From assembly GCA_027577595.1 (NCBI GenBank), contig JANBRJ010000044.1:1-64000 (forward strand): 64,000 nucleotides of DNA, in the 5' to 3' direction. Shown piece by piece: positions 1 through 64,000 of this stretch. The stretch comes from Coemansia sp. RSA 487 (lineage: Eukaryota > Kickxellomycota > Kickxellomycetes > Kickxellales > Kickxellaceae). The stretch's first letter is position 1. Each line of letters starts with the position of its first letter. A model generated the notes under the pieces. The model was not told the DNA's origin. It did no database searches and worked only from the letters and a program-made list of their open reading frames with translations. The position numbers were made by a program, and so were the translations under genes.

Positions 1-1282
1 CTGCCAGAGTGTTTGTAAGTGGCGCTGATAGTGGTGCCATTCCCTGTTACATTCTTGAATGGCACCATCGGAAAATCTACAATATTGTTCGCACCGGATC
101 CGAGCTCCGCCAATGGTACTTCAAACACGCCAACCAAGAGACCTTTAAGAAGATAGATATTATCCTATAGCAGCAGAACAAACGGAAACATTAACAAAAC
201 ATGTATGTGTCAAACAATTTACATAAATTGGAGGTTTGGAAGAGTTGTTTGCGACTTACCTTGAACATTATCTGAATCAAAACCTTGAGAGAGCTTTGCA
301 CCTCTTTCTTCTCCTTCTTGTCGCTCCATGATTCCAAATGGGAATGGATAAAAGGGACGTCGTATTCGTCGAGGAGTAGGATGTATTTACCAATGCACTC
401 GCCCACGAATTCCGATAAGCTTATAAAAAGTTGCATGGGCAGACTTGCATACTTGCTGGCAAACTCTTTGGCGTCATATCTAGCATCGTTGTAAATGGTG
501 AGGGTTTTCTGAAGCGTTTGTAGGTATATGTTGGTGTTTCCAACTTTAACACCTTCGATAAGAGGGTATTGTTTCAGCCAATTATTGGCAGCAGTTGCAA
601 TCGCATCACAAATACTGGCGAGAAATACACTAGCCGGCGTCCTCTTACATACACTAAATGAGATGTGTATCACTGGGTGATTCATGAAGTGCTCGTCGAA
701 AAACGCACGGTGTTTCTCCTTCAGCAATGAATCCTTGAACAACAGTGTGCGCTTTAGCCGACACTTTGTAGCAACGTCCATCTGTCGTATCTGCTCTGCC
801 GATCGACCAAGCTCTTCAATCGCGCTGTCTGAAGTATCTAGGTGTGGCTTTTCTGGCGCCATGCTAAAGAACAGAAGCAGCTGGATCAGGTTGTATGTTT
901 TGCCGGAACGACGTGGCAAGCATATGCGACCAGATTCGTTAATCTCATCCCAAAAGCCAATACAGAAAAGCGACTTGTCAACTCTACATATATCGGTATT
1001 GCCAACAGCAGCGAATTTGGCATTGACCCCCACACGAGTTCCAGAGACTCTGACTGGCGAACTGCTTAGCTTGAACAGATCAAATACCTCTTCAGGATTC
1101 CGTGGCTCTGGCGTATGTTGTTCCGGTGTTCGCATTTCGGGTGGTGGACTGCTGCTTAGCGCTTCCGGTGGGTCAATGATAGCTGGTGGCTGGTGGTGTG
1201 TCTCGTTTGCTCTGCTGGTGTTTCGTTGCCGGCGTCCGCGCTCGTTTATAACGAGACCAGCCTCGTCTTCATCGTCAGGCAC
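1..1282 (-). CDS. AAA-ATPase-like protein (PF09820 type), 3' part beyond the window edge
   Basis: Exon 1 runs from an ATG at 1282 down to 260. A 95-bp intron (165-259, GTAAGT donor, TATAG acceptor) joins in phase 0 to exon 2 (164-1), which leaves the window. The protein starts with about 75 acidic and proline-rich residues. It then shows a P-loop-like PRRSGKT and, near residue 305, a Walker B-like segment with LLLDEYDVPF, the hallmark of the AAA-ATPase-like family. Exon 2 continues with a GLLVGVFEVPLAELGSGANN stretch, typical of the same domain. These proteins are found in large numbers in early-diverging fungi and some bacteria, and their cellular role is unknown to me. A small relic of what looks like the same family lies at 36072-36203. 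The splice call is strong because both sites are canonical and the family motif continues across the junction. Confidence 0.8.
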
Positions 1283-1563
1283 GTTCTTCCTAGTGATTCG
1301 GAACTTTGAAAATGAAAACGTTTAGTACGCATTGTTGGACATTGTCGACCGTCAAAAGGGCTCTGTGGAAATAAATGTTCATACCTTTTCATTGATTTGG
1401 ACGGTAAAATTCGCGCAAGAAGTTGTATGTAAAAATGCAAGAGAAATGCGTGCTCAATAAAAAGGGAAATTATAAACAAGTGAAAAAAAGACAAAACGGT
1501 GATGATACAGTTTATTAAATGTCCACGTGAATTCAGTAAAAAAACTGGAAAACTCCGAGGCGA

Positions 1564-2862
1564 TGCTGGATGGTCTCTATAAGACCATCCATTATGTCAG
1601 GTTAAAGAGCAGCTTGCCTCAACCTCGGCTATATGAATTAAATCATGGCTAAATGCATTTACGAAGCCCGTAAACACGTCGTTCTTTGATACGCCGCGAT
1701 GGCTGTTATTCGCAACCCAGCCTCGCCAATCTTGGTATACGACCCTGTCAGCCATGCCACTTATCCTTATTTGCTTCTTCTTCATCTGCTGTTGTCATCC
1801 TGGACGGATGTTCAAGTCCTCTTCCTTGTCTATCTGTCTTTCATTCCTCGCTAGCCATCTATCTCTCACATACGCCGATCGCTTCCTGTATGCCAGCTGC
1901 AGTACTGATCATACCATGGCGGCCGTCAGGTCTCACGCCATCTACTGATGTGGATGCATGCTTTGTCGTAGGACCTCGAGGGCGTTCCTCCTGTCTGTTT
2001 GCGTTATTCCCACCATGGGTTTCCGCTGATAGACGCACTCGTCAGGCCACGCAGCTACTACGCTTTCTATTTGCGGTGCTGGCAGCTCTGGGTCTCCTAT
2101 CGTACACTTAAAGTGCTCTCGTCCCTTCTGGCGCCTCGTCGGTATGGTCTCTCGGGCAGCGCCACTATCAATGAGCTATGCCATGGGCGCTCCGGATCTC
2201 TGTGTTGGATTGCTTCCAGCGCTTCTATCGCTGCTTGCGAGTCTGTCTCTGTCTCCAGCATCCTCTGCAGGCCGACTTCTGCTAGCGCCACGAAGACTGT
2301 CATTATCTCCGCCATGATCGACGAGAATGGCGCCTCCCGGCAACACCCGCTGAATCGCTCCTCTTCAAAGTCCTGCCTCCTTTGTGGCCGGTACTGAAAC
2401 AGAACGCCGAAGCTCATAGGCTGACTCAATGGTATATTCACCATCGAACTGTCAGTGTAAACCTCTATCTCTTCCGAATCCTCTAACTGGAGCGGTAGAC
2501 TCGAGAGGTGGTGGTGTCGGATCTCCTCCGTAGAGAACGGCACAATGTATATTCCCTGCTACCTCATACTCCGCGCTCTCCGGACTGCGTTTATATCCAC
2601 AATGGCGTCCTGAATATCTGTAACTCTCGAGCGAATATTGGCAGTCTCAGTCTCTAGAGATCTCCCCCCATGGGCGACCTCTCATCATTTGGTGCATTCT
2701 CTCCTGACCTAAGCCAGGTCATGCTTGTTCATTCTGGTACACGCTCCCCAGCTCCTGAGTCATCCAGAATGCTTGCGTGATCTCTAAGCTCTCAACTGCA
2801 CAGAGCGACTTGATGGTAATATGTGGTAGTTATAGTGGTCTCTGGAAGGCCACCATTATCTG
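1564..2862 (-). mobile_element. Broken retroelement remnant with an RNase H-like segment
   Basis: The minus strand at 2543-2097 encodes a stretch with the retroelement RNase H pattern: YTDSS near the start, AEIM, then TDSQAAIEAL. A second short minus-strand piece (1785-1597) may belong to the same element. No reverse transcriptase or integrase could be recognised, so LINE versus LTR origin is open. Similar small hairpins lie near both ends in the same orientation (1568-1590 and 2835-2853, each with a 5-nt loop and followed by ATTAT), which may mark repeated element ends. The element is clearly broken and old. Limits are approximate. Confidence 0.55.
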
Positions 2863-3093
2863 TGCCTTGTTGTCTCCATATCTACACGGCAGCATCGCTG
2901 TCGGTGCATATTTGTTTATCACTCTTGCCAGTAATGGTGTTACAAAAAACTCACCTTCACAGAGATAAAATTTCTCTTGTTCATTTTCCAAAACAAGACA
3001 TGGCTTTTATATCCATCAAAACACTACAAAGAAAGGATTAGGCATATATTGCGATTTGGCTTGCAAGTTGCTGAGCCAAATCGTTATCATATC

Positions 3094-4797
3094 TTATATA
3101 TTTTGATGAGTGAGTGGTAGCAATTTACTCACATACACAGAGTACTTTGCGTATGGCTGTTGCTGAATACTATCTTTTACTTCTTGAGCATAGGCTTGGA
3201 TATATGGTTGAGGGAGCTGAATAGCAGTGAATCGTGGACACATAATGCTAATTAGCATAGCATATGCAACACTGGGCTTGACAGAAACCACAGTGTTACT
3301 AGATATCTTCCATAATTTAAAGTGGGGGAACGCATAGTGGTATTTAGAGTAGAGAAAGTCAAGCAGTCTTGGCATATCCATAGCCTTGGAAATAACTTCA
3401 TGTTCAGCTAGCCCGCTGCTCAAGCATTGGAGGTATGGCAGGGCTTTCAGGACATCCATTAACTGTGGGAAAGCCAAATGTGCATTTTGTAAGGTAAGGT
3501 AGCCAATATTTTTGAAATTGTTGTTGGGTTCTGCCAAATGGTTTAATAGGCTTTCAGCAATATCAGAGTCAACTATTGTTAGCACTCTTGCAGATGATCC
3601 TGAACTGCATAAAAACTTCAAATACTCACTTGCTTCTTGGTCTCCATTGTCAATGTCATTAATGACAGAGTATAGTACAACCTTTTTCAGCTTTGAGATT
3701 TTTCTGTTTTTGTGTCGGTTCTCCATGTTTAGCATGGCAATTGTTTCATAGTCAAATCCACACCTTAGGACCTCAAGAGAACTGCTGTTGTCTCTAAAGA
3801 TGACGCCATCAGCAAAGGGATATTTACAGGCTAAAGACAGTCTTTTTAGTCGAGGAAATGGGACAATGGATTCTGCAAATGATTTTTTAGATTCGGTTAT
3901 GCTTTCTGATGATGTTGAGACTGTGAGATTAATCAAGTATGGATATTTGACAGGCATATTTGTTGAATCAAGTATGATTTTAGACAAATCACTTGGGTTT
4001 TGCAGCACACCGGCAATTTCCTGAATAGACTGGGAATTCAAATGCATTAGCTTGAAAATATCAGTATCGCCTTTAAAATTAATTATCTTTAGGCTGGTTA
4101 TGTTTGTTGGAATAGTGGCTAATGTGGAAGGTAGGTTATAGCCATGATTCAGGGATTGGAAGCATGCTTGTTTTTCACGAAACAGTCTGTTTGTTAAAAC
4201 ATGAAGCAAATCCCAATAGTTGCTGGGGCCATTTTTAGAGGCTATTGGCAGGTAATTTTCCATTTTAACAATATTGGGAGCAAATTGATTGACAAGGTCT
4301 GCAAACTCTTTAACGTTCTGTGTTGAGCAATTATCCCAATCGTCTGCATATGGTGTGTTGTTTAATGCAATGCATCCTATCGCAACTAATGGAAATGGGA
4401 TGTGTTTTCCGGATAGTTTCTGTAGATATTGCGTAGCTTTTCCGTTAAAAACTTCTTTATCATCAACCATGATAATCAGCTCTCGTACAAATCTAAAGTA
4501 CCAGTCTTCTATATTTTCACTCATTATCTCTGAGTGTATACCATATCTGCTAGAATACACACGCTGATATCCACATGAAAGCTGTAAATCACAAGTATTG
4601 CAGAGAATTTCAAGCACCACTTGTCTCCAGGCTGTGCAAATGTGTGCCAACAATATATTACGTTTTTGCACAGAAGTAGCTGTTTTTCCATTATCGCCTA
4701 GAATACATTTCTCAACGTATGAAAGTTTACATACATAGCGAACAATGCGCACTATGACTATGCTAGGTAGGCATGAGAAAAGCGAATCGTCTGCCAT
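3094..4797 (-). CDS. Divergent F-box/LRR-like protein, 567 aa
   Basis: The start is the ATG at 4797 (MADDSLF); upstream codons in the same frame have no ATG. The N-terminal 90 residues contain a leucine- and isoleucine-rich LP..IV.RIVRYV helix, followed by a W-R-Q-V-V-L-E-I-L-C segment. This is the pattern I associate with F-box-like proteins that are strongly multiplied in Coemansia-type fungi. The rest is irregular leucine-rich sequence without clear repeats, as in divergent LRR solenoids. No catalytic motif is visible. An F-box protein would recruit substrates to an SCF ubiquitin ligase, but that role is inferred from the family and the F-box itself is weak. A second gene of this style lies at 26793-28484. 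No intron is needed. Confidence 0.65.
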   Translation of the reverse strand: MADDSLFSCLPSIVIVRIVRYVCKLSYVEKCILGDNGKTATSVQKRNILLAHICTAWRQVVLEILCNTCDLQLSCGYQRVYSSRYGIHSEIMSENIEDWYFRFVRELIIMVDDKEVFNGKATQYLQKLSGKHIPFPLVAIGCIALNNTPYADDWDNCSTQNVKEFADLVNQFAPNIVKMENYLPIASKNGPSNYWDLLHVLTNRLFREKQACFQSLNHGYNLPSTLATIPTNITSLKIINFKGDTDIFKLMHLNSQSIQEIAGVLQNPSDLSKIILDSTNMPVKYPYLINLTVSTSSESITESKKSFAESIVPFPRLKRLSLACKYPFADGVIFRDNSSSLEVLRCGFDYETIAMLNMENRHKNRKISKLKKVVLYSVINDIDNGDQEASEYLKFLCSSGSSARVLTIVDSDIAESLLNHLAEPNNNFKNIGYLTLQNAHLAFPQLMDVLKALPYLQCLSSGLAEHEVISKAMDMPRLLDFLYSKYHYAFPHFKLWKISSNTVVSVKPSVAYAMLISIMCPRFTAIQLPQPYIQAYAQEVKDSIQQQPYAKYSVYVSKLLPLTHQNI

Positions 4798-5306
4798 TTG
4801 GACCAAAAATAATATATTAACAAACTAATTTCTATAAATACAAAAATGAACAATGGTGGAAACTTGTGAATAAAACTCTCGTTCGTGTTTTTTTTTGTTC
4901 AAATAAAAGTGAAAATAACGCCGATTTCTTTTTTTTATGCATAATACAAAGAGATGATGACTTTACCACTTATCGCTTTCGTTGGACTTTTTATAATGAA
5001 TCCAAACCTTGGCACCTTCTTTACAGGTGTTATAGCTGGACAACGGAAAGTGAAAATATGACAAAAGACAAAATACCCTTTCTCTTTCCAGTTCATGCCA
5101 TACGAGCCAGGATTTATAGAAATCGATCAAATTAAAAATGACTTGATCTTCATGATCAGGATCAGGATTTTTTTTATTTTTTTTTTCCGGTTCTGAATGG
5201 CTTGATCGAAAAAGTGTCTCCTGTTTCAAGTCCTTTTTGCTGTCATTTATATTTCAGAAACTTTATTATTTTTTTATAAAAAAAAACATACTTTGTGGTT
5301 GTCAGA
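4798..5306. other. Intergenic, divergent promoter region
   Basis: About 500 bp between the divergently transcribed F-box-like gene and UTP7. It is rich in A/T runs, and no coding or RNA gene could be supported. Confidence 0.6.
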
Positions 5307-7190
5307 ATGGCGATTGGCGGAGGCAACGACACAATAGACAAGAATAGCGGTATAGGCGGCGGGGCATTCGCCAAGGGCTCTGTTTCGCATGCAGAAGCAG
5401 GAGACGGAGGCAGACAGGGGTTAGGAAAACATGGGAATGTAAGCGACTCCGAGGAAGACGATGAGTACAGTGGAGTACCATCAGCGCCAAAGACACTGCG
5501 CGACAGGCCTGCCAAATCGGATCGAGCCATAAAGACTAGCCGCGACAAGCGCAACATAAAGAAAGAAGACAAAGGCGCCGAGAAAGAGAAGGAGCTAGAC
5601 GAGATAGACAAGCGGGTATTGAAGAGCTCTAAAAAGTACCAGCGCGGGTTGAAGATGGGTAAAGATAAAGAAGCGGCCATAAACGTACGGAGCAAGAAAG
5701 AGGAATCCAAAGTTGCACACGATAGAAGGCGTCGTGAGGAAGCTATTATGGATGCAGCTCGTAATGAAATGCTTTTGGCCGAATCTGCAGGATATATTGA
5801 AACCGAGGGGCTTGAGCGCACGTTCAATATCTCGCAGAAGCAGCTAGCTGAGAACCTGGATGTCAGCAGCGCCAACAAAATCATCGACTTGAAGCTCAAT
5901 GATTTTGGGCCGTACACGCTGGACTACACGCCTAATGGCCGCCACATGCTGATCGGCGGGCGCAAAGGCCATCTGGCGACTATGGACTGGCGGAGCGGCA
6001 AGCTTGCGTGCGAGATCCATGTGCGTGAGCTGGTTCGGGACGTCAGCTGGCTCCACAACGAGAGTCTCTTTGCGGTAGCGCAGAAGAAGCACGCCTACAT
6101 CTACGACCACACGGGGGCCGAAGTACACTGTCTGAGCAAGCACATGGAGCCGACGAAGCTGGGGTTCCTGCCCTACCACTTCTTGCTGGCGTCGACCGGC
6201 ATGACCGGTGCGCTGGTGTACCAGGACGTCACAGAGGGCAAGGTCGCTGGCGAGCACCACCCGGGGTATGGACAGTGCAGTGTGCTCAAGGTCAACCCAT
6301 ATAATGCAGTCGTACACCTGGGTCACGGAAACGGCACAGTTACGCTGTGGTCGCCCAAGCAGACGCAGCCGCTTGCCCGCATCCTGTGCCACAAGGGTCC
6401 AGTGCAAGCAATGGCTATCGACCGCAGCGGCACGTACATGGCCACCAGCGGGCTGGACGGCAGGCTGAAGATCTGGGACATCCGCAACTTCAAGCCCCTG
6501 CACGAATATGCAACCACACGACCCGCACAGTCGATCGACATCAGCCAGCGCGGGCTGCTTGCGGCCGGCCATGGCCCAAACGTAACCGTGTGGAAGGATG
6601 CGCTGACGACGCAAGTGTACCAGCCGTACATGCGGCACCTCGTGCCGTCGGCTACAGTCAGCGACCTGCACTTTGTCCCGTACGACGATGTTCTTGGGTT
6701 TGGCCACTCCAAGGGTATCTCATCCATCGTCATACCAGGTGCTGGCGAGCCCAACTTTGACGCATACGTAGCCAACCCGTACCAGACGAAGAAGCAGAGA
6801 CAGGAGCACGAGGTCAAGATGCTTTTGGACAAGCTGGCCCCCGAGACCATTCAATTGGACCCGAACTTTATTGGCAGATTGGATCCGCGGACGCAAGCAC
6901 AGCGGCTGCGCGAGCAGGTCGAGGACAAGCACACAGAGTATGCAGAAAACAAGGCCGATGGCAGATACTTGGACAACGAGGTCAAGAACAAGACAAAGGG
7001 CCGCAACTCGACTGCAAAGCGCTACGCACGCAAGCGCCAGACAAATATTACGGATCTGAAGAAGCTGCGCGAACTGGAGAACATGGAGCGCGAGCTACAG
7101 CAGCAGGAAGCAAAGCGGAGAAAGATTCCCGAGGAAGAAAAGGGAGCACTGGGCAAGTTTTTCAAGGAGAAGCGGCTGCTCGAGCGCTAA
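5307..7190 (+). CDS. UTP7: U3 snoRNP protein Utp7 (WDR46 homologue), 627 aa
   Basis: A nucleolar component of the small-subunit processome needed for 18S rRNA maturation. The first ATG is at 5307; an in-frame GTG lies just upstream and is not used here. The first 180 residues are charged and lysine-rich, with a nuclear-protein look. A WD40 propeller follows (about 190-435) with clear WD blades such as GHGNGTVTLWSP and GLDGRLKIWDIRNFKPL. At 440-520 sits the BING4CT domain that defines this family (YMRHLVPSATVSDLHF, then LGFGHSKGISSIVIPGAGEP, then DAYVANPYQTKKQRQ). The C-terminal 110 residues are basic and helical. Length and order match the family. The gene is uninterrupted. It converges with the thioredoxin gene, with only 70 bp between the stops. 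Confidence 0.95.
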   Translation: MAIGGGNDTIDKNSGIGGGAFAKGSVSHAEAGDGGRQGLGKHGNVSDSEEDDEYSGVPSAPKTLRDRPAKSDRAIKTSRDKRNIKKEDKGAEKEKELDEIDKRVLKSSKKYQRGLKMGKDKEAAINVRSKKEESKVAHDRRRREEAIMDAARNEMLLAESAGYIETEGLERTFNISQKQLAENLDVSSANKIIDLKLNDFGPYTLDYTPNGRHMLIGGRKGHLATMDWRSGKLACEIHVRELVRDVSWLHNESLFAVAQKKHAYIYDHTGAEVHCLSKHMEPTKLGFLPYHFLLASTGMTGALVYQDVTEGKVAGEHHPGYGQCSVLKVNPYNAVVHLGHGNGTVTLWSPKQTQPLARILCHKGPVQAMAIDRSGTYMATSGLDGRLKIWDIRNFKPLHEYATTRPAQSIDISQRGLLAAGHGPNVTVWKDALTTQVYQPYMRHLVPSATVSDLHFVPYDDVLGFGHSKGISSIVIPGAGEPNFDAYVANPYQTKKQRQEHEVKMLLDKLAPETIQLDPNFIGRLDPRTQAQRLREQVEDKHTEYAENKADGRYLDNEVKNKTKGRNSTAKRYARKRQTNITDLKKLRELENMERELQQQEAKRRKIPEEEKGALGKFFKEKRLLER

Positions 7191-7260
7191 ACAGATTGTT
7201 TTTTCTCCACTCTAATCATTTTTTAAAAGAGAAATATAAACTCTAGCTGATCTGTTTTAT

Positions 7261-7743
7261 TTACTTTGAATCCTTAGAGATCTTGGCGATGACATCGCCG
7301 ATAAACTCCTCCACAGCAGGCGCGTTACGCACGCCAATAAAGGAGTCGACTGGCGAGCCCTTGTGGAAGACCACAACCGTGGGCAGCGATGCAATTCCGT
7401 AATCGCCAGCCAGAGCTGCCTGCTCGTCCACATCGATCTTGACAAGCTTGACGCGCCCATCCTTCTTCACAACTTTGTCGAGAACAGGGCCCAGCATCCT
7501 GCACGGCATGCACCATGTTGCTGTAAAGTCTACAAGAACAGGCTGTGTCGAGTGCGTCACTTCCTTGTCAAAGGTGTTTGCCGTTACTTTGAGAATGCTA
7601 TCTCCCTTTGCGGATCCTTCTTCCTTGCGGACGGGACTGCTGATAAACGTGCACATCAGCTGTGGTGTGCGGCTTGTTACACTAGTGCTTGCACGCAGGG
7701 TGCGCGGTGCTAGCGACGAAATTCGGAAAGCAGCTGCTATCAT
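7261..7743 (-). CDS. Mitochondrial thioredoxin with WCMPC active site, 160 aa
   Basis: A small disulfide reductase that, by family, keeps matrix protein thiols reduced using a thioredoxin reductase. The N-terminal 40 residues are rich in Ala, Arg, Ser and Thr and lack acidic residues, which suits a mitochondrial presequence. The thioredoxin fold follows: VLVDFTATWCMPC with the redox cysteines at 78 and 81, KIDVDE, and the cis-proline loop SLPTVVVFHKG. The active site is WCMPC where most thioredoxins have WCGPC. The start is the only ATG before the presequence. It converges with UTP7. Confidence 0.92.
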   Translation of the reverse strand: MIAAAFRISSLAPRTLRASTSVTSRTPQLMCTFISSPVRKEEGSAKGDSILKVTANTFDKEVTHSTQPVLVDFTATWCMPCRMLGPVLDKVVKKDGRVKLVKIDVDEQAALAGDYGIASLPTVVVFHKGSPVDSFIGVRNAPAVEEFIGDVIAKISKDSK

Positions 7744-8443
7744 TTTGTAGTGAATGAATGTAAATTGCGTCTAGACAGATATTTATTTCTTAACGAGCGA
7801 TGGTGATAAAAAAGAAAAGAAAAATCAAAAAGCACGATAACCTTGTATGTAGGACACGTAATCTTGATCATCGAATTTTTTCTCCGTTCAATGGCTGCGG
7901 AATGACGTACTTTTGGTTAGCATATACGTTATGTTTTCACAGCATATCTCCAAGCTTTCTTTCTTTGGCCCAAGTGCCAAAAAGGACTTGGTTTGCTTTC
8001 AGCTTATTTCCACATTTCCCGAATAGTGCGTGTACCACGTCTTTTCTGTTTAAATGGCTGTATAAAGACAAGCACTTGCGTTTAAATGTCTCCTTTTGTA
8101 AATAAAAGATGGTGCCAACAACTGGTGCGAGTAAAGAGATAAAGGCAAATACTTTTGCTTTATAATATCTTTACGATGTGGGCTTTCTTTAAATAGAAGC
8201 ATTTCCGTTCTTTACAAATCCTTAGCGAAAAGAAAAAGAAAAAGAAAAAGAAAAAGAAAAAGACGAACTTCAAGCCTATATCCAATAAATGCAGGCTAGT
8301 TAGGTTTTGGATAGAATAGTTTTTCTCTTTTCTCTTGTAGCCCTTCTCCAGCTTATTTTTATGCCTACATTACAAGTTATACCCAGCCACTCCCGCATTT
8401 CCGCGACGTTTACAAACGTATATTAACAAAGAAGAGTCTGGCG
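7744..8443. other. Intergenic region between thioredoxin and RRM genes
   Basis: About 700 bp. Apart from an A/G hexanucleotide repeat, I see no coding sequence that resembles a protein. Promoters of both flanking divergent genes must lie here. Confidence 0.6.
8226..8263. repeat. AAAAAG microsatellite
   Basis: Six or so tandem copies of AAAAAG, about 180-220 bp upstream of the RRM gene start. Purine runs like this can act as nucleosome-free promoter elements, but that is only a possibility here. Confidence 0.85.
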
Positions 8444-9851
8444 ATGAAGAAATACTTTTCCAGGAGATTGTTTGTTACGGGCTTCCCTGCCGCTGTTACG
8501 CACGGAGAGCTAACCACCAGATTTGAAGAGTATGTTGATTACCCAGCAGCCAACATGTAGATGTAGACGATATGCCGACTTACCTGATATCATTATTAAA
8601 CCCGATGGATTCATATGTTCTAATTGATTATTACTCATGTTGTAGATTTGGAAGAATCGTTGGCACTCAGCTCAGTCTGCCAAGAAGCTCGAACGATGAA
8701 CCGTAAGTTCCATCCCATTCTAACGCATTCATTTCAAGTGGCAGACACCATCGTCCATGTATCCAGCAGTGGCTACCAGAATATGATATATTAACCAAAT
8801 ATGCTCATTGATGCCTCCGTGCCTATTGTTCTTACTTGTGTAAATGTCTGCTGGGTTCTATAGATTTGCATTTATCGACTTTAACAACTCCAGCGAGGCC
8901 ACTCTGGCTCGCAGCAAGCTACACAATACAAAGATCCGTGGATATCTCCTTGAAGTGCATTTTGACAACAAGGTTCCGCAGCAGTTTTACGGTCTTTTGG
9001 ATGACCGCTACAACGAAGATGGTGGCGAGTCCCCTGGATACTCCCCTCTACCTCGCCCCCGCAACAGCAACGAAGGTCAAGAAGATAGGAGTACTAGCAA
9101 CAGGACCAGCAAATATTCCTCCGAATACAATGAGAGAGCGCCTGCTGGCTCTACTTACAAGGATTATGATGCGGTTGATGAGGAGCCGGACAGGCGCGTT
9201 GATGACGACCGTGCAAGCGGTGGATATCCGGCTCCGTACAGACAGTCGCGCCGTCCGTCGCCCACAAATTATTCGGATGACCGCAGGCAGATCCGCTCAT
9301 CACACGGTAGCCGCAAGTACCACCCCCACCAGCAGCCGCCATTCCCATCTAAGCGGGCTGCTTATCATCCATACGGGCCTCAAGGCAGAGACCGTCGCCA
9401 GCACCGTCAAAGGCAGACCCAGTCGCCGCCGCCGCCGCCGCCGCCAATGCTGCCACCGCATTCGTCACCGAACCGTAATGATGAATATTACCGTCGTCCG
9501 CGTAGAGACGAGTATTACGACGACGAAGACGATAGCTCCAGCCGCTACTCAGATATCGACAGACCCGATAGCCGAACGGAGCATGTCTCGCGTCACAACG
9601 ATGACTATGATTTTGAGGACATCGACAGCGCCCCATACAGTAGGGAACGGCCTCGCTCTCACGACCGCACCAGCAGCAATGGTTCGCCAAAGAAACAGCC
9701 CAAGCCTATGGATATCTCCTCTAACAATCCCGGCGGGCCAGTGCCCAAGGAATCGGCATCCTCTGGCAATCTGATGGAAAGCAGCACCAGAAATAACAAG
9801 AGCGGTGCTGATTCCGAGTTTAACGAGGACATTCTCTTCTCGGGACCGTAG
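8444..9851 (+). CDS. RRM-domain RNA-binding protein with RS/RD-like tail, three exons, 376 aa
   Basis: Exons are 8444-8529, 8646-8702 and 8864-9851, with introns of 116 and 161 bp that have GTATGT and GTAAGT donors and TAG acceptors. All phases fit and join a complete RNA recognition motif at residues 8-83: RNP2-like RLFVTGFPA, then FGRIVGTQLSLP, RNP1-like PFAFIDF, then the GYLLEVHFDN strand. The rest is a disordered tail rich in Arg, Ser, Asp, Tyr and Pro with an eight-proline run (9425-9453). That composition is common in splicing and mRNA-handling factors, so a role in pre-mRNA processing is likely, but the exact orthologue is not recognisable. Without the two small upstream exons the RRM would be headless, which supports the model. 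Confidence 0.85.
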
Positions 9852-10111
9852 GCAAACAAAGCAACACCAAATGTGCACTTGTATATTTTTCTTGCATTTT
9901 TCATTACTTTCCCATTCCCAGCTTTAAAAGATCAAAAAATTAAAAATTAAAAAAAAGCGGAAGGTGAGATCACCTTGGGTTTCATTCTTTGATGAGACGA
10001 CTTCTTTCAACTCTTCATTCAAATATTTATAAAAATAATAATCCTTCGTTTCCATTTGTACGCGTTGCTCATTGTTGATAACATTACTGTTGTTTCTTTA
10101 TTTGTCTGCAA

Positions 10112-12435
10112 ATGCCTGACACGCCTCCACCTCCGCCGCCTTCTCTTGGCCAACAGCAGCACCCGATGCCTCCTCCGCACAACTTCCAGCAACAGCAAAA
10201 CAGGAACATTGGAGGCAACAATCAGGGCCGCTTTCCTGGTCAAATGTACCAGCAGAATCCGCCCCAGCAAATGAACCGCCCCTATGCACAGATGCATGGT
10301 GGTGGTGGTGGTGGTGGCGGCGGCGATATGGGAATGCGGAACCCAGGCTACTACCCTCAGCAAGGAGGAAACGCTGGAATGTACAACCAACGATCACACT
10401 ACAGCATGCAGCAACGTCCACAGAATGGCCAATTCAGACCACACGCGTACAAGAACATTGGTACTGGTGGCCAAGAGTATGCACAGCAATACCAGCGGTT
10501 CCAGAACACAAACTTCCGCCAGGGCCCTCCCGATTCCACTGGCAGTCAGCAGCAGCCGCACTATGGATTCCAGCACAGCAACGCGGGGCCAGCACAAAAT
10601 AAGGGGAATAAGCAGCAGATGCAGCGCCATACAATTGACTACTATTCGGCCACGGTGCGTGGGCTGGAATTGCGCGCATCTGGAGCGCCCTTGTCCTTAA
10701 AGAACCTTCCAGCCGATCCCAGCTATATCGTTGATGTGTTCCCGGCGGCGTTTGTGCCCCACGAGCCGGAGACGTCGATTGTCTCTCGGTATGTGCAGCG
10801 GGCGCAGAACAAGGAGCGACACCCGGTCAATATCATCAGATGGACGCCCGAGGGCCGCCGGCTCGTCACTGGTTCCTCCAGCGGCGAGCTGACCCTTTGG
10901 AACGGTCTGTCGTTTAACTTTGAAAGCATCATGCAGGTAAGTCTAACTATATTTGATAAGCTCTTGTTTACGCCTCAGCTGATTCTATTGCGTACTTTAC
11001 TTTGTCCTTTTTCTTATCGCTGGAGAGATGTGCTCATATGCAAATAGAATAACAGTGTATTAATAGCATCCTGTTTCTTTTTCATGGACACACATACATG
11101 TGTTTGTAGGCGCACGATAGCCCTGTTCGCTCCATGGAGTGGTGCCACCACGGCCAGTGGATGATCACCGGCGACCATTTGGGCGTTATCAAGTACTGGA
11201 AGCCCAATTTTGCGTTTGTGAACGGAATAAACGCACACAAGGCGCCTGTCCGCGACGTCAGTTTCAGTCCCACGGACACAAAGTTCGTCAGCGCCTCCGA
11301 CGACCAACAGCTCAAGGTGTGGGACTTTGGGCGCGGCCAAGAGGAAAGCGCCCTGGTTGGGCACACGTGGGAGGTGCGCGCAGTCGACTGGCACCCATAC
11401 ATGGGGATGATAGCGTCGGGAGGCAAGGACGATGTTATCAACATCTGGGACCCCCGGACAACCAAGGCGTTAGCTCGCCTGGCGCGCCACAACAACTCGA
11501 TCACCGGGCTGCAATGGAACCCACATAATGGCAACTGGCTGCTGAGCAGCGGGCGGGACCACTGCATTAAACTCTTTGATGTTCGGAAGCTTAAGGAGGA
11601 AATAAAGTCGTTTGCCACTACACGGGAGATCCACTCGGTTGCGTGGCACCCGGTTCATGAAACCTTGTTTGCCTCTGGCGGCAGTATTTGTAATAACAAA
11701 GAACCTACCAATGATGGAACTATCCAGTTTTGGTTTACTGACGACATTAAGCCAAAGGCGACCGTCGAGGGTGCTCATTACTCGTACGTCTGGACCATAG
11801 CCTGGAACCCGATGGGCCATATCCTGGCCTCTGGCAGCAATGACCGCGCCACAAAGTTCTGGTGTCGCCCAAGACCTGCCGAAAGCCTTCCTACAGAGCT
11901 CGGCGGCAGCGATGTGGACGGACGGATTTTCGGAAAGCCTGTGAATGTGCAGGCGGCTGCAAAGTTAGCCAGCGGTGCCGAGGAGTCTATCCTGTCTGCC
12001 AAGGACAATTCGCTGGTAGGCCATGGTGGTCTTAGTACCGATGCAAACAGAGCAGCACCGGGTACGGGAGGAGGAGGAGGCAGTCTTCCTGGGTTGCAGT
12101 CGTCTGATATTGGTCGCATGCTTGCAAAGATCAAAAAGGACGGCGTTCCTGGTCTACCTGGACTTGGAAACAACGCAATTCCTCATAGCACAAGACCACC
12201 TCTACCGCTGCCATCTGCCGGTCTTCCGGGTCTTTCGAGACCCTCAAATCTTCCAGGACTTTCCTCTAGCCCACGTCCTCCGCCGCCGCCACCGCTCTCG
12301 GCCATCTCCACATCGCCGTCGCCATTGCCGCAGCAACAGGAACAGCTCCAGGGCCCTGTGCGAAACTCAAGCATACAGCAACGCCAGTCGCGATTTAATC
12401 CGATCCAGCGCAACCAACAACCACCCAGCAACTAG
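10112..12435 (+). CDS. PFS2: Cleavage/polyadenylation factor subunit Pfs2 (WDR33 homologue), 716 aa
   Basis: A WD40 scaffold of the pre-mRNA 3'-end processing complex; in animals WDR33 helps to read the AAUAAA signal. Exon 1 is 10112-10936, the intron 10937-11109 (GTAAGT to TAG, phase 0), and exon 2 11110-12435. The first 170 residues are low-complexity (Pro, Gln, Asn, an eight-glycine run from GGT/GGC codons). The conserved core begins with TIDYYSATVRGLELR and PHEPETSIVSRYVQ, then seven WD repeats including KVWDFGRGQEESALVGH and SGGKDDVINIWDPRT. The C-terminal 150 residues are proline-rich with PGLPGL and poly-Pro blocks, as in fungal and animal relatives. The stop is only 78 bp from the convergent SMG1 stop. 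Confidence 0.95.
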
Positions 12436-12513
12436 CTTTAGCTTTAGATTTTTTTTTTTTGTGAAGTTTTGCAAATGTGAGACAAACCCAGGGAAATATC
12501 AGCGAAAAAGTTA

Positions 12514-15500
12514 CTAGACCCACGGTGCCCATCCAATATACATCTTTGCGAGTCTTTCCTTCGATGCCGCGGCTTCCCAAACCGCTAGGACTTGCTCCTC
12601 CACCAGCGCATCTACCGATCTATCAGAGCTACAAGCAGAACCGCCTTCCGTGCTGCGGTCGCTTCCCTTATAATCCAGACGTGCATCCACGCGCTCTATC
12701 GCCGCCTGTGCAATGCGCCATCCATACTTCAGCTCAGTCGATGCTGCTTCTGGAGATACGCTAGGTCCATGGTCGCTGGTTTCCGAGCCAAGGCGCCAGA
12801 AAGCATTGGGTGGACAGATCCCAGTTGTGCGAATGAACCCGGGTACAGTCATCGTGCTCTCCTGCTCTCCAGTGTTTCCACTAGGCGCCTGGATTGGCGG
12901 TAGTATGGCGGCATCGTTGTTAGTGTTCTTCCTTTTACTGTCCATCAAATGCGCTTCCTCGACCACACACCATTCCTTGAACGGCTGGAACAGCACCCTA
13001 CTCGCCAGCGCATTGACCAGAGCGTCCCTGTCCATCCGACAAAATAGCAAAACCGAGGTTGCTGCGTTCATAAAGATTCTGCTGTAGGCAAACGGCAATG
13101 CCGCAGCAGCCTGGCTGCGCCTGATCTGATCGGAGGAGCCGCAGATGTAAGAAAGGATGGGCGTCATTCTGAACGGAACGTTCTCAGGAACGTGCGAAAC
13201 ACTGCCAAAGTCGTAGCAAACGTTAAAATCTATCTGCACCAGGCGTCCGCGGCGGGTATCGACCAATAGGTTGTCCAGGTGGCGGTCTCCCAGCCCCAGC
13301 ACATAGCCAACTATCGATGACATGCTGATCGACCGAACCATGCTCGTCATCAACAAGTAAAGGTGGCTTGGGCTCTGTGAGGATTTGAGCATATGCTGGT
13401 AGAGAAGGTCTGCGGGCACGGACGTGGCCACGGCGTCGTATACTTTGGATGCCACACTTGTTGGCCATTTTTCAAACGGCAATCCAGGATTGATCTTGGC
13501 TTTTTTCAGGATATTCTGCGCATAGCTCATATACACCTGCTGGAAGCCAGCTGGAGGCAACTTGAGTTTCTGCTGCTTTTGCTCATCCAGGGGCTCAGTA
13601 CTCGACTGCTCTCCATAGACGCCGATATCTCTGCTGGTCGTGCCTGTGTTACTGCCGCTCTCGCTAGTGGCAACATCCGCACGATTGCTGTATATGCTGG
13701 CGTCCCCGGTGGCATTGCGTCGCACAGCATGCTGCGAGTAGATCTGGAATAAAGAAGGAGCATTGTCAATAACCTGGATCAATCCACCGTACGTGCTGAG
13801 CGGCACAACATTGTATACCGACAGGCTAGACACCGCATCGCTTGCTCTCCCACGCACCTCCTCTCTGCAAGGTGTGCCATCTAGGAACGTACTTGCAGTC
13901 ACTCTATTCATGCGGATAAACGTCTGCATAACGCTTTCGTCAATGCGCAAGTCTTCGCTGCCCTTGAGTATGTACTTTTCCTTGTGGATCTCGCCGGACT
14001 TTGTCGACAAATACAGGGTAATCAGCTTTGGACGCGTCTTTGATCCAATCACGCGAACAGTGCTGCTTACCTGTGAAAAGTACACAGGCTCCGTCGGGCT
14101 GGTGAGCATGGGGATAGGAACAGCCGCCGAAAACCTTGCCAGCTGTGTGCTGATATACCCTATGGACAGCGTCATAGCCGTTGCAAGTGTTTTGAATATC
14201 TCGTTCCATATTTGCTCCAATCCGTGCTTCAGCTGAGGATCATCCTGGCCAAAACTATCGCTGAAGAACAGCTGCTCAAACAGAAGCTGCAAGCGCGGCA
14301 GGCTAGCACAGAAATCTTGTTCTACAGACGACCGTGGTGTTCTTTCTGCGTAATCGCTTAGAATCTGAAGTGCAGGTTTGAGAGGATCCATTATTGCAGC
14401 GCTCGTTTCGTCTGCCCTGGCGGGCGTGCCAAATCTCCCTTGCTGGTAACGAGCCACAGCTTTAAGATGCGCTGATTTCGCCTTGAGCGCGACCCAGCGC
14501 AGCTTTTCCTGCGGCAAAACAGCGACATTGGACGCCATGTTCACGAATGCCTCGATGTCAGCCACCTTTTCCATGTCGAACTTCTGAAGCAGTTTGGCAG
14601 CATACTTGCTACCAGCTGACGTGGCTGACAAAGAGTTCTTTGCTACAGCAGCATAGAACACCACAAGATCCGGGCTACTTTCAGCTATTGACTCGAGAAT
14701 TGAGAATGCCCTTGAGCGAATGCACCTGTCGTCATCGCTAGAACTCTTGCCTTTACTGCACAACATAGCAAATAATTGCGGTATATAGTAAGCAAGTCTA
14801 CTGACTGCGTTTGCGTTGAGCACAGGCGCAGTGATCTGGGGCGCATTCACGGTCCGCGTCGCTACCAGCGAAACAAATTTTGCAACCGGATCAAACACAC
14901 CTGTTTGAGTGAACCGAATACGATCGACATGATCCAAGAGCACGCTCGTAAATAGGGCGTTTTCAATGCTGCCTGGAAGGCCACCGAAAGTGCATCCATA
15001 GTACAGCAGTGCTTCCTTCGCCTTTGACGTGTCTGGAAGACGGTTGGCTGACAGCTCCTCTATATCAATAGTAACACCCTCGGGCATCAGTAGCTCATGC
15101 AAATGCTGGGTGTGAGGTGCAAGGTTTGGCAGGTCGCAATTTCGATTTGTCTTGTATTTTGGGCTAAACGACAGTAGCTTAAATGGGCTTTCTGGCGATA
15201 CGGTTACTAGCGGTGAAGCAGTAGCACCTTGGAAATACTCGGCTGATATTCTAGATGCAGTAAATATCTGTGTCCATTCAACCTTCGCTTCGTCTCGGAT
15301 ACCGCTGACAAACTTTTGTTTAGTTACAAGCGAAAAAGCCGTAGCAGGGCTAACGTACCCCTGTCTAAACAAATAGCCAAGTGCCTGCAGCCTTTGGTCA
15401 CCAGTTACATCATTTGAAGCAAGCTTCTCAAGCGCTTTGAGTTTGAAAGGCGCGACACCCGAGTCTGGAAGCACCATACATTCGGCTGTTCGAGCAAGTG

Positions 15501-17430
15501 CGTGGCCGAGGAGGTGGTCGCCTGCTACGAAACAAGGTGATACATTGTCGTCGATGCGTTCGTGAGAAGCCTCGTAATTTGCCAGCCTAGAGGCAGCTCC
15601 TGATGGAATGTCTGCAAGCGATAGCCCATAAAGCGCATCAGTTACATCGTCTACCGGCTCTGCAGAGCTGACAGTGAGCGAATAGGTTGAATCGCTGATC
15701 TCGCCATCAAGCAGAGCAGACACTTGTCTCAAATGGGCAGCTTGGGCCAATTGTTGCAAACGCTCTTTTGTCGAGTTGGTGTCTTTGGTGTTGGACTCGA
15801 TGGTATCGGATGCTACAGTTTGGAACACAAACAGCGCAAATGTGAAATGGCCGCATAGGTGTGCCGCACGCAACAGGATCTCTGCGGAACCGGGGGATTT
15901 CAGAAACGATGATGTCGAGCTACTTGGTTGGCAAAGATGGAACACAATCTCGAGGATCCAAAACAATCCGCACATGTTCGTCGAATCGTCTGAGATGGGC
16001 TGTGACAATCTGGCTGAATCGTTGGGTAATGTGCTAGTAGTGTCAGGTTTTCTGACAGCTTCATTAACCGCCTTTAGCAAGTACGATGTAACGACTGTTG
16101 ATTCTTGTGTATCAGCAGCGTATATTTTCAAGCCAGCAGCAAGAATCACAGTGTCTACAGCGACATAAGCTCCATTTTTTTCCAGCTCCGATTTCTGACA
16201 CAGATCACAAGCAATGGTCATGATCGCATCAAATGCAGAACTGCTCAGACCAAAATCACCCGACGCACATACCGGAGCCAACGCACGATCGTTCAAGGAC
16301 TCGGCCACCAGTTTGACAATGAGTATGGCGTCGTCGATAGATATATTATGTGCCAGGTTTGTCGCCTCATCACGGCTGCCAATAACCTTACCAAAGTCAT
16401 CTCGAAGCGCGCGCCTCTGCCTTGCAAATGGGTGGACGCTTGGAGCGAGTGTCTGGACGTCGACCAAGCAAGCTACTTTACACCAAACGTCACGAACACG
16501 AGGGCTGCTGATATCACTCGTCAGTTTATAAATACTTTCGACAGAACCTGGGGTCATATGCTTATAGGAGTTACGGATCCTGAGCAGTAACTGACCCGTT
16601 GCCAGCTTTAGATACGTCTGGCCAGCAGATATACACTCTGAGATAAGCTGTGCAATCAAATGATCAATAGGTGCAGACTCGGTATCGGCAAGCACGTAGA
16701 CTAGCGCCAGAACGGCAGACTGAGACTGAGCGTTAAACAATGAGATCGATTGTACCGCTTGGAATGCAATATCTAAAGTGGCTAACAAACCCTCGCTCGT
16801 GAGCGAGCTGTAGCGGGAGATTGTAGCACCAGCGATGTTTACAAGAGCAAGCCAAAGCACTTCGCTCTGGCGCCTGTCTTCCGGCTTCGTGCAAGCTAAG
16901 GCCGAAACTGCATCACGAAGGCCGCAAAGCACTTTCGAAGGATCAATATATCCGCATCGCAGTGAAATATCCAGGAGGTGTAGCAACAAATGGACCGAAT
17001 CCTGGCGGCGCAAAACCAGAGCGTTCAGAGTTTGAGGATTGCACTTTGTGATGGCTGCATACACGTCTACCAGAGCCTGCTGCTGAGCGATGCTGGTGGC
17101 GATCACAGACTCCAATCCCGTGTAGTAGCCGAGGTCCACACAATACTGTGCAGTAGCAACCGGAAGGTCGGCGATCCACGCATCGGCCAAAAAAGCCGCC
17201 GTGTTTTGGGCAAGCGTTGGCAAGACATGCGAGGCCAAGGCGCTCAGATTCCGCAAGACGCCCAGGTAATTGACATTGTTTTGCTGGTTCTTGCGTCCAG
17301 CGCATGCCTGTCTCCATACTGGTGTTTCATTACCGAAATAGTCGAGGAATAGAGGCGTTGAGGATATGGAAGTATCACCGAGCCAGACTGCCTGCAAATT
17401 ATGAGCACAATTTGTGTCGCAAACCCTCAT
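12514..17430 (-). CDS. SMG1: SMG1-like PI3K-related protein kinase, 1638 aa
   Basis: SMG1 phosphorylates the helicase Upf1 during nonsense-mediated mRNA decay. The C-terminus is diagnostic: a kinase loop GLGDRHLDNLLVD near residue 1377, the metal-binding IDFNVC segment, VPENVPFRMT, and a FATC tail that ends in YIGWAPWV, close to the YEGWTAWV end of animal SMG1. The upstream 1200 residues are helical, alanine- and leucine-rich, and fit a HEAT/FAT solenoid. The ATG at 17430 is used because the longer frame begins only with TTG. Animal SMG1 is more than twice as long, so this is a compact form, or further 5' exons exist that I could not find. Yeasts lack SMG1, so its presence supports an early-diverging lineage. 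It converges with PFS2. Confidence 0.88.
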   Translation of the reverse strand: MRVCDTNCAHNLQAVWLGDTSISSTPLFLDYFGNETPVWRQACAGRKNQQNNVNYLGVLRNLSALASHVLPTLAQNTAAFLADAWIADLPVATAQYCVDLGYYTGLESVIATSIAQQQALVDVYAAITKCNPQTLNALVLRRQDSVHLLLHLLDISLRCGYIDPSKVLCGLRDAVSALACTKPEDRRQSEVLWLALVNIAGATISRYSSLTSEGLLATLDIAFQAVQSISLFNAQSQSAVLALVYVLADTESAPIDHLIAQLISECISAGQTYLKLATGQLLLRIRNSYKHMTPGSVESIYKLTSDISSPRVRDVWCKVACLVDVQTLAPSVHPFARQRRALRDDFGKVIGSRDEATNLAHNISIDDAILIVKLVAESLNDRALAPVCASGDFGLSSSAFDAIMTIACDLCQKSELEKNGAYVAVDTVILAAGLKIYAADTQESTVVTSYLLKAVNEAVRKPDTTSTLPNDSARLSQPISDDSTNMCGLFWILEIVFHLCQPSSSTSSFLKSPGSAEILLRAAHLCGHFTFALFVFQTVASDTIESNTKDTNSTKERLQQLAQAAHLRQVSALLDGEISDSTYSLTVSSAEPVDDVTDALYGLSLADIPSGAASRLANYEASHERIDDNVSPCFVAGDHLLGHALARTAECMVLPDSGVAPFKLKALEKLASNDVTGDQRLQALGYLFRQGYVSPATAFSLVTKQKFVSGIRDEAKVEWTQIFTASRISAEYFQGATASPLVTVSPESPFKLLSFSPKYKTNRNCDLPNLAPHTQHLHELLMPEGVTIDIEELSANRLPDTSKAKEALLYYGCTFGGLPGSIENALFTSVLLDHVDRIRFTQTGVFDPVAKFVSLVATRTVNAPQITAPVLNANAVSRLAYYIPQLFAMLCSKGKSSSDDDRCIRSRAFSILESIAESSPDLVVFYAAVAKNSLSATSAGSKYAAKLLQKFDMEKVADIEAFVNMASNVAVLPQEKLRWVALKAKSAHLKAVARYQQGRFGTPARADETSAAIMDPLKPALQILSDYAERTPRSSVEQDFCASLPRLQLLFEQLFFSDSFGQDDPQLKHGLEQIWNEIFKTLATAMTLSIGYISTQLARFSAAVPIPMLTSPTEPVYFSQVSSTVRVIGSKTRPKLITLYLSTKSGEIHKEKYILKGSEDLRIDESVMQTFIRMNRVTASTFLDGTPCREEVRGRASDAVSSLSVYNVVPLSTYGGLIQVIDNAPSLFQIYSQHAVRRNATGDASIYSNRADVATSESGSNTGTTSRDIGVYGEQSSTEPLDEQKQQKLKLPPAGFQQVYMSYAQNILKKAKINPGLPFEKWPTSVASKVYDAVATSVPADLLYQHMLKSSQSPSHLYLLMTSMVRSISMSSIVGYVLGLGDRHLDNLLVDTRRGRLVQIDFNVCYDFGSVSHVPENVPFRMTPILSYICGSSDQIRRSQAAAALPFAYSRIFMNAATSVLLFCRMDRDALVNALASRVLFQPFKEWCVVEEAHLMDSKRKNTNNDAAILPPIQAPSGNTGEQESTMTVPGFIRTTGICPPNAFWRLGSETSDHGPSVSPEAASTELKYGWRIAQAAIERVDARLDYKGSDRSTEGGSACSSDRSVDALVEEQVLAVWEAAASKERLAKMYIGWAPWV

Positions 17431-17719
17431 CAAAATATGATTCAATGGAGAAGGAATAGGAGGTGTGTTTTAGTGGAACTGAAGCGTGGATTCGACAAGA
17501 GCGTTGAACACATTTATCAATATAAAGCAAAAATAATAATAACGAGCAAGAGACTCAATTCATTCATTGAAAGAGAAGGAACGAAAGAAAGAATTGCTCA
17601 AAGTAAAAGCCTCCATCCCTTTCAAGTAAGGAAGCTTTGATTAGTGCAAGATCGGTGGTTGTAGAAAACACATTTTATTAAAGAAAAGCTGATAAAGGAA
17701 CTCTGTTTGCCAACGACGA

Positions 17720-18484
17720 TCAAGGAAGGGGCAGCAGCGTGTTGAGCAAGCACGGTGCTTGGTTCCGAAGGATCGAAATGATCTCGTCGACAGCTGGCTT
17801 TGCATCCAGGCCGCCAAGCCCAAGACCGTTAACCAGTTTGTCAACTGTGCCCAGCAGCTGAGTAACTGTGTCGCTGCCCAGAATATCGCCCAGACCAAGG
17901 ACAATGTTGTCGACGAGTTTCTTGACTTCGTTGCCAGTGTCAGCAAGGCCGAGCTTCTTGAACAGTGGTGTGAGCGCCGAGACCTGTCCTGGATCAAGTC
18001 CGCAGATCTCACTTCCCGAACCGGATCCAGAGCCTGAGCCTGATCCACCTGCGCCACCGTCATTGCCATTGCCGCTGCCTGGGCCATTGCCGTTTCCATT
18101 ACCAGGGCTGTTGCCGTTACCGTTGCCGTTACCGTTGCCGTTACCATTTCCAGGGCCGCCGCCATTGCCGTTACCGTTACCACTTCCAGGTAAGTCTCCC
18201 CCCGGGAACCCTCCACCTGGAACACCACCAGGAGGAACACCACTGCCAGGGAACCCACCGCCTGGAGGAACACCGCTGCCAGGGAACCCGATTGGCCGAG
18301 GGCCAGGACCGTGGAGACGGTGAGGTGGCGGCGGTGGTAGAGGAGGAGCGGGTGGTACACCAGGACCAATGGGATAAGGCGGCGGAGGATAGGCCGGAAC
18401 TGCAGGCCATGGGCTATAATAAGGCAACGCCTGAGATGATGAAAGAATCAACGAAAGCGTTGAGATGGCAAAAGGGAGCTTCAT
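17720..18484 (-). CDS. Secreted Pro/Gly/Asn-rich protein, family member A, 254 aa
   Basis: An N-terminal signal peptide (about residues 1-19, ending near SQA-LP) is followed by a proline-rich stretch, GSGVPPGG-type repeats and a long Gly-Asn repeat. A conserved C-terminal module of about 95 residues follows. It begins CGLDPGQVSALTPL, contains GLGLGGLDAKPAVDEI, and ends with PCLLNTLLPLP. The two cysteines that bracket the module could form one disulfide. Three paralogues with the same module lie at 45509-46129, 47710-48378 and 49689-50399. The module is amphipathic and leucine-rich. I do not recognise it as a named domain; a cell-wall or surface-binding role would be a guess. A TATA-like element on the minus strand lies at 18543-18550. 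Confidence 0.85.
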   Translation of the reverse strand: MKLPFAISTLSLILSSSQALPYYSPWPAVPAYPPPPYPIGPGVPPAPPLPPPPPHRLHGPGPRPIGFPGSGVPPGGGFPGSGVPPGGVPGGGFPGGDLPGSGNGNGNGGGPGNGNGNGNGNGNGNSPGNGNGNGPGSGNGNDGGAGGSGSGSGSGSGSEICGLDPGQVSALTPLFKKLGLADTGNEVKKLVDNIVLGLGDILGSDTVTQLLGTVDKLVNGLGLGGLDAKPAVDEIISILRNQAPCLLNTLLPLP

Positions 18485-19693
18485 ACTCTTAAATATAAAG
18501 GTAATATAATTTGTATGTGGATGTCTGGTGGCAAAAGAATGGTATATAACTTATGGCGGGATAATATTGGCGATTGTAAGGCCGATGGAATAGAGGAATA
18601 TAGGATGGAAAAGGGGTGTTTTTTGGAGCAAGGTGAGAGATAGGTACTTTATAGCGTGCAAAGGATATTCTTCCATCTTACCTTGAATCAAAAGCCCACA
18701 CTGCATTAGTTTTATAGCCGTCGATATTTTAATAGACTGTTCGCTGCATCTATTTTGGTAATGCGACAATATGAATTTCTCGTGAATTACTACACATTAC
18801 CGCCAGACCAGCCTGCAATGGACTGAATAGTAAAAATTGTTTTTTTTTCAACGAGCATTTCAACATATAAACAAAATATCTGAATAGTTATTACTGCACA
18901 GTCATTACATTCGTAACGAAATGAATACCGAAAGCAAAAGAGTTTGACAAAGATGTGGCGTCTGGAGAAAAAAACAATTAAAAAGCGAGCAAACAATCGC
19001 AGTAATTTCCAAACAATGCCATTCTAAATGAATTTCTACTGCTGTTTTTTTTTCGCCCAAACGTAAACAACAGTTACGCTGCAAAGACCGGATCAGTACG
19101 TTTTGGTAGCGGCAGTTAGCGGCGTTCTGGTTTGTAAATGTCAACATACCAAAACGTTAAAGATGTTGCCAACCAGCAAACGTTGGAAGCGGCTTAATAC
19201 AGCGCTGCAGCTTTGGCTTGCAAACAGATCAGATCAATGCACTGTGATTAAAATGCAAATAAATGCAAGCGCTACAGCCAAATGAAAATCAGTGACTTTG
19301 ATGAACTGGGTGTATCAATCCTGCTACTTTTACAAGAGTATTTGACAACCTTTCAGAACCTTGATTTTAGTGCAGAGCGCATTGTTATTCGGCTCTACTA
19401 AGGACACACCTGAAATAGAACATCAAAGCGAATCAAGGAATCAAAGCAAAGGTAGAAATAAGAAGAAAATCTTTTGATACAGAAAAAAAGCTCTAAGGGA
19501 ATCTTTTAAAATTTCAAAGGCATGTGGGGGAAGATCACTAAAAAAAACTTTGTCGATTTTGCTAAGGATCGTTTGTTTGTTTTCAAAATTTTCTACTGCT
19601 TTACCTTTATACTCTTCTGGTGCTGCGTATGCATTTACTAGATTACCTTTTTTTTTTTTACTATATACGCATCTTTTCCATAAGCAAAACGAT
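18485..19693. other. Long intergenic region with one inverted repeat
   Basis: About 1.2 kb, AT-rich, between the divergent secreted-protein gene and the hAT-derived gene. No coding sequence could be supported. A perfect 11-bp inverted repeat has arms at 19098-19108 and 19147-19157 with a 38-nt spacer. Confidence 0.6.
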
Positions 19694-22600
19694 ATGAGCA
19701 GTAGCGGAGACGCCGATGCACCGCCAATAGTGCCAATATCGACACAGTCTAGTAGCACGCAAATAGATGGGTTCAGAAGCAGAGGGCCGCTGGGCGGCCA
19801 GTACCTTGTAGACCTCACACCCACGTCATCTGTGGCTGTGGTGAGACCAGCAGAAATGCGCTATGGCCATGAAGACAGCCACATGCCAGCAGTCGTGCCG
19901 ATTCAGAATCTTCGGAGCTCATCTACAAACAATGGCAACCCCCTAAATCTAGCATCATCAGAAACGCCTATCCGTTCTATCCAGTCTAATTATTCTACAC
20001 AGCCCCCTTTTGCGCCTAGCTCACATCAACAACATCATCAACAGTCGCTATATTTATCGCCAGCTCAGCAACAAACACTTATTGCTAATAACATCATACG
20101 CAGAAACAGCAGCAATCTTTTGATCCAGAGCCTTTCTAGCCATCCAGTCACTAGCTACATGAGCTCTATCGATCAGCAGCACCAAGTAAGAAGCAGCGTA
20201 AATAGCCTGCACAGTCAACCGACACTAAGCCCTTCGCTGTCTCGCACAACAAGCCAACAGCAGCAGCAGGCAGCCGTGGCAGCCGTGGCAGCAGCCTTGG
20301 TCAACGTCCAGATGGCTCAAGCGGCAGCAGCCGCAGCCGCAGAATTTTGGAATGATAGGAATAACGCAAACGTTACAAATGCAGCGAGCAGAGAAGAGCA
20401 GTACTCAGCAAGAACACCAGTATCGTCAATAAGCCTGGGAACGCCAATCGCTACAACAGCCACTACCCCGGCAATATTTGTCAGTGCCAGTCAAATCCAA
20501 GGTAAACATCAGCAAACAGTCCTTGAAAAAACGCTCCTTTTGCTTGGCCGATAGAGTGGAGACCCCCTTCTATTGCTTCGTGTCCGGCTGTTGACATTGC
20601 ATAATGTCGATGTTATAAAACAACTCTATTTTTTACTTGCTGGTCCAGGCCCCCTTTTTGAAACATTCTGGGCCGGAACACATTGGTAGAAATACCATCC
20701 CTCTTATACGCCAATTTTATCGGCCTTTTTTATCTGCTGTGGAAGGAAAGCGCTTCATGCTTCATGGATCAGGGCTACTTCAATGTACAGATCATCCTGA
20801 GCAATATGCCACCATCACAAATACTTTAAAGCAGAGCGAGCCAGCCATGATGCACCACATTTTCTCACCACTGACTGAAAAAGGGGGGAGGATTGTCGTA
20901 CACATGTGCTGTCCACAAGTGACCAAAAATAAAGCGCTCTCAGTCATTCGAAGCATGAACTAAACCTCGCCACATTTTTCTATCCCTTTGAATCTCAGCC
21001 TCGAATCGGTTTATACACTTTAAAAAAAATCGTATGATGTTTGCTTATTGAGTTTTTTTGCATGCTTTTCGTTCTCCAAGCCTTTTTTTTCTGCAACGCC
21101 TCCTTTCCTTTGTTCGCCATACTGTATGCCATCTCTTTTTCCCTTTTCCTTTTCTGAACGAAATCGATAGACGTCCCTTGTTTATGAGTATCCCCAAGCC
21201 ATTTGTTTAATATTGTACTATTATACTATGCCCTTTCCTGTTTCTTTGCTCGTAGATCAGGCACGGAGGGCTCAAAACACTACTGTCAACGGATCTATGG
21301 CGGCAAACATCAACCAGCTCAAACCAAACACTGAAGACAACATCAGCATCACTCCCCCGCAGAACAGCGCTACTACTGTAATACAAGAGTCGCCAACAAG
21401 AGATCACTCTTCAAGAGGCAGAGGACGTGGTCGGGGTCGTGGACGCGGGCGTGGCAGAGACGGCATCGCAGCAGGTGCAAAACACAGAGGTACGCAGCCA
21501 GATATCAGCCCGGCTGGAAAGACAGTAGCTGGCGTCCCTACGCCGGCAGATACCTTGCTCGCTGGAGCCGCGCAGCTGCCAGGGCCGCAGTCGCCCACGC
21601 AAGCGCTGATGTCGACAAACCCAAGCGACGCAGACCATGACCACGTCATCACAATCGAGGACCTGGTGAGCCGTGGCTTGGTTGAGCGCACGAGCACCTC
21701 GGCATACCGAATCTTTAACGATGCACTGTTGACAGGACGTAGCTCCATTACTATTGGCGCTGCTTTAGGTGGCGATAAGCGCCGATTTAACCTCAAGTGG
21801 CTCTACGATTACCTTTGGCTTCGCTTCGACCCGCAGGCAAACGCCATGATTTGTGCGCTCTGCAAACGCGGCAAGCGCGCAAACCAGTTTGCAAAAAAAG
21901 GAAGCAGAAACTTTAAGACGTCTGCGCTTGTGGATCACTCAACCAGCAACGACCACCAGAAGAGCCTGGAACAGTTTGGCCCTTTGCCAAAGGCGCCAGA
22001 GTCGTCTGATTCCCTATTTCTCGTCTTGCACAACTCGCTGTGGATGGCTGTTACTCCTAAGCAGCTGCTATCTTTGGACACAAAGCCGGACCTACAAAAG
22101 AATGAGCCGCCAGAAATACCCAAAGACCCATCTGATCAGGACAACGTAGTTGACGTACATATGGCGGCACAGCAGTCTGCCAGCATTGGTTCTTTATCTA
22201 CTGTTGACACAATCACAACAATTGCCAGCCGCCTTACAGCAACAGATAGTAGATCCGACGAACCACTGGCATCGGCACACCAGAATCCTCCACTGACAGA
22301 TGGCTCGCAACATCGGACCCAAGCAGATGATAAGGATGTTTCTACGCCAAAAAACCGCGACCACATACGCTCTCCGGCTCGTTCTGCTGGCACAGTTGCA
22401 AGGCGGAGCTATTCAGGCAAGAACAGGCCAATACCAGCATCGTCGCCAGCAATAGACGTTTACCGCACCGCAACTGGCGAAACTGGCGAAACTGGCGAAA
22501 CTGGTGGCACATCTTACTTTGACGAGGGCTATGCCAAAGACTTTGAGCACGCAGTGCAGGCACTCTTGCAAGCAATGAACCTTAACATGCCTATAAGCTC

Positions 22601-25600
22601 TGTGGGTGATCTGTACCGGCTCCAGATCCAGCCGACACCGCTGGTGGACATCGGCTCGAAAGGATACACCGAAAGAATGCGGCGTGGTGCAGCTGCAGGC
22701 TTTGGCGCATTCAACGACGATTTGCGGTTGGCTGGCGCATTGTCAAACAGCACTGATGCAGCAAGGACTCTGCAACACGTGGTCTCAAGCGAGATCCTCT
22801 CACTGATCAAGGACGAGGTCAGCCAATCGCCGGCATTTTCAGTTATTATTGACAAGGCGCCACTGCGCGAACACAACAGTTTAGTCGCCCATGTTCTCCT
22901 GTATCTGCGGTATCTGCGATGCGATCCAGAGTGCGCACAGGAGGACGGCGAGCTGCAGGTCATTACACGCTTCTGGCGATGCGTGCACCTGTACCACGAC
23001 ACCAACGGCCGGCTGGCCAAACGCGACCCAACCAGCTTTGCAATCACGCTGCTGGAGCGAGCAAAGGTCGATTGCAGCCGCCTTGTATGCATCTCCACCG
23101 AGCGCACGGCGACCCACGAGGATGAAAAGACTGAACGCAAGCGATATCCGCAGATAATACACTGGCACGGAATATACACGTATCCAAACTCATTGTCGCC
23201 CCAAGTGTACGAGGAGATCACAGAGCGTTCGGACGACTTTGTTGCCTTTGCAATGACGCTGATGGATCTGTGTCTGTTCATGTACTCGCATCCGTCGAGC
23301 TTTGCGTTTCTTGGTGTCGACTTTCAGGAGATCCTCTACAAGACGCTGTATGAGATTTTCCTCAGCGAGGGCTCGCTCAGCACACGACTGCCTATTGCTC
23401 TTACGCCCTCGATTGTCATTGCCATAACCCGCAACATTTCGCAAATAATGGCCACCGTTTCGGCACTATCGAATCTCAGTGCTACCCGCACTGAATCCGC
23501 GTCATCGATGGGCGCAACAGCGCCGAAGAAGCAGCAGCCCGCTGGCGTAAACATGCCGGACAGCAGCAAGGTCCCCGTATATCGGCCGACTGCAACGCCA
23601 AAATCGCCACAGTCGTCGCTGCAGATTCCACTACCCTTTGTCGACATTCTTGTTTCTTCGTTTGGCGGCCCGGTGTCGCAGAAGAGCGTTGGCCGATGCC
23701 CTGCTGCCGATGTGTTGTTTGGGCGGCTACGCGACTACAGCTTCCTTGGGTGCTTGCACTTTTTGGCCGACATTTTGGCTCTGATTAAGCCGATCATTGA
23801 CATTGCCCGGTGCAGCGATATGCCGGTGCGGGCGTTTGGGCAGCTTGAAGAGCCCTCCAACCACACGCTTGACCAGCGGCTGCGTGCCTATGTTGGAACC
23901 ATAAAGGATGCCATCGAGTCTGTGACGCTTATATATGGCGACGAAGACGACAGTTCTAGCGACCACAACAACAGCCACGTTAACAACAGTGGAAATGATG
24001 CTGGCGGCAATGACGAGGACTACGCCGGGTTCCACCTCAACGAGTTCATGCAGCTGACAGACAAGCATGACACCGTGTGTCAGTTCCGTACGTTCCAGGT
24101 TTCCAACTACTCGCGGATGGAGAGCCAGTCACGGCTGGTTGAGCTGATCCGCACAGTTTCCTCTGCTATACTCCACGACCTGCATGAGCGCTTCAGCTCT
24201 GATGACATTGCGAGCATCCAGGCGCTCTCGGATATGTGGGACCCAACGCAGTTTCCAAGGCAACCCGAGCAAGCAGCTGCATTTGCGACTGGCCAGGCGT
24301 ATGTGCTGTCGCACCAGTTTTCACGGCGACCCCAGCCCAACCCTAGTGCCCATGCAGCTGCCGCTAAAGAAGACGCACCGCCCAGTATTAAGAAGTCGGG
24401 TTCCCACAGCCATTCGCTGATTAATCCGGCTGCTGTTCCCGACGAGTGGAAGACCTTCAAGGAAGAAGTCTGTCGTGAAGCAGCGCAGAAAGAACAAGTA
24501 GTTTCACCCCATGCAGATCCACACCGGTTCCCATCTGGCCGTATTCAGCTTATGTATCGGAGCAAGCTTTTCCCCGGTGGTACGCTGGCTCCCAGTCGGC
24601 GGCGGCTTCGGTCGGTTGAGAGCGACAGGCGGCGTATAGAAGGTCTGGTGTCGAAGGGCAATGGATCAGAGGAAGGTGTGCTGAATGGCAAAAACAGCGT
24701 GCCAGCGTCTACCAGATTCAGCAATCTGTCCAAGCTAGCAACGGCTTGGAACGTCCTGCCGTTGGCGATCAGCTCAGACCTGCACTTGTTCCGACGTCTG
24801 TACGAGAGACAGCTTTCGCGCATCTGCCGCGAGCAGGCTGAAAACAAACTCCAGTCTATCGACTTTGACATCGGAGACACCTTCTCAGAACTCATTGGAA
24901 GGCTGTCGTCGTCTCACGCCAGGAGCGGCAAGAAGATCACGGTTTACGACATCCTGGAGAACAGCAAAATCAAGACCGGCCAGGGCGTTGACAGCATGAA
25001 TACGCTTTTGCCTCCGGAGCTTGAGCTGTCTGGCGTTACCATCGAGTACTTCTTGCGTAGCATCGATGCGGTCACTATGGCGCTGGACCACCGCATGCGG
25101 TTGCTCTCACTTGGCATGACAGAAACGCCGCTTGCTGTATCTCGCACTCCCGGAGAATGCCCCAAGTGGATCCAGAATTCTATGCGTGGATACTGGAAGC
25201 TTGCGTGCAGACCACCCCGCGGCGTGGGTGTTATGCGCACGCCCTCCACCCACCATCCCTATCGACACAGCGGGAAGAACACTAGAACAGCGCATGCTTT
25301 TGGATCGTCTGTTGCAACCACCAGCTCTCCAAGCCAGGCATCAGCTGCAGCTTCTGGCCCGATGTCGGCCGACATAGTCGATGGCCATACGCAGAGACTG
25401 GCCAACCGACACGACTTGTCAACACCGAATACCGGCAATACTCTGGTTTCAGGGTTGCCATCTTCTCTTGCTGACGGAATGCAAGCGATCAACTTTCACG
25501 CGCTGACAAGCAATAGAACAAGCGCCATGTCTGATTTTGTGGGCAATGTTAGTATTGGTGGCGGCAACAATAGCACTCAGTCTTCGCTCCTTATCAGCTC

Positions 25601-26547
25601 GACAGCGAGCAACCCACAGTTATACCAGCAACAGATGATCCAGCAGCACCAGCTTCAGAGGCATTTAGTTGGTGACGCGGCGTCTGGAAGTGTCGATAGT
25701 TTGCCGCTGCTGGAAGCCCTGCTCTCGGACCCTGCCAGCGTGCCTCCGGATTCGGCGCCACCAGTTATGACCTCGCATATATCGACAATGCAGAATCCTA
25801 GAGCTGGGTCAAAACGTGTCCATGGTGTGAACTCTAGCGAGACGGCTACACCAGCTGCTGACGAGTCGAAGCGCTTACGGATATCCGAGAATCATAGAAA
25901 TAGCGGGGGTGAGCTGGCCTACGATTACCAGCAGACATTGAACGCACTGCAGCAGGCGCAACGAAAAAGCGGGAATTCAGCGGCCGTACTTCCAGGAGGC
26001 ATGCAGCCTCCAAACAGCACAGGGCATGGGAGCGAGGCTTTTGGATCCGCGATTGCACGATTGGCTTCAAACATGGGGTTTGATTCGGTGGCATCCCAGG
26101 TAATTGCTGGGTCAATGTCGAACCATCCGTCAACCCAGCCGTTAGTATCGCAGCAGCATCGTCCGAGCATTCCTTCTCTTCCTGGGATAGTAGCAAGCAA
26201 TAGCGAGAATATCCTTAGCACCTCAATGACTGCTGGCTCTACACACAACAACCCAGCGATGCCTGCACAATATCAGCATCCGTACCAGGGTTACCAGAAT
26301 CAGTACCAGGGTCATCAGAATCAAATATACAATCCGGTTTCTAGCAGCCACCAACATTTATCCTTTGCGCCACAACCAAATGCATCATTCCACATGCAAG
26401 GTTTACCTCCATATTCCACGGCGGTGACAAGCACTGTGGCTACTACTTCCTTTGACCAGATGATGACTCCAGATGGTCGCTATCCTTGCCAGCAGCAACA
26501 GCTTAGCCATGTTTCGGTTATGCAACAGCAAAAGCAGCAGCAACAGC

Positions 26548-26587
<40 letters not shown>

Positions 26588-26684
26588 GCAGCAGCAGCAG
26601 CAACAGCAGCAACAACAAGTGCCCTTTGGCAGTGGCGAGGCTGGAGGAATACCCTCAAATGCTTACGATTACTCGATGCGATGA
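19694..26684 (+). CDS. Giant hAT-transposase-derived protein with zinc finger and polyQ tail, about 2078 aa
   Basis: Proposed exons are 19694-20501 and 21256-26684. The donor is GGTAAAC and the acceptor a pyrimidine tract ending CGTAG; the phases fit and give one frame. Residues 1-269 are Ser/Gln-rich. Next come an Arg-Gly repeat (about 324-339) and a BED/TTF-like zinc finger at about 448-508 (MICALCKR, then ALVDHSTSNDHQKS). At about 775-1275 lies a region with the order of hAT transposases of the ZNF862 type: EILSLIKDEV, SVIIDKAP, then LHFLADILALIKPI and RFSSDDI...MWDPTQFP. The second catalytic Asp position reads STERTAT and the usual His-Cys..His segment is changed, so cutting activity is unlikely. 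The C-terminus is Gln/Ser/Asn-rich. No terminal inverted repeats were seen. A domesticated nuclear regulator is the best guess. The 754-bp intron is much longer than others here; alternatively the second part begins at an ATG at 21228. Confidence 0.65.
26522..26619 (+). repeat. CAG/CAA polyglutamine tract
   Basis: A near-pure run of CAA and CAG codons for about 30 glutamines close to the end of the hAT-derived protein. Mixed CAA/CAG codons suggest that it is kept as protein sequence rather than being only a fresh DNA expansion, but the pure CAA core may still vary in length between strains. Confidence 0.9.
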
Positions 26685-26792
26685 ACCATGATACCATTGT
26701 ACTTTTTTCTTTCTACACCATCTAATAGACTGTTATCGCGAGTATTTGGAAACTATTTTGATGTAGTACTTGAGATCGGTGAAAATATTACA

Positions 26793-28484
26793 TTAATTCA
26801 AGAGACTCTCCAGTCTATCGGAGTGTTCGAGATACGGCTCGTCTCTGATTGCGTTTTCGATCGCGCTATTGTACGTAGTGATTAAGTAACTGGGCACCTT
26901 TGCAAACGTAAGCCTCGGGCACAGGATGGCAAGTACCATCGCCGTTACAGCAATTGATCGGGTTGGTGTGCGTTTGAATGTGTTTATGCCACAGCACTTC
27001 AGACGCATACTCAGTGGGTAGTACTTTGCGTGAAGAATATGCGGCATCTCTTTGTACAATACTCTCCCAAGTGACGAACCTAGTCCACCACACGAGTAGC
27101 AGAGGTACTCGAGATTTGGCAATATCTGTATCAGCTCAATGACTTCTGTTAGCTGAAGTTTAACGTCAGATATGTCGAGATACAAGATATTTTGCATGGC
27201 TGGATACGAAGCAATGGTTTCTACGATCGAGTAACTGCCTCTAAATTTTAACAGAGAAAACGACCGTGTTGATGGAGAGACCACCCCAAACGCAAATCGC
27301 AAAAAGTAGCTTTCTCCGTCGTGCGAGGGAAGAGATTGGTAGCCGCTGGTTATGCAGATGTTTCGGAGATTTTGTAGCCTTTCAGGCACCCCATGCTCTA
27401 GGAGCATTTTTGCTGTTTCGTAGTTTATTTGCATCTTTAAATGCTTGAGAGTCGCGCTGCACCCTCTAAACATTGTGTCGTCTTCAAAAATGTACCTAAT
27501 TTCGCACTTTATACTTTCCAGAGAAGGAAATGGAATCCCAGCTTCGACTTTTTGGCCATTTCCGAGTTCAAAATACCATTTGGCAAGGAACTCTAGCCTT
27601 TTCAATCGTGGATATACGATTTGGTTCCTGGTGCTGCTATCCTGAACGATTCGTTTGACATGGGACAGAAGAGTGGATTCTAGCACAAGTGAGACGAGTA
27701 CTGGCGCATTACGTATGATGATATTTAGAGCTGATTCATCATTGGCTGGGCAGGCGTAGTGCAGACTAGTCAAACTAGCCTCGTTCATTAAATGCGGGTA
27801 CTCTTGGATAAACGCCGTAGCTCCAATGTCGGTATTCTCTGTTTTTGTTCCTGTGGACAAGGACATCAGTAGCTTTTGTAAGCCGTTCTTTTCGAATATG
27901 CTGCGTGAAACAGACTGCGTACCTGTGGTGGCTGGCCCGAACATCATGGCGTTCACTTTGCTGAGCTTGGGTGATGCCTTTAATATTTTGTCAGTCATAC
28001 GCTGTAACGCTTCTTTATCTGTGTCGGCAAAAGAATCAAACAAGTAGTGACCTGACGTTGTTTTTTTGTCCACTCTTACTGTTATTTCTGTAGCATTTGA
28101 AAATAGCACGTAGTCTGGCCATGCGTCTGCAAAATTGGCAAACACATTGAACAATGGGCTTTGTGGTTCTCTAAACGAGAAAGTTACATGTTTAGCATAA
28201 CGATAGTATTTGTTGCTGGATATACCGAGAGATGATGGCCAGTTGGCAAACGTTACCACATGCCGCTTGGAGCTTTGAACAGCTGGACTGAGAGTAACCT
28301 CTTTGCAAAAATGGCCAAGGGCGAGTTCGCGCCAGTAAAAGCTGACATTGTAAAGAACCATCCATTGTTCTGCTGTTGCTGGTCCGACAAGCACTGAGGC
28401 GAAGCGATCAGTAATAACCAAATGCTGCGCAATGGATTCAGCGATATGCAGAGGAAGCGTTTGGAACTCTGAAAGAGCAGGCAT
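26793..28484 (-). CDS. Divergent F-box/LRR-like protein, 563 aa
   Basis: The start is the ATG at 28484 (MPALSEFQTLPLHI); a longer frame to 28553 begins with GTG. The first 40 residues have the F-box-like pattern LPLHIAESIAQHLV, followed 30 residues later by W-R-E-L-A-L. The remainder is irregular leucine-rich sequence with segments such as LKRLEFLAKW and LYLDISDVKL, in keeping with a divergent LRR solenoid. The general plan matches the gene at 3094-4797, though direct similarity looks low. A role as substrate receptor of an SCF ubiquitin ligase is only inferred. It converges with the hAT-derived gene, 108 bp apart, and has no visible intron. Confidence 0.65.
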   Translation of the reverse strand: MPALSEFQTLPLHIAESIAQHLVITDRFASVLVGPATAEQWMVLYNVSFYWRELALGHFCKEVTLSPAVQSSKRHVVTFANWPSSLGISSNKYYRYAKHVTFSFREPQSPLFNVFANFADAWPDYVLFSNATEITVRVDKKTTSGHYLFDSFADTDKEALQRMTDKILKASPKLSKVNAMMFGPATTGTQSVSRSIFEKNGLQKLLMSLSTGTKTENTDIGATAFIQEYPHLMNEASLTSLHYACPANDESALNIIIRNAPVLVSLVLESTLLSHVKRIVQDSSTRNQIVYPRLKRLEFLAKWYFELGNGQKVEAGIPFPSLESIKCEIRYIFEDDTMFRGCSATLKHLKMQINYETAKMLLEHGVPERLQNLRNICITSGYQSLPSHDGESYFLRFAFGVVSPSTRSFSLLKFRGSYSIVETIASYPAMQNILYLDISDVKLQLTEVIELIQILPNLEYLCYSCGGLGSSLGRVLYKEMPHILHAKYYPLSMRLKCCGINTFKRTPTRSIAVTAMVLAILCPRLTFAKVPSYLITTYNSAIENAIRDEPYLEHSDRLESLLN

Positions 28485-28913
28485 ATTTGAAATTAAAATG
28501 AGGAAAAGGAGGAAACCGGTGGAGAAAAAGTAAAAAGGAATTTCTGCGAGCACCTTCTCATCTTTTATCTGTAAACCGGAAACTAGTAGCAGGGGTTTCC
28601 TTCCAAAGGTTGTGGGCTGCGGAAAAAATGTGAGAACCCTTGATGTGGTCTAATCAGAATCATTTAGATTCTCTGAAGCACATTTAGGAGTGTATTTCTT
28701 GCAGGAAACAAGCCCCGTAGTGAGATTTCAGCTAATTAGGTGACTAATAAAGGTTATATATATGCTGTGTGACAATATTGGATCGGGCATGTTCAAGCCA
28801 GGGGTTTATTTAACGAGAGGCAAAAAGAGATGGTTATTTTGGTTTTAATAAATTGGTATTTAAAGAAAAGCCTTTACATTGGAAAGGCTGTGGGCGAGTG
28901 TAACCATGTCGTC
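28485..28913. other. Intergenic region
   Basis: About 430 bp between two minus-strand genes. It should hold the promoter of the F-box-like gene and the end of the first LRR gene. Nothing else could be identified. Confidence 0.6.
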
Positions 28914-29846
28914 TTAATCGATATCGATATCGTTATCATCAAAGCGATATCTTCCAAGAAGGTTGGTGTTTCGAGATAGAACACCAACAATAGAGCCACC
29001 GAATCCATCACCAATATCGTCAATATTGTCATCGGACTCGTAATTATCGTCTGATCCCTCAGAGATTGTGGCAAGGTTATCACGTTCCAACATCAGCTCT
29101 TCAACGTCATCAGTAATAATGTTATCGCAGCCTTGTATTTTGAGATAACTTAGAGATTTACACTTTTCAGCAATCGTTTCAATGCAGCTGTCATCAATAT
29201 CAATGCATCTGGAGAGCTCAAGATACTGCAGGTCTGTAAGGCAACTGCCAATAGCCTTGCACGTAAGAGGACCAGCATTGGTTTCAGACAGATGAAGGTA
29301 TTTAAGCTTTGGAAGCATACGGATGATCGCGCCTATTGTCTGGTCCATAAGCATTACCTCATCCAAGTCGAGATGGGTGAGCTTTTCAGATAGATGTGGG
29401 TTGTCTACAAATAGTTTGAGAAAGTGAGAATCGCCTATATGCTGGCACAAATCAAGGTCAAGACTGGTTATATTCGTGCAGAATGCAAGGACGGGTGCAA
29501 GTTGAACGTATCCTATTTTCTCCCAACGCCCGCCAAGCATCGAGAGATCAAGGTTCCGAACAAGACCTCCATAGTGTGTATGGTTGCCAACTTTGAATAA
29601 AGGCTGGTGCGCAATAGAAGCAGAAAACCGGTTGAAATATTTCATGTGTGTTAACTTTGGACAAGTCCACAGTTGCTCGATCGCATAAATCCACCCCTGC
29701 TTGCACGCAAGGCACAACTGAGCCAAACTACCAGCTGCCATGTACTGTGCAACTCCATCCATTATTAGCGTGTTGTTCCACACCTGAGAAGCTGCAGAGT
29801 TGTGCAGAGTGTTTTCCTTTCGCTTGGCTGTGTATGGTTGAACCAT
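28914..29846 (-). CDS. AMN1-like leucine-rich repeat protein, array copy 1 (intact), 310 aa
   Basis: The ATG at 29846 starts the protein. An N-terminal segment (WNNTLIMDGVAQYM...LAQLCLACKQ) resembles a degenerate F-box. Cysteine-type leucine-rich repeats follow: ITSLDLDLCQHIGDSHFLKL, LTHLDLDEVMLMDQTI, LKYLHLSETN, LQYLELSRCIDIDDSCIE, LSYLKIQGCDNIITDDVE. The tail is very acidic, with many Asp and Ser. The repeats match the LRR_CC/AMN1 class that binds partner proteins in F-box complexes and cell-cycle regulators. It is the only copy of a four-member head-to-tail array without visible damage, so it is probably the functional one. Confidence 0.8.
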   Translation of the reverse strand: MVQPYTAKRKENTLHNSAASQVWNNTLIMDGVAQYMAAGSLAQLCLACKQGWIYAIEQLWTCPKLTHMKYFNRFSASIAHQPLFKVGNHTHYGGLVRNLDLSMLGGRWEKIGYVQLAPVLAFCTNITSLDLDLCQHIGDSHFLKLFVDNPHLSEKLTHLDLDEVMLMDQTIGAIIRMLPKLKYLHLSETNAGPLTCKAIGSCLTDLQYLELSRCIDIDDSCIETIAEKCKSLSYLKIQGCDNIITDDVEELMLERDNLATISEGSDDNYESDDNIDDIGDGFGGSIVGVLSRNTNLLGRYRFDDNDIDID

Positions 29847-30162
29847 TATGTGCTGTTGAAGTTGCAAGATTAAACAAAAAATGAAAATAAAAATAATATA
29901 ATATACACTGAAGGATAAAAAAAAGAGCAGCCAGGTTCTTCAAATGATATATATTACTGGCTACTTGTACTCTTCACGAGGGGCAGCAAAGGTTTTGGGA
30001 GAAATCCAATTACCAAGTGATGAGAGCCCATGCCCAGCCAAGCAGACTCGTGGATTCATGTGGCCTTGTGGATTTACTAAATTGATATTTGAAGTACATT
30101 TTTTGAAATCAAAAATATGTAATAAAAAACTATATAAACCATGCGCCTAAATATGTTATCTT

Positions 30163-31103
30163 TTAGTCAGAGGTGTCCGAGTCAGGAATGTCCGGGTCAG
30201 AGATGTTCGAGCCAGAATAGTCATAGTCATCCATTTTATCCATTCCATCGGTATATTGCACAAGAAACTCTGCATCATCATAAGAAAAACCGCTAAATGG
30301 GTCCACAGTAAGGTCATCATATAACTCGGAATCGTTGTCTGAGCAGTCAGAGACGAGAGGGAAACAGTCATGATCTGCCATCGAGTTTTCAACACCATTG
30401 GTTATAATATCATCACAACCTTCAATCTTGATATAGGATAGCTTCTTACAGCCCTTAGCAAGCATCACAGTACAGTTATCGTCAGTTTTCTGGCAGCTGG
30501 TGAGTTCGAGCGAGGATAGTTTGCTAGTGCCTTTGGCAATGGCCTCACAAGAGGAGCAGCATTAGTATCCAACAATTGAGGAAAATCCAGTTTTGGAAGC
30601 AAGTGGATAGTCTGGCTTATTGTTTTGTCTTTGATCCTAGCTTTGTCCAAATCAAGATGCGTGAGGGTTTCGGACAAATGCGGGCCGTCGTTGGAGAGCT
30701 TGAGGAACCGAGAACTATTTATTTTCTGACACAAGTTGAGGTCAAGGGCCTCTAGATTCGTGCAAGACGTAAGGACAGGGGCAAGTTTGAGGTAGTTTAT
30801 TCTATTCCTATATCTACCAATCTTGGAAAGGTAAGTACTCCTGACAAGGACACAGTAGCGGCTGGTGTTGCCCAATTCAAACAAAAGTTTGCTTGTGGCT
30901 GCAGCGGAAAACTGGATGAACTCGCTCATATTCTTCAAATTAGGATATCTTTGCAAACCCTCGACTTCATAAAGCAAGTCTTGTTTGCAAGAAAGACATA
31001 TTGGCGTGAAACTGTCGTTCTTCATGTGTTTTACCATATGATCCATTATAAGCGTGTTGTATCACAACTGAGAGGCCGCAGTATCTAACGCATTTGTTTG
31101 GGT
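30163..31103 (-). pseudogene. AMN1-like LRR gene, array copy 2, broken
   Basis: The sequence aligns along its length with copy 1, including LTHLDLDKARIKDKTI, LSYIKIEGCDDIITNGVE and an acidic Asp/Ser tail. Two kinds of damage are visible. Where copy 1 reads SQVW before NNTLIMD, this copy has a TGA stop in place of the Trp codon. Further on, in the repeat that follows TNAAPL, the frame shifts, so the front (31046-30465) and back (30468-30163) lie in different frames. A sequencing error could explain one lesion, but hardly both. Confidence 0.8.
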
Positions 31104-31262
31104 CGTCGTGTTGATTATAGTGTTAAGCAGAAAGCTTGGAAATGGGTGGAATATATAATAAAAAGTAAAGTAACTAGCGAGTTTTTATTGTGACTGCAGA
31201 AAATTTGTTCTACCCATTGTGGACACTTTAGATCGTGGAAAGAAATAACCTCATTGGAAATT

Positions 31263-31448
31263 TTACCTTTGGATCAGTTTGAATGAGGAGCCTGAATCTA
31301 GATCTGACGAGGATGAATCCGGCTTGTTTGGGTCGTTGGCGCTCTGATCCGAGATATCTGGATCCGCGTCCAAAATATCTTTGATGAGAGAGCGATAATA
31401 CTGCATGTAGGTACTTCCATCATAAGAGAAACCCTTCATAAGTGGCAA
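31263..31448 (-). pseudogene. Detached acidic tail of LRR array copy 3
   Basis: A 61-codon frame whose GFSYDGSTYMQYY start and Asp/Ser-rich run match the C-terminal tail of copy 2 (GFSYDDAEFLVQY). It follows copy 3 after a gap of about 120 bp and has no LRR of its own. It most likely was the end of copy 3 before the region between was changed. Confidence 0.6.
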
Positions 31449-31529
31449 ATTGGCGGTTTTTTAAATCGTGGCTGTGTCGAAACTCGCTAATCGAGTCATC
31501 GGTTTACAATATGGCGGTTGATATTCCAT

Positions 31530-31558
31530 ATTAGGTCTAAACTTTCGTTAGACCTAAT
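31530..31558. repeat. Perfect 11-bp hairpin
   Basis: Arms ATTAGGTCTAA at 31530-31540 and TTAGACCTAAT at 31548-31558, with a 7-nt loop. It lies in the segment that separates LRR copy 3 from its detached tail, so it may belong to a small insertion there, or it may be a transcription end signal. Confidence 0.75.
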
Positions 31559-31567
31559 GCCCCACAT

Positions 31568-32308
31568 CTACGCCCGCAAAGTGTATTTATCTTCGCTTGA
31601 ATGACCAGTGCAGCTGTGAGCGCTGAGAGATGTTAGCTTTTTACAACAATCCTCCCAAAGATATTTAATGCCCTCGTCATCCATAAACATGCAGTTTGAG
31701 ATGTCGAGTGATCGAAGATCAGGATGGTATTTAGCAATTGTCTCACACGTATAACGGCAAGCATTAGTTTCTGACAGCCTAAGATGCTTAAGCTTTGGAA
31801 GCAGTTTGATAATACCGGAAATTTGGAGGCCATGGATCTTAACCCTACTCATATCGAAATATGTGAGATTTTCGGATAGATGTGGGTTATCCGTGAAGAG
31901 ATCGACAAGTGAATACCAGCTTAGCCTTTGGCACGAGCCAAGGTCAATGCTCTTTATATTCTTACAGGATGCAAAGATCGGGGCAAGCTCGTCATAGCCG
32001 ATTTCATTCTGGCGCCCATTGAGCTTGGATAAATCCAATGATTTGACAACACTAGCATAGCATTTGTGGTTGGTAATTTTAAACAGCGGTTTATCTATCA
32101 TTGAAGCGGAAAACAGGTCGAAGCCATCCATATGTGTAAATTGGGGACACATCCACAGACGTTCGAAGGCGTACAGTCTGCCCTGTTTGCAAGAAATGCA
32201 CATTTGCGCCAGGCTACTACTACTTGACATGCACTGTATAATACCAGCCATAACAAGAGTGGTGTGCCACACCCGAAATCCCGCAATGTTTGGGTTTACT
32301 TGGGACAT
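31568..32308 (-). CDS. AMN1-like LRR protein, array copy 3, shortened, 246 aa
   Basis: Open from an ATG at 32308. It matches copy 1 from the F-box-like start (VWHTTLVMAGIIQCM, LAQMCISCKQGRLYAFERLW) through the repeats (IKSIDLGSCQRLSWYSLVDL, LTYFDMSRVKIHGLQI, LRSLDISNCMFMDDEGI). It ends early, at SCTGHSSEDKYTLRA, before the acidic tail, and a tail-like piece lies downstream at 31448-31263. It may still make a shorter LRR protein, or it may be an early pseudogene. Confidence 0.65.
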   Translation of the reverse strand: MSQVNPNIAGFRVWHTTLVMAGIIQCMSSSSSLAQMCISCKQGRLYAFERLWMCPQFTHMDGFDLFSASMIDKPLFKITNHKCYASVVKSLDLSKLNGRQNEIGYDELAPIFASCKNIKSIDLGSCQRLSWYSLVDLFTDNPHLSENLTYFDMSRVKIHGLQISGIIKLLPKLKHLRLSETNACRYTCETIAKYHPDLRSLDISNCMFMDDEGIKYLWEDCCKKLTSLSAHSCTGHSSEDKYTLRA

Positions 32309-32469
32309 TTTTCTGCTGATAGATTCGATAAAACCAATAGAGCTAAAGACAAGTGATGAACAATTACCATGCGTAACAGTTTTTTATCAGTTGTATTGTG
32401 CCCATAGCGATCACGGTTAAAATTTTGGAACAAACCACTGGACATTGAAAATATAAAGTCGGAGATGAT

Positions 32470-33245
32470 CTAGCCAGAGGTGCCAGCACCAGAGTAACTA
32501 TTCTCATGCATTCCATAGAGGTAGCACTCGCTCATCAAGTAAACTTTTGTCGGCGTGGAAATCGTCGTCAAAGAGCCAACCTCCATATGCATCTTCATAG
32601 TCGCCAAAGAAATAATAACAATAATCGTCTGAGCCGCCAGAAACAACAAGGAAACAGCCATGCTCCTTAATCAGCTCTTTAACACTCTCAGCCACAATAT
32701 AGCGACAGCTTTCAACTTTGATATAGCCTAGCGCTCCACAATCCATGGGTAATATCTCGGATACAGTCGTCGATATCGACACAACACCCAAGTTCGAGTG
32801 GCTGCAGTCCGTGGTGGCATTCGCCAATGGCTTTACACGCAAGAGGGCCATCATCAGTTTCTGATAGAAGAGATTCAAGCTTCAGAAGCACACGTATAAT
32901 CCTACTTATTGTCAAGTCATTGGTCTCTATCTTGTTCATCTCTAGATTGGTGGGATTTTCGGGCAGATGCGGGTTGATTGCAAAGAGCTTGAAAAACTTG
33001 AAGCTCCTTATTCGTTGGCAAAAGTTGAGATTGAGACTAGTCAAGTTTGTGAAGACACAAAGCCACGCGCAAGTTTGCTGTACCATATATTCTTATTACG
33101 CCTGACGAGCTTGGAGAGGCCAAAGCCTTGGGCTAAAGTGCCATAATGGGCGCGGTTCCACAGATATTCGATAGCATATAGCCAGAGCCCTGTTTGCGTG
33201 CAAGGCACATCCGAATGGTATTGTCATGTGTTAGGTATTTAACAT
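32470..33245 (-). pseudogene. AMN1-like LRR gene, array copy 4, heavily decayed
   Basis: Pieces of the family appear in more than one frame: MCLARKQG near 33205, LTSLNLNFCQRIRSFKFFKL near 33030, PLACKAIGECHHGLQPLELG near 32800, and a GYIKVESCRYIVAESVKELI piece with an acidic tail near 32700-32560. A stretch corresponding to about 30 residues near the front is missing, and at least one frameshift separates the repeats from the tail. It is the most decayed copy and the farthest upstream in the array. Confidence 0.75.
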
Positions 33246-33470
33246 ATAGTCTGAAACCAGTGGTTTTTTGTACCTATGAGGAGTGCTTATTTCATATTTC
33301 TGATTCAGTATATTCTCAAATGGGGAGGGGCTTTTTCTGTGATCAAAATTTCGATTTGTAAGCAAAGGGCATGCTTGAAAAAAGCCCAGCTCTGCTCTGA
33401 CTCTTCTTTTTCTCTACTCTTACTTTTTTTTTTATTGTACTATATTGAAAGTAGGGTTCAACAATCAAAA

Positions 33471-34466
33471 ATGACCAAGCCCGCAGAAATGGACCAGCCG
33501 TCGATCCTAAGCGGACCAGAGAGCCAGTTCTGCGTCAAGCTCATTTGCCCGGATTGCCGCAATCCGATTCCGAACATTGTGGAGGACTTCACGTCGGGCG
33601 ACTACGTGTGCGGCGACTGCGGGTTAGTTCTTGGCGACCGAATCATAGACACACGGTCCGAATGGCGTACGTTTGCAAATGAGGACGGTGATGACCCATC
33701 GCGTGTGGGAAACGCAGCAAATCCGTTTTTGGACGGGGCACAGCTAGACACTGTGATTGCGCGCGGTGGAGACAGCGGGTCGGGAATGGCGCGCAACCTC
33801 AACCGCACCCAGGGGCGCACTACGGCACAGCGGAATGAGCGCAACCTGGTGCAAGCGTACAAGGAAATATCAGCGCTGTGTGACGCGTACGATATGCCGC
33901 GATCGATTGTGGATATTGCCAAGCAGCTTTACAAGAAAGTCGAGGACGACAACTTGCTGCGCGGCAAGAGTAACGACGCAATTATAGCGGCGTGCATCTT
34001 TTTGGCGTGCCGGCAGGAGGGCGCGCCGCGCACGTTCAAGGAGATTTGTGCGCTGACCAAAGTCGACCGCAAGGATATTGGGCGGACATTCAAGTTCCTC
34101 AAGAGCAAGCTGGGGACGAATGCGGGCACGACGTCGTCGGATGATCTGATTGCGCGGTTCTGCTCGAACCTGAATCTGGGCCCCGAGACGCGCATCATCA
34201 CACGGCAGCTCACACAAAAGGCAAAGGACATGGAGAACATCTCGGGAAAAAACCCGGTGTCCATCGCCAGCGCATGCATCTACATGGCATCGCACCTTGT
34301 TGGTGACGGGCGCGAGGCAAAGGCCATCTCGGAGATCGCCGGCATTGGCGAGGCGACCATCAAAGCCACATACAAGATCCTGTATGCCAACCGGTACGAC
34401 ATTCTGACGCCCGAGATCCTTGCACGCAGCCCAAAGGCATCAGAGAAGAACCTCATCACACCTTGA
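33471..34466 (+). CDS. SUA7: Transcription factor IIB, canonical copy, 331 aa
   Basis: TFIIB bridges TBP at the promoter and RNA polymerase II and helps to set the start site. The ATG at 33471 gives a normal N-terminus; the frame upstream is not TFIIB-like. The zinc ribbon has cysteines at 26, 29, 47 and 50 (CX2CX17CX2C). It is followed by GLVLGDRIIDTRSEWRTF, the conserved B-reader/linker start. Two cyclin-like repeats follow: YKEISALCDAYDMPRSI...ACIFLACRQEGAPRTFKEI, and NISGKNPVSIASACIYMASH...IGEATIKATYKIL. Length fits the family. It has no introns. Two further TFIIB-like genes lie at 39778-40740 and 41015-42064. This one has every conserved element and is the likely general factor. Confidence 0.96.
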   Translation: MTKPAEMDQPSILSGPESQFCVKLICPDCRNPIPNIVEDFTSGDYVCGDCGLVLGDRIIDTRSEWRTFANEDGDDPSRVGNAANPFLDGAQLDTVIARGGDSGSGMARNLNRTQGRTTAQRNERNLVQAYKEISALCDAYDMPRSIVDIAKQLYKKVEDDNLLRGKSNDAIIAACIFLACRQEGAPRTFKEICALTKVDRKDIGRTFKFLKSKLGTNAGTTSSDDLIARFCSNLNLGPETRIITRQLTQKAKDMENISGKNPVSIASACIYMASHLVGDGREAKAISEIAGIGEATIKATYKILYANRYDILTPEILARSPKASEKNLITP

Positions 34467-34594
34467 TGTAAATTCTTGATGTAAATTGGTTGGGGGGGCG
34501 GTGTGTGTTGAAAGGCTGGGAAAAAAATAAATAAAAGCTATCTTTTTTCCAATCAAATTCTTTTTCATACTCTTTGCGTTTCTATTAAATCTCA

Positions 34595-35293
34595 ATGCCA
34601 AACCTTACTTACCGAGACGTCTTTCGCTTTGTGCCGAACCTCATCGGCTACTCGCGTGTGCTGCTCACAGGTGCCGCCGCCTTCAGCATGTATTACAAAT
34701 GCCCCACCACAATGTTCCTCTCGTACGCGCTATCTGAACTCCTGGACGCCGCCGACGGCCACTACGCAAGAAAGCTCGGACAGTGCAGCAAGTTTGGTGA
34801 GGTTCTCGATATGGTGACAGATCGCTGCACCACAACCATTCTTCTGACGTATCTTGCCGAACTCTACAACAGCAGGCCCCTTGCGCTCGTTTTCAACTTT
34901 ATAACCGTTCTCGATATTAGCAGCCACTACATGCAAATGTACAGCCAGCTTATCACCGGCAAAACTAACCACAAGCAGATGGACAGCAACGCCCACTGGG
35001 TCCTCAAGGCATACTACACTGACCGGCGAGTTCTCTTTGCCTTTTGCTTTGGCAACGAGGCCTTTTTCCTCCTCCTCTACATCAACAAGTTCCTCTCCTC
35101 CACATCCCTCTACTTTTCTATCGCTCTCACCGTCCTCGCTTTCCCCCTCTTCTTCATCAAAAATCTGATCAACGTCATCCAGCTCTACGAGTCCGCAAAG
35201 GATCTAGCAAAGCTTGACGCCGCAACCATTAACGAGAAAACTAATACTACTGCTTCTCGGGAAAAGAGCCAGAACACCAAGAAAAAGTTGTAG
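34595..35293 (+). CDS. PIS1: Phosphatidylinositol synthase, 232 aa
   Basis: This integral membrane enzyme of the endoplasmic reticulum joins CDP-diacylglycerol and myo-inositol to make phosphatidylinositol. The CDP-alcohol phosphotransferase signature DGX2ARX8GX3DX3D is complete (Asp54, Gly55, Ala58, Arg59, Gly68, Asp72, Asp76). Several hydrophobic segments fit the usual membrane spans, and the N-terminus PNLIGYSRVLL matches the family. The tail is short and lysine-rich. Length is normal. The stop is immediately followed, within 2 bp, by the inverted repeat at 35295-35711, so the repeat supplies the 3' untranslated region. Confidence 0.94.
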   Translation: MPNLTYRDVFRFVPNLIGYSRVLLTGAAAFSMYYKCPTTMFLSYALSELLDAADGHYARKLGQCSKFGEVLDMVTDRCTTTILLTYLAELYNSRPLALVFNFITVLDISSHYMQMYSQLITGKTNHKQMDSNAHWVLKAYYTDRRVLFAFCFGNEAFFLLLYINKFLSSTSLYFSIALTVLAFPLFFIKNLINVIQLYESAKDLAKLDAATINEKTNTTASREKSQNTKKKL

Positions 35294-35294
35294 T

Positions 35295-35711
35295 AGCTCT
35301 TTGTTTTTTTTTAGTAATTTTCATTTGAGAAATGCACAAAAGGAAACAATGAACACCACCGCATGTCAAGTGCGATGACTTTGGGACTCGACATATGCCT
35401 TTATATCCACGAGAGACACGACATCCCAATGGGGCTCTGTTTGCAAACCGGATGGAGCCAACAACGCAACACAACGCAGCACAGGCGTGGTTGCTGCTGT
35501 GCAATAGTCCGCCTGTGTCGATGCTAGCACAGATGCGGCGTCTTTTTTTGTTTTGGTTTCAATACTTTTCCAACAAAAAAGATCAGCATTTCGTCTCTCA
35601 TTTTTTGCGACGAAATAAAAATGAAAAATGGAGGACCTGGGTATCGATCCCAGTACTTTTCGCATGCGAAGCGAACACTCTACCACTTGAGTTAGACCCC
35701 CGTTTTCACTG
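35295..35711 (-). repeat. tRNA-containing repeat, copy A of an inverted pair
   Basis: About 417 bp, almost identical in reverse orientation to 39214-39629. By eye I count three base changes and one length change in an A run. The repeat includes about 10 bp before a tRNA-like sequence, the tRNA-like sequence itself, and about 330 bp after it that does not resemble a gene. Its left end touches the PIS1 stop. It could be a segmental duplication or a tRNA-headed short interspersed element. Confidence 0.9.
35629..35701 (-). tRNA. tRNA-Ala(CGC)-like gene, copy A
   Basis: A 73-nt cloverleaf: acceptor GGGGGTC with GTCCTCC plus discriminator A, D stem ACTC/GAGT, anticodon stem TTCGC/GCGAA with loop TTCGCAT (anticodon CGC, alanine), and T stem CTGGG/CCCAG. 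A T run follows at once, as a Pol III stop would. Oddities are a T-T mismatch in the acceptor, A instead of G at the start of the D stem, and a T loop ATCGATA in place of the usual TTCGANY. It may be functional or a tRNA-derived sequence. Confidence 0.65.
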
Positions 35712-36071
35712 TCGTCTTTGCACGTAGAACTTGAACTTAACTTACTAGCTTGAACTTACCAGCACGGCGGCTACTCGAGGCTCAGCCCCACCACAGCGCA
35801 TACGCAGGTCCCGTTGATCCTGATTTAACGCAAGCCATAGAGAGCCGAGGCGCCAGGAGTCTACACCAGTCACCTTGGTTCGATATTCAAGGCAAGCACG
35901 CAGGGGGACTTAGGCAGTGTGTTTCCCTTCACTATCTCTGGACATTTCATCTAAATTATGCAATTCCTGTTTCGTTTTATTATTCGTAAATGTAGGATAG
36001 TCACGATCTCAGAGCTGGCTTGTTGGTGGAGGTTCACCATATCGGAAAGCAACGACGTAGGGCAATAAAAT

Positions 36072-36203
36072 ATGGGCTTGTATTACGAGTTGGTAACCCT
36101 GTTCTTGTACAAGGGCTACCTGACGCTGCAGAGCTCCAACACCATCGGAATTCCCAATCAAGGTCTTTTAGATGCATGGGGAAATATACATGTCGAAATC
36201 TGA
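36072..36203 (+). pseudogene. Relic of an AAA-ATPase-like gene (C-terminal piece)
   Basis: A 43-codon open stretch reads ELVTLFLYKGYLTLQ, then IGIPNQGLLDAWGN. This matches the GYLT...IPN pattern near the C-terminus of the AAA-ATPase-like family, whose intact N-terminal part is at the left edge of the window. No further part could be placed with confidence, although 35750-35990 has a short open frame that may belong to it. Call it a fragment. Confidence 0.45.
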
Positions 36204-36477
36204 TCATGACAGCTTCAGAATACACCCTGAAGCGTTAACATATCCTGTTTGTTGAGCAGCACGGACTGGTGTATCCGCACAAATGTCAACAAAAAGCAAC
36301 TCTACAAATTATTGTTTCCTTTTTCTCTTAACTGGCCTAATTGCGTAGTCTGCTATTCTTTATTTTCACACACTGCTTTACGCATTTTGTTTTCTATTTC
36401 AAAACCACCTTGTGTTTTAATACTTTAAACATTCTCGCAACTCGATAAACGATTGCTCGATTTCTTGAACAAGGCAG

Positions 36478-36726
36478 CTTGAGATCCAGGCGCTGGACAT
36501 CAGCGATGCGGCATTCACGATCCTCAGAACATGCTGCAAAGGGTCATACGAGGAAGCAAAACAGCCTGATGCCATCATCGTTACTGCAGGCGCATACCAG
36601 CAACCTGGCGAGCCCCGTTGAAACGGGTTCGAGCAGTCGTTTGATGTCAGACTTAGTGGTGAGGGGACAATGAAGCTCGACAATGCAATCAGCGCCATAA
36701 AGGAGACATGCCGAAATTACCAGTAA
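36478..36726 (+). pseudogene. Fragment of a short-chain dehydrogenase (3-ketosphinganine reductase-like)
   Basis: One frame reads LEIQALDISDAAF, then PDAIIVTAGAYQQPGE, a TGA, then GFEQSFDV and GTMKLDNAISAIK. The order D-(I/V)-S-D, N/T-A-G-A, then a helix before the active site is that of short-chain dehydrogenases, and the spacing recalls 3-ketodihydrosphingosine reductase (Tsc10/KDSR). The catalytic Ser-Tyr-Lys part and the Rossmann glycine loop are missing, so it is a relic of about 80 codons. Confidence 0.45.
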
Positions 36727-37073
36727 ACATGCATGCTTTTTCTGTGAAAAATTCCTGTTTTTTCCCTGCAAGTTCCGATAAATATTGTACACAGCACTTG
36801 GCTTCCTCTCATTTGGTGCAAAACAAAAATCTGAATAGCAGCAAATCCTCCAACCATGGAACATGATCTTCAGTGGATATTGGACACTTGCAGCCTTTTG
36901 GCCAAATTTTTCTGCGCTTTTATTAGTTGTACAGCATCATTTCTCAGGAATTGATTGATATAAAAAGCCTTGCAAACAGGGCAACCAGCTCAAATATCTC
37001 GTTTTTGCTTTCAGGTCTTTTTGCTATTTAATTCTGATACTAAAATACCTATTCTATTTTTGCTGCTAAAACC

Positions 37074-38998
37074 ATGTCGATTAGACGACGCTGTTGTGGC
37101 TCGATGGGCAAAGCGGCAAACAAAGCCTTTTGGATGTGCTTTTGGACTGCTATGCTCTTTCCGTTAGCCACTATCGGTATTACCATGCTGTTTTTCATTA
37201 CCTTGTACGAAGCGCCAACCAACAATTTGGGTTACACACGCAGACCAGATGGTTTACCATTCAAAGCCGGGTACCGCTTGACATGGGAAGATCCCTTTAT
37301 CTACGAAGCCAAAATGTACGTGTCGACCAAACAGTTTGTCCCTAGCAATGGGACACAGTTCTTTGAAAAGGCAAAGCTGGTATGGAGGAGCGGTCAGCAG
37401 AGCATTGAGAACAAGTTTCCGCATTTTCGCGGCAAGGCAACGGTGCAGCTTCCAAAATGGCTCTCCCCCAATACAGAGTTTGTGCATTGTGGTATTTATG
37501 CCCATATATTCGTCCAGGAGGCATCAGATGTGGAGTCACAGAACCCGAATCTGGATGACCCACTTTTGATACATTCGATGCAACCGGTGGTGTGGTGGGA
37601 ACCGCAGGAGGACAATATGTTCCAGCCCATCGGCAGCCATGGACATCCACGCCCATCAAGTGACCGAAAGAGCAATGCAGACTACCAGCTTATGTCCGTA
37701 AGGTCTGTTTCATGGGGATGACGATGGACCCCAATGCAGTGAGAATGATAAATATAGGAGGAGGATGCAGGGGAAACAAATGGCTTACAAATGACGCTAG
37801 CTCAACACAATATAACTTCTTCGATCATAATCCCTCCATCTTCAAGAACCTGGTTACTCGGAGCGTGCCTCACGTGGATGTGCTTCTGGCACATGGGAAG
37901 GATGGAGTCTTGCCGCAGTCCATTGAAATCGGAGTAGACGTGCAAGGGATCAAGCGGTACATGATCGCAATGAAACTGGCAATGCTATCAGTGAGTCACC
38001 AGAAGTTTATGACCTGTCCACAGCTGTACCCCTCATATGTTGCTGTTGGAGAAGCCTTAGGCTTTGAGTACGAAAATAGCGGAAGCACAAACGGTGCTTC
38101 TGAAGATCCAGATCCCATCTCTCGCTACATCTACAACCTCAGCGTCCTCAAGCTATTGACAGCGATGTTTTTTGTCGTGGTGCGCATAGTGTTGGACCTT
38201 CTCACTGCAAAGATATGCATTTCTTACTGGATAGGACCAGAATCCAAATGGATCGGAATGTCACGAGCGTCCTTTGTATTTTGTCTAATCAACGTACTTC
38301 TGATAACGTTGCACAATATCAAAAATGACGAGGCTACTTTTTGCAATAAGGCTGAGCTCTTTGGCAACGTTTACATTCTGCTTGTTCTTCTGGGAAGATC
38401 GCTCAGCCCCTTGGTCTGGTTTAAATACGTCATTCGTATTGTAAAAGCCAGGAGGAGCGAGAGAACACAGGGAAGCATGCAGCCGACCAGAATTGGCCTA
38501 ACGTCGGAGTGGCAAACGAGCGAGGAAAAGGACATGCATGGCTCCAAAAAGCCTGTGCACGAGTCTGGCCTGAACTCCAACCAGGTGGCCAAAATCGTGG
38601 CAGTTCGCAAGCAAGTGGACAACGCAGTTCTTCAGTGGAGCCGCAGCCTCGCCATCGTACTACTAGCGGCCTTCTCCCTGTACTCTCTTTACCACCACAC
38701 CTTCAGCCCATTCTCTGTCGATTACATTGTCGATGTGTTATACTACATGCAGGTGATGGCTATGTGGCTCAGACATGTCCCGCAGCTGGTGGTTAACTAT
38801 CGTACGCGTTCGGCAGAGCATACACCAGTGATTGACCACATGCAATCCGTAGCCGTAGCTATTGTTGGCACGCTGCTGTATCGTTTTGCCAGCCTATACC
38901 TTTGGGATGAGATATCGGTGCAAAAGCTGCCAAGCCTCGTGTGTGACGCTATAGTGGTTGTCCAGTACTGCATGTTCTTTAAGGAAAAGAAAGACTGA
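37074..38998 (+). CDS. CLPTM1L-like multi-pass membrane protein, probably with one intron
   Basis: The family members are ER membrane proteins; CLPTM1L has been linked to lipid scrambling. The first part (37074 to about 37700) has one membrane span followed by a lumenal domain: YVSTKQFVPSNG, then ENKFPHFRGKATVQLPKW and CGIYAHIFVQEA, matching CLPTM1L in order. The second part (about 37745-38998, another frame) has the remaining spans: LLTAKICISYWIGPESKWIG and RHVPQLVVNYRTRSAEHTP, which parallels the PQLFVNYKLKSVAHLP motif of the family. The two frames must be joined by an intron near 37698-37800. GTAAGG at 37698 looks like the best donor but does not give a matching phase with nearby AGs; a weaker donor at 37703 with acceptors at 37770 or 37800 does. 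A real frameshift cannot be excluded. Confidence 0.72.
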
Positions 38999-39213
38999 CG
39001 ATGTTTCTTGTAATCTATTTTCTAGTCAACATTAAACGTTTGAAAGTGATCTAATAAATAATAAGCTGCTATTTTTCTACTTGGCTATCAGGTTGATTAG
39101 CTTGTTTGGAACATGAATAGCCCTGATAGTGCTTTTTGCAAACCGCTTTGCAGAAAGCAATCACTAAACGTACGGAAAAAGCTGATAAGTTGAAATCTCA
39201 CATGAAAAAATGG

Positions 39214-39629
39214 CAGTGAAAACGGGGGTCTAACTCAAGTGGTAGAGTGTTCGCTTCGCATGCGAAAAGTACTGGGATCGATACCCAGGTCCTCCATTTT
39301 TCATTTTTATTTCGTCGCAAAAAATGAGAGACGAAATGCTGATCTTTTTTGTTGGAAAAGTATTGAAACCAAAACAAAAAAAGACGCCGCATCTGTGCTA
39401 GCATCGACACAGGCGGACTATTGCACAGCAGCAACCACGCCTGTGCTGCGTTGTGCTGCGTTGTTGGCTCCATCCGGTTTGCAAACAGAGCCCCATTGGA
39501 ATGTCGTGTCTCTCGTGGATATAGAGGCATATGTCGAGTCCCAAAGTCATCGCACTTGACATGCGGTGGTGTTCATTGTTTCCTTTTGTGCATTTCTCAA
39601 ATGAAAATTACTAAAAAAAACAAAGAGCT
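39214..39629 (+). repeat. tRNA-containing repeat, copy B of an inverted pair
   Basis: The reverse-orientation twin of 35295-35711, more than 99% identical by eye. The pair flanks a 3.5-kb stretch with the CLPTM1L-like gene and two gene relics. The right end lies 148 bp from the stop of the second TFIIB-like gene. Confidence 0.9.
39224..39296 (+). tRNA. tRNA-Ala(CGC)-like gene, copy B
   Basis: The same 73-nt cloverleaf as copy A, without a base difference that I can see, with anticodon CGC and an immediate T-run stop. A-box TAACTCAAGTGG and B-box GGATCGATACC both depart slightly from consensus. Alanine identity rests on the anticodon and on a general match to TGC/CGC alanine tRNAs. Confidence 0.65.
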
Positions 39630-39777
39630 AAAGAGCCACTCTCTAACAACTGGAATGCTGCTCGTATTTCCAAGAGCGGCTTCTCCCGCTTTGTAGGAGC
39701 ACAAATGCAGCGGCATCTATGGTATGAGCTAATGTGACTGTGAGAGGGCGATCAATTCACAATCACATATAAACTAG

Positions 39778-40740
39778 TTATTGCGGCCTTAGGCTGTTCT
39801 CGGCCGCCTGAGGACAACGCGAGAGAATCTCTGGAGTTAGAATCGTCTTTCTATTTTCGTAGAGGATGCGATGCGTGGATTTTATAGTAGACTCGCTGAT
39901 TCCTGTGACAGTGGATATGCTCTCTGCGTTACAGTCCTTTCCAAAAAGCTGAGAGACAAAATATATGCAAGCTCCGGCAATGGTGATTGGGTTTTTTCCA
40001 GAGATGTTATCCAGGTCCTTTGCCTTTTGCGACAACATCCTTACAACAATGCTAACCGAGTTGTCAAGATCCAGCCTGGAGCTGAAGCGCATAATAAGGT
40101 CCTCGGACGACGTGACCGTTGTACGTGTGCCGGCAATATGCCGAAGCAGAGTAAACACTTTTCTAACATCCTTGCGATTCACCCCAGTTAGTGAACAGAT
40201 TTCCTTGTATGTGCGCGGAACACCTTCCTGTCGACAGGCGCTGAATATACAAGCAGTTATTAGCACATTTGCCTTCCTGCCCTTTTGTGAGAAGTATTCA
40301 CTTTCGACCTTTTGGTACAAATGTTTTGAAGCATCAGCGATTGACCTGGGCATTTCACACATGTCGCAAAAGGCAGAGATGTCCTTGTATGCTTGTCCAA
40401 GCGTCTGGTTGCCCTTTGTAGGAGCACCCGTGCGTGCCTGTGTGCGGTGGAGGCCCCGTGAATTGCCTAACCCCTTATCGCCACCAATTACGGTATCCAG
40501 TTGGTCGCCGTCAAGAAACGGATTGGCAGCATCGCCCACACGCGACTGGTCTGGTCCGTCGCTGTCTTGGAATGTGCGCCATTCGGATCTTGTGTCCACT
40601 ATGCGGTCGCCTAGAACTAGCCCACAGTCGCCACACACATAGTCGCCCGATGTGAAATCCTCAACAAGGTTTGGAACCAGACTGCGACAATCCTTGCAAA
40701 TTAATTTTACAGAAAACTGGTCATCATAATTGTCAGTCAT
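39778..40740 (-). CDS. TFIIB-like paralogue 2, 320 aa
   Basis: Start ATG at 40740 (MTDNYDDQF) gives a TFIIB-like N-terminus; an in-frame ATG at 40860 would add a hydrophobic leader and seems less likely. The zinc ribbon is complete (Cys 15, 18, 36, 39), and GLVLGDRIVDTRSEWRTF is nearly identical to the canonical copy. The two cyclin repeats are recognisable but diverged: FSACRQEGVPRTYKEI, SGKNPITIAGACIYFVSQLFG, ISESTIKSTHRILYEN. Similarity to copy 1 is highest in ribbon and reader, lower in the core, which would alter contacts with TBP and DNA more than those with polymerase. The frame is fully open, so it is probably expressed. It lies in opposite orientation to copy 1. Confidence 0.9.
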   Translation of the reverse strand: MTDNYDDQFSVKLICKDCRSLVPNLVEDFTSGDYVCGDCGLVLGDRIVDTRSEWRTFQDSDGPDQSRVGDAANPFLDGDQLDTVIGGDKGLGNSRGLHRTQARTGAPTKGNQTLGQAYKDISAFCDMCEMPRSIADASKHLYQKVESEYFSQKGRKANVLITACIFSACRQEGVPRTYKEICSLTGVNRKDVRKVFTLLRHIAGTRTTVTSSEDLIMRFSSRLDLDNSVSIVVRMLSQKAKDLDNISGKNPITIAGACIYFVSQLFGKDCNAESISTVTGISESTIKSTHRILYENRKTILTPEILSRCPQAAENSLRPQ

Positions 40741-41014
40741 GTTTATAAAGTATACGGGAAATATTACTAGCAATAAAGCAGCGGCAAAATAAAGCGAAAG
40801 GGGCGAGAAATAAAAGAGAACCCTTGCCTTTTGATATAAAATACTTGCCTTTCTGTACATCAGACATTGCTTATATACGGATACATGGACAAAGAAGTTT
40901 TCTAAAAAGACACGAAAAAAGAAATGTTGGCTGTTCGTTTAAAGAAAAGCGCTATCTGATTGATTACAAAGGGCTATTAGTGTTTTTGTACAATGGAAAA
41001 ATAAGAAAGTAGAC

Positions 41015-42064
41015 CTACACAAGTGGAAGCAAAGCAGTTGATATGTGGGGATTCGACTCCAGCATCTTTTGCGTGACAAGCAGATCGCGGGAAACAAACA
41101 GCAGCTTGTATGAGCTCTTTATTGTTCCCTCACTGATTCCAGCAACGTGGGAGATGACTCCGGCATCCCTCGGCTGCCCCACCAGATGCGACGCCATATA
41201 GATACAAGCGCCAGCCACCGATACCGGGCTCTTTCCAGCAAGCGTGTCGTGCTGCTTGACGGCGTCGTTGAGAATTGACGCGCATTGCTGCGCAGGCGCC
41301 CCAAGCGAAAGCGTCGAGCAGAAACGGGCCAGCAGATCGTCCGACAGCATAGTGCCCACATCTTCGCCAAGCCTGTCCTTCAGCAGCTTGAACATGCGGC
41401 TAATCTCCTTGCGTGGCACATGCGTCAACGCACAGATCTCCTTGAACGTGCGCGGCACCGCCTGCTGCCTACACGCAAGGAATATGCATGTGGCCACGAT
41501 TGCGTCAATGTTTTTGCCGCGGTGCAAGTCCTCCTCGGCAACTCGCCGGTACATTTTGCGCGCCGCCTCGCCAATGCTTGACGGCACGTCCATGTTTGCG
41601 CACATCAGGGTGATTCCGCTGTATGCTCGCTCCAGACCGCGCTCCCGCCGCTTTGCTACCTCACGGCTGGCCTTTCTGCCGCCCGATCTGCTCCGTTGCG
41701 CCCGCGACAGCACTGCATCCTTGCTGCTGTTGCTGTTCGAGTCGCTGTCTTCTTGGCTGCTTTGACTGCTGCTCCCGCCGGCCATCGACAGCAAGGTTGC
41801 CGCTACTGCAGGCACTAAAGGATTCTCATTCTCGTTCTGCTTTAGCTGCTCGGAATGCCTAATGCTTGTTGTATGTGACTTGCTGTATGAAGACAAAAGT
41901 CGGTCACCAATGGCTGAATTGCAGTCGGTGCATACTATATCGCCACGCTTGAAATCGTGAACAAGGCCAGAGTCGTCTGAAAGACAATTGGGACACATTA
42001 CAGTAAACCCTCTCGATAGCGTTGTCGTATTTGTCGCTGTTGCTGATACCATAGCTACCGCCAT
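41015..42064 (-). CDS. TFIIB-like paralogue 3 with altered reader region, 349 aa
   Basis: The zinc ribbon is kept (CPNC at 24-27 and CTDC at 45-48, CX2CX17CX2C) and so are both cyclin repeats (ATCIFLACRQQAVPRTFKEI, SGKSPVSVAGACIYMASHLVG, ISEGTIKSSYKLL). The block TRSEWRTF and the loop after it, which form the B-reader/linker in TFIIB, are gone; in its place stand SSYSKSHTT and a 60-residue Ser/Asn/Gln-rich stretch followed by basic residues. It is not Brf1 (no C-terminal Brf1 homology) and the core resembles the TFIIB copies here. It is a diverged TFIIB, perhaps for special promoters or acting as a competitor of the normal factor. It lies 274 bp upstream of copy 2 in the same direction. Confidence 0.85.
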   Translation of the reverse strand: MAVAMVSATATNTTTLSRGFTVMCPNCLSDDSGLVHDFKRGDIVCTDCNSAIGDRLLSSYSKSHTTSIRHSEQLKQNENENPLVPAVAATLLSMAGGSSSQSSQEDSDSNSNSSKDAVLSRAQRSRSGGRKASREVAKRRERGLERAYSGITLMCANMDVPSSIGEAARKMYRRVAEEDLHRGKNIDAIVATCIFLACRQQAVPRTFKEICALTHVPRKEISRMFKLLKDRLGEDVGTMLSDDLLARFCSTLSLGAPAQQCASILNDAVKQHDTLAGKSPVSVAGACIYMASHLVGQPRDAGVISHVAGISEGTIKSSYKLLFVSRDLLVTQKMLESNPHISTALLPLV

Positions 42065-42625
42065 ATTATCTACTGTTGATCAGCAAAAACGTAAGTGATC
42101 TAATAGCTGCGAGATAACAAATAAGGTGATCCAAACAGCTGGTTCTATTAATAACAAAAAGAGAGGACAGTTTTCGCCAGAGAATCAGTCTTTTGGACGC
42201 TATAGCTATATAGCATCAATAATGGGAAAATAAAAAAGACAATGGTCCACTTTGGTATATAAAAAAAACTAAAGAACAAAAGAAGAGCTTGAGAAAAATA
42301 TTTCTCGTTCCTTTGAAACTTGAACCCCAAGCAAAAAAAAAAGCCTTGATCAAACTTTTTGGGCTTCCAGAGCCATGTTGAAATTTTTTCTCTCCTTGGG
42401 GTTCCAATCATTCTGTCCGCAGTTATTGGCCAAAGTGCTAATCTGATACCGCAAAGCTGATCGATTACCTAGCAAAAGATAACAGGCGTTTTCAAGTCCT
42501 AGTGTAAACTGTCGTCATCACCGTCCTTTCCTTTTAAAAGGCACTTGTCAAATTCTATTTTATACTTTTTTCTAATTTATAAAGGTTATTCTACACTCGG
42601 CTTTACTGAGAATTATCAAAAGACA
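42065..42625. other. Divergent promoter region
   Basis: About 560 bp between TFIIB-like gene 3 and the ADCK2-like gene, which are transcribed apart. It is rich in A and T runs. No gene could be supported. Confidence 0.6.
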
Positions 42626-44791
42626 ATGATGCTTCGATGTTGCTGTAGTGTTCGCAGCATCAGCAGAGACAGTGGCGGTGGAAATAAAGCGTTATCGCTG
42701 TTATTGGAGAGACACAGTAGCCGTCTTCAAATTCGTTCAAGAGAAAGAATGCTTTGGACAAGAAACAGATACAAAGGCAGCTGGCGAACAAAGGGATCAT
42801 GCACTGCTACTGCGTTGGGATCGCTCTCCCTTTTAAGCGGAACAGGGCTGTATCTGGCAGCAACCAAAGAAAACAGCGATGCTAAAACCCCTACCGAGTC
42901 AGAGCCAGAGCCAGAGCCACAGACAGAGCTAGAGCTAGAGGCACAGACGCAAGGTAAATTAGAGCCAGGCGGACACTTCAATAGCGTATGGTGTGCTGTT
43001 TGCCAAAGCGGGACATATATATGGCGTATAGTGGTTGTGGACGGGTTAATGGAGTTTGTCCTGACAGCAGTACGGTCTGGAGAGCTCCTGATACGATTTG
43101 TGCCACTGCTAGTTCTATACCCAGCTGTGTGGTTTGGCGAATGCGACCCAAACCGCGGGAACGAGAAAAGCGGCGCGCTCTGGTGGTACCGGTTGGTTTG
43201 CCGGCAGATGGCAAGCGCCGGCCCTACGTTCATTAAATTAGCGCAATGGGCAGCCAGCAGAACCGACCTATTCAACATGCAGCTCTGCATGGAGCTTGGG
43301 CGGCTACACGACAGAAACAAAGAGCACTCGGCTGCATACTCGAAGAACGCAGTAGCAAAAGCGTTTGGCGTTAGCAGCATCGACCAGGTGTTTGAGTCTT
43401 TCGACGAGCGGCCCTTGGGAGTCGGCGCAGTAGCTCAGGTGCATCAGGCGAGGTTTTCAAAGGAATTTGTTGACACCCGTGCAAGCAATGGCAGACTGGT
43501 TCAAGACGTAGCTGTGAAAGTGCTGCACCCAGGAGTCGAGCGGAAGATCAGGCGGGACCTGCGCATCATGCAGTGGGGCGCACACATCGTCGGAGCGCTT
43601 CCCGGGATGAAGTGGCTGAGCTTGCCCGAAGAGGTTTCGATATTTGGCGCAATGATGGAGTCGCAAGTGGATCTTCGTAACGAGAAGCGCAACTCGGAAA
43701 TGTTTTTGGCAAACTTTACCAGTCGTCGCGGGGTACAGTTCCCGCACATGTATCTGCCGCTGCAGGCAAAGGATGTTTTGGTGGAAACCTATTGCGACGG
43801 CATTCCACTGCGGGCGTTTCTAGATACAGATGGACATACTCCGTTCGATCGCGAACTGGGCACCAAGGGTCTGGATGCCTTTCTGCATATGCTTATCTAC
43901 GACAACTTTGTCCATGCCGACTTGCACCCTGGAAACATCATGGTGAAGCTTTCGCCGCCATATGTCGGCTCGCAGCTGGACCGCTTCGTCGAAGACTTTT
44001 ACGACATGTCGCCCTTCAACCAAGCCAAACGCCAGAACGAGCACAGCTTGCCAACCGCCACGGAGGCGCACCAGCACATTCGCGCGATTCTCGATGAGCA
44101 CGATGCAGGCGCCATCACCACCCAGGAAAAGAAACAGCGGATCCACGAATACATGGACCTTCTCTACCGGAGGGGATTCACGCCAACGCTCATATTCCTC
44201 GACTGTGGGCTGACAACGTCGCTCGATGACTTTAACAGGCACAACTTTATCGACCTGTTTGCAGCAGTGTGCACATTCGACGGGAAAAAGGCAGGGGAGC
44301 TGATGATCGACCGCTGTCTTACGCCCGAGCTCGTGGAAGAGCCAGATGTGTTTATCCTGCGCATGCAGGATGTCATCCTCAAGGTGCGCACAGTGTCGCT
44401 TCAGCTGTCCAAGCTAACGTTTAGCGAGGTGTTTGGGCCAGTCATGTCTGCGGTGCGCACACACCACGTAAAGCTGGCGCCCGACTTTATCAACATCATA
44501 ATGGCTATGTTTATCCTTGAGGGGATCGGGCGGCGCCTCGACCCCGACTCGGACATCTTGCGTGCAGCACTGCCGATGCTTCGGAAGTGGCTCAAGGAGG
44601 ATGCCCGCAACGAGCTGACGTGGCAGCAAAGGGGCCGTGCCAGCCGCAGAACGAGCCTCAATCTGCTCAAGGTCTGGCTGTACGTCGAGGTGCGCGAGTA
44701 CTTGGACCGCGTTCGGTACTGGGGATACGATGACCGCGAGTTCTTTGGTCCGTTTGCTCCCTTCATTACTGCCGATTCTAGCCTCTCCTAG
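42626..44791 (+). CDS. ADCK2-like UbiB/ABC1-family mitochondrial kinase, 721 aa
   Basis: The start is the ATG at 42626; the first 55 residues are rich in Arg and Ser and suit a mitochondrial presequence. A span follows at about residue 60-75 and another near 150-175. The protein-kinase-like fold has SAGPTFIKLAQWAASRTDLF (about 196-215), GVGAVAQVHQARF, VAVKVLHPGVERKI, HADLHPGNIMV (catalytic loop, about 429) and FLDCGLT (DFG equivalent, about 525). In this family the inhibitory motif is usually KxGQ; here it reads KLAQ. The order and the long insert between HADLHPGN and DCGL fit ADCK2 and the yeast relative Cqd1, which influence coenzyme Q distribution. Assignment to the ADCK2 branch is by motif. 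Confidence 0.85.
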   Translation: MMLRCCCSVRSISRDSGGGNKALSLLLERHSSRLQIRSRERMLWTRNRYKGSWRTKGSCTATALGSLSLLSGTGLYLAATKENSDAKTPTESEPEPEPQTELELEAQTQGKLEPGGHFNSVWCAVCQSGTYIWRIVVVDGLMEFVLTAVRSGELLIRFVPLLVLYPAVWFGECDPNRGNEKSGALWWYRLVCRQMASAGPTFIKLAQWAASRTDLFNMQLCMELGRLHDRNKEHSAAYSKNAVAKAFGVSSIDQVFESFDERPLGVGAVAQVHQARFSKEFVDTRASNGRLVQDVAVKVLHPGVERKIRRDLRIMQWGAHIVGALPGMKWLSLPEEVSIFGAMMESQVDLRNEKRNSEMFLANFTSRRGVQFPHMYLPLQAKDVLVETYCDGIPLRAFLDTDGHTPFDRELGTKGLDAFLHMLIYDNFVHADLHPGNIMVKLSPPYVGSQLDRFVEDFYDMSPFNQAKRQNEHSLPTATEAHQHIRAILDEHDAGAITTQEKKQRIHEYMDLLYRRGFTPTLIFLDCGLTTSLDDFNRHNFIDLFAAVCTFDGKKAGELMIDRCLTPELVEEPDVFILRMQDVILKVRTVSLQLSKLTFSEVFGPVMSAVRTHHVKLAPDFINIIMAMFILEGIGRRLDPDSDILRAALPMLRKWLKEDARNELTWQQRGRASRRTSLNLLKVWLYVEVREYLDRVRYWGYDDREFFGPFAPFITADSSLS

Positions 44792-45508
44792 TCCTCATCT
44801 CATTTTTATTACGCTTTTGGTTATCTGCGTTTACTATTTGTATTTTATATTGTTCGATATAAGCGCGCTTCTCTATTGAATGCGCCAAAATAAACAATCG
44901 TTTCTATTTACTTCAAATTGCCAGCTCCTGCGTGTTACTACTTTATTCAGCCATTCGCTATGTATGCCTTCAAGTTGATTAAAGGGCGTGACATGCAGGG
45001 AACAAACAGCAAAGAAGGGGTCAGCCCTTATACGTAAACCTTATTACTGTCGACCTCATTGTCCATCTCTGAAATCATATTAGCATCCTGACTAAACAAA
45101 TAACATGAACGACAATGCTGTGGCTATTATAATCAACAGCAGTAGCGGAGTTAGCATCGTATCGTTCTTGCTTGGACAATTACATGTCAATTAAATAAAG
45201 TTTGAAAAGGAGGGATAGAAGTTATCTTGCAAACCAGCGTACAATAGGCGTGGTTTACTGTTTAGGCTCATGGACTAAGGAAATGTGCGCTACACGGGTC
45301 CAGATCATACTAGACATGCAATGCTCAATCCAACCATCAACGCAACCACATACACGCATATAAAAAGGAGACTAGTGAGCTAGCGACCTATCCGAGTGCC
45401 GTCCACATTTCTCTTGTAATACATCGCATTCCTTTTCAATAGCAACAGCACCCCTTCCAAGCCCTTCATATTCTCGTTTACATTTTTCTTTCTAAAACCT
45501 CATTAACA
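44792..45508. other. Promoter region of secreted protein gene B
   Basis: About 700 bp without a gene. It ends in a pyrimidine-rich leader before the secreted-protein start and includes a TATA box at 45359. Confidence 0.6.
45359..45366 (+). promoter_or_regulatory. TATA box of secreted protein gene B
   Basis: TATAAAAA 150 bp upstream of the ATG at 45509, followed by a C/T-rich leader. The position suits a transcript with a leader of about 120 nt. Confidence 0.55.
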
Positions 45509-46129
45509 ATGCGCTTCTCCGCTCTTGCTACAGTCCTTGGCCTTGTCTCGTGCGTTGCTGCTGCCCCTTACTATGGTGGCGATGTGACCCAGGTTATTGG
45601 TGTTCCTCCGATTGTCGCTCCTCCTGTTGTTGGTGGTGGTGCCTACCCTGGCAGCGGTGCCACTTATCCGGGTGGTGGTAGCAATGGATCCGGCAACAAC
45701 GGTGCTGGTAACAATGGCTCAGGCAACAACGGCAACGGTTCCGGTAACAACGGAAATGGCTCGGGTGGCAACGGCTCTAACGGGAATGGCTCCGGCGGTA
45801 GCGGCAGTGGCCCTTCGGGCGGCCAGGTTGGCAAGCCTGCCGACTGCGGTCTTTCTCCTGGCCAGACCGCCGCTCTGACCCCCCTTGTCAACGAGCTCCA
45901 GCTTACCAGGACCGTTGATGACCTCAAGCACCTTACCAAGCAAATCACAGACCTTCTTGCTGATACTCTCCAGGAGAGTGCTGTTTCTTCGATCCTCAAC
46001 ATCGTTGACAATGTCGTTGCTGGTCTCGGCCTGGGCGGTCTTGACCTCAAGCCCACTGTTGACAGCGTTACCAGCATTCTTCGGAAGCAGGTTCCTTGCG
46101 TCCTCGATACTCTTCTTCCTAAGCCATAA
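45509..46129 (+). CDS. Secreted Gly/Asn/Ser-rich protein, family member B, 206 aa
   Basis: The signal peptide (MRFSALATVLGLVSCVAAAP) is followed by a valine/proline-rich stretch and a linker of GSGNNGNGSGNNG type. The family module begins CGLSPGQTAALTPL, includes AGLGLGGLDLKPTVDSV and ends PCVLDTLLPKP. It shares GLGLGGLDxKPxVD with member A at 17.7 kb and so forms a pair with it, whereas members C and D form the other pair. The Asn-Gly-Ser linker has possible N-glycosylation sites (NGS). The gene is uninterrupted and the first of three tandem copies on the plus strand. Confidence 0.88.
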   Translation: MRFSALATVLGLVSCVAAAPYYGGDVTQVIGVPPIVAPPVVGGGAYPGSGATYPGGGSNGSGNNGAGNNGSGNNGNGSGNNGNGSGGNGSNGNGSGGSGSGPSGGQVGKPADCGLSPGQTAALTPLVNELQLTRTVDDLKHLTKQITDLLADTLQESAVSSILNIVDNVVAGLGLGGLDLKPTVDSVTSILRKQVPCVLDTLLPKP

Positions 46130-47709
46130 GGCTATAATCGTTATTTCTCTTTTTGGAACATAGTGCATTTCATTTCAGTTTTATGTTGAATGTCCGCCTT
46201 GATGGTGAATGTATCACTACAAAAAATACAAGAAGAAAGGGATGGCCACTGTGAACATGTATTAGTAGATAAAAGCGTGCGTATTTTGGGTCAAGTGGGA
46301 AGAAGCGGCGATGGTGTGCTGGCTAGAGAACCAGTGGGGTATAGTTCAACGCAAGCAATGGTATTTTATATTGATTTCTATTTCAGCAGCTCCTAATAGG
46401 CCAAGTAAAAAAGAAACCAAAACTCTTGAGGAAGCACCGTCGATTTTTGAAACAGATTGCGTTGTGGATATGGCTTAAAGCGGCTACACATGGGTGAAAC
46501 CACATAAATTTGGCTCTTTTTTTGGAATTTATGTGACTTCATAAAGTAAAATTGTAGGATATAACGTGTTTCGTTTTTCAAACAAATCTTCAGTTGCTTC
46601 TATATTTTAACATATTCTCTTATAATTTAATCGGTATGTTATGCTGTCAGTAAATCTGATTTGTCTGCTGGCTCTTTACTGGGATCAGTATTTTGTGGCG
46701 CTGATGTTTCAACAAATGTTGTTCGATTTTTGCGTGCAATAGAAATCAAAACGGTCCAAAGCCACTGGGGCTAAACAATCCCATTTTTATAATTCAAAGT
46801 ACGTGTTGACATTGGTGGCTGAAGATATAAATGTTTTTCTTTCCCTTGACAAATAGGCAAAGACATTTAAATTTTATAAGGAACAATGCCGACTGCTTTC
46901 GGTCCAAGGCTTGTTGTTGGATAAAAATAATTATATATTAGCAAAGTACCCAAACAAACTTTCCATTTAATGGCAAGCTGTCAAGTAATTCAATGACATT
47001 TTGGTGTCCTTTTTGTGTCTTTGTTAATTATTCGCATATTGTATAATTTTTAAAACAGGAAGCTGCATCGCACGTATAGCTGCACAGAAAAAAGCCTTTA
47101 TTTTTATTTTCGCAATTTATCTCCACTATGTTTTCAGGCAGGTTCTTCGGCTTGTTTTTACGACATGGCCAACCATGTGTTTTGTTAATGGCCGGCATAA
47201 TTTTGCAGGATGCTAGTTGGGTGTTGAATTCGTTTGTTTCTCTAGAAATAACAATGTAATTGAGTGTCTTTGTTTAAACTAAAAATGAAGAAAAGGAGGG
47301 AGGGACATGCTAGCCGTTTTCGGTAGCAATACAATGAAGAAACTCGAACGACAACGCTGAAAACAAAGCTGGCTTCCATATTGAGACGCTTTACAAAAAC
47401 GTCAACATTACAGCCAAGTTGCTTACAGTTCAAGCTAACGGTATAACCTGTTCACACAGCTTATTGCAACCAGGTTGCCAACTGAGTAAAAAAACCAAGT
47501 GTTATCTATATAAACGTAGTAATTTTCCTGGTACCGTTTTAACTCGAGGTTTTTAAAAAACATCATACAAGGTATTCCCGTTAAAACTTCATCCTCTTCG
47601 TCTGGTTACTCTTTCTCCTACCTCCTAATATTTTCCTCAAACCTCGCGTATAATTCCTCCAGCCCCTTCTTTTCCCCCTTTAAACCTTGTCGTTGGTTCC
47701 TCATTGAAA
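46130..47709. other. Long AT-rich intergenic region
   Basis: About 1.6 kb between two tandem secreted-protein genes. I found no protein-like frame, RNA gene or clear repeat. A TATA box for the next gene is at 47507. Confidence 0.6.
47507..47514 (+). promoter_or_regulatory. TATA box of secreted protein gene C
   Basis: TATATAAA about 200 bp upstream of the ATG at 47710, followed by a C/T-rich leader like that of gene B. Confidence 0.5.
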
Positions 47710-48378
47710 ATGCGCTTCTCTTCGTCCATCGCTACCTTTGCTCTTGCTGCCGCAGCTGCCGCCTCTCCTCTCGCTATCCGTGACGAATACAAAGCCGTTG
47801 GAGAGCACCCGATTGGATACCCCGCTGGTCCCGGCGGTCCCGGCGGTCCCGGATTCCCTGGTGGCCCTGGCGGCCCTGGCTTCCCTGGTGGTCCAGGAGG
47901 ACCTGGCTTCCCTGGTGGTCCAGGAGGACCTGGCTTCCCGGGTGGTCCAGGAGGACCCGGCTTCCCCGGCGGCCCTGGTTTTCCAGGAGGTCCCGGAGGA
48001 CCAGGCGGCCCTAGTGGTCCAGGAGGACCTGGTTTCCCGGGAGGGCCTGGTGGCCCCGGCGGCCCTGGCGGTTCTGGCAACGCTTGCGGTGTCTCTTCCG
48101 ATCAGATCTCGGCACTTACGCCTCTTCTCAGCAAACTCGGTCTTGCAACCACAATCGACGGCGTCAAGCAGCTTGTCGACCATGTTGTCTACGGAGTCGG
48201 AGGCCTTCTCGAGGGTCCTGCAGTCAACGGCAACGGTGGTCTTATTGATCTGGTCAACAACCTTGTCAAGGGTCTTCTTGGCGAGCCTTTGGATCTCCAC
48301 AACACCGTCGATGCGCTTACCAGCATCCTCGACAACCAAGTGCCTTGCCTTCTCGATACCCTTCTGCCCTATCCATAA
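47710..48378 (+). CDS. Secreted collagen-like protein, family member C, 222 aa
   Basis: The ATG at 47710 starts a signal peptide ([19 protein letters not shown]). From about residue 38 to 121 there is a tract with glycine at every third position (GGP, GFP, GSG triplets), the pattern of collagen-like sequence. The family module follows: [14 protein letters not shown], then [30 protein letters not shown], and [11 protein letters not shown]. It is the close sister of member D, with which it shares [13 protein letters not shown]. Two cysteines bracket the module as in all members. Secretion to the wall or outside is likely. No enzyme motif is visible. Confidence 0.88.
47818..48076 (+). repeat. 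Collagen-like Gly-X-Pro coding repeat
   Basis: Tandem 27-bp-like units that encode GFPGGPGGP, with silent third-base variation between units. The protein register of glycine every third residue is kept through the whole tract. Confidence 0.85.
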
Positions 48379-49688
48379 ATTTCTTAGCTTCTCGTTCCAC
48401 TAGTAGAAATTTCATCTTTGTCCCCATTTCTTTTGTGTTTGCCATTATCATACTAAATTCCTCAACTTTACTTGTGTCTTTTTGATAACTGATTGCGCTT
48501 GTTGCTTCAGTCATCGAGTTGATCGCTTAATAATTAATTCTGATTCACAGATCCATCGTATCTGAGCTTGCATTTGGAACTGTGTGGCTTGCAATTCTCA
48601 TAGCAAGCTCCGCCACTTGGACTGACAAAAAGAAATGCTATTGTTATCTGTTTGAGAATAATTAAACAATGAAATCCAAGTATTACACCATTATGACTGG
48701 AGCAGATAATTGCAATAGCAACGAGGCTTAGAATCCAAATGAAAGATATCAGACTTCTTGAACGAATTACATGTGGCGCATAGTGGCAATTTTCTTCCTT
48801 ATTGAATCAAAACATTCGTCGGAACGAGCGGGCAAGAGCCTCTACAGATTTCTCGTGAGCATTTTTGTGCCAGCAATGTAGGGAATAGAATAGTGCATTG
48901 ATAAGAATCCATCGGGCAAGAATCCTCGTAAGCTTGTGATTTTGGTCACGCAGCCGTGCGCACTGCTTTCTGCTGTTCATAAACAGAAAAGGAGGTCTCA
49001 TTGTTGGACGCCAGTTTTATTACAAGAAGAGCATTGTGAGAATACAAAAACGCCATAAGCACAAAACAAGAAAATGTACATACTTTTGTTTCAAAATGTT
49101 GGCGTTCTTTTGCCTATTATTCGCACTGTTGATGAATAGAAAACATAGCGCAATAAACAACACATTTGGAAACTAATACGGCTCTCTTTAAAGTAAAAAA
49201 GAATGCTCTTTTGTGGTTAACGCAAAAAAAGAACAATGGATAGATATTGGGGGCTAGGGGAGGTTCGCCGCTGTTCCAGAGTAGCATTTGGACGATTGAG
49301 AATGATACTATTGCACTAGCTATTCTTTTAGTATCGTCAAAGTTTCGCACCAAATTGGTATCCACTCCGAGTATCTTTTTGTGCAAGCTGAAAAATCCGA
49401 TATATAGACCAGCCCAGGAATGGCTTGAGCGAAAAAAAACCTGTTTTCAGTTCAACCAAGAGACTCATTTCGCATCCCAGTTTGTTACTTCACCAACCTC
49501 TTCCCGTTCACATACTTTTGATAGTCTGAAAAAGAAGAAACACCCGATCCCGAGTTTTTTTTTAACTTTCTGGCCAATTCAAAATTCCCCAATATACATT
49601 ACTGTTCATCAAGCGAGGTATATCCCCCTACAAGTCCATAGTCCGAAATCCTAATTTATTTGCTCTTCGAAACTAATATTTTCCAAAA
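48379..49688. other. Long intergenic region
   Basis: About 1.3 kb between secreted genes C and D. A 64-codon minus-strand frame at 49001-48807 has no recognisable features. I see no other gene here. Confidence 0.55.
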
Positions 49689-50399
49689 ATGCGCTTCTCA
49701 TCCTCGATCATCGCTTTTGGCCTGGCTTCTTTTGCCGCTGCCTCGCCCGTTGTTTACCGTCGTGGTAACTTTATCATCGAAGATGGATATCCATTCGGTT
49801 CTGGCCATGGAGGTCCTCCCGGCCTTCCTGGTGGTGGTCTTCCTGGAGGTGGTCTTCCTGGAGGTGGTCTGCCTGGAGGCGGCCTTCCCGGCGGTGGCCT
49901 TCCTGGTGGTGGTGCTCCCGGCGGTGGTGCTCCCGGCGGTGGTGCTCCCGGCGGTGGTGCTCCCGGCGGCGGTGCCCCTGGTGGCGGTGCCCCTGGTGGT
50001 GGTGCTCCTGGCGGCGGTAGTGGCGGTGCCCCAGGAGGCGGTAGTGGCGGTGCCCCAGGAGGCGGAAGCGGCGGTAGTGGAGGCAGTGGTAGCGGTACCA
50101 ATGCCTGTGGCGTCACACCCGGCCAGATCTCGGCGCTCACTCCTCTTCTCGACAAGCTCGGTCTCTCGACCACCGTTGATGGAGTCAAGAAGCTCGTCAA
50201 GAACATTCTCAGCGGCGTCGACGGCCTTCTTGCTGGCCCTGCAGTCAATGGCAGCGGCGGTCTCATTGACACGGTCAACAACCTGGTCAAGGGCCTTTTG
50301 GGCGAGCCTCTCGATCTTCACAACACCGTAACCGCACTTGTGAGCATCCTTCAGAACCAGGTTCCTTGCCTTTTGGATACTGCGCTTCCCAAGCCATAA
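49689..50399 (+). CDS. Secreted elastin-like protein, family member D, 236 aa
   Basis: The signal peptide (MRFSSSIIAFGLASFAAAS) is followed by a short charged stretch and a tract of pentads, GGGLP repeated five or six times and then GGGAP repeated about nine times, which recalls elastin-like Gly-Pro pentads. The family module follows: [55 protein letters not shown]. Module similarity to member C is very high, while the linkers are unrelated. The final motif reads DTALP rather than DTLLP. Confidence 0.88.
   Translation: MRFSSSIIAFGLASFAAASPVVYRRGNFIIEDGYPFGSGHGGPPGLPGGGLPGGGLPGGGLPGGGLPGGGLPGGGAPGGGAPGGGAPGGGAPGGGAPGGGAPGGGAPGGGSGGAPGGGSGGAPGGGSGGSGGSGSGTNACGVTPGQISALTPLLDKLGLSTTVDGVKKLVKNILSGVDGLLAGPAVNGSGGLIDTVNNLVKGLLGEPLDLHNTVTALVSILQNQVPCLLDTALPKP
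49819..50084 (+). repeat. Elastin-like Gly-Gly-Gly-Leu/Ala-Pro coding repeat
   Basis: Tandem 15-bp units encode GGGLP and then GGGAP, ending in GGGSGGAP blocks. Unit number is likely to vary between strains. Confidence 0.85.
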
Positions 50400-50472
50400 A
50401 CCTTTTTTTGCTTGCGTTTACCTACACTAGCAATAGAGCTTAGCTCTTCCAATCCCCTTGTTTACCAATATT

Positions 50473-50661
50473 ATGCCAATTTTTGACATTATATATAACC
50501 TCATGTATTTCTGGGAGTGCAATGGTTTGTCAGTGATGAGACAAGTCAAAATTATACACACTTACATTTTCCAGATTATTTTCATTTTGCAGAAAAAGAG
50601 CAAAAGTAGTGCGAGCACTGATACCAAAGGAATGATTATATTAGATGCAAATGTGAGATGA
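50473..50661 (+). pseudogene. Possible decayed micro zinc-finger unit
   Basis: A frame starts MPIFDIIYNLMYFWECNG and continues with a histidine near the expected place, which resembles the start of the micro zinc-finger genes further on (MPSIDIVYEYCQEC). The first cysteine and last histidine are absent, and the frame runs on past the normal stop. Similarity is weak, so this is a tentative relic. Confidence 0.3.
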
Positions 50662-50894
50662 CTATCAAAATAAGCACAAGTAAAATGTAATTGGCATGTC
50701 TGATATAATCAGTATCTTATAAATGTGATACGTGGTATTGGCCAAGTTTTCTAGTTCACATTTATAATAGGCTATTGTGGTAAGTAAGGAAGCAACATGT
50801 ATCTTGACAATGCTAAGACAGCTGCCATTCCAATCAACTCCAATGAATCGCATTATGTGTTTGATATGAAACATGATCCATATAGACTCATCAG

Positions 50895-50902
50895 TATAAA
50901 TA
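50895..50902 (+). promoter_or_regulatory. TATA box of micro zinc-finger unit 1
   Basis: TATAAATA 140 bp upstream of the ATG at 51035. The sequence before it (GAAACATG ... CAGTATAAATA) is also found before the TATA box at 52215. Confidence 0.6.
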
Positions 50903-51034
50903 GTTGCGTGCTGCTGTGCTAGCATACGTCCCATTTGTGCTTATTTTCAACGACGTACTCTTTATTAATTTTGTCGGTCGGATACGGCAATCAAATCGTA
51001 ATCTTCATCCATACTGTCTTCATAAGTGGACAAA

Positions 51035-51136
51035 ATGCCAAGCATTGATATTGTATATGAATATTGTCAAGAATGTAGCCGCTTTGTCCCACAGAACGCC
51101 TATGCATACCATATAATACTCTTTCACGGTGGGTAA
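51035..51136 (+). CDS. Micro zinc-finger protein, unit 1, 33 aa
   Basis: A 33-residue protein, MPSIDIVYEYCQECSRF... ending in HGG. Cysteines are at 11 and 14 and histidines at 26 and 31 (CX2CX11HX4H), with Tyr23 and Gly32. The same positions are occupied in units 2 and 3 and mostly in unit 4. It has its own TATA box. The spacing is close to a C2H2 finger but one residue shorter between the cysteines and histidines than usual. It is too short for standard gene finders. The function is unknown; a zinc-bound peptide that pairs with protein or nucleic acid is possible. Confidence 0.6.
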   Translation: MPSIDIVYEYCQECSRFVPQNAYAYHIILFHGG

Positions 51137-51811
51137 CTGTAGCATATTCGCTTCTGTGGCTAAACCATTTAAATCCCATTCGGCTTAAAATAAGCACTTG
51201 GTTAGCGCTCTTTTCACTAAAGCCTTCTAAATAAAATAAGTCTATACTTTAAACTATATTCTTTCACTATAAATATGTCACTTTTACAAAATATGTATTA
51301 TAGTATGAATGATTTATTCTCAAAAGAGAATAAACAGAGAGAGCAGCATCTGTGGACGCTGCCAATCTCGCCCTATTAACCCCCCATTTATAATGTGATC
51401 AAAACTAACTAATCGTATCTTAATCCTTTATCCAAACAACGCTACGTCACACTCGGGGAATGAGCAAGAAATATGGTATATGCTTCTATCTATGTGATCA
51501 GTTCCGTTATTAGTCAACTCTGCACATATTGTCGCATCCACATTCCATATGGCGGTATACAGTGCGCATATGCAGTACTATCATGGTGGAACAGAATGTG
51601 CTTGAAATAAACCTTCAACCACGGGATTTGATTAACAATATTAAAAAAGTAAGATTACCTTTTCACATTAGTAGCTGGAAATGATAGATAATATCGTACT
51701 TGATAATCTCACGCATATAAGTTGGGTATCGCAGAAAATGATGGATAATGTGCACTCTGTTTGGGAAATAACAGCTCAATAGCAGACAATCAGCGGATAC
51801 AGGCCTACTGG
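51137..51811. other. Spacer in micro zinc-finger array, perhaps with a decayed unit
   Basis: About 675 bp. A TATAAATA lies at 51269, and a 45-codon frame at 51473 contains a CTYC pair but lacks the histidines. The part from 51670 on matches the upstream block of unit 4 at 52535 (TGGAAATGATAGATA versus TGGAATTGATAGACG). Confidence 0.4.
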
Positions 51812-51819
51812 TATAAATA
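51812..51819 (+). promoter_or_regulatory. TATA box of micro zinc-finger unit 2
   Basis: TATAAATA 121 bp upstream of the ATG at 51933, in the same relative place as in the other units. Confidence 0.6.
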
Positions 51820-51932
51820 GTGGGACATAGGTAGTTTGCCATGGGCCAAGACACACACTCTTATTACCTTGTCAATTTAATATAACAATCCAAGCGTAAT
51901 TTTCAATCACCTTGCATTTATCTTTATACGAA

Positions 51933-52133
51933 ATGCCAAAAGTCGATAGTCGATATAAATACTGCTCAGAGTGTAACCTCTTTTTTATGAGACCAGACTA
52001 TAAATTGCATATGCAATTCATACACGGAAAAAGGTTTAGTAGATTCGCTTTTCTTACATCAAGAATTAGAAATGATAGACATAACAGGCCATACATTATC
52101 AACCGCTTGGGAGAAAACGAGAATGATAGATAG
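51933..52133 (+). CDS. Micro zinc-finger protein, unit 2, extended form, 66 aa
   Basis: It starts MPKVDSRYKYCSEC and has Cys11, Cys14, His26 and His31 with HGKR after the last histidine. The other units stop one to three residues after this point, but here the frame continues to residue 66 with a basic, Arg/Asn-rich tail (SRIRNDRHNR). The DNA of this tail aligns with the non-coding upstream block of other units (AGAAATGATAGACATA), so the extension probably arose by loss of the stop. The leader contains ATAACAATCCAAGCG, also found before unit 3. Confidence 0.65.
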   Translation: MPKVDSRYKYCSECNLFFMRPDYKLHMQFIHGKRFSRFAFLTSRIRNDRHNRPYIINRLGENENDR

Positions 52134-52214
52134 TATGGTTATGTTTGGTTCGCCCCCAAACCAACATATCCTGCTGGGTGTTTAATGAGAAACATGCAGC
52201 TTTGAACCCACCAG

Positions 52215-52222
52215 TATAAATA
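52215..52222 (+). promoter_or_regulatory. TATA box of micro zinc-finger unit 3
   Basis: TATAAATA 127 bp upstream of the ATG at 52342. Confidence 0.6.
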
Positions 52223-52341
52223 AGGGGTGTATTGGTAGATGCCACCAAGCGAGCTATTTATCCTATCCAATTTTTCGACTTGAAATAACAATCCAAGCGC
52301 AGTCTAATAATCATACCGTTTCTGGACCTTTTCTCCACCCA

Positions 52342-52449
52342 ATGCCAGCTGTCGAATGTCCACTTACGTACTGTCCATGGTGTGACATCGTCTTCAAAAA
52401 CGCGGATTATTGGGCTCATGTTGAAGTCGATCATGGAATTAGAACATAG
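52342..52449 (+). CDS. Micro zinc-finger protein, unit 3, 35 aa
   Basis: It starts MPAVECPLTYCPWC and has Cys11, Cys14, Tyr23, His26, His31 and Gly32, in exact register with units 1 and 2. It ends with GIRT. The first half otherwise differs strongly from units 1 and 2, so the metal-ligand positions appear to be under selection while other residues drift. An extra cysteine is at residue 6. Confidence 0.6.
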   Translation: MPAVECPLTYCPWCDIVFKNADYWAHVEVDHGIRT

Positions 52450-52698
52450 AATCTACTTTGCACGGGTAGCACCAGTTTTCATTATAGGATTTGAATTGTA
52501 TAATAATCAGTGTTGCGTTGGCCATGTTTACATTGATAGTTGGAATTGATAGACGCTTTGCGCTTGGTAATATCAACCACATGAGCTGGATATCGTAAAG
52601 AATGAGAAAATGTCAGATGGGTTGCTCTTATTTAACCAGCAAAGATAACCAAACGGACTGCGCGTGCAATGAGTAGCAGCCAGCTTCCAGATTTTGGG

Positions 52699-52706
52699 TA
52701 TAAACA
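52699..52706 (+). promoter_or_regulatory. TATA-like box of micro zinc-finger unit 4
   Basis: TATAAACA 133 bp upstream of the ATG at 52832. It departs from the TATAAATA of the other units at one base. Confidence 0.5.
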
Positions 52707-52831
52707 ATCGTAGGCTGGTAGTCACTATCTGCACTAGCAGACCATATACTCTATTCATCTTGCTATTCCAATCTACCAGCCGACAAAGAAGCTGTAGCCA
52801 CCAAACGTTTTTTTTTTAGCTCAAGCAAGGA

Positions 52832-52936
52832 ATGCCCAAGTCCGCTATCTCATACAAATGCTGTGCAGAGGGTGGCTTGCACTTTTTGGAGCCGCTCTAC
52901 AGCGTCCACAGGAATTCAATTCATGGAAGGAAATGA
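52832..52936 (+). CDS. Micro zinc-finger-like protein, unit 4, 34 aa, one ligand lost
   Basis: It starts MPKSAISYKCCAEG and has Cys11, Tyr23, His26, His31 and GRK after the last histidine, like unit 2 (HGKR). Position 14, a cysteine in units 1-3, is glycine here, though Cys10 might take its place. It may be a decaying or altered member. Confidence 0.5.
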   Translation: MPKSAISYKCCAEGGLHFLEPLYSVHRNSIHGRK

Positions 52937-53073
52937 GCATCGTGCACTAACATATACAGTCTTTTGGTTACTACGATAAGCATATTTTCCACATCACACT
53001 TACTAAACAAACGTATCTAATATTTGAAATAGCTGAATTAAACTAGGCAAAGGGCCTTTTCACTTTTTTTTTT

Positions 53074-55742
<2,669 letters not shown>

Positions 55743-56186
55743 ATGTCGACAGAGCGGGATCACCACACAACAGCAACCACAGAAGCTAGCACAGAGTCTG
55801 TAGAGATCACAAGCTCTGTGGATACCGCCGAGCTGACGAACGAGAGTAAAGAAGAGAGCAAAGGAGAGAGCCAGTCGGAGGCATTTGATCCCGAGACCGG
55901 TGAGATCAACTGGGACTGTCCGTGTTTAGGCGGTATGGCGCATGGGACATGTGGTGAGGAATTCAAGACTGCATTCTCGTGCTTTGTGTACTCCGAGGAG
56001 GAGCCCAAGGGCATGGACTGTATTGATGCGTTCAAGGCTATGCAAGACTGCTTCCGTGCGCATCCCGAGGAGTACGCTAATGAGATCGCTGAAGAAGAAG
56101 AAGAAGACAATGACAATGTCAGCGACACCGAGACTGATCTCGGTGACGGTGAGACTGATCTCGGTGGCAACGATAGAGAGGATTAA
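55743..56186 (+). CDS. MIA40: Mitochondrial intermembrane-space import protein Mia40 (CHCHD4), 147 aa
   Basis: An oxidoreductase that traps and oxidises cysteine-rich proteins in the intermembrane space together with Erv1. The redox CPC motif is at 59-61 ([20 protein letters not shown]), followed by twin CX9C pairs (Cys70-Cys80 and Cys93-Cys103). The N-terminal 50 residues are acidic and Ser/Thr-rich, and the C-terminus is acidic. There is no presequence or membrane anchor, so this is the short soluble type found in animals and plants rather than the long anchored form of Saccharomyces. The C-terminal acidic stretch holds two near-identical ETDLG units. Confidence 0.95.
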
Positions 56187-56607
56187 AGACATCATCTTTC
56201 CTCCTCTCCGGTGCGCCTGATCGAACAAGATTATTTCTACACTGCCAAATATCTCTTTGGTCCTTTCATGCACATACATAAAATACAACTCTGGCTGATT
56301 ACGAAGCCATCCAGATAAGCGGATCTATAAGGCATCAGGATCGTCTATCCACTTGGTGAGAAACGAATGCTGAGTCATGTGAATGCTGCTTGGCGAACAC
56401 GGTCAGCTGAGCTGCTATAGCTTGACTATTAAGGTTAATTCAAAACGTGGGAGCTGTTTTTTGTAAGCTTCAATGTAACCATACTTTTTAAAGGCAGTGC
56501 CTGGGCATTTCGAATTATTTTCGCATCCATGGTCACTCTTTTTCTTCCTTTCCTTATCTTATCTCCCCTTTTTCCCAACATCTACTAGCTCTATCTAAAA
56601 AGAAAGT
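56187..56607. other. Intergenic region
   Basis: About 420 bp between MIA40 and the ketopantoate reductase gene, with a C/T-rich stretch (56530-56580) just before the latter. No gene seen. Confidence 0.6.
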
Positions 56608-57621
56608 ATGACTGAACCTGCAAAGCTACTAAACATTCTTCTGGTGGGCGCTGGAGCGCTTGGCAGTATGTTTACGTGGCGACTACAAGCAAGTGGCCGT
56701 GCGCAAGTGACAGCCGTGTGCAGATCCAACTACCAAGCAGTCAAGGACCAAGGGTTTCGCATCAATTCGCATGAGTTTGGATCTCACACATACCGGCCAG
56801 ACAACGTGGTCCAAACGGTGGAGGATGCGGTGGCCAAAGGCGAGATCTACGACTTTATACTGTTTTGCACCAAGGCGCTTCCCAATTTGGGTGACAACTC
56901 CAAGATCATTGCGTCGGCAGTCGTTAGCCCCAAGACGGTCATTGTTTTGATTCAGAACGGGATCGGGATCGAGGATCCGTTCTATGCGCGGTACCCGGGG
57001 AATCCGATAGTCAGTGCTGTGGCATACATTGACGTCAGCCAACCCGAAGACGGCGCTATCAGCCATGGTGGGATCATCGGCATAGTTCTTGGCTTGTTTC
57101 GGCCCGAGTCTGCTGCCTACGATACAGCGGCTGTGACGCAGGCGCTGCAGACGTTGGCCAGTGCGTGGAACGACAGTGGAGCGGTTTGTGCGGTTGTGGA
57201 CAACATCCAGGCGCTGCGGTGGCTCAAGCTGGTATGGAACGCATCGTTTAATACGGTGGCTGTTGTATCGGGCGGCAACGATACGCGCAAGATGCTGGAC
57301 AATGCAGAGTGCAAGGCGCTGATTCGGAACGTCATGACTGATGTGTACAGGCTTGGGGAGGCCGTTACTGGCGAGTCGCTTCCGCCGCGCCTGGGAATGA
57401 GCTGTCCTGACGATTTTATTGCCGACACTGACTCAAGGGACCATCCGGTGGTGCCATCGATGCTGATGGACTACTGGGCCAAGCGACCCATGGAGCATGA
57501 GGTCATTCTGGGCCGCCCTGTGCAGATTGCCAGGGACCTCAGCATCCCTGTGCCGTACCTCGAGACCGTCTATGCGCTTCTTGTCATGGTCGAGAAAAAA
57601 TACTTGGGTGGTCGTCTTTAG
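56608..57621 (+). CDS. 2-dehydropantoate 2-reductase family protein, 337 aa
   Basis: An NADPH-dependent ketopantoate reductase of the pathway to pantothenate and coenzyme A, by family. The nucleotide-binding loop is ILLVGAGALGS (Gly14, Gly16, Gly19). FCTKAL and VLIQNGIGIEDPF follow in the N-terminal domain. The C-terminal helical domain has RWLKLVWNASFN with the conserved lysine, and HPVVPSMLMDYWAKRPMEHE, near the usual S.LQD....R..E pattern. Fungal genomes often have several such proteins, and I cannot say which is the true Pan5. Confidence 0.88.
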   Translation: MTEPAKLLNILLVGAGALGSMFTWRLQASGRAQVTAVCRSNYQAVKDQGFRINSHEFGSHTYRPDNVVQTVEDAVAKGEIYDFILFCTKALPNLGDNSKIIASAVVSPKTVIVLIQNGIGIEDPFYARYPGNPIVSAVAYIDVSQPEDGAISHGGIIGIVLGLFRPESAAYDTAAVTQALQTLASAWNDSGAVCAVVDNIQALRWLKLVWNASFNTVAVVSGGNDTRKMLDNAECKALIRNVMTDVYRLGEAVTGESLPPRLGMSCPDDFIADTDSRDHPVVPSMLMDYWAKRPMEHEVILGRPVQIARDLSIPVPYLETVYALLVMVEKKYLGGRL

Positions 57622-58389
57622 CTAAACATTTTGCTGCTATTATATTATAAACGCGCGTGAGAAAGCGATATTCCTTTGCTTGTGTCAGCGACATTTCCGT
57701 TGCTGCAGTGGTTTGTTCGAGCATGTAAACAGGCCACCTTTGCCAGTAGCTCTCTTTGTACAGGGGAGCTCTAAAAGAGGGAATGCATAAAAGCTTTGGC
57801 AGAACGAGCTTTCCAAGCGATCTTTTGAGCATATATTCTTGGCACTGGGTTTTCTTCAAAGCCTATAGAAAACTGACGCTTCTCTCTCATGGCGCTTTTT
57901 TCGCTTCTCTTTCCTTTCAACTCATTCATTTATGCTTTGGCCTTTGCCTTTATTGTTTACCAATTTGCTCTCTTTTTTATCTCTGTTGTATTTCCGGCGC
58001 ATCTTCTTTTGTACTAGTGGCTTCATAAGGTAATGTGTGAAGAAACAAACTCAGACTGGTGAAGTGGAAGCTCATCTCGCTTTTTCGATTTGGCAAAGAG
58101 AGTAAGGCAAACTCCGCAGATGAGCTGAATGACTGGCGTACATTTGCTGCTGTTTTGTTTATCAGTATACAGAGATAAAATGGGCTATGCAACCCTTTGG
58201 CAGGAGGTGTGGTATCTTATGGACCGTTTCCTTTTTGGCGGACTGGGCTTTGGTCTGTTAAGGAAAATAGACACATACACACACTCTCTCCTGAAGAATT
58301 ACCAGATAAATAAAACGCTATTACCAGGCCTTCCCTTTTTTCCTGGTTATTTATCATCACTAATGACATCATCTTACTCAAAGCTGTAG
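57622..58389. other. Intergenic region
   Basis: About 770 bp between the reductase and coronin, with T-rich tracts. No coding or RNA gene could be supported. Confidence 0.6.
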
Positions 58390-60201
58390 ATGGCTTCAAT
58401 TGTGCGTAGCAGCAAGTTCCGCCACATCTTTGGCACGGCGAACAAGCGAGAAGAGTGTTTCGAGAACCTCCGCATATCGGTCAGCGCGTGGGACACCAAC
58501 TTTGTGGCCGCAAACCCAAAGTACATCTCGGTCAACTGGAATGCCGGCGGAGGCGGCGCGTTCTGCATAGTGCCCCATTCGTTGGTCGGCAAGCTACGCG
58601 GCGAGTTCCCCTTGTTCAGCGCACACGCAGGCGCCGTGCTGGACACGGCGTTTTCGCCATTTGACGACGACGTCATTGCATCTGCCGCAGAGGACCACCA
58701 GGTGATGATCTGGCGCGTACCCAAGGATCTGGAGGAGCGCGAGGAGGACGTTACAGAGCCCGTGGTTGTGCTTGGCGGACACGGCCGCAAAGTGGGCCAT
58801 GTTGTGTGGAACCCTGTGGCGGAGGGTGTTCTGGCGGTGTCGAGCTCCGACAACACAGTCAAGATCTGGGACGTCCAGACGGGCCAAGTTAGGCAGACGC
58901 TCGGCGGGTTCAACGATGCGATCATGTCGATAGCGTGGAACCACGCAGGTACGCTGTTGGCCGCTACGTGTCGTGACAAGAAGCTGCGGATCTTTGATGC
59001 GCGGTCTGGCAAGCTGCTCCAGGAAGGCAGCAGCCACACGGGCGTCAAGGGGTCGCGCGTTACGTGGCTAGGCAATCAGCCACGTCTGGTGACCACCGGG
59101 TTTTCGCGAAGCAGCGACCGCGAGGTATGCCTGTGGGACGCCAACAGTCTGGAGAAGCCCATAGTCAAAATGCTTATCGACAAGTCAGCTGGTATGCTGA
59201 TGCCGTTCTACGACGGCTATAGCAACGTGCTTTATGTGGCTGGCAAAGGGGATGGCAACATCAGATATTACGAGTACGCAGACGACCAGCTGTACTTTTT
59301 GTCAGAGTACGCGTCGACGGACCCGCAGCGTGGACTGGGTGTCATGCCAAGGCGCGGCATGGACGTCAGAAAGTGCGAGGTCATGCGCTTCTACAAGGTG
59401 TCGGGCAACTCGATGATTGAGCCGATCTCGTTCCGTGTCCCTAGGAAGGCAGAGTCCTTCCAGGCTGATATATTCCCGCCCGCGGCCGGTGGCAAGCCTG
59501 CAATGTCTTCCGACGACTTCTTTGCTGGCAAGACCGCTGAGCCCGTGGTTGTCAGCATGGAACAGGTGTACAATAATGGCCCGCTTGTTGTTGGGTCGGA
59601 TGCGCCGATAGCCAGCAGCGCCAAGCTAGCGCCATCGGTTTCATCGACGCCTGCACCAGCGCCAGCCCCAGCTTCTGCTCCAACGCCAGTGGCATCGACA
59701 CCAGCATCTGTATCCCGGAGTAGTAGCACCACCAGCAACACCAACAACAATAACAGCGCAGAGATCGAAGCACTGCGCAAGGAGAACACACGGCTGAAGC
59801 AAGAGCTAGAGAACGCCCAGAGACAGCACAGCGAGGCAGAGACTAAAAGCAGAGCATCGCTGGAACAGCTACAGCAGGCGGAACAGAAGGCGCGGGAGAG
59901 CCAGCAGACCGTACAGAAGCTGCAGCAGGAGCTGGAGGCAGCGACCAGCGCGGAAAAATCGGATGCTGAGCTGGAAGCAAAGCTCAGTGCAGCAATCGGC
60001 GATGCTGATTCACTGCGTGCCGAGCTGAAGCGCGCCGCTGGTCAGGCTGAGGAGTACAAGTCCAAGCTTTCCCAGGCCGAGTCTGATTCGCAAAAGCAGA
60101 AAGATTCGGTTGCTGCGCTGCAAAAGGAGCTTGGCTTGGCCATTGAAGCGGCCAATTCGTTGACCGCTGCTGCTGAAAAGGCTGTCGAGTGTATTAGCTG
60201 A
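58390..60201 (+). CDS. CRN1: Coronin, actin-binding protein, 603 aa
   Basis: Coronin binds F-actin and controls the Arp2/3 complex at cortical patches. The start MASIVRSSKFRHIFGTANKR with the basic SSKFRH motif is the coronin signature. A WD40 propeller covers about 70-330 (AHAGAVLDTAFSPFDDD, ASAAEDHQVMIWRVP, SSDNTVKIWDVQTGQ). The conserved extension with DPQRGLGVMPRRG, then FRVPRKAESFQADIFPP, follows. A Pro/Ala/Ser-rich linker and a long C-terminal coiled coil (about 455-600) complete it. The coiled coil serves for oligomerisation. Length and order are typical. Confidence 0.96.
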   Translation: MASIVRSSKFRHIFGTANKREECFENLRISVSAWDTNFVAANPKYISVNWNAGGGGAFCIVPHSLVGKLRGEFPLFSAHAGAVLDTAFSPFDDDVIASAAEDHQVMIWRVPKDLEEREEDVTEPVVVLGGHGRKVGHVVWNPVAEGVLAVSSSDNTVKIWDVQTGQVRQTLGGFNDAIMSIAWNHAGTLLAATCRDKKLRIFDARSGKLLQEGSSHTGVKGSRVTWLGNQPRLVTTGFSRSSDREVCLWDANSLEKPIVKMLIDKSAGMLMPFYDGYSNVLYVAGKGDGNIRYYEYADDQLYFLSEYASTDPQRGLGVMPRRGMDVRKCEVMRFYKVSGNSMIEPISFRVPRKAESFQADIFPPAAGGKPAMSSDDFFAGKTAEPVVVSMEQVYNNGPLVVGSDAPIASSAKLAPSVSSTPAPAPAPASAPTPVASTPASVSRSSSTTSNTNNNNSAEIEALRKENTRLKQELENAQRQHSEAETKSRASLEQLQQAEQKARESQQTVQKLQQELEAATSAEKSDAELEAKLSAAIGDADSLRAELKRAAGQAEEYKSKLSQAESDSQKQKDSVAALQKELGLAIEAANSLTAAAEKAVECIS

Positions 60202-60810
60202 GCGTGCAGCCCTTTTTCTTGCTTTTGTGTTCGTATTCGTCTTTTTTTTTTTTACCGTTTTATCGATATCATACTTCAACTCTGCTTTTTGGTTTTGTCT
60301 TATCAAACATTTGAGGAGACTGTGCGCCTCCGCCAATAGTATGCGAAAGGCGTATTAAAAAGAAGCCGCCAAATCAAAACGTGGATATGTCAGAAAACCG
60401 ACACGAGTTTAGTTTCTTCCGAGCCACACATCACTGCCTTTTCGCTGCGCGGTGGATGTTTTTGACTCATTCTTGAAGTTGAGGCGAGCTTGGGAATTCT
60501 CTAAACTTCTATTTCATCTCCCGAAACACAGGAAAAAGGAAGAAAACGTTGGTTTTTGCGCAATTCTTCCTTTTCAACTGTGAGGCGGCGGGTAAGAATG
60601 AACATAAAAGCTTTTTTTATCATGCACCAAAATATGAAGTGATCAACACGCATTGTATTATCTTTTTTTAAGGCTGGTGATTTTTCTGTATCAAGAGTCT
60701 GCGGAATTGGCTTTTTAGTTTCACTTTCCTTTTTCAACACCCTTTTTATAAATTTATTTCGTATTCATACTTTTTGCCCTCTTAATTATCCTTTCTTTGA
60801 TCCCTTGAAA
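60202..60810. other. Intergenic region upstream of the bZIP gene
   Basis: About 600 bp with T-rich stretches. No gene is evident. Confidence 0.6.
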
Positions 60811-63800
60811 ATGGCAATTTATTGCGATTCTCAGCAACCAAAGCCGTTGCAAAGACAGCGCAACATACAGCCTTCTGAACCGAAAGACACAACTAGTCCG
60901 ACCATCGATGCAAAGCCAGCAGCTTCCGACAACGACATCCACAAGCCGAATTCAGAAGCAGCAGAGAGCGCATATACTTTTGGACAGGTTGCGCCTGGCG
61001 GAAGCGCATCGTCGCCTTCATGGTCCACAAGCTCCATTAGCAACAACAGCGATGACTACAATGGCTCGGCACCTGCGCCACCGGGCCTGTTGCCCCAGAA
61101 CAAGGCTGCGAACGAGTTGGACCTGGGTGGGCTTTTGTTCGACTCTGGTGCCTGTTCTCTCGAACAAGGCGCTCAGCAGTGGCTGGCTGTTTGTTCGCAG
61201 GAGATGTTTCCAACGCTTCTAGCTCCCACAGCCTTGCACGCAGATGCTACGGCAAAGCCATCGCCTCACCACTCACCCGCTTCCTCGGCTGCCGGCCTTG
61301 CCTTTGGCGCACACAGAACTACCGTTTCAGCCGCCACACATCCAGAAAACATTTCTAATACTACTACCGATGCTGCGCTAGATGGATGGCTGCAGCAGTT
61401 CGTTAATGCAGATGCTATTGGTGGTGCTACAACTGCTGCACTTTCCTCTTCCCCATCTTCTCATGTAACTTCCACAGCCTACTCGCCAGACTTGCCCTTT
61501 TATTCGGGTGCGGATGCTGCTTCCGTTGCCGCGCTGCTCTCATCCTCAGCATCGCCGGGACTCTCTGGTATAGCATCACAGTCTGGCGTGTTTTCTTTTG
61601 AGAGCGCAACAGCAGCATCTGTTCCTGCTCTGCCAGGAATTTTGCCACTCCAAGCATCGCCAGTTATGCAAGCATCTCCATCCCAGTCGCCCTTGAGTAC
61701 AGGCGCTGATGCTTTGGACCAATCAACCGTCAACGCTTTTGCAGCAGCAGCAGCTGCTGCCGCCGTTGCATCCTCTTCTTCGTTACCATCATCGATCGAA
61801 TCTATATCTCCGGAATTGCTGGCATCCGTTCTATCATCTGCCGCAGGGATGTACACGTACAATAGCGGCAGTAGCACCATTGCTGAACCACAAGAGCTTC
61901 TTCCGCCAGCCGCCTCGGAGATCAGTATGCTGGCTGCGCTTCCATTCACCTCTATTGCTTTGCCCGCCGCAAACATTGCACCGCAAAAGACGCTCTCCGT
62001 TTCTCGATCCGACGGCCCTGGCTCTGCTGCAACAGTTCCTGATGTCGCTGCATCTAGCGTATCTCAACCGGTTGTGTCTTCACTGCCACTGCCACCTGCA
62101 AAGAGGCCAAGACGGTCGGCTCCGTCTTCATCACTGCGCAAAGCACCGCGGCAGGGCACTCTTGAGTCCAATCTTGCCGATATTTCCAGCAGGCATGAGA
62201 TGCCTGTTACCCGCGTTGAGAATGTCAGTGGTGGTCGCATCGGCGGCAGTAGTAACCATGGCAGTGATACTGGCACAGATACCACTGTTCCCAAAAAATG
62301 TGCTACTGCATCGACTGCCCCTGAAAGCAGTCAGCCAAAAGCGGTGTCACAAGCATCAACACCGCCCTCTCGCCTTATAGCACCCGCATCATCACCAGTA
62401 GCAGGAAATCGCAGCCACAACGTGGTTTCGCTTGCTCCGCGCCAACAGCCCGCTCATGGCTCGCACAGCTCTTTAGACAACAGTAAGCAACTGAAACCAA
62501 AGGGTACGGTAGCACAGAAAAAGCCAACCAAGGATACAAAACTTGCGGAAGCTTCTGCTTCGTCGAGATCGTCATCGCCTTCAGGATCATCTACTCCGCC
62601 TGGGCTTAGCGTACTTGCCAAAATCGCACAAAAGCAGGTACCAATTCGGGTGAAAGAAGAGGAAGAAGAAGCAGCCATGGCGTTGAATGCCAATACCACG
62701 AACCAGCAGCAGAATTACCAGGGCAGGCTGATTGCCCCAAGCCCTGCTAATAGACAGACGCGCTCGCCTTCTTTGCCACCAACAAAGGTCGAAGCGAACC
62801 AAAGTTCGCCAGTGACGAGTGCTACCGATTCAACTGCACAAAAGCGCCAGGAACGGCTGATCAAAAACCGTGCCGCTGCATTGCTCAGTAGAAAGCGCAA
62901 ACGTGACTATATGACCAAACTAGAGTCGGAGGTCGAGGATCTGCGCACATCCAACACGTCTTTGGTTAAGCGGATGGAGGAGATGGAACGTGCAATGAAG
63001 GCCCTGGCTGAAGAACGCGATCGTTTGCGCTGCGAAAACGAAGCTGCTCGTGCTTCGGTATCAGCGGCACCTGCATCTTCTACAGGCGCAGCCACAAGCA
63101 CTTCCGCTGCCAATAATAACAACAGCAACACGACCCCGAACAGCACGACGTCTGAAAAGGATACCAAGGAAAAGAACGAATCATCAGAGACCAGCGGAGC
63201 CAAAAACGGTGACGTGGAAGCTTCGGATGACACGATGGATATTGACAGTGATAGTCGTCCATTGGGAGACGTTCAGCAACGTGGCAGTTCTTCCGGCGGA
63301 AACAACAAACAGCGCACTGCTGGAGCTCTTCTTATGGCTATGCTGTTTTCGTTTTCGCTCTTTACCCTGCCGTCACTGTATACATCTAGCAACCAGATAA
63401 CCGCAGGTGGGCCCCAAAGCGCTGGCATCATTCCCATTCAGTCCCTCCCATCTCCTGAGCCGCGTTTGCTCATTGGTAGCGGAAATAGCGCCAAGGCCAG
63501 CGATATCGCGGTAGAGCCGCCGCTGATTGAACGTGTTCGCCGTTCGATTACAGCACTCACGCAGCAGGCAGATCCACACCAGGCGACTGACAGCGGTGCA
63601 CCCCAGTATGCCAACGGGAGCTCCAGCTCCAGCAACTGGATGCGGCCGATGACAATGGAGGAGAGTGCCCAGCTCCACGCATGGATCCGGCATGGCCTTG
63701 CGCCCAAAGGCAGCAGCAATGGTAACTCAGTAATAGCGCCAAACAGCGACGTAGCGCACGCAGGCGTGGAGAGCTTGAAAGTCTCGACAGCTCGCGCAAA

Positions 63801-64000
63801 CTCGGTGTCCAACTCGTTGTCGGTGGTGCATCAACAGCCACGCAAACCCAATGACTACGCAATGCTCTATTGCCCGGCAATGCAGCATGTGGTTTTCAGC
63901 GGAGACTCTCTAGAAGTTGCAGACACAAATGGGTATCTGACCACCAGCGGCAGCAGCAGCGGTAGCGGGAATGCGCTGGTGTACAAGCCAAGTGCACCAC
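60811..64000 (+). CDS. Membrane-tethered bZIP transcription factor (ATF6/CREB3-like layout), right end cut by the window
   Basis: The frame is open from the ATG at 60811 to the window end (at least 1063 residues). A long Ser/Ala/Pro-rich N-terminal region holds an Ala run (near residue 310-320). At about 678-740 lies a bZIP: basic region RLIKNRAAALLSRKRKRDYM with the N-x7-R pattern, then a leucine zipper. A Ser/Thr-rich linker follows, and near residues 836-857 a single hydrophobic segment (ALLMAMLFSFSLFTLPSLY) that would cross a membrane. At least 200 residues follow it. This layout is that of ATF6/CREB3-type factors that are held in the ER and freed by cutting. An RRSIT sequence about 55 residues after the span resembles a site-1 protease site (RXhT), but this is only a resemblance. 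Confidence 0.82.
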   Translation, partial: MAIYCDSQQPKPLQRQRNIQPSEPKDTTSPTIDAKPAASDNDIHKPNSEAAESAYTFGQVAPGGSASSPSWSTSSISNNSDDYNGSAPAPPGLLPQNKAANELDLGGLLFDSGACSLEQGAQQWLAVCSQEMFPTLLAPTALHADATAKPSPHHSPASSAAGLAFGAHRTTVSAATHPENISNTTTDAALDGWLQQFVNADAIGGATTAALSSSPSSHVTSTAYSPDLPFYSGADAASVAALLSSSASPGLSGIASQSGVFSFESATAASVPALPGILPLQASPVMQASPSQSPLSTGADALDQSTVNAFAAAAAAAAVASSSSLPSSIESISPELLASVLSSAAGMYTYNSGSSTIAEPQELLPPAASEISMLAALPFTSIALPAANIAPQKTLSVSRSDGPGSAATVPDVAASSVSQPVVSSLPLPPAKRPRRSAPSSSLRKAPRQGTLESNLADISSRHEMPVTRVENVSGGRIGGSSNHGSDTGTDTTVPKKCATASTAPESSQPKAVSQASTPPSRLIAPASSPVAGNRSHNVVSLAPRQQPAHGSHSSLDNSKQLKPKGTVAQKKPTKDTKLAEASASSRSSSPSGSSTPPGLSVLAKIAQKQVPIRVKEEEEEAAMALNANTTNQQQNYQGRLIAPSPANRQTRSPSLPPTKVEANQSSPVTSATDSTAQKRQERLIKNRAAALLSRKRKRDYMTKLESEVEDLRTSNTSLVKRMEEMERAMKALAEERDRLRCENEAARASVSAAPASSTGAATSTSAANNNNSNTTPNSTTSEKDTKEKNESSETSGAKNGDVEASDDTMDIDSDSRPLGDVQQRGSSSGGNNKQRTAGALLMAMLFSFSLFTLPSLYTSSNQITAGGPQSAGIIPIQSLPSPEPRLLIGSGNSAKASDIAVEPPLIERVRRSITALTQQADPHQATDSGAPQYANGSSSSSNWMRPMTMEESAQLHAWIRHGLAPKGSSNGNSVIAPNSDVAHAGVESLKVSTARANSVSNSLSVVHQQPRKPNDYAMLYCPAMQHVVFSGDSLEVADTNGYLTTSGSSSGSGNALVYKPSAP

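Follow-up and report, generated by a model that had tools for sequence, protein, structure and literature searches.

Within the 64,000-nucleotide stretch of Coemansia sp. RSA 487 DNA that was analyzed in full (the window), four short open reading frames occupy consecutive positions on the plus strand, each preceded by a TATA or TATA-like box and, in part, by sequence blocks that recur from one unit to the next (Table 1). The frames encode proteins of 33, 66, 35 and 34 residues, as the original prediction had proposed for DNA that otherwise appears empty, and all four are present and open. They can be aligned without gaps across 32 residues, seven of which are invariant in every unit (M1, P2, C11, Y23, H26, H31 and G32). 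An eighth position, C14, is retained in three of the four units and is Gly in unit 4, where the codon reads GGT rather than the TGT of units 1-3. This alignment agrees with the claimed arrangement of an MP start, Cys11, Cys14 (except in unit 4), Tyr23, His26, His31 and Gly32. Three units satisfy the order C-x2-C ... H-x3..5-H that typifies the proposed zinc ligands, with the second Cys missing in unit 4, which is possibly decaying.

Table 1. Positions of the four units, their upstream elements and the degraded copy in the window
Feature	Position	Strand	Remarks
TATA box, unit 1 (TATAAATA)	50895-50902	+	Begins 140 bp before ATG
Unit 1 micro-ORF	51035-51136	+	33 aa, stop included in coordinates; predicted C2H2 finger, all 4 ligands
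Degraded fifth unit (pseudogene remnant)	51519-51592	+	Recovered by nhmmer (E 3.4e-4) using a DNA profile of units 1-4 only
D1 block, 29 nt	51660-51688	+	152 bp before unit 2 TATA box
TATA box, unit 2 (TATAAATA)	51812-51819	+	Begins 121 bp before ATG
D2 leader block	51869-51896	+	Unit 2, between box and ATG; 82% identical to 52272-52299
Unit 2 micro-ORF	51933-52133	+	66 aa, stop included in coordinates; all 4 ligands plus basic C-terminal extension
D1 copy	52051-52079	+	164 bp before unit 3 box; also inside unit 2 frame
TATA box, unit 3 (TATAAATA)	52215-52222	+	Begins 127 bp before ATG
D2 copy	52272-52299	+	Unit 3, between box and ATG
Unit 3 micro-ORF	52342-52449	+	35 aa, stop included in coordinates; predicted C2H2 finger, all 4 ligands
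D1 copy	52525-52553	+	174 bp before unit 4 box
TATA-like box, unit 4 (TATAAACA)	52699-52706	+	Begins 133 bp before ATG
Unit 4 micro-ORF	52832-52936	+	34 aa, stop included in coordinates; Gly14, 3 of 4 ligands

The nearest neighbor downstream is a convergent CTP synthase frame on the minus strand (53074-54930). Among full-length chains, 591 of its 618 residues match one group at 731-770 bits, which we take to be eukaryotic, and another at no more than 519 bits, which is presumably bacterial or archaeal. Other genes in the window include those for TFIIB, a coronin-like WD40 protein, BING4 and an ABC1-kinase. Together with the CTP synthase scores, these genes give the window a eukaryotic and, by impression, probably fungal appearance. 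Three diverged TFIIB paralogs are located within 9 kb of one another (33276-34466 on the plus strand, 39781-40860 and 41018-42064 on the minus strand), each carrying a zinc ribbon and two TFIIB repeats, and to our knowledge such a local expansion of this basal transcription factor is unusual. Two segments in opposite orientation, 35366-35727 and 39198-39559, are near-identical by eye, and each contains a tRNA-Ala (CGC) gene. Four proteins appear by eye to be secreted (17720-18484 on the minus strand; 45509-46129, 47704-48378 and 49689-50399 on the plus strand), and their middle parts, all of low complexity, differ from one another, whereas their C-terminal regions are alike (ALTPL ... LLPKP-like). 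None of these four has a Pfam match up to E 0.001, and three of their genes share a strand and are situated shortly before the array. The minus-strand region 28914-33086 comprises a run of frames that are mutually similar by eye, some of them shortened; the frame at 28914-29867 has sub-threshold LRR matches in Pfam and that at 30468-31046 has no LRR match there.

The arrangement of cysteines and histidines in the four frames is not readily produced by chance. When all six frames of the 64 kb were searched for the full pattern MP-x8-C-x2-C-x11-H-x4-HG, three matches were recovered, all of them within the array, and the same pattern was absent from all 3000 dinucleotide shuffles of positions 50400-53073. 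The bare ligand pattern, C-x2-C-x11-H-x4-H, matches four places in the window, three of which belong to the array, and it arose 10 times over the 3000 shuffles, with a maximum of one occurrence per shuffle. On these counts, a chance origin of the ligand pattern was rejected, in keeping with the contention that equal residue numbering in four frames would be hard to obtain by chance.

The basis for the shared numbering emerges when the DNA surrounding the frames is compared. Mean pairwise identity among the units is 0.49 in the DNA preceding the TATA box, 0.51 between the box and the ATG and 0.52 within the frame, versus 0.27 for random sequence, and convergence of unrelated frames was therefore rejected because homology spans the whole units. 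The ligands do occur at equal residue numbers, but the frames are not unrelated; because whole units are homologous, the equal numbering is no puzzle, and the ligands are instead what selection has kept. The frames differ from one another at 38-53 of 96 nucleotides, and start-to-start distances between units 1 and 2, 2 and 3, and 3 and 4 are 898, 409 and 490 bp, respectively. Tandem Repeats Finder does not detect the array, because the copies are too unlike.

The long 898-bp interval contains a remnant of a fifth unit, which the original prediction had overlooked and which a protein profile of the family matches weakly (E 0.014). Its Cys-x2-Cys and His-x4-His-Gly parts are found in different reading frames, and it is without an ATG. 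No further copies were found in the 64 kb with either the protein profile or the DNA profile. In addition, the frame of unit 2 passes the position at which its sisters stop and enters the D1 block upstream of the next unit, which is homologous to the upstream block of other units. Birth and death are accordingly visible in the array, with one unit wrecked, one (unit 4) having lost C14, and one (unit 2) extended.

Each unit had been claimed to carry a TATA box 121-140 bp upstream of its frame, and the measured distances of 140, 121, 127 and 133 bp correspond to this range exactly. A pattern derived from the four boxes, GTATAAAYARNNG, matches exactly at four places in the 64 kb, all of them the boxes themselves; with one mismatch allowed, five matches are found versus 2.7 expected, and this relaxed form is not rarer than chance. 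An extra copy of TATAAATA at 51268, in the interval from unit 1 to the decayed copy, was considered as a box for the latter. Its distance from the finger remnant is about 250 bp, and it was not assigned to any frame. The further claim that noncoding blocks are common to the units is borne out by the D1 and D2 copies, by the DNA profile and by the alignment. A pattern taken from the end of D1 occurs with at most three mismatches at six places in 64 kb, versus 1.9 expected, and the best three of these are in the array. We consider D1 to be a candidate upstream element.

The leaders between box and frame have a further property in common. Counting from 30 bp past the first base of the box, no ATG precedes that of the frame in any of the four units (401 positions, in which 7 to 9.6 would be expected). 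The +30 limit was chosen after ATGs had been noticed at +29 in unit 2 and at +24 in unit 3, and since it was set post hoc, the leaders can be regarded as ATG-free only if transcripts begin beyond +30 from the box. Transcripts usually start further than approximately 30 bp from a TATA box. Boxes and leaders do not represent independent evidence from unit to unit, because the units share descent.

An indication that the frames encode proteins comes from the distribution of substitutions within their codons. At the first and second positions of the ligand codons, one of eight sites is variable, and this single exception is the C14 loss in unit 4; at the corresponding positions of the other 26 codons between residues 3 and 32, 45 of 52 sites are variable (Fisher P 6e-5). 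Third positions, by contrast, vary alike in both sets (3/4 of the ligand codons versus 23/26 of the others), which indicates that the ligand codons have mutated as much as their neighbors while the residue was kept. A similar picture is obtained for the seven invariant codons, where none of 14 first and second sites is variable and, with the ATG excluded, all six third sites are. One finding that had been named as speaking against the array was that ligand positions change as fast as the others, and the rates observed here are far from equal.

The same frames were compared with a neutral simulation, in which the unit 2 frame was evolved at matching divergence under four settings, with 20000 runs for each. 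Seven invariant columns or more arose in 5e-5 to 2.5e-4 of the runs, all copies remained stop-free in 0.002-0.003, and retention of at least 15 of the 16 ligands was observed in 0 of 20000 runs under each of the four settings. No indels have entered the 32 codons of the four units, versus 30 gap columns of 150 in the alignment from TATA box to ATG and 63 of 182 further upstream. Of the six reading frames, frame 0 alone is free of stops in all four units. The numbers of stops in units 1-4 are 1, 1, 0 and 0 in the +1 frame and 3, 4, 2 and 0 in the +2 frame, such that the +1 frame is open as well in units 3 and 4, and the +2 frame in unit 4.

Estimates of omega are less decisive, as would be anticipated if few residues are constrained. 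A test for dN/dS below 1 had been proposed, and the values obtained among the units over 31 codons are 0.61 under the GY model (2 delta lnL 2.1, not significant) and 0.50 under the MG model (2 delta lnL 4.1), but a global ratio below 1 is only weakly supported, since just a few codons are under selection. When columns 1, 2, 11, 14, 23, 26, 31 and 32 are removed, omega becomes 1.39 or 0.92, neither of which is distinguishable from 1. Both the column tests and the box test are partly circular, because the ligand columns were noticed for their conservation and the box pattern was taken from the boxes themselves. This circularity is limited, because the conserved columns are the chemical ligands of a finger and the variable C14 was included among them. 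Taken as they stand, the codon patterns argue that purifying selection acts on the scaffold columns of an encoded protein. The remaining, non-scaffold surface appears to be free to change or is perhaps diversifying.

Structure prediction is consistent with the arrangement of these columns. AlphaFold2, given an alignment of four rows consisting of the units themselves, was applied to units 3 and 2. For unit 3, the model contains strands at residues 8-11 and 16-19 and a helix at 20-30, with a mean pLDDT of 86.6. A similar finger is modeled for unit 2, with residues 11-30 at pLDDT 86-88 and a low-confidence tail that brings the mean to 65. These two units are therefore predicted to adopt the beta-hairpin plus helix (beta-beta-alpha) fold of a classical finger, subject to the shallow alignment on which the models were built. 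In a Foldseek search of the PDB, the best ten rows are all C2H2 fingers, including 9qf5, although no match reaches E ≤0.001 and the best E value is 0.19.

Matches in family databases remain below the thresholds of the models. In Pfam, unit 3 matches zf-Di19 (PF05605) at E 0.0034 with 18.0 bits versus a cut-off of 27.5, and zf-C2H2 (PF00096) at E 0.014 with 16.2 bits versus a gathering cut-off of 25.2. Unit 1 matches Sgf11 (PF08209) at E 0.0065 with 16.4 bits versus a gathering cut-off of 26.4. Other sub-threshold Pfam matches are to Rua1_C and zf-C2H2_4 for unit 3 and to DRAT for unit 1; none is listed for units 2 and 4, the latter searched without its Met1. In NCBIfam, all four proteins remain unmatched even at E 10. 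When a profile was run against PDB sequences, 18 chains were returned up to E 10, most of which are C2H2 fingers.

Taken together, the homologous units, the independently recovered fifth copy, their common upstream layout, the open and indel-free frames, the behavior of the ligand codons and the predicted fold lead us to conclude that the locus is probably a real array of selected single-finger C2H2 microprotein genes, which supports the central assertion of the original prediction. The array would have originated from one ancestral mini-gene unit that was repeatedly duplicated in tandem. Each unit would possess its own TATA promoter, a short leader and a frame for a protein of 33-35 residues (once 66), and the protein would consist of one C2H2-type zinc finger (C-x2-C-x11-H-x4-H-G). 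Thereafter, the array would have been subject to birth and death. If this scheme is correct, the frames are likely to be transcribed without introns and translated, and their proteins are likely to bind zinc.

Other origins for the locus can be envisioned, the most plausible of which is that the units worked as finger genes until a short time ago and that the cluster is now dying, so that the conservation we observe is the memory of past selection. The wrecked unit, the missing C14 and the overrun of unit 2 would all be expected of such a relic, as would the omega of 0.9-1.4 at non-scaffold columns. Nevertheless, all four frames are open and three have every ligand despite the 38-53 differences per 96 nucleotides, and all four units keep both a box and a leader that is ATG-free beyond +30, making this account unlikely. 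A noncoding tandem repeat whose frames are open by accident, be it a satellite, a regulatory array or a noncoding RNA, would explain why the flanks are as similar as the frames (0.49-0.51 versus 0.52), since duplication alone accounts for shared sequence, and would sit well with a whole-frame omega weakly below 1. Such a repeat would not be expected to generate the codon-position pattern at the ligands, the lack of indels or the restriction of openness in all four units to frame 0, and both the neutral simulation and the predicted fold disagree with it. Moreover, a search of positions 50400-53074 against Rfam up to E 1 gave no matches, and we judge a noncoding repeat to be very improbable.

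Each frame might alternatively serve as a 5′ exon that is spliced to others to encode a longer zinc-finger protein. Unit 1 terminates in GGTGGGTAACT, which can be read as a weak donor, and branch-site-like CT[AG]A[CT] sequences are found at two places past unit 4. However, the donor GT[AG][AT]G[TC] is present in none of the four units between the ATG and 150 bp past the stop, and the branch-like motif occurs in only one unit. Space for downstream exons is also scarce, with just 82 bp between the stop of unit 2 and the box of unit 3 and with the CTP synthase frame that converges on unit 4 ending 137 bp from it, and units 1, 3 and 4 encounter stops after 33, 35 and 34 residues. There is accordingly little to recommend a first-exon origin, which we hold to be highly unlikely. 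Finally, the fingers could derive from a larger multi-finger gene or a mobile element, having been excised, amplified and kept only by hitchhiking. C2H2-like fingers are common in transposases, and this lends a mobile source some initial appeal. Eight inverted pairs of 16-21 nt can be identified, but none is positioned alike around the units, the sole extra copy in 64 kb is the decayed one inside the array, and the units share a single orientation. An origin of this kind is scarcely credible.

For an array of selected finger genes, the sequences of the putative helices offer some guidance with regard to function. At helix positions -1, 2, 3 and 6, which usually read DNA bases (numbered by setting H26 to +7), units 1-4 carry P N A Y, M P D L, K A D A and L P L V, respectively. 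Whole-protein net charges are -2, +7, -3 and +3, such that two of the four are acidic. These residues and charges do not look suited to base reading, which favors protein binding by a single finger. Judging from these sequence features, the proteins are more likely to bind other proteins than to read DNA. Their exposed surface could vary freely from copy to copy, allowing them, for instance, to compete with larger partners or to dock onto them. It is conceivable, and we propose it tentatively, that the units form a lineage-specific family in which selection keeps the scaffold (start, ligands, Tyr23 and Gly32), the rest is free or diversifying, and the array acts as a source of novel binding surfaces built on a minimal zinc fold of 33 residues.

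If expressed, the units would constitute very small complete zinc-finger genes, each with a single finger and its own promoter, organized as a tandem family. Gene finders commonly apply length cut-offs above the size of such short frames, and similar arrays may for this reason be absent from annotations. The juxtaposition of a frozen metal scaffold with a free surface would also provide a testable model for the birth, diversification and death of microproteins. Among the titles and abstract openings listed in literature searches on this theme, no such array is named, and in a word search of PMC8778642 the term 'zinc finger' appears once, in the title of a reference. A search for relatives in viral contigs by means of unit 2 produced 25 stretches with the pattern, none of which was confirmed. 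A degenerate DNA pattern located three loci in these contigs (L001, L002 and L003), and in L002 a stop codon follows 37 residues, whereas the other two run on. The family profile gives a weak match to L003 (E 0.0096, in the pattern frame, which is 187 residues long) and, up to E 10, leaves the pattern frames of L001 and L002 unmatched. We regard all three as unrelated, which leaves no relative in the viral contigs scanned.

Several known systems share features with the array. The C2H2 consensus (Kruppel-type, PF00096) has an aromatic residue three positions before the first His and usually 12 residues between the second Cys and the first His. The units resemble it in their Cys2-His2 ligands, in the aromatic residue at the equivalent position and in the beta-beta-alpha model, but their spacing is 11 rather than the usual 12 (which is also the spacing of the aligned chain in 9qf4), they have one finger only, and they score below the cut-off. 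Di19 fingers have a similar ligand spacing, and zf-Di19 (PF05605) is the best Pfam match of unit 3, with residues 10-32 aligned to profile positions 4-26 of 54; this match is nonetheless below the cut-off, spans less than half of the model and involves one unit of four. Small ribosome proteins are a further point of comparison. Chains Bk of 9qf4/9qf5, Bk of 9sra and Bo of 6skg, which are among the best sequence and fold matches, are 47-65 aa in length with one aligned C2H2 stretch, and those of 9qf4 and 9sra end this stretch in HG, as the array units do. 9qf5 is archaeal by its title, and we take 9qf4, 9sra and 6skg to be archaeal ribosome structures as well. Small archaeal ribosome proteins of this type appear among the PDB profile matches at E 0.005-0.019, values that are no proof of kinship to the units, and 9qf4 and 9sra differ in having the 12-residue spacing.

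Tandem clusters of animal C2H2 genes consist of poly-finger genes, whereas in the array the whole gene amounts to one finger; in the animal genes, the ligands are kept and the base-reading positions change. These clusters are reported to have expanded through tandem duplication (PMC2443715, PMC2604467), as the units here appear to have done. The mini zinc finger (MIF) microproteins of plants are likewise short zinc-finger proteins, reported to be plant-specific derivatives of ZF-homeodomain proteins that are without the homeodomain of their relatives (PMC13087070). Their likeness to the single-finger units is a functional analogy only.
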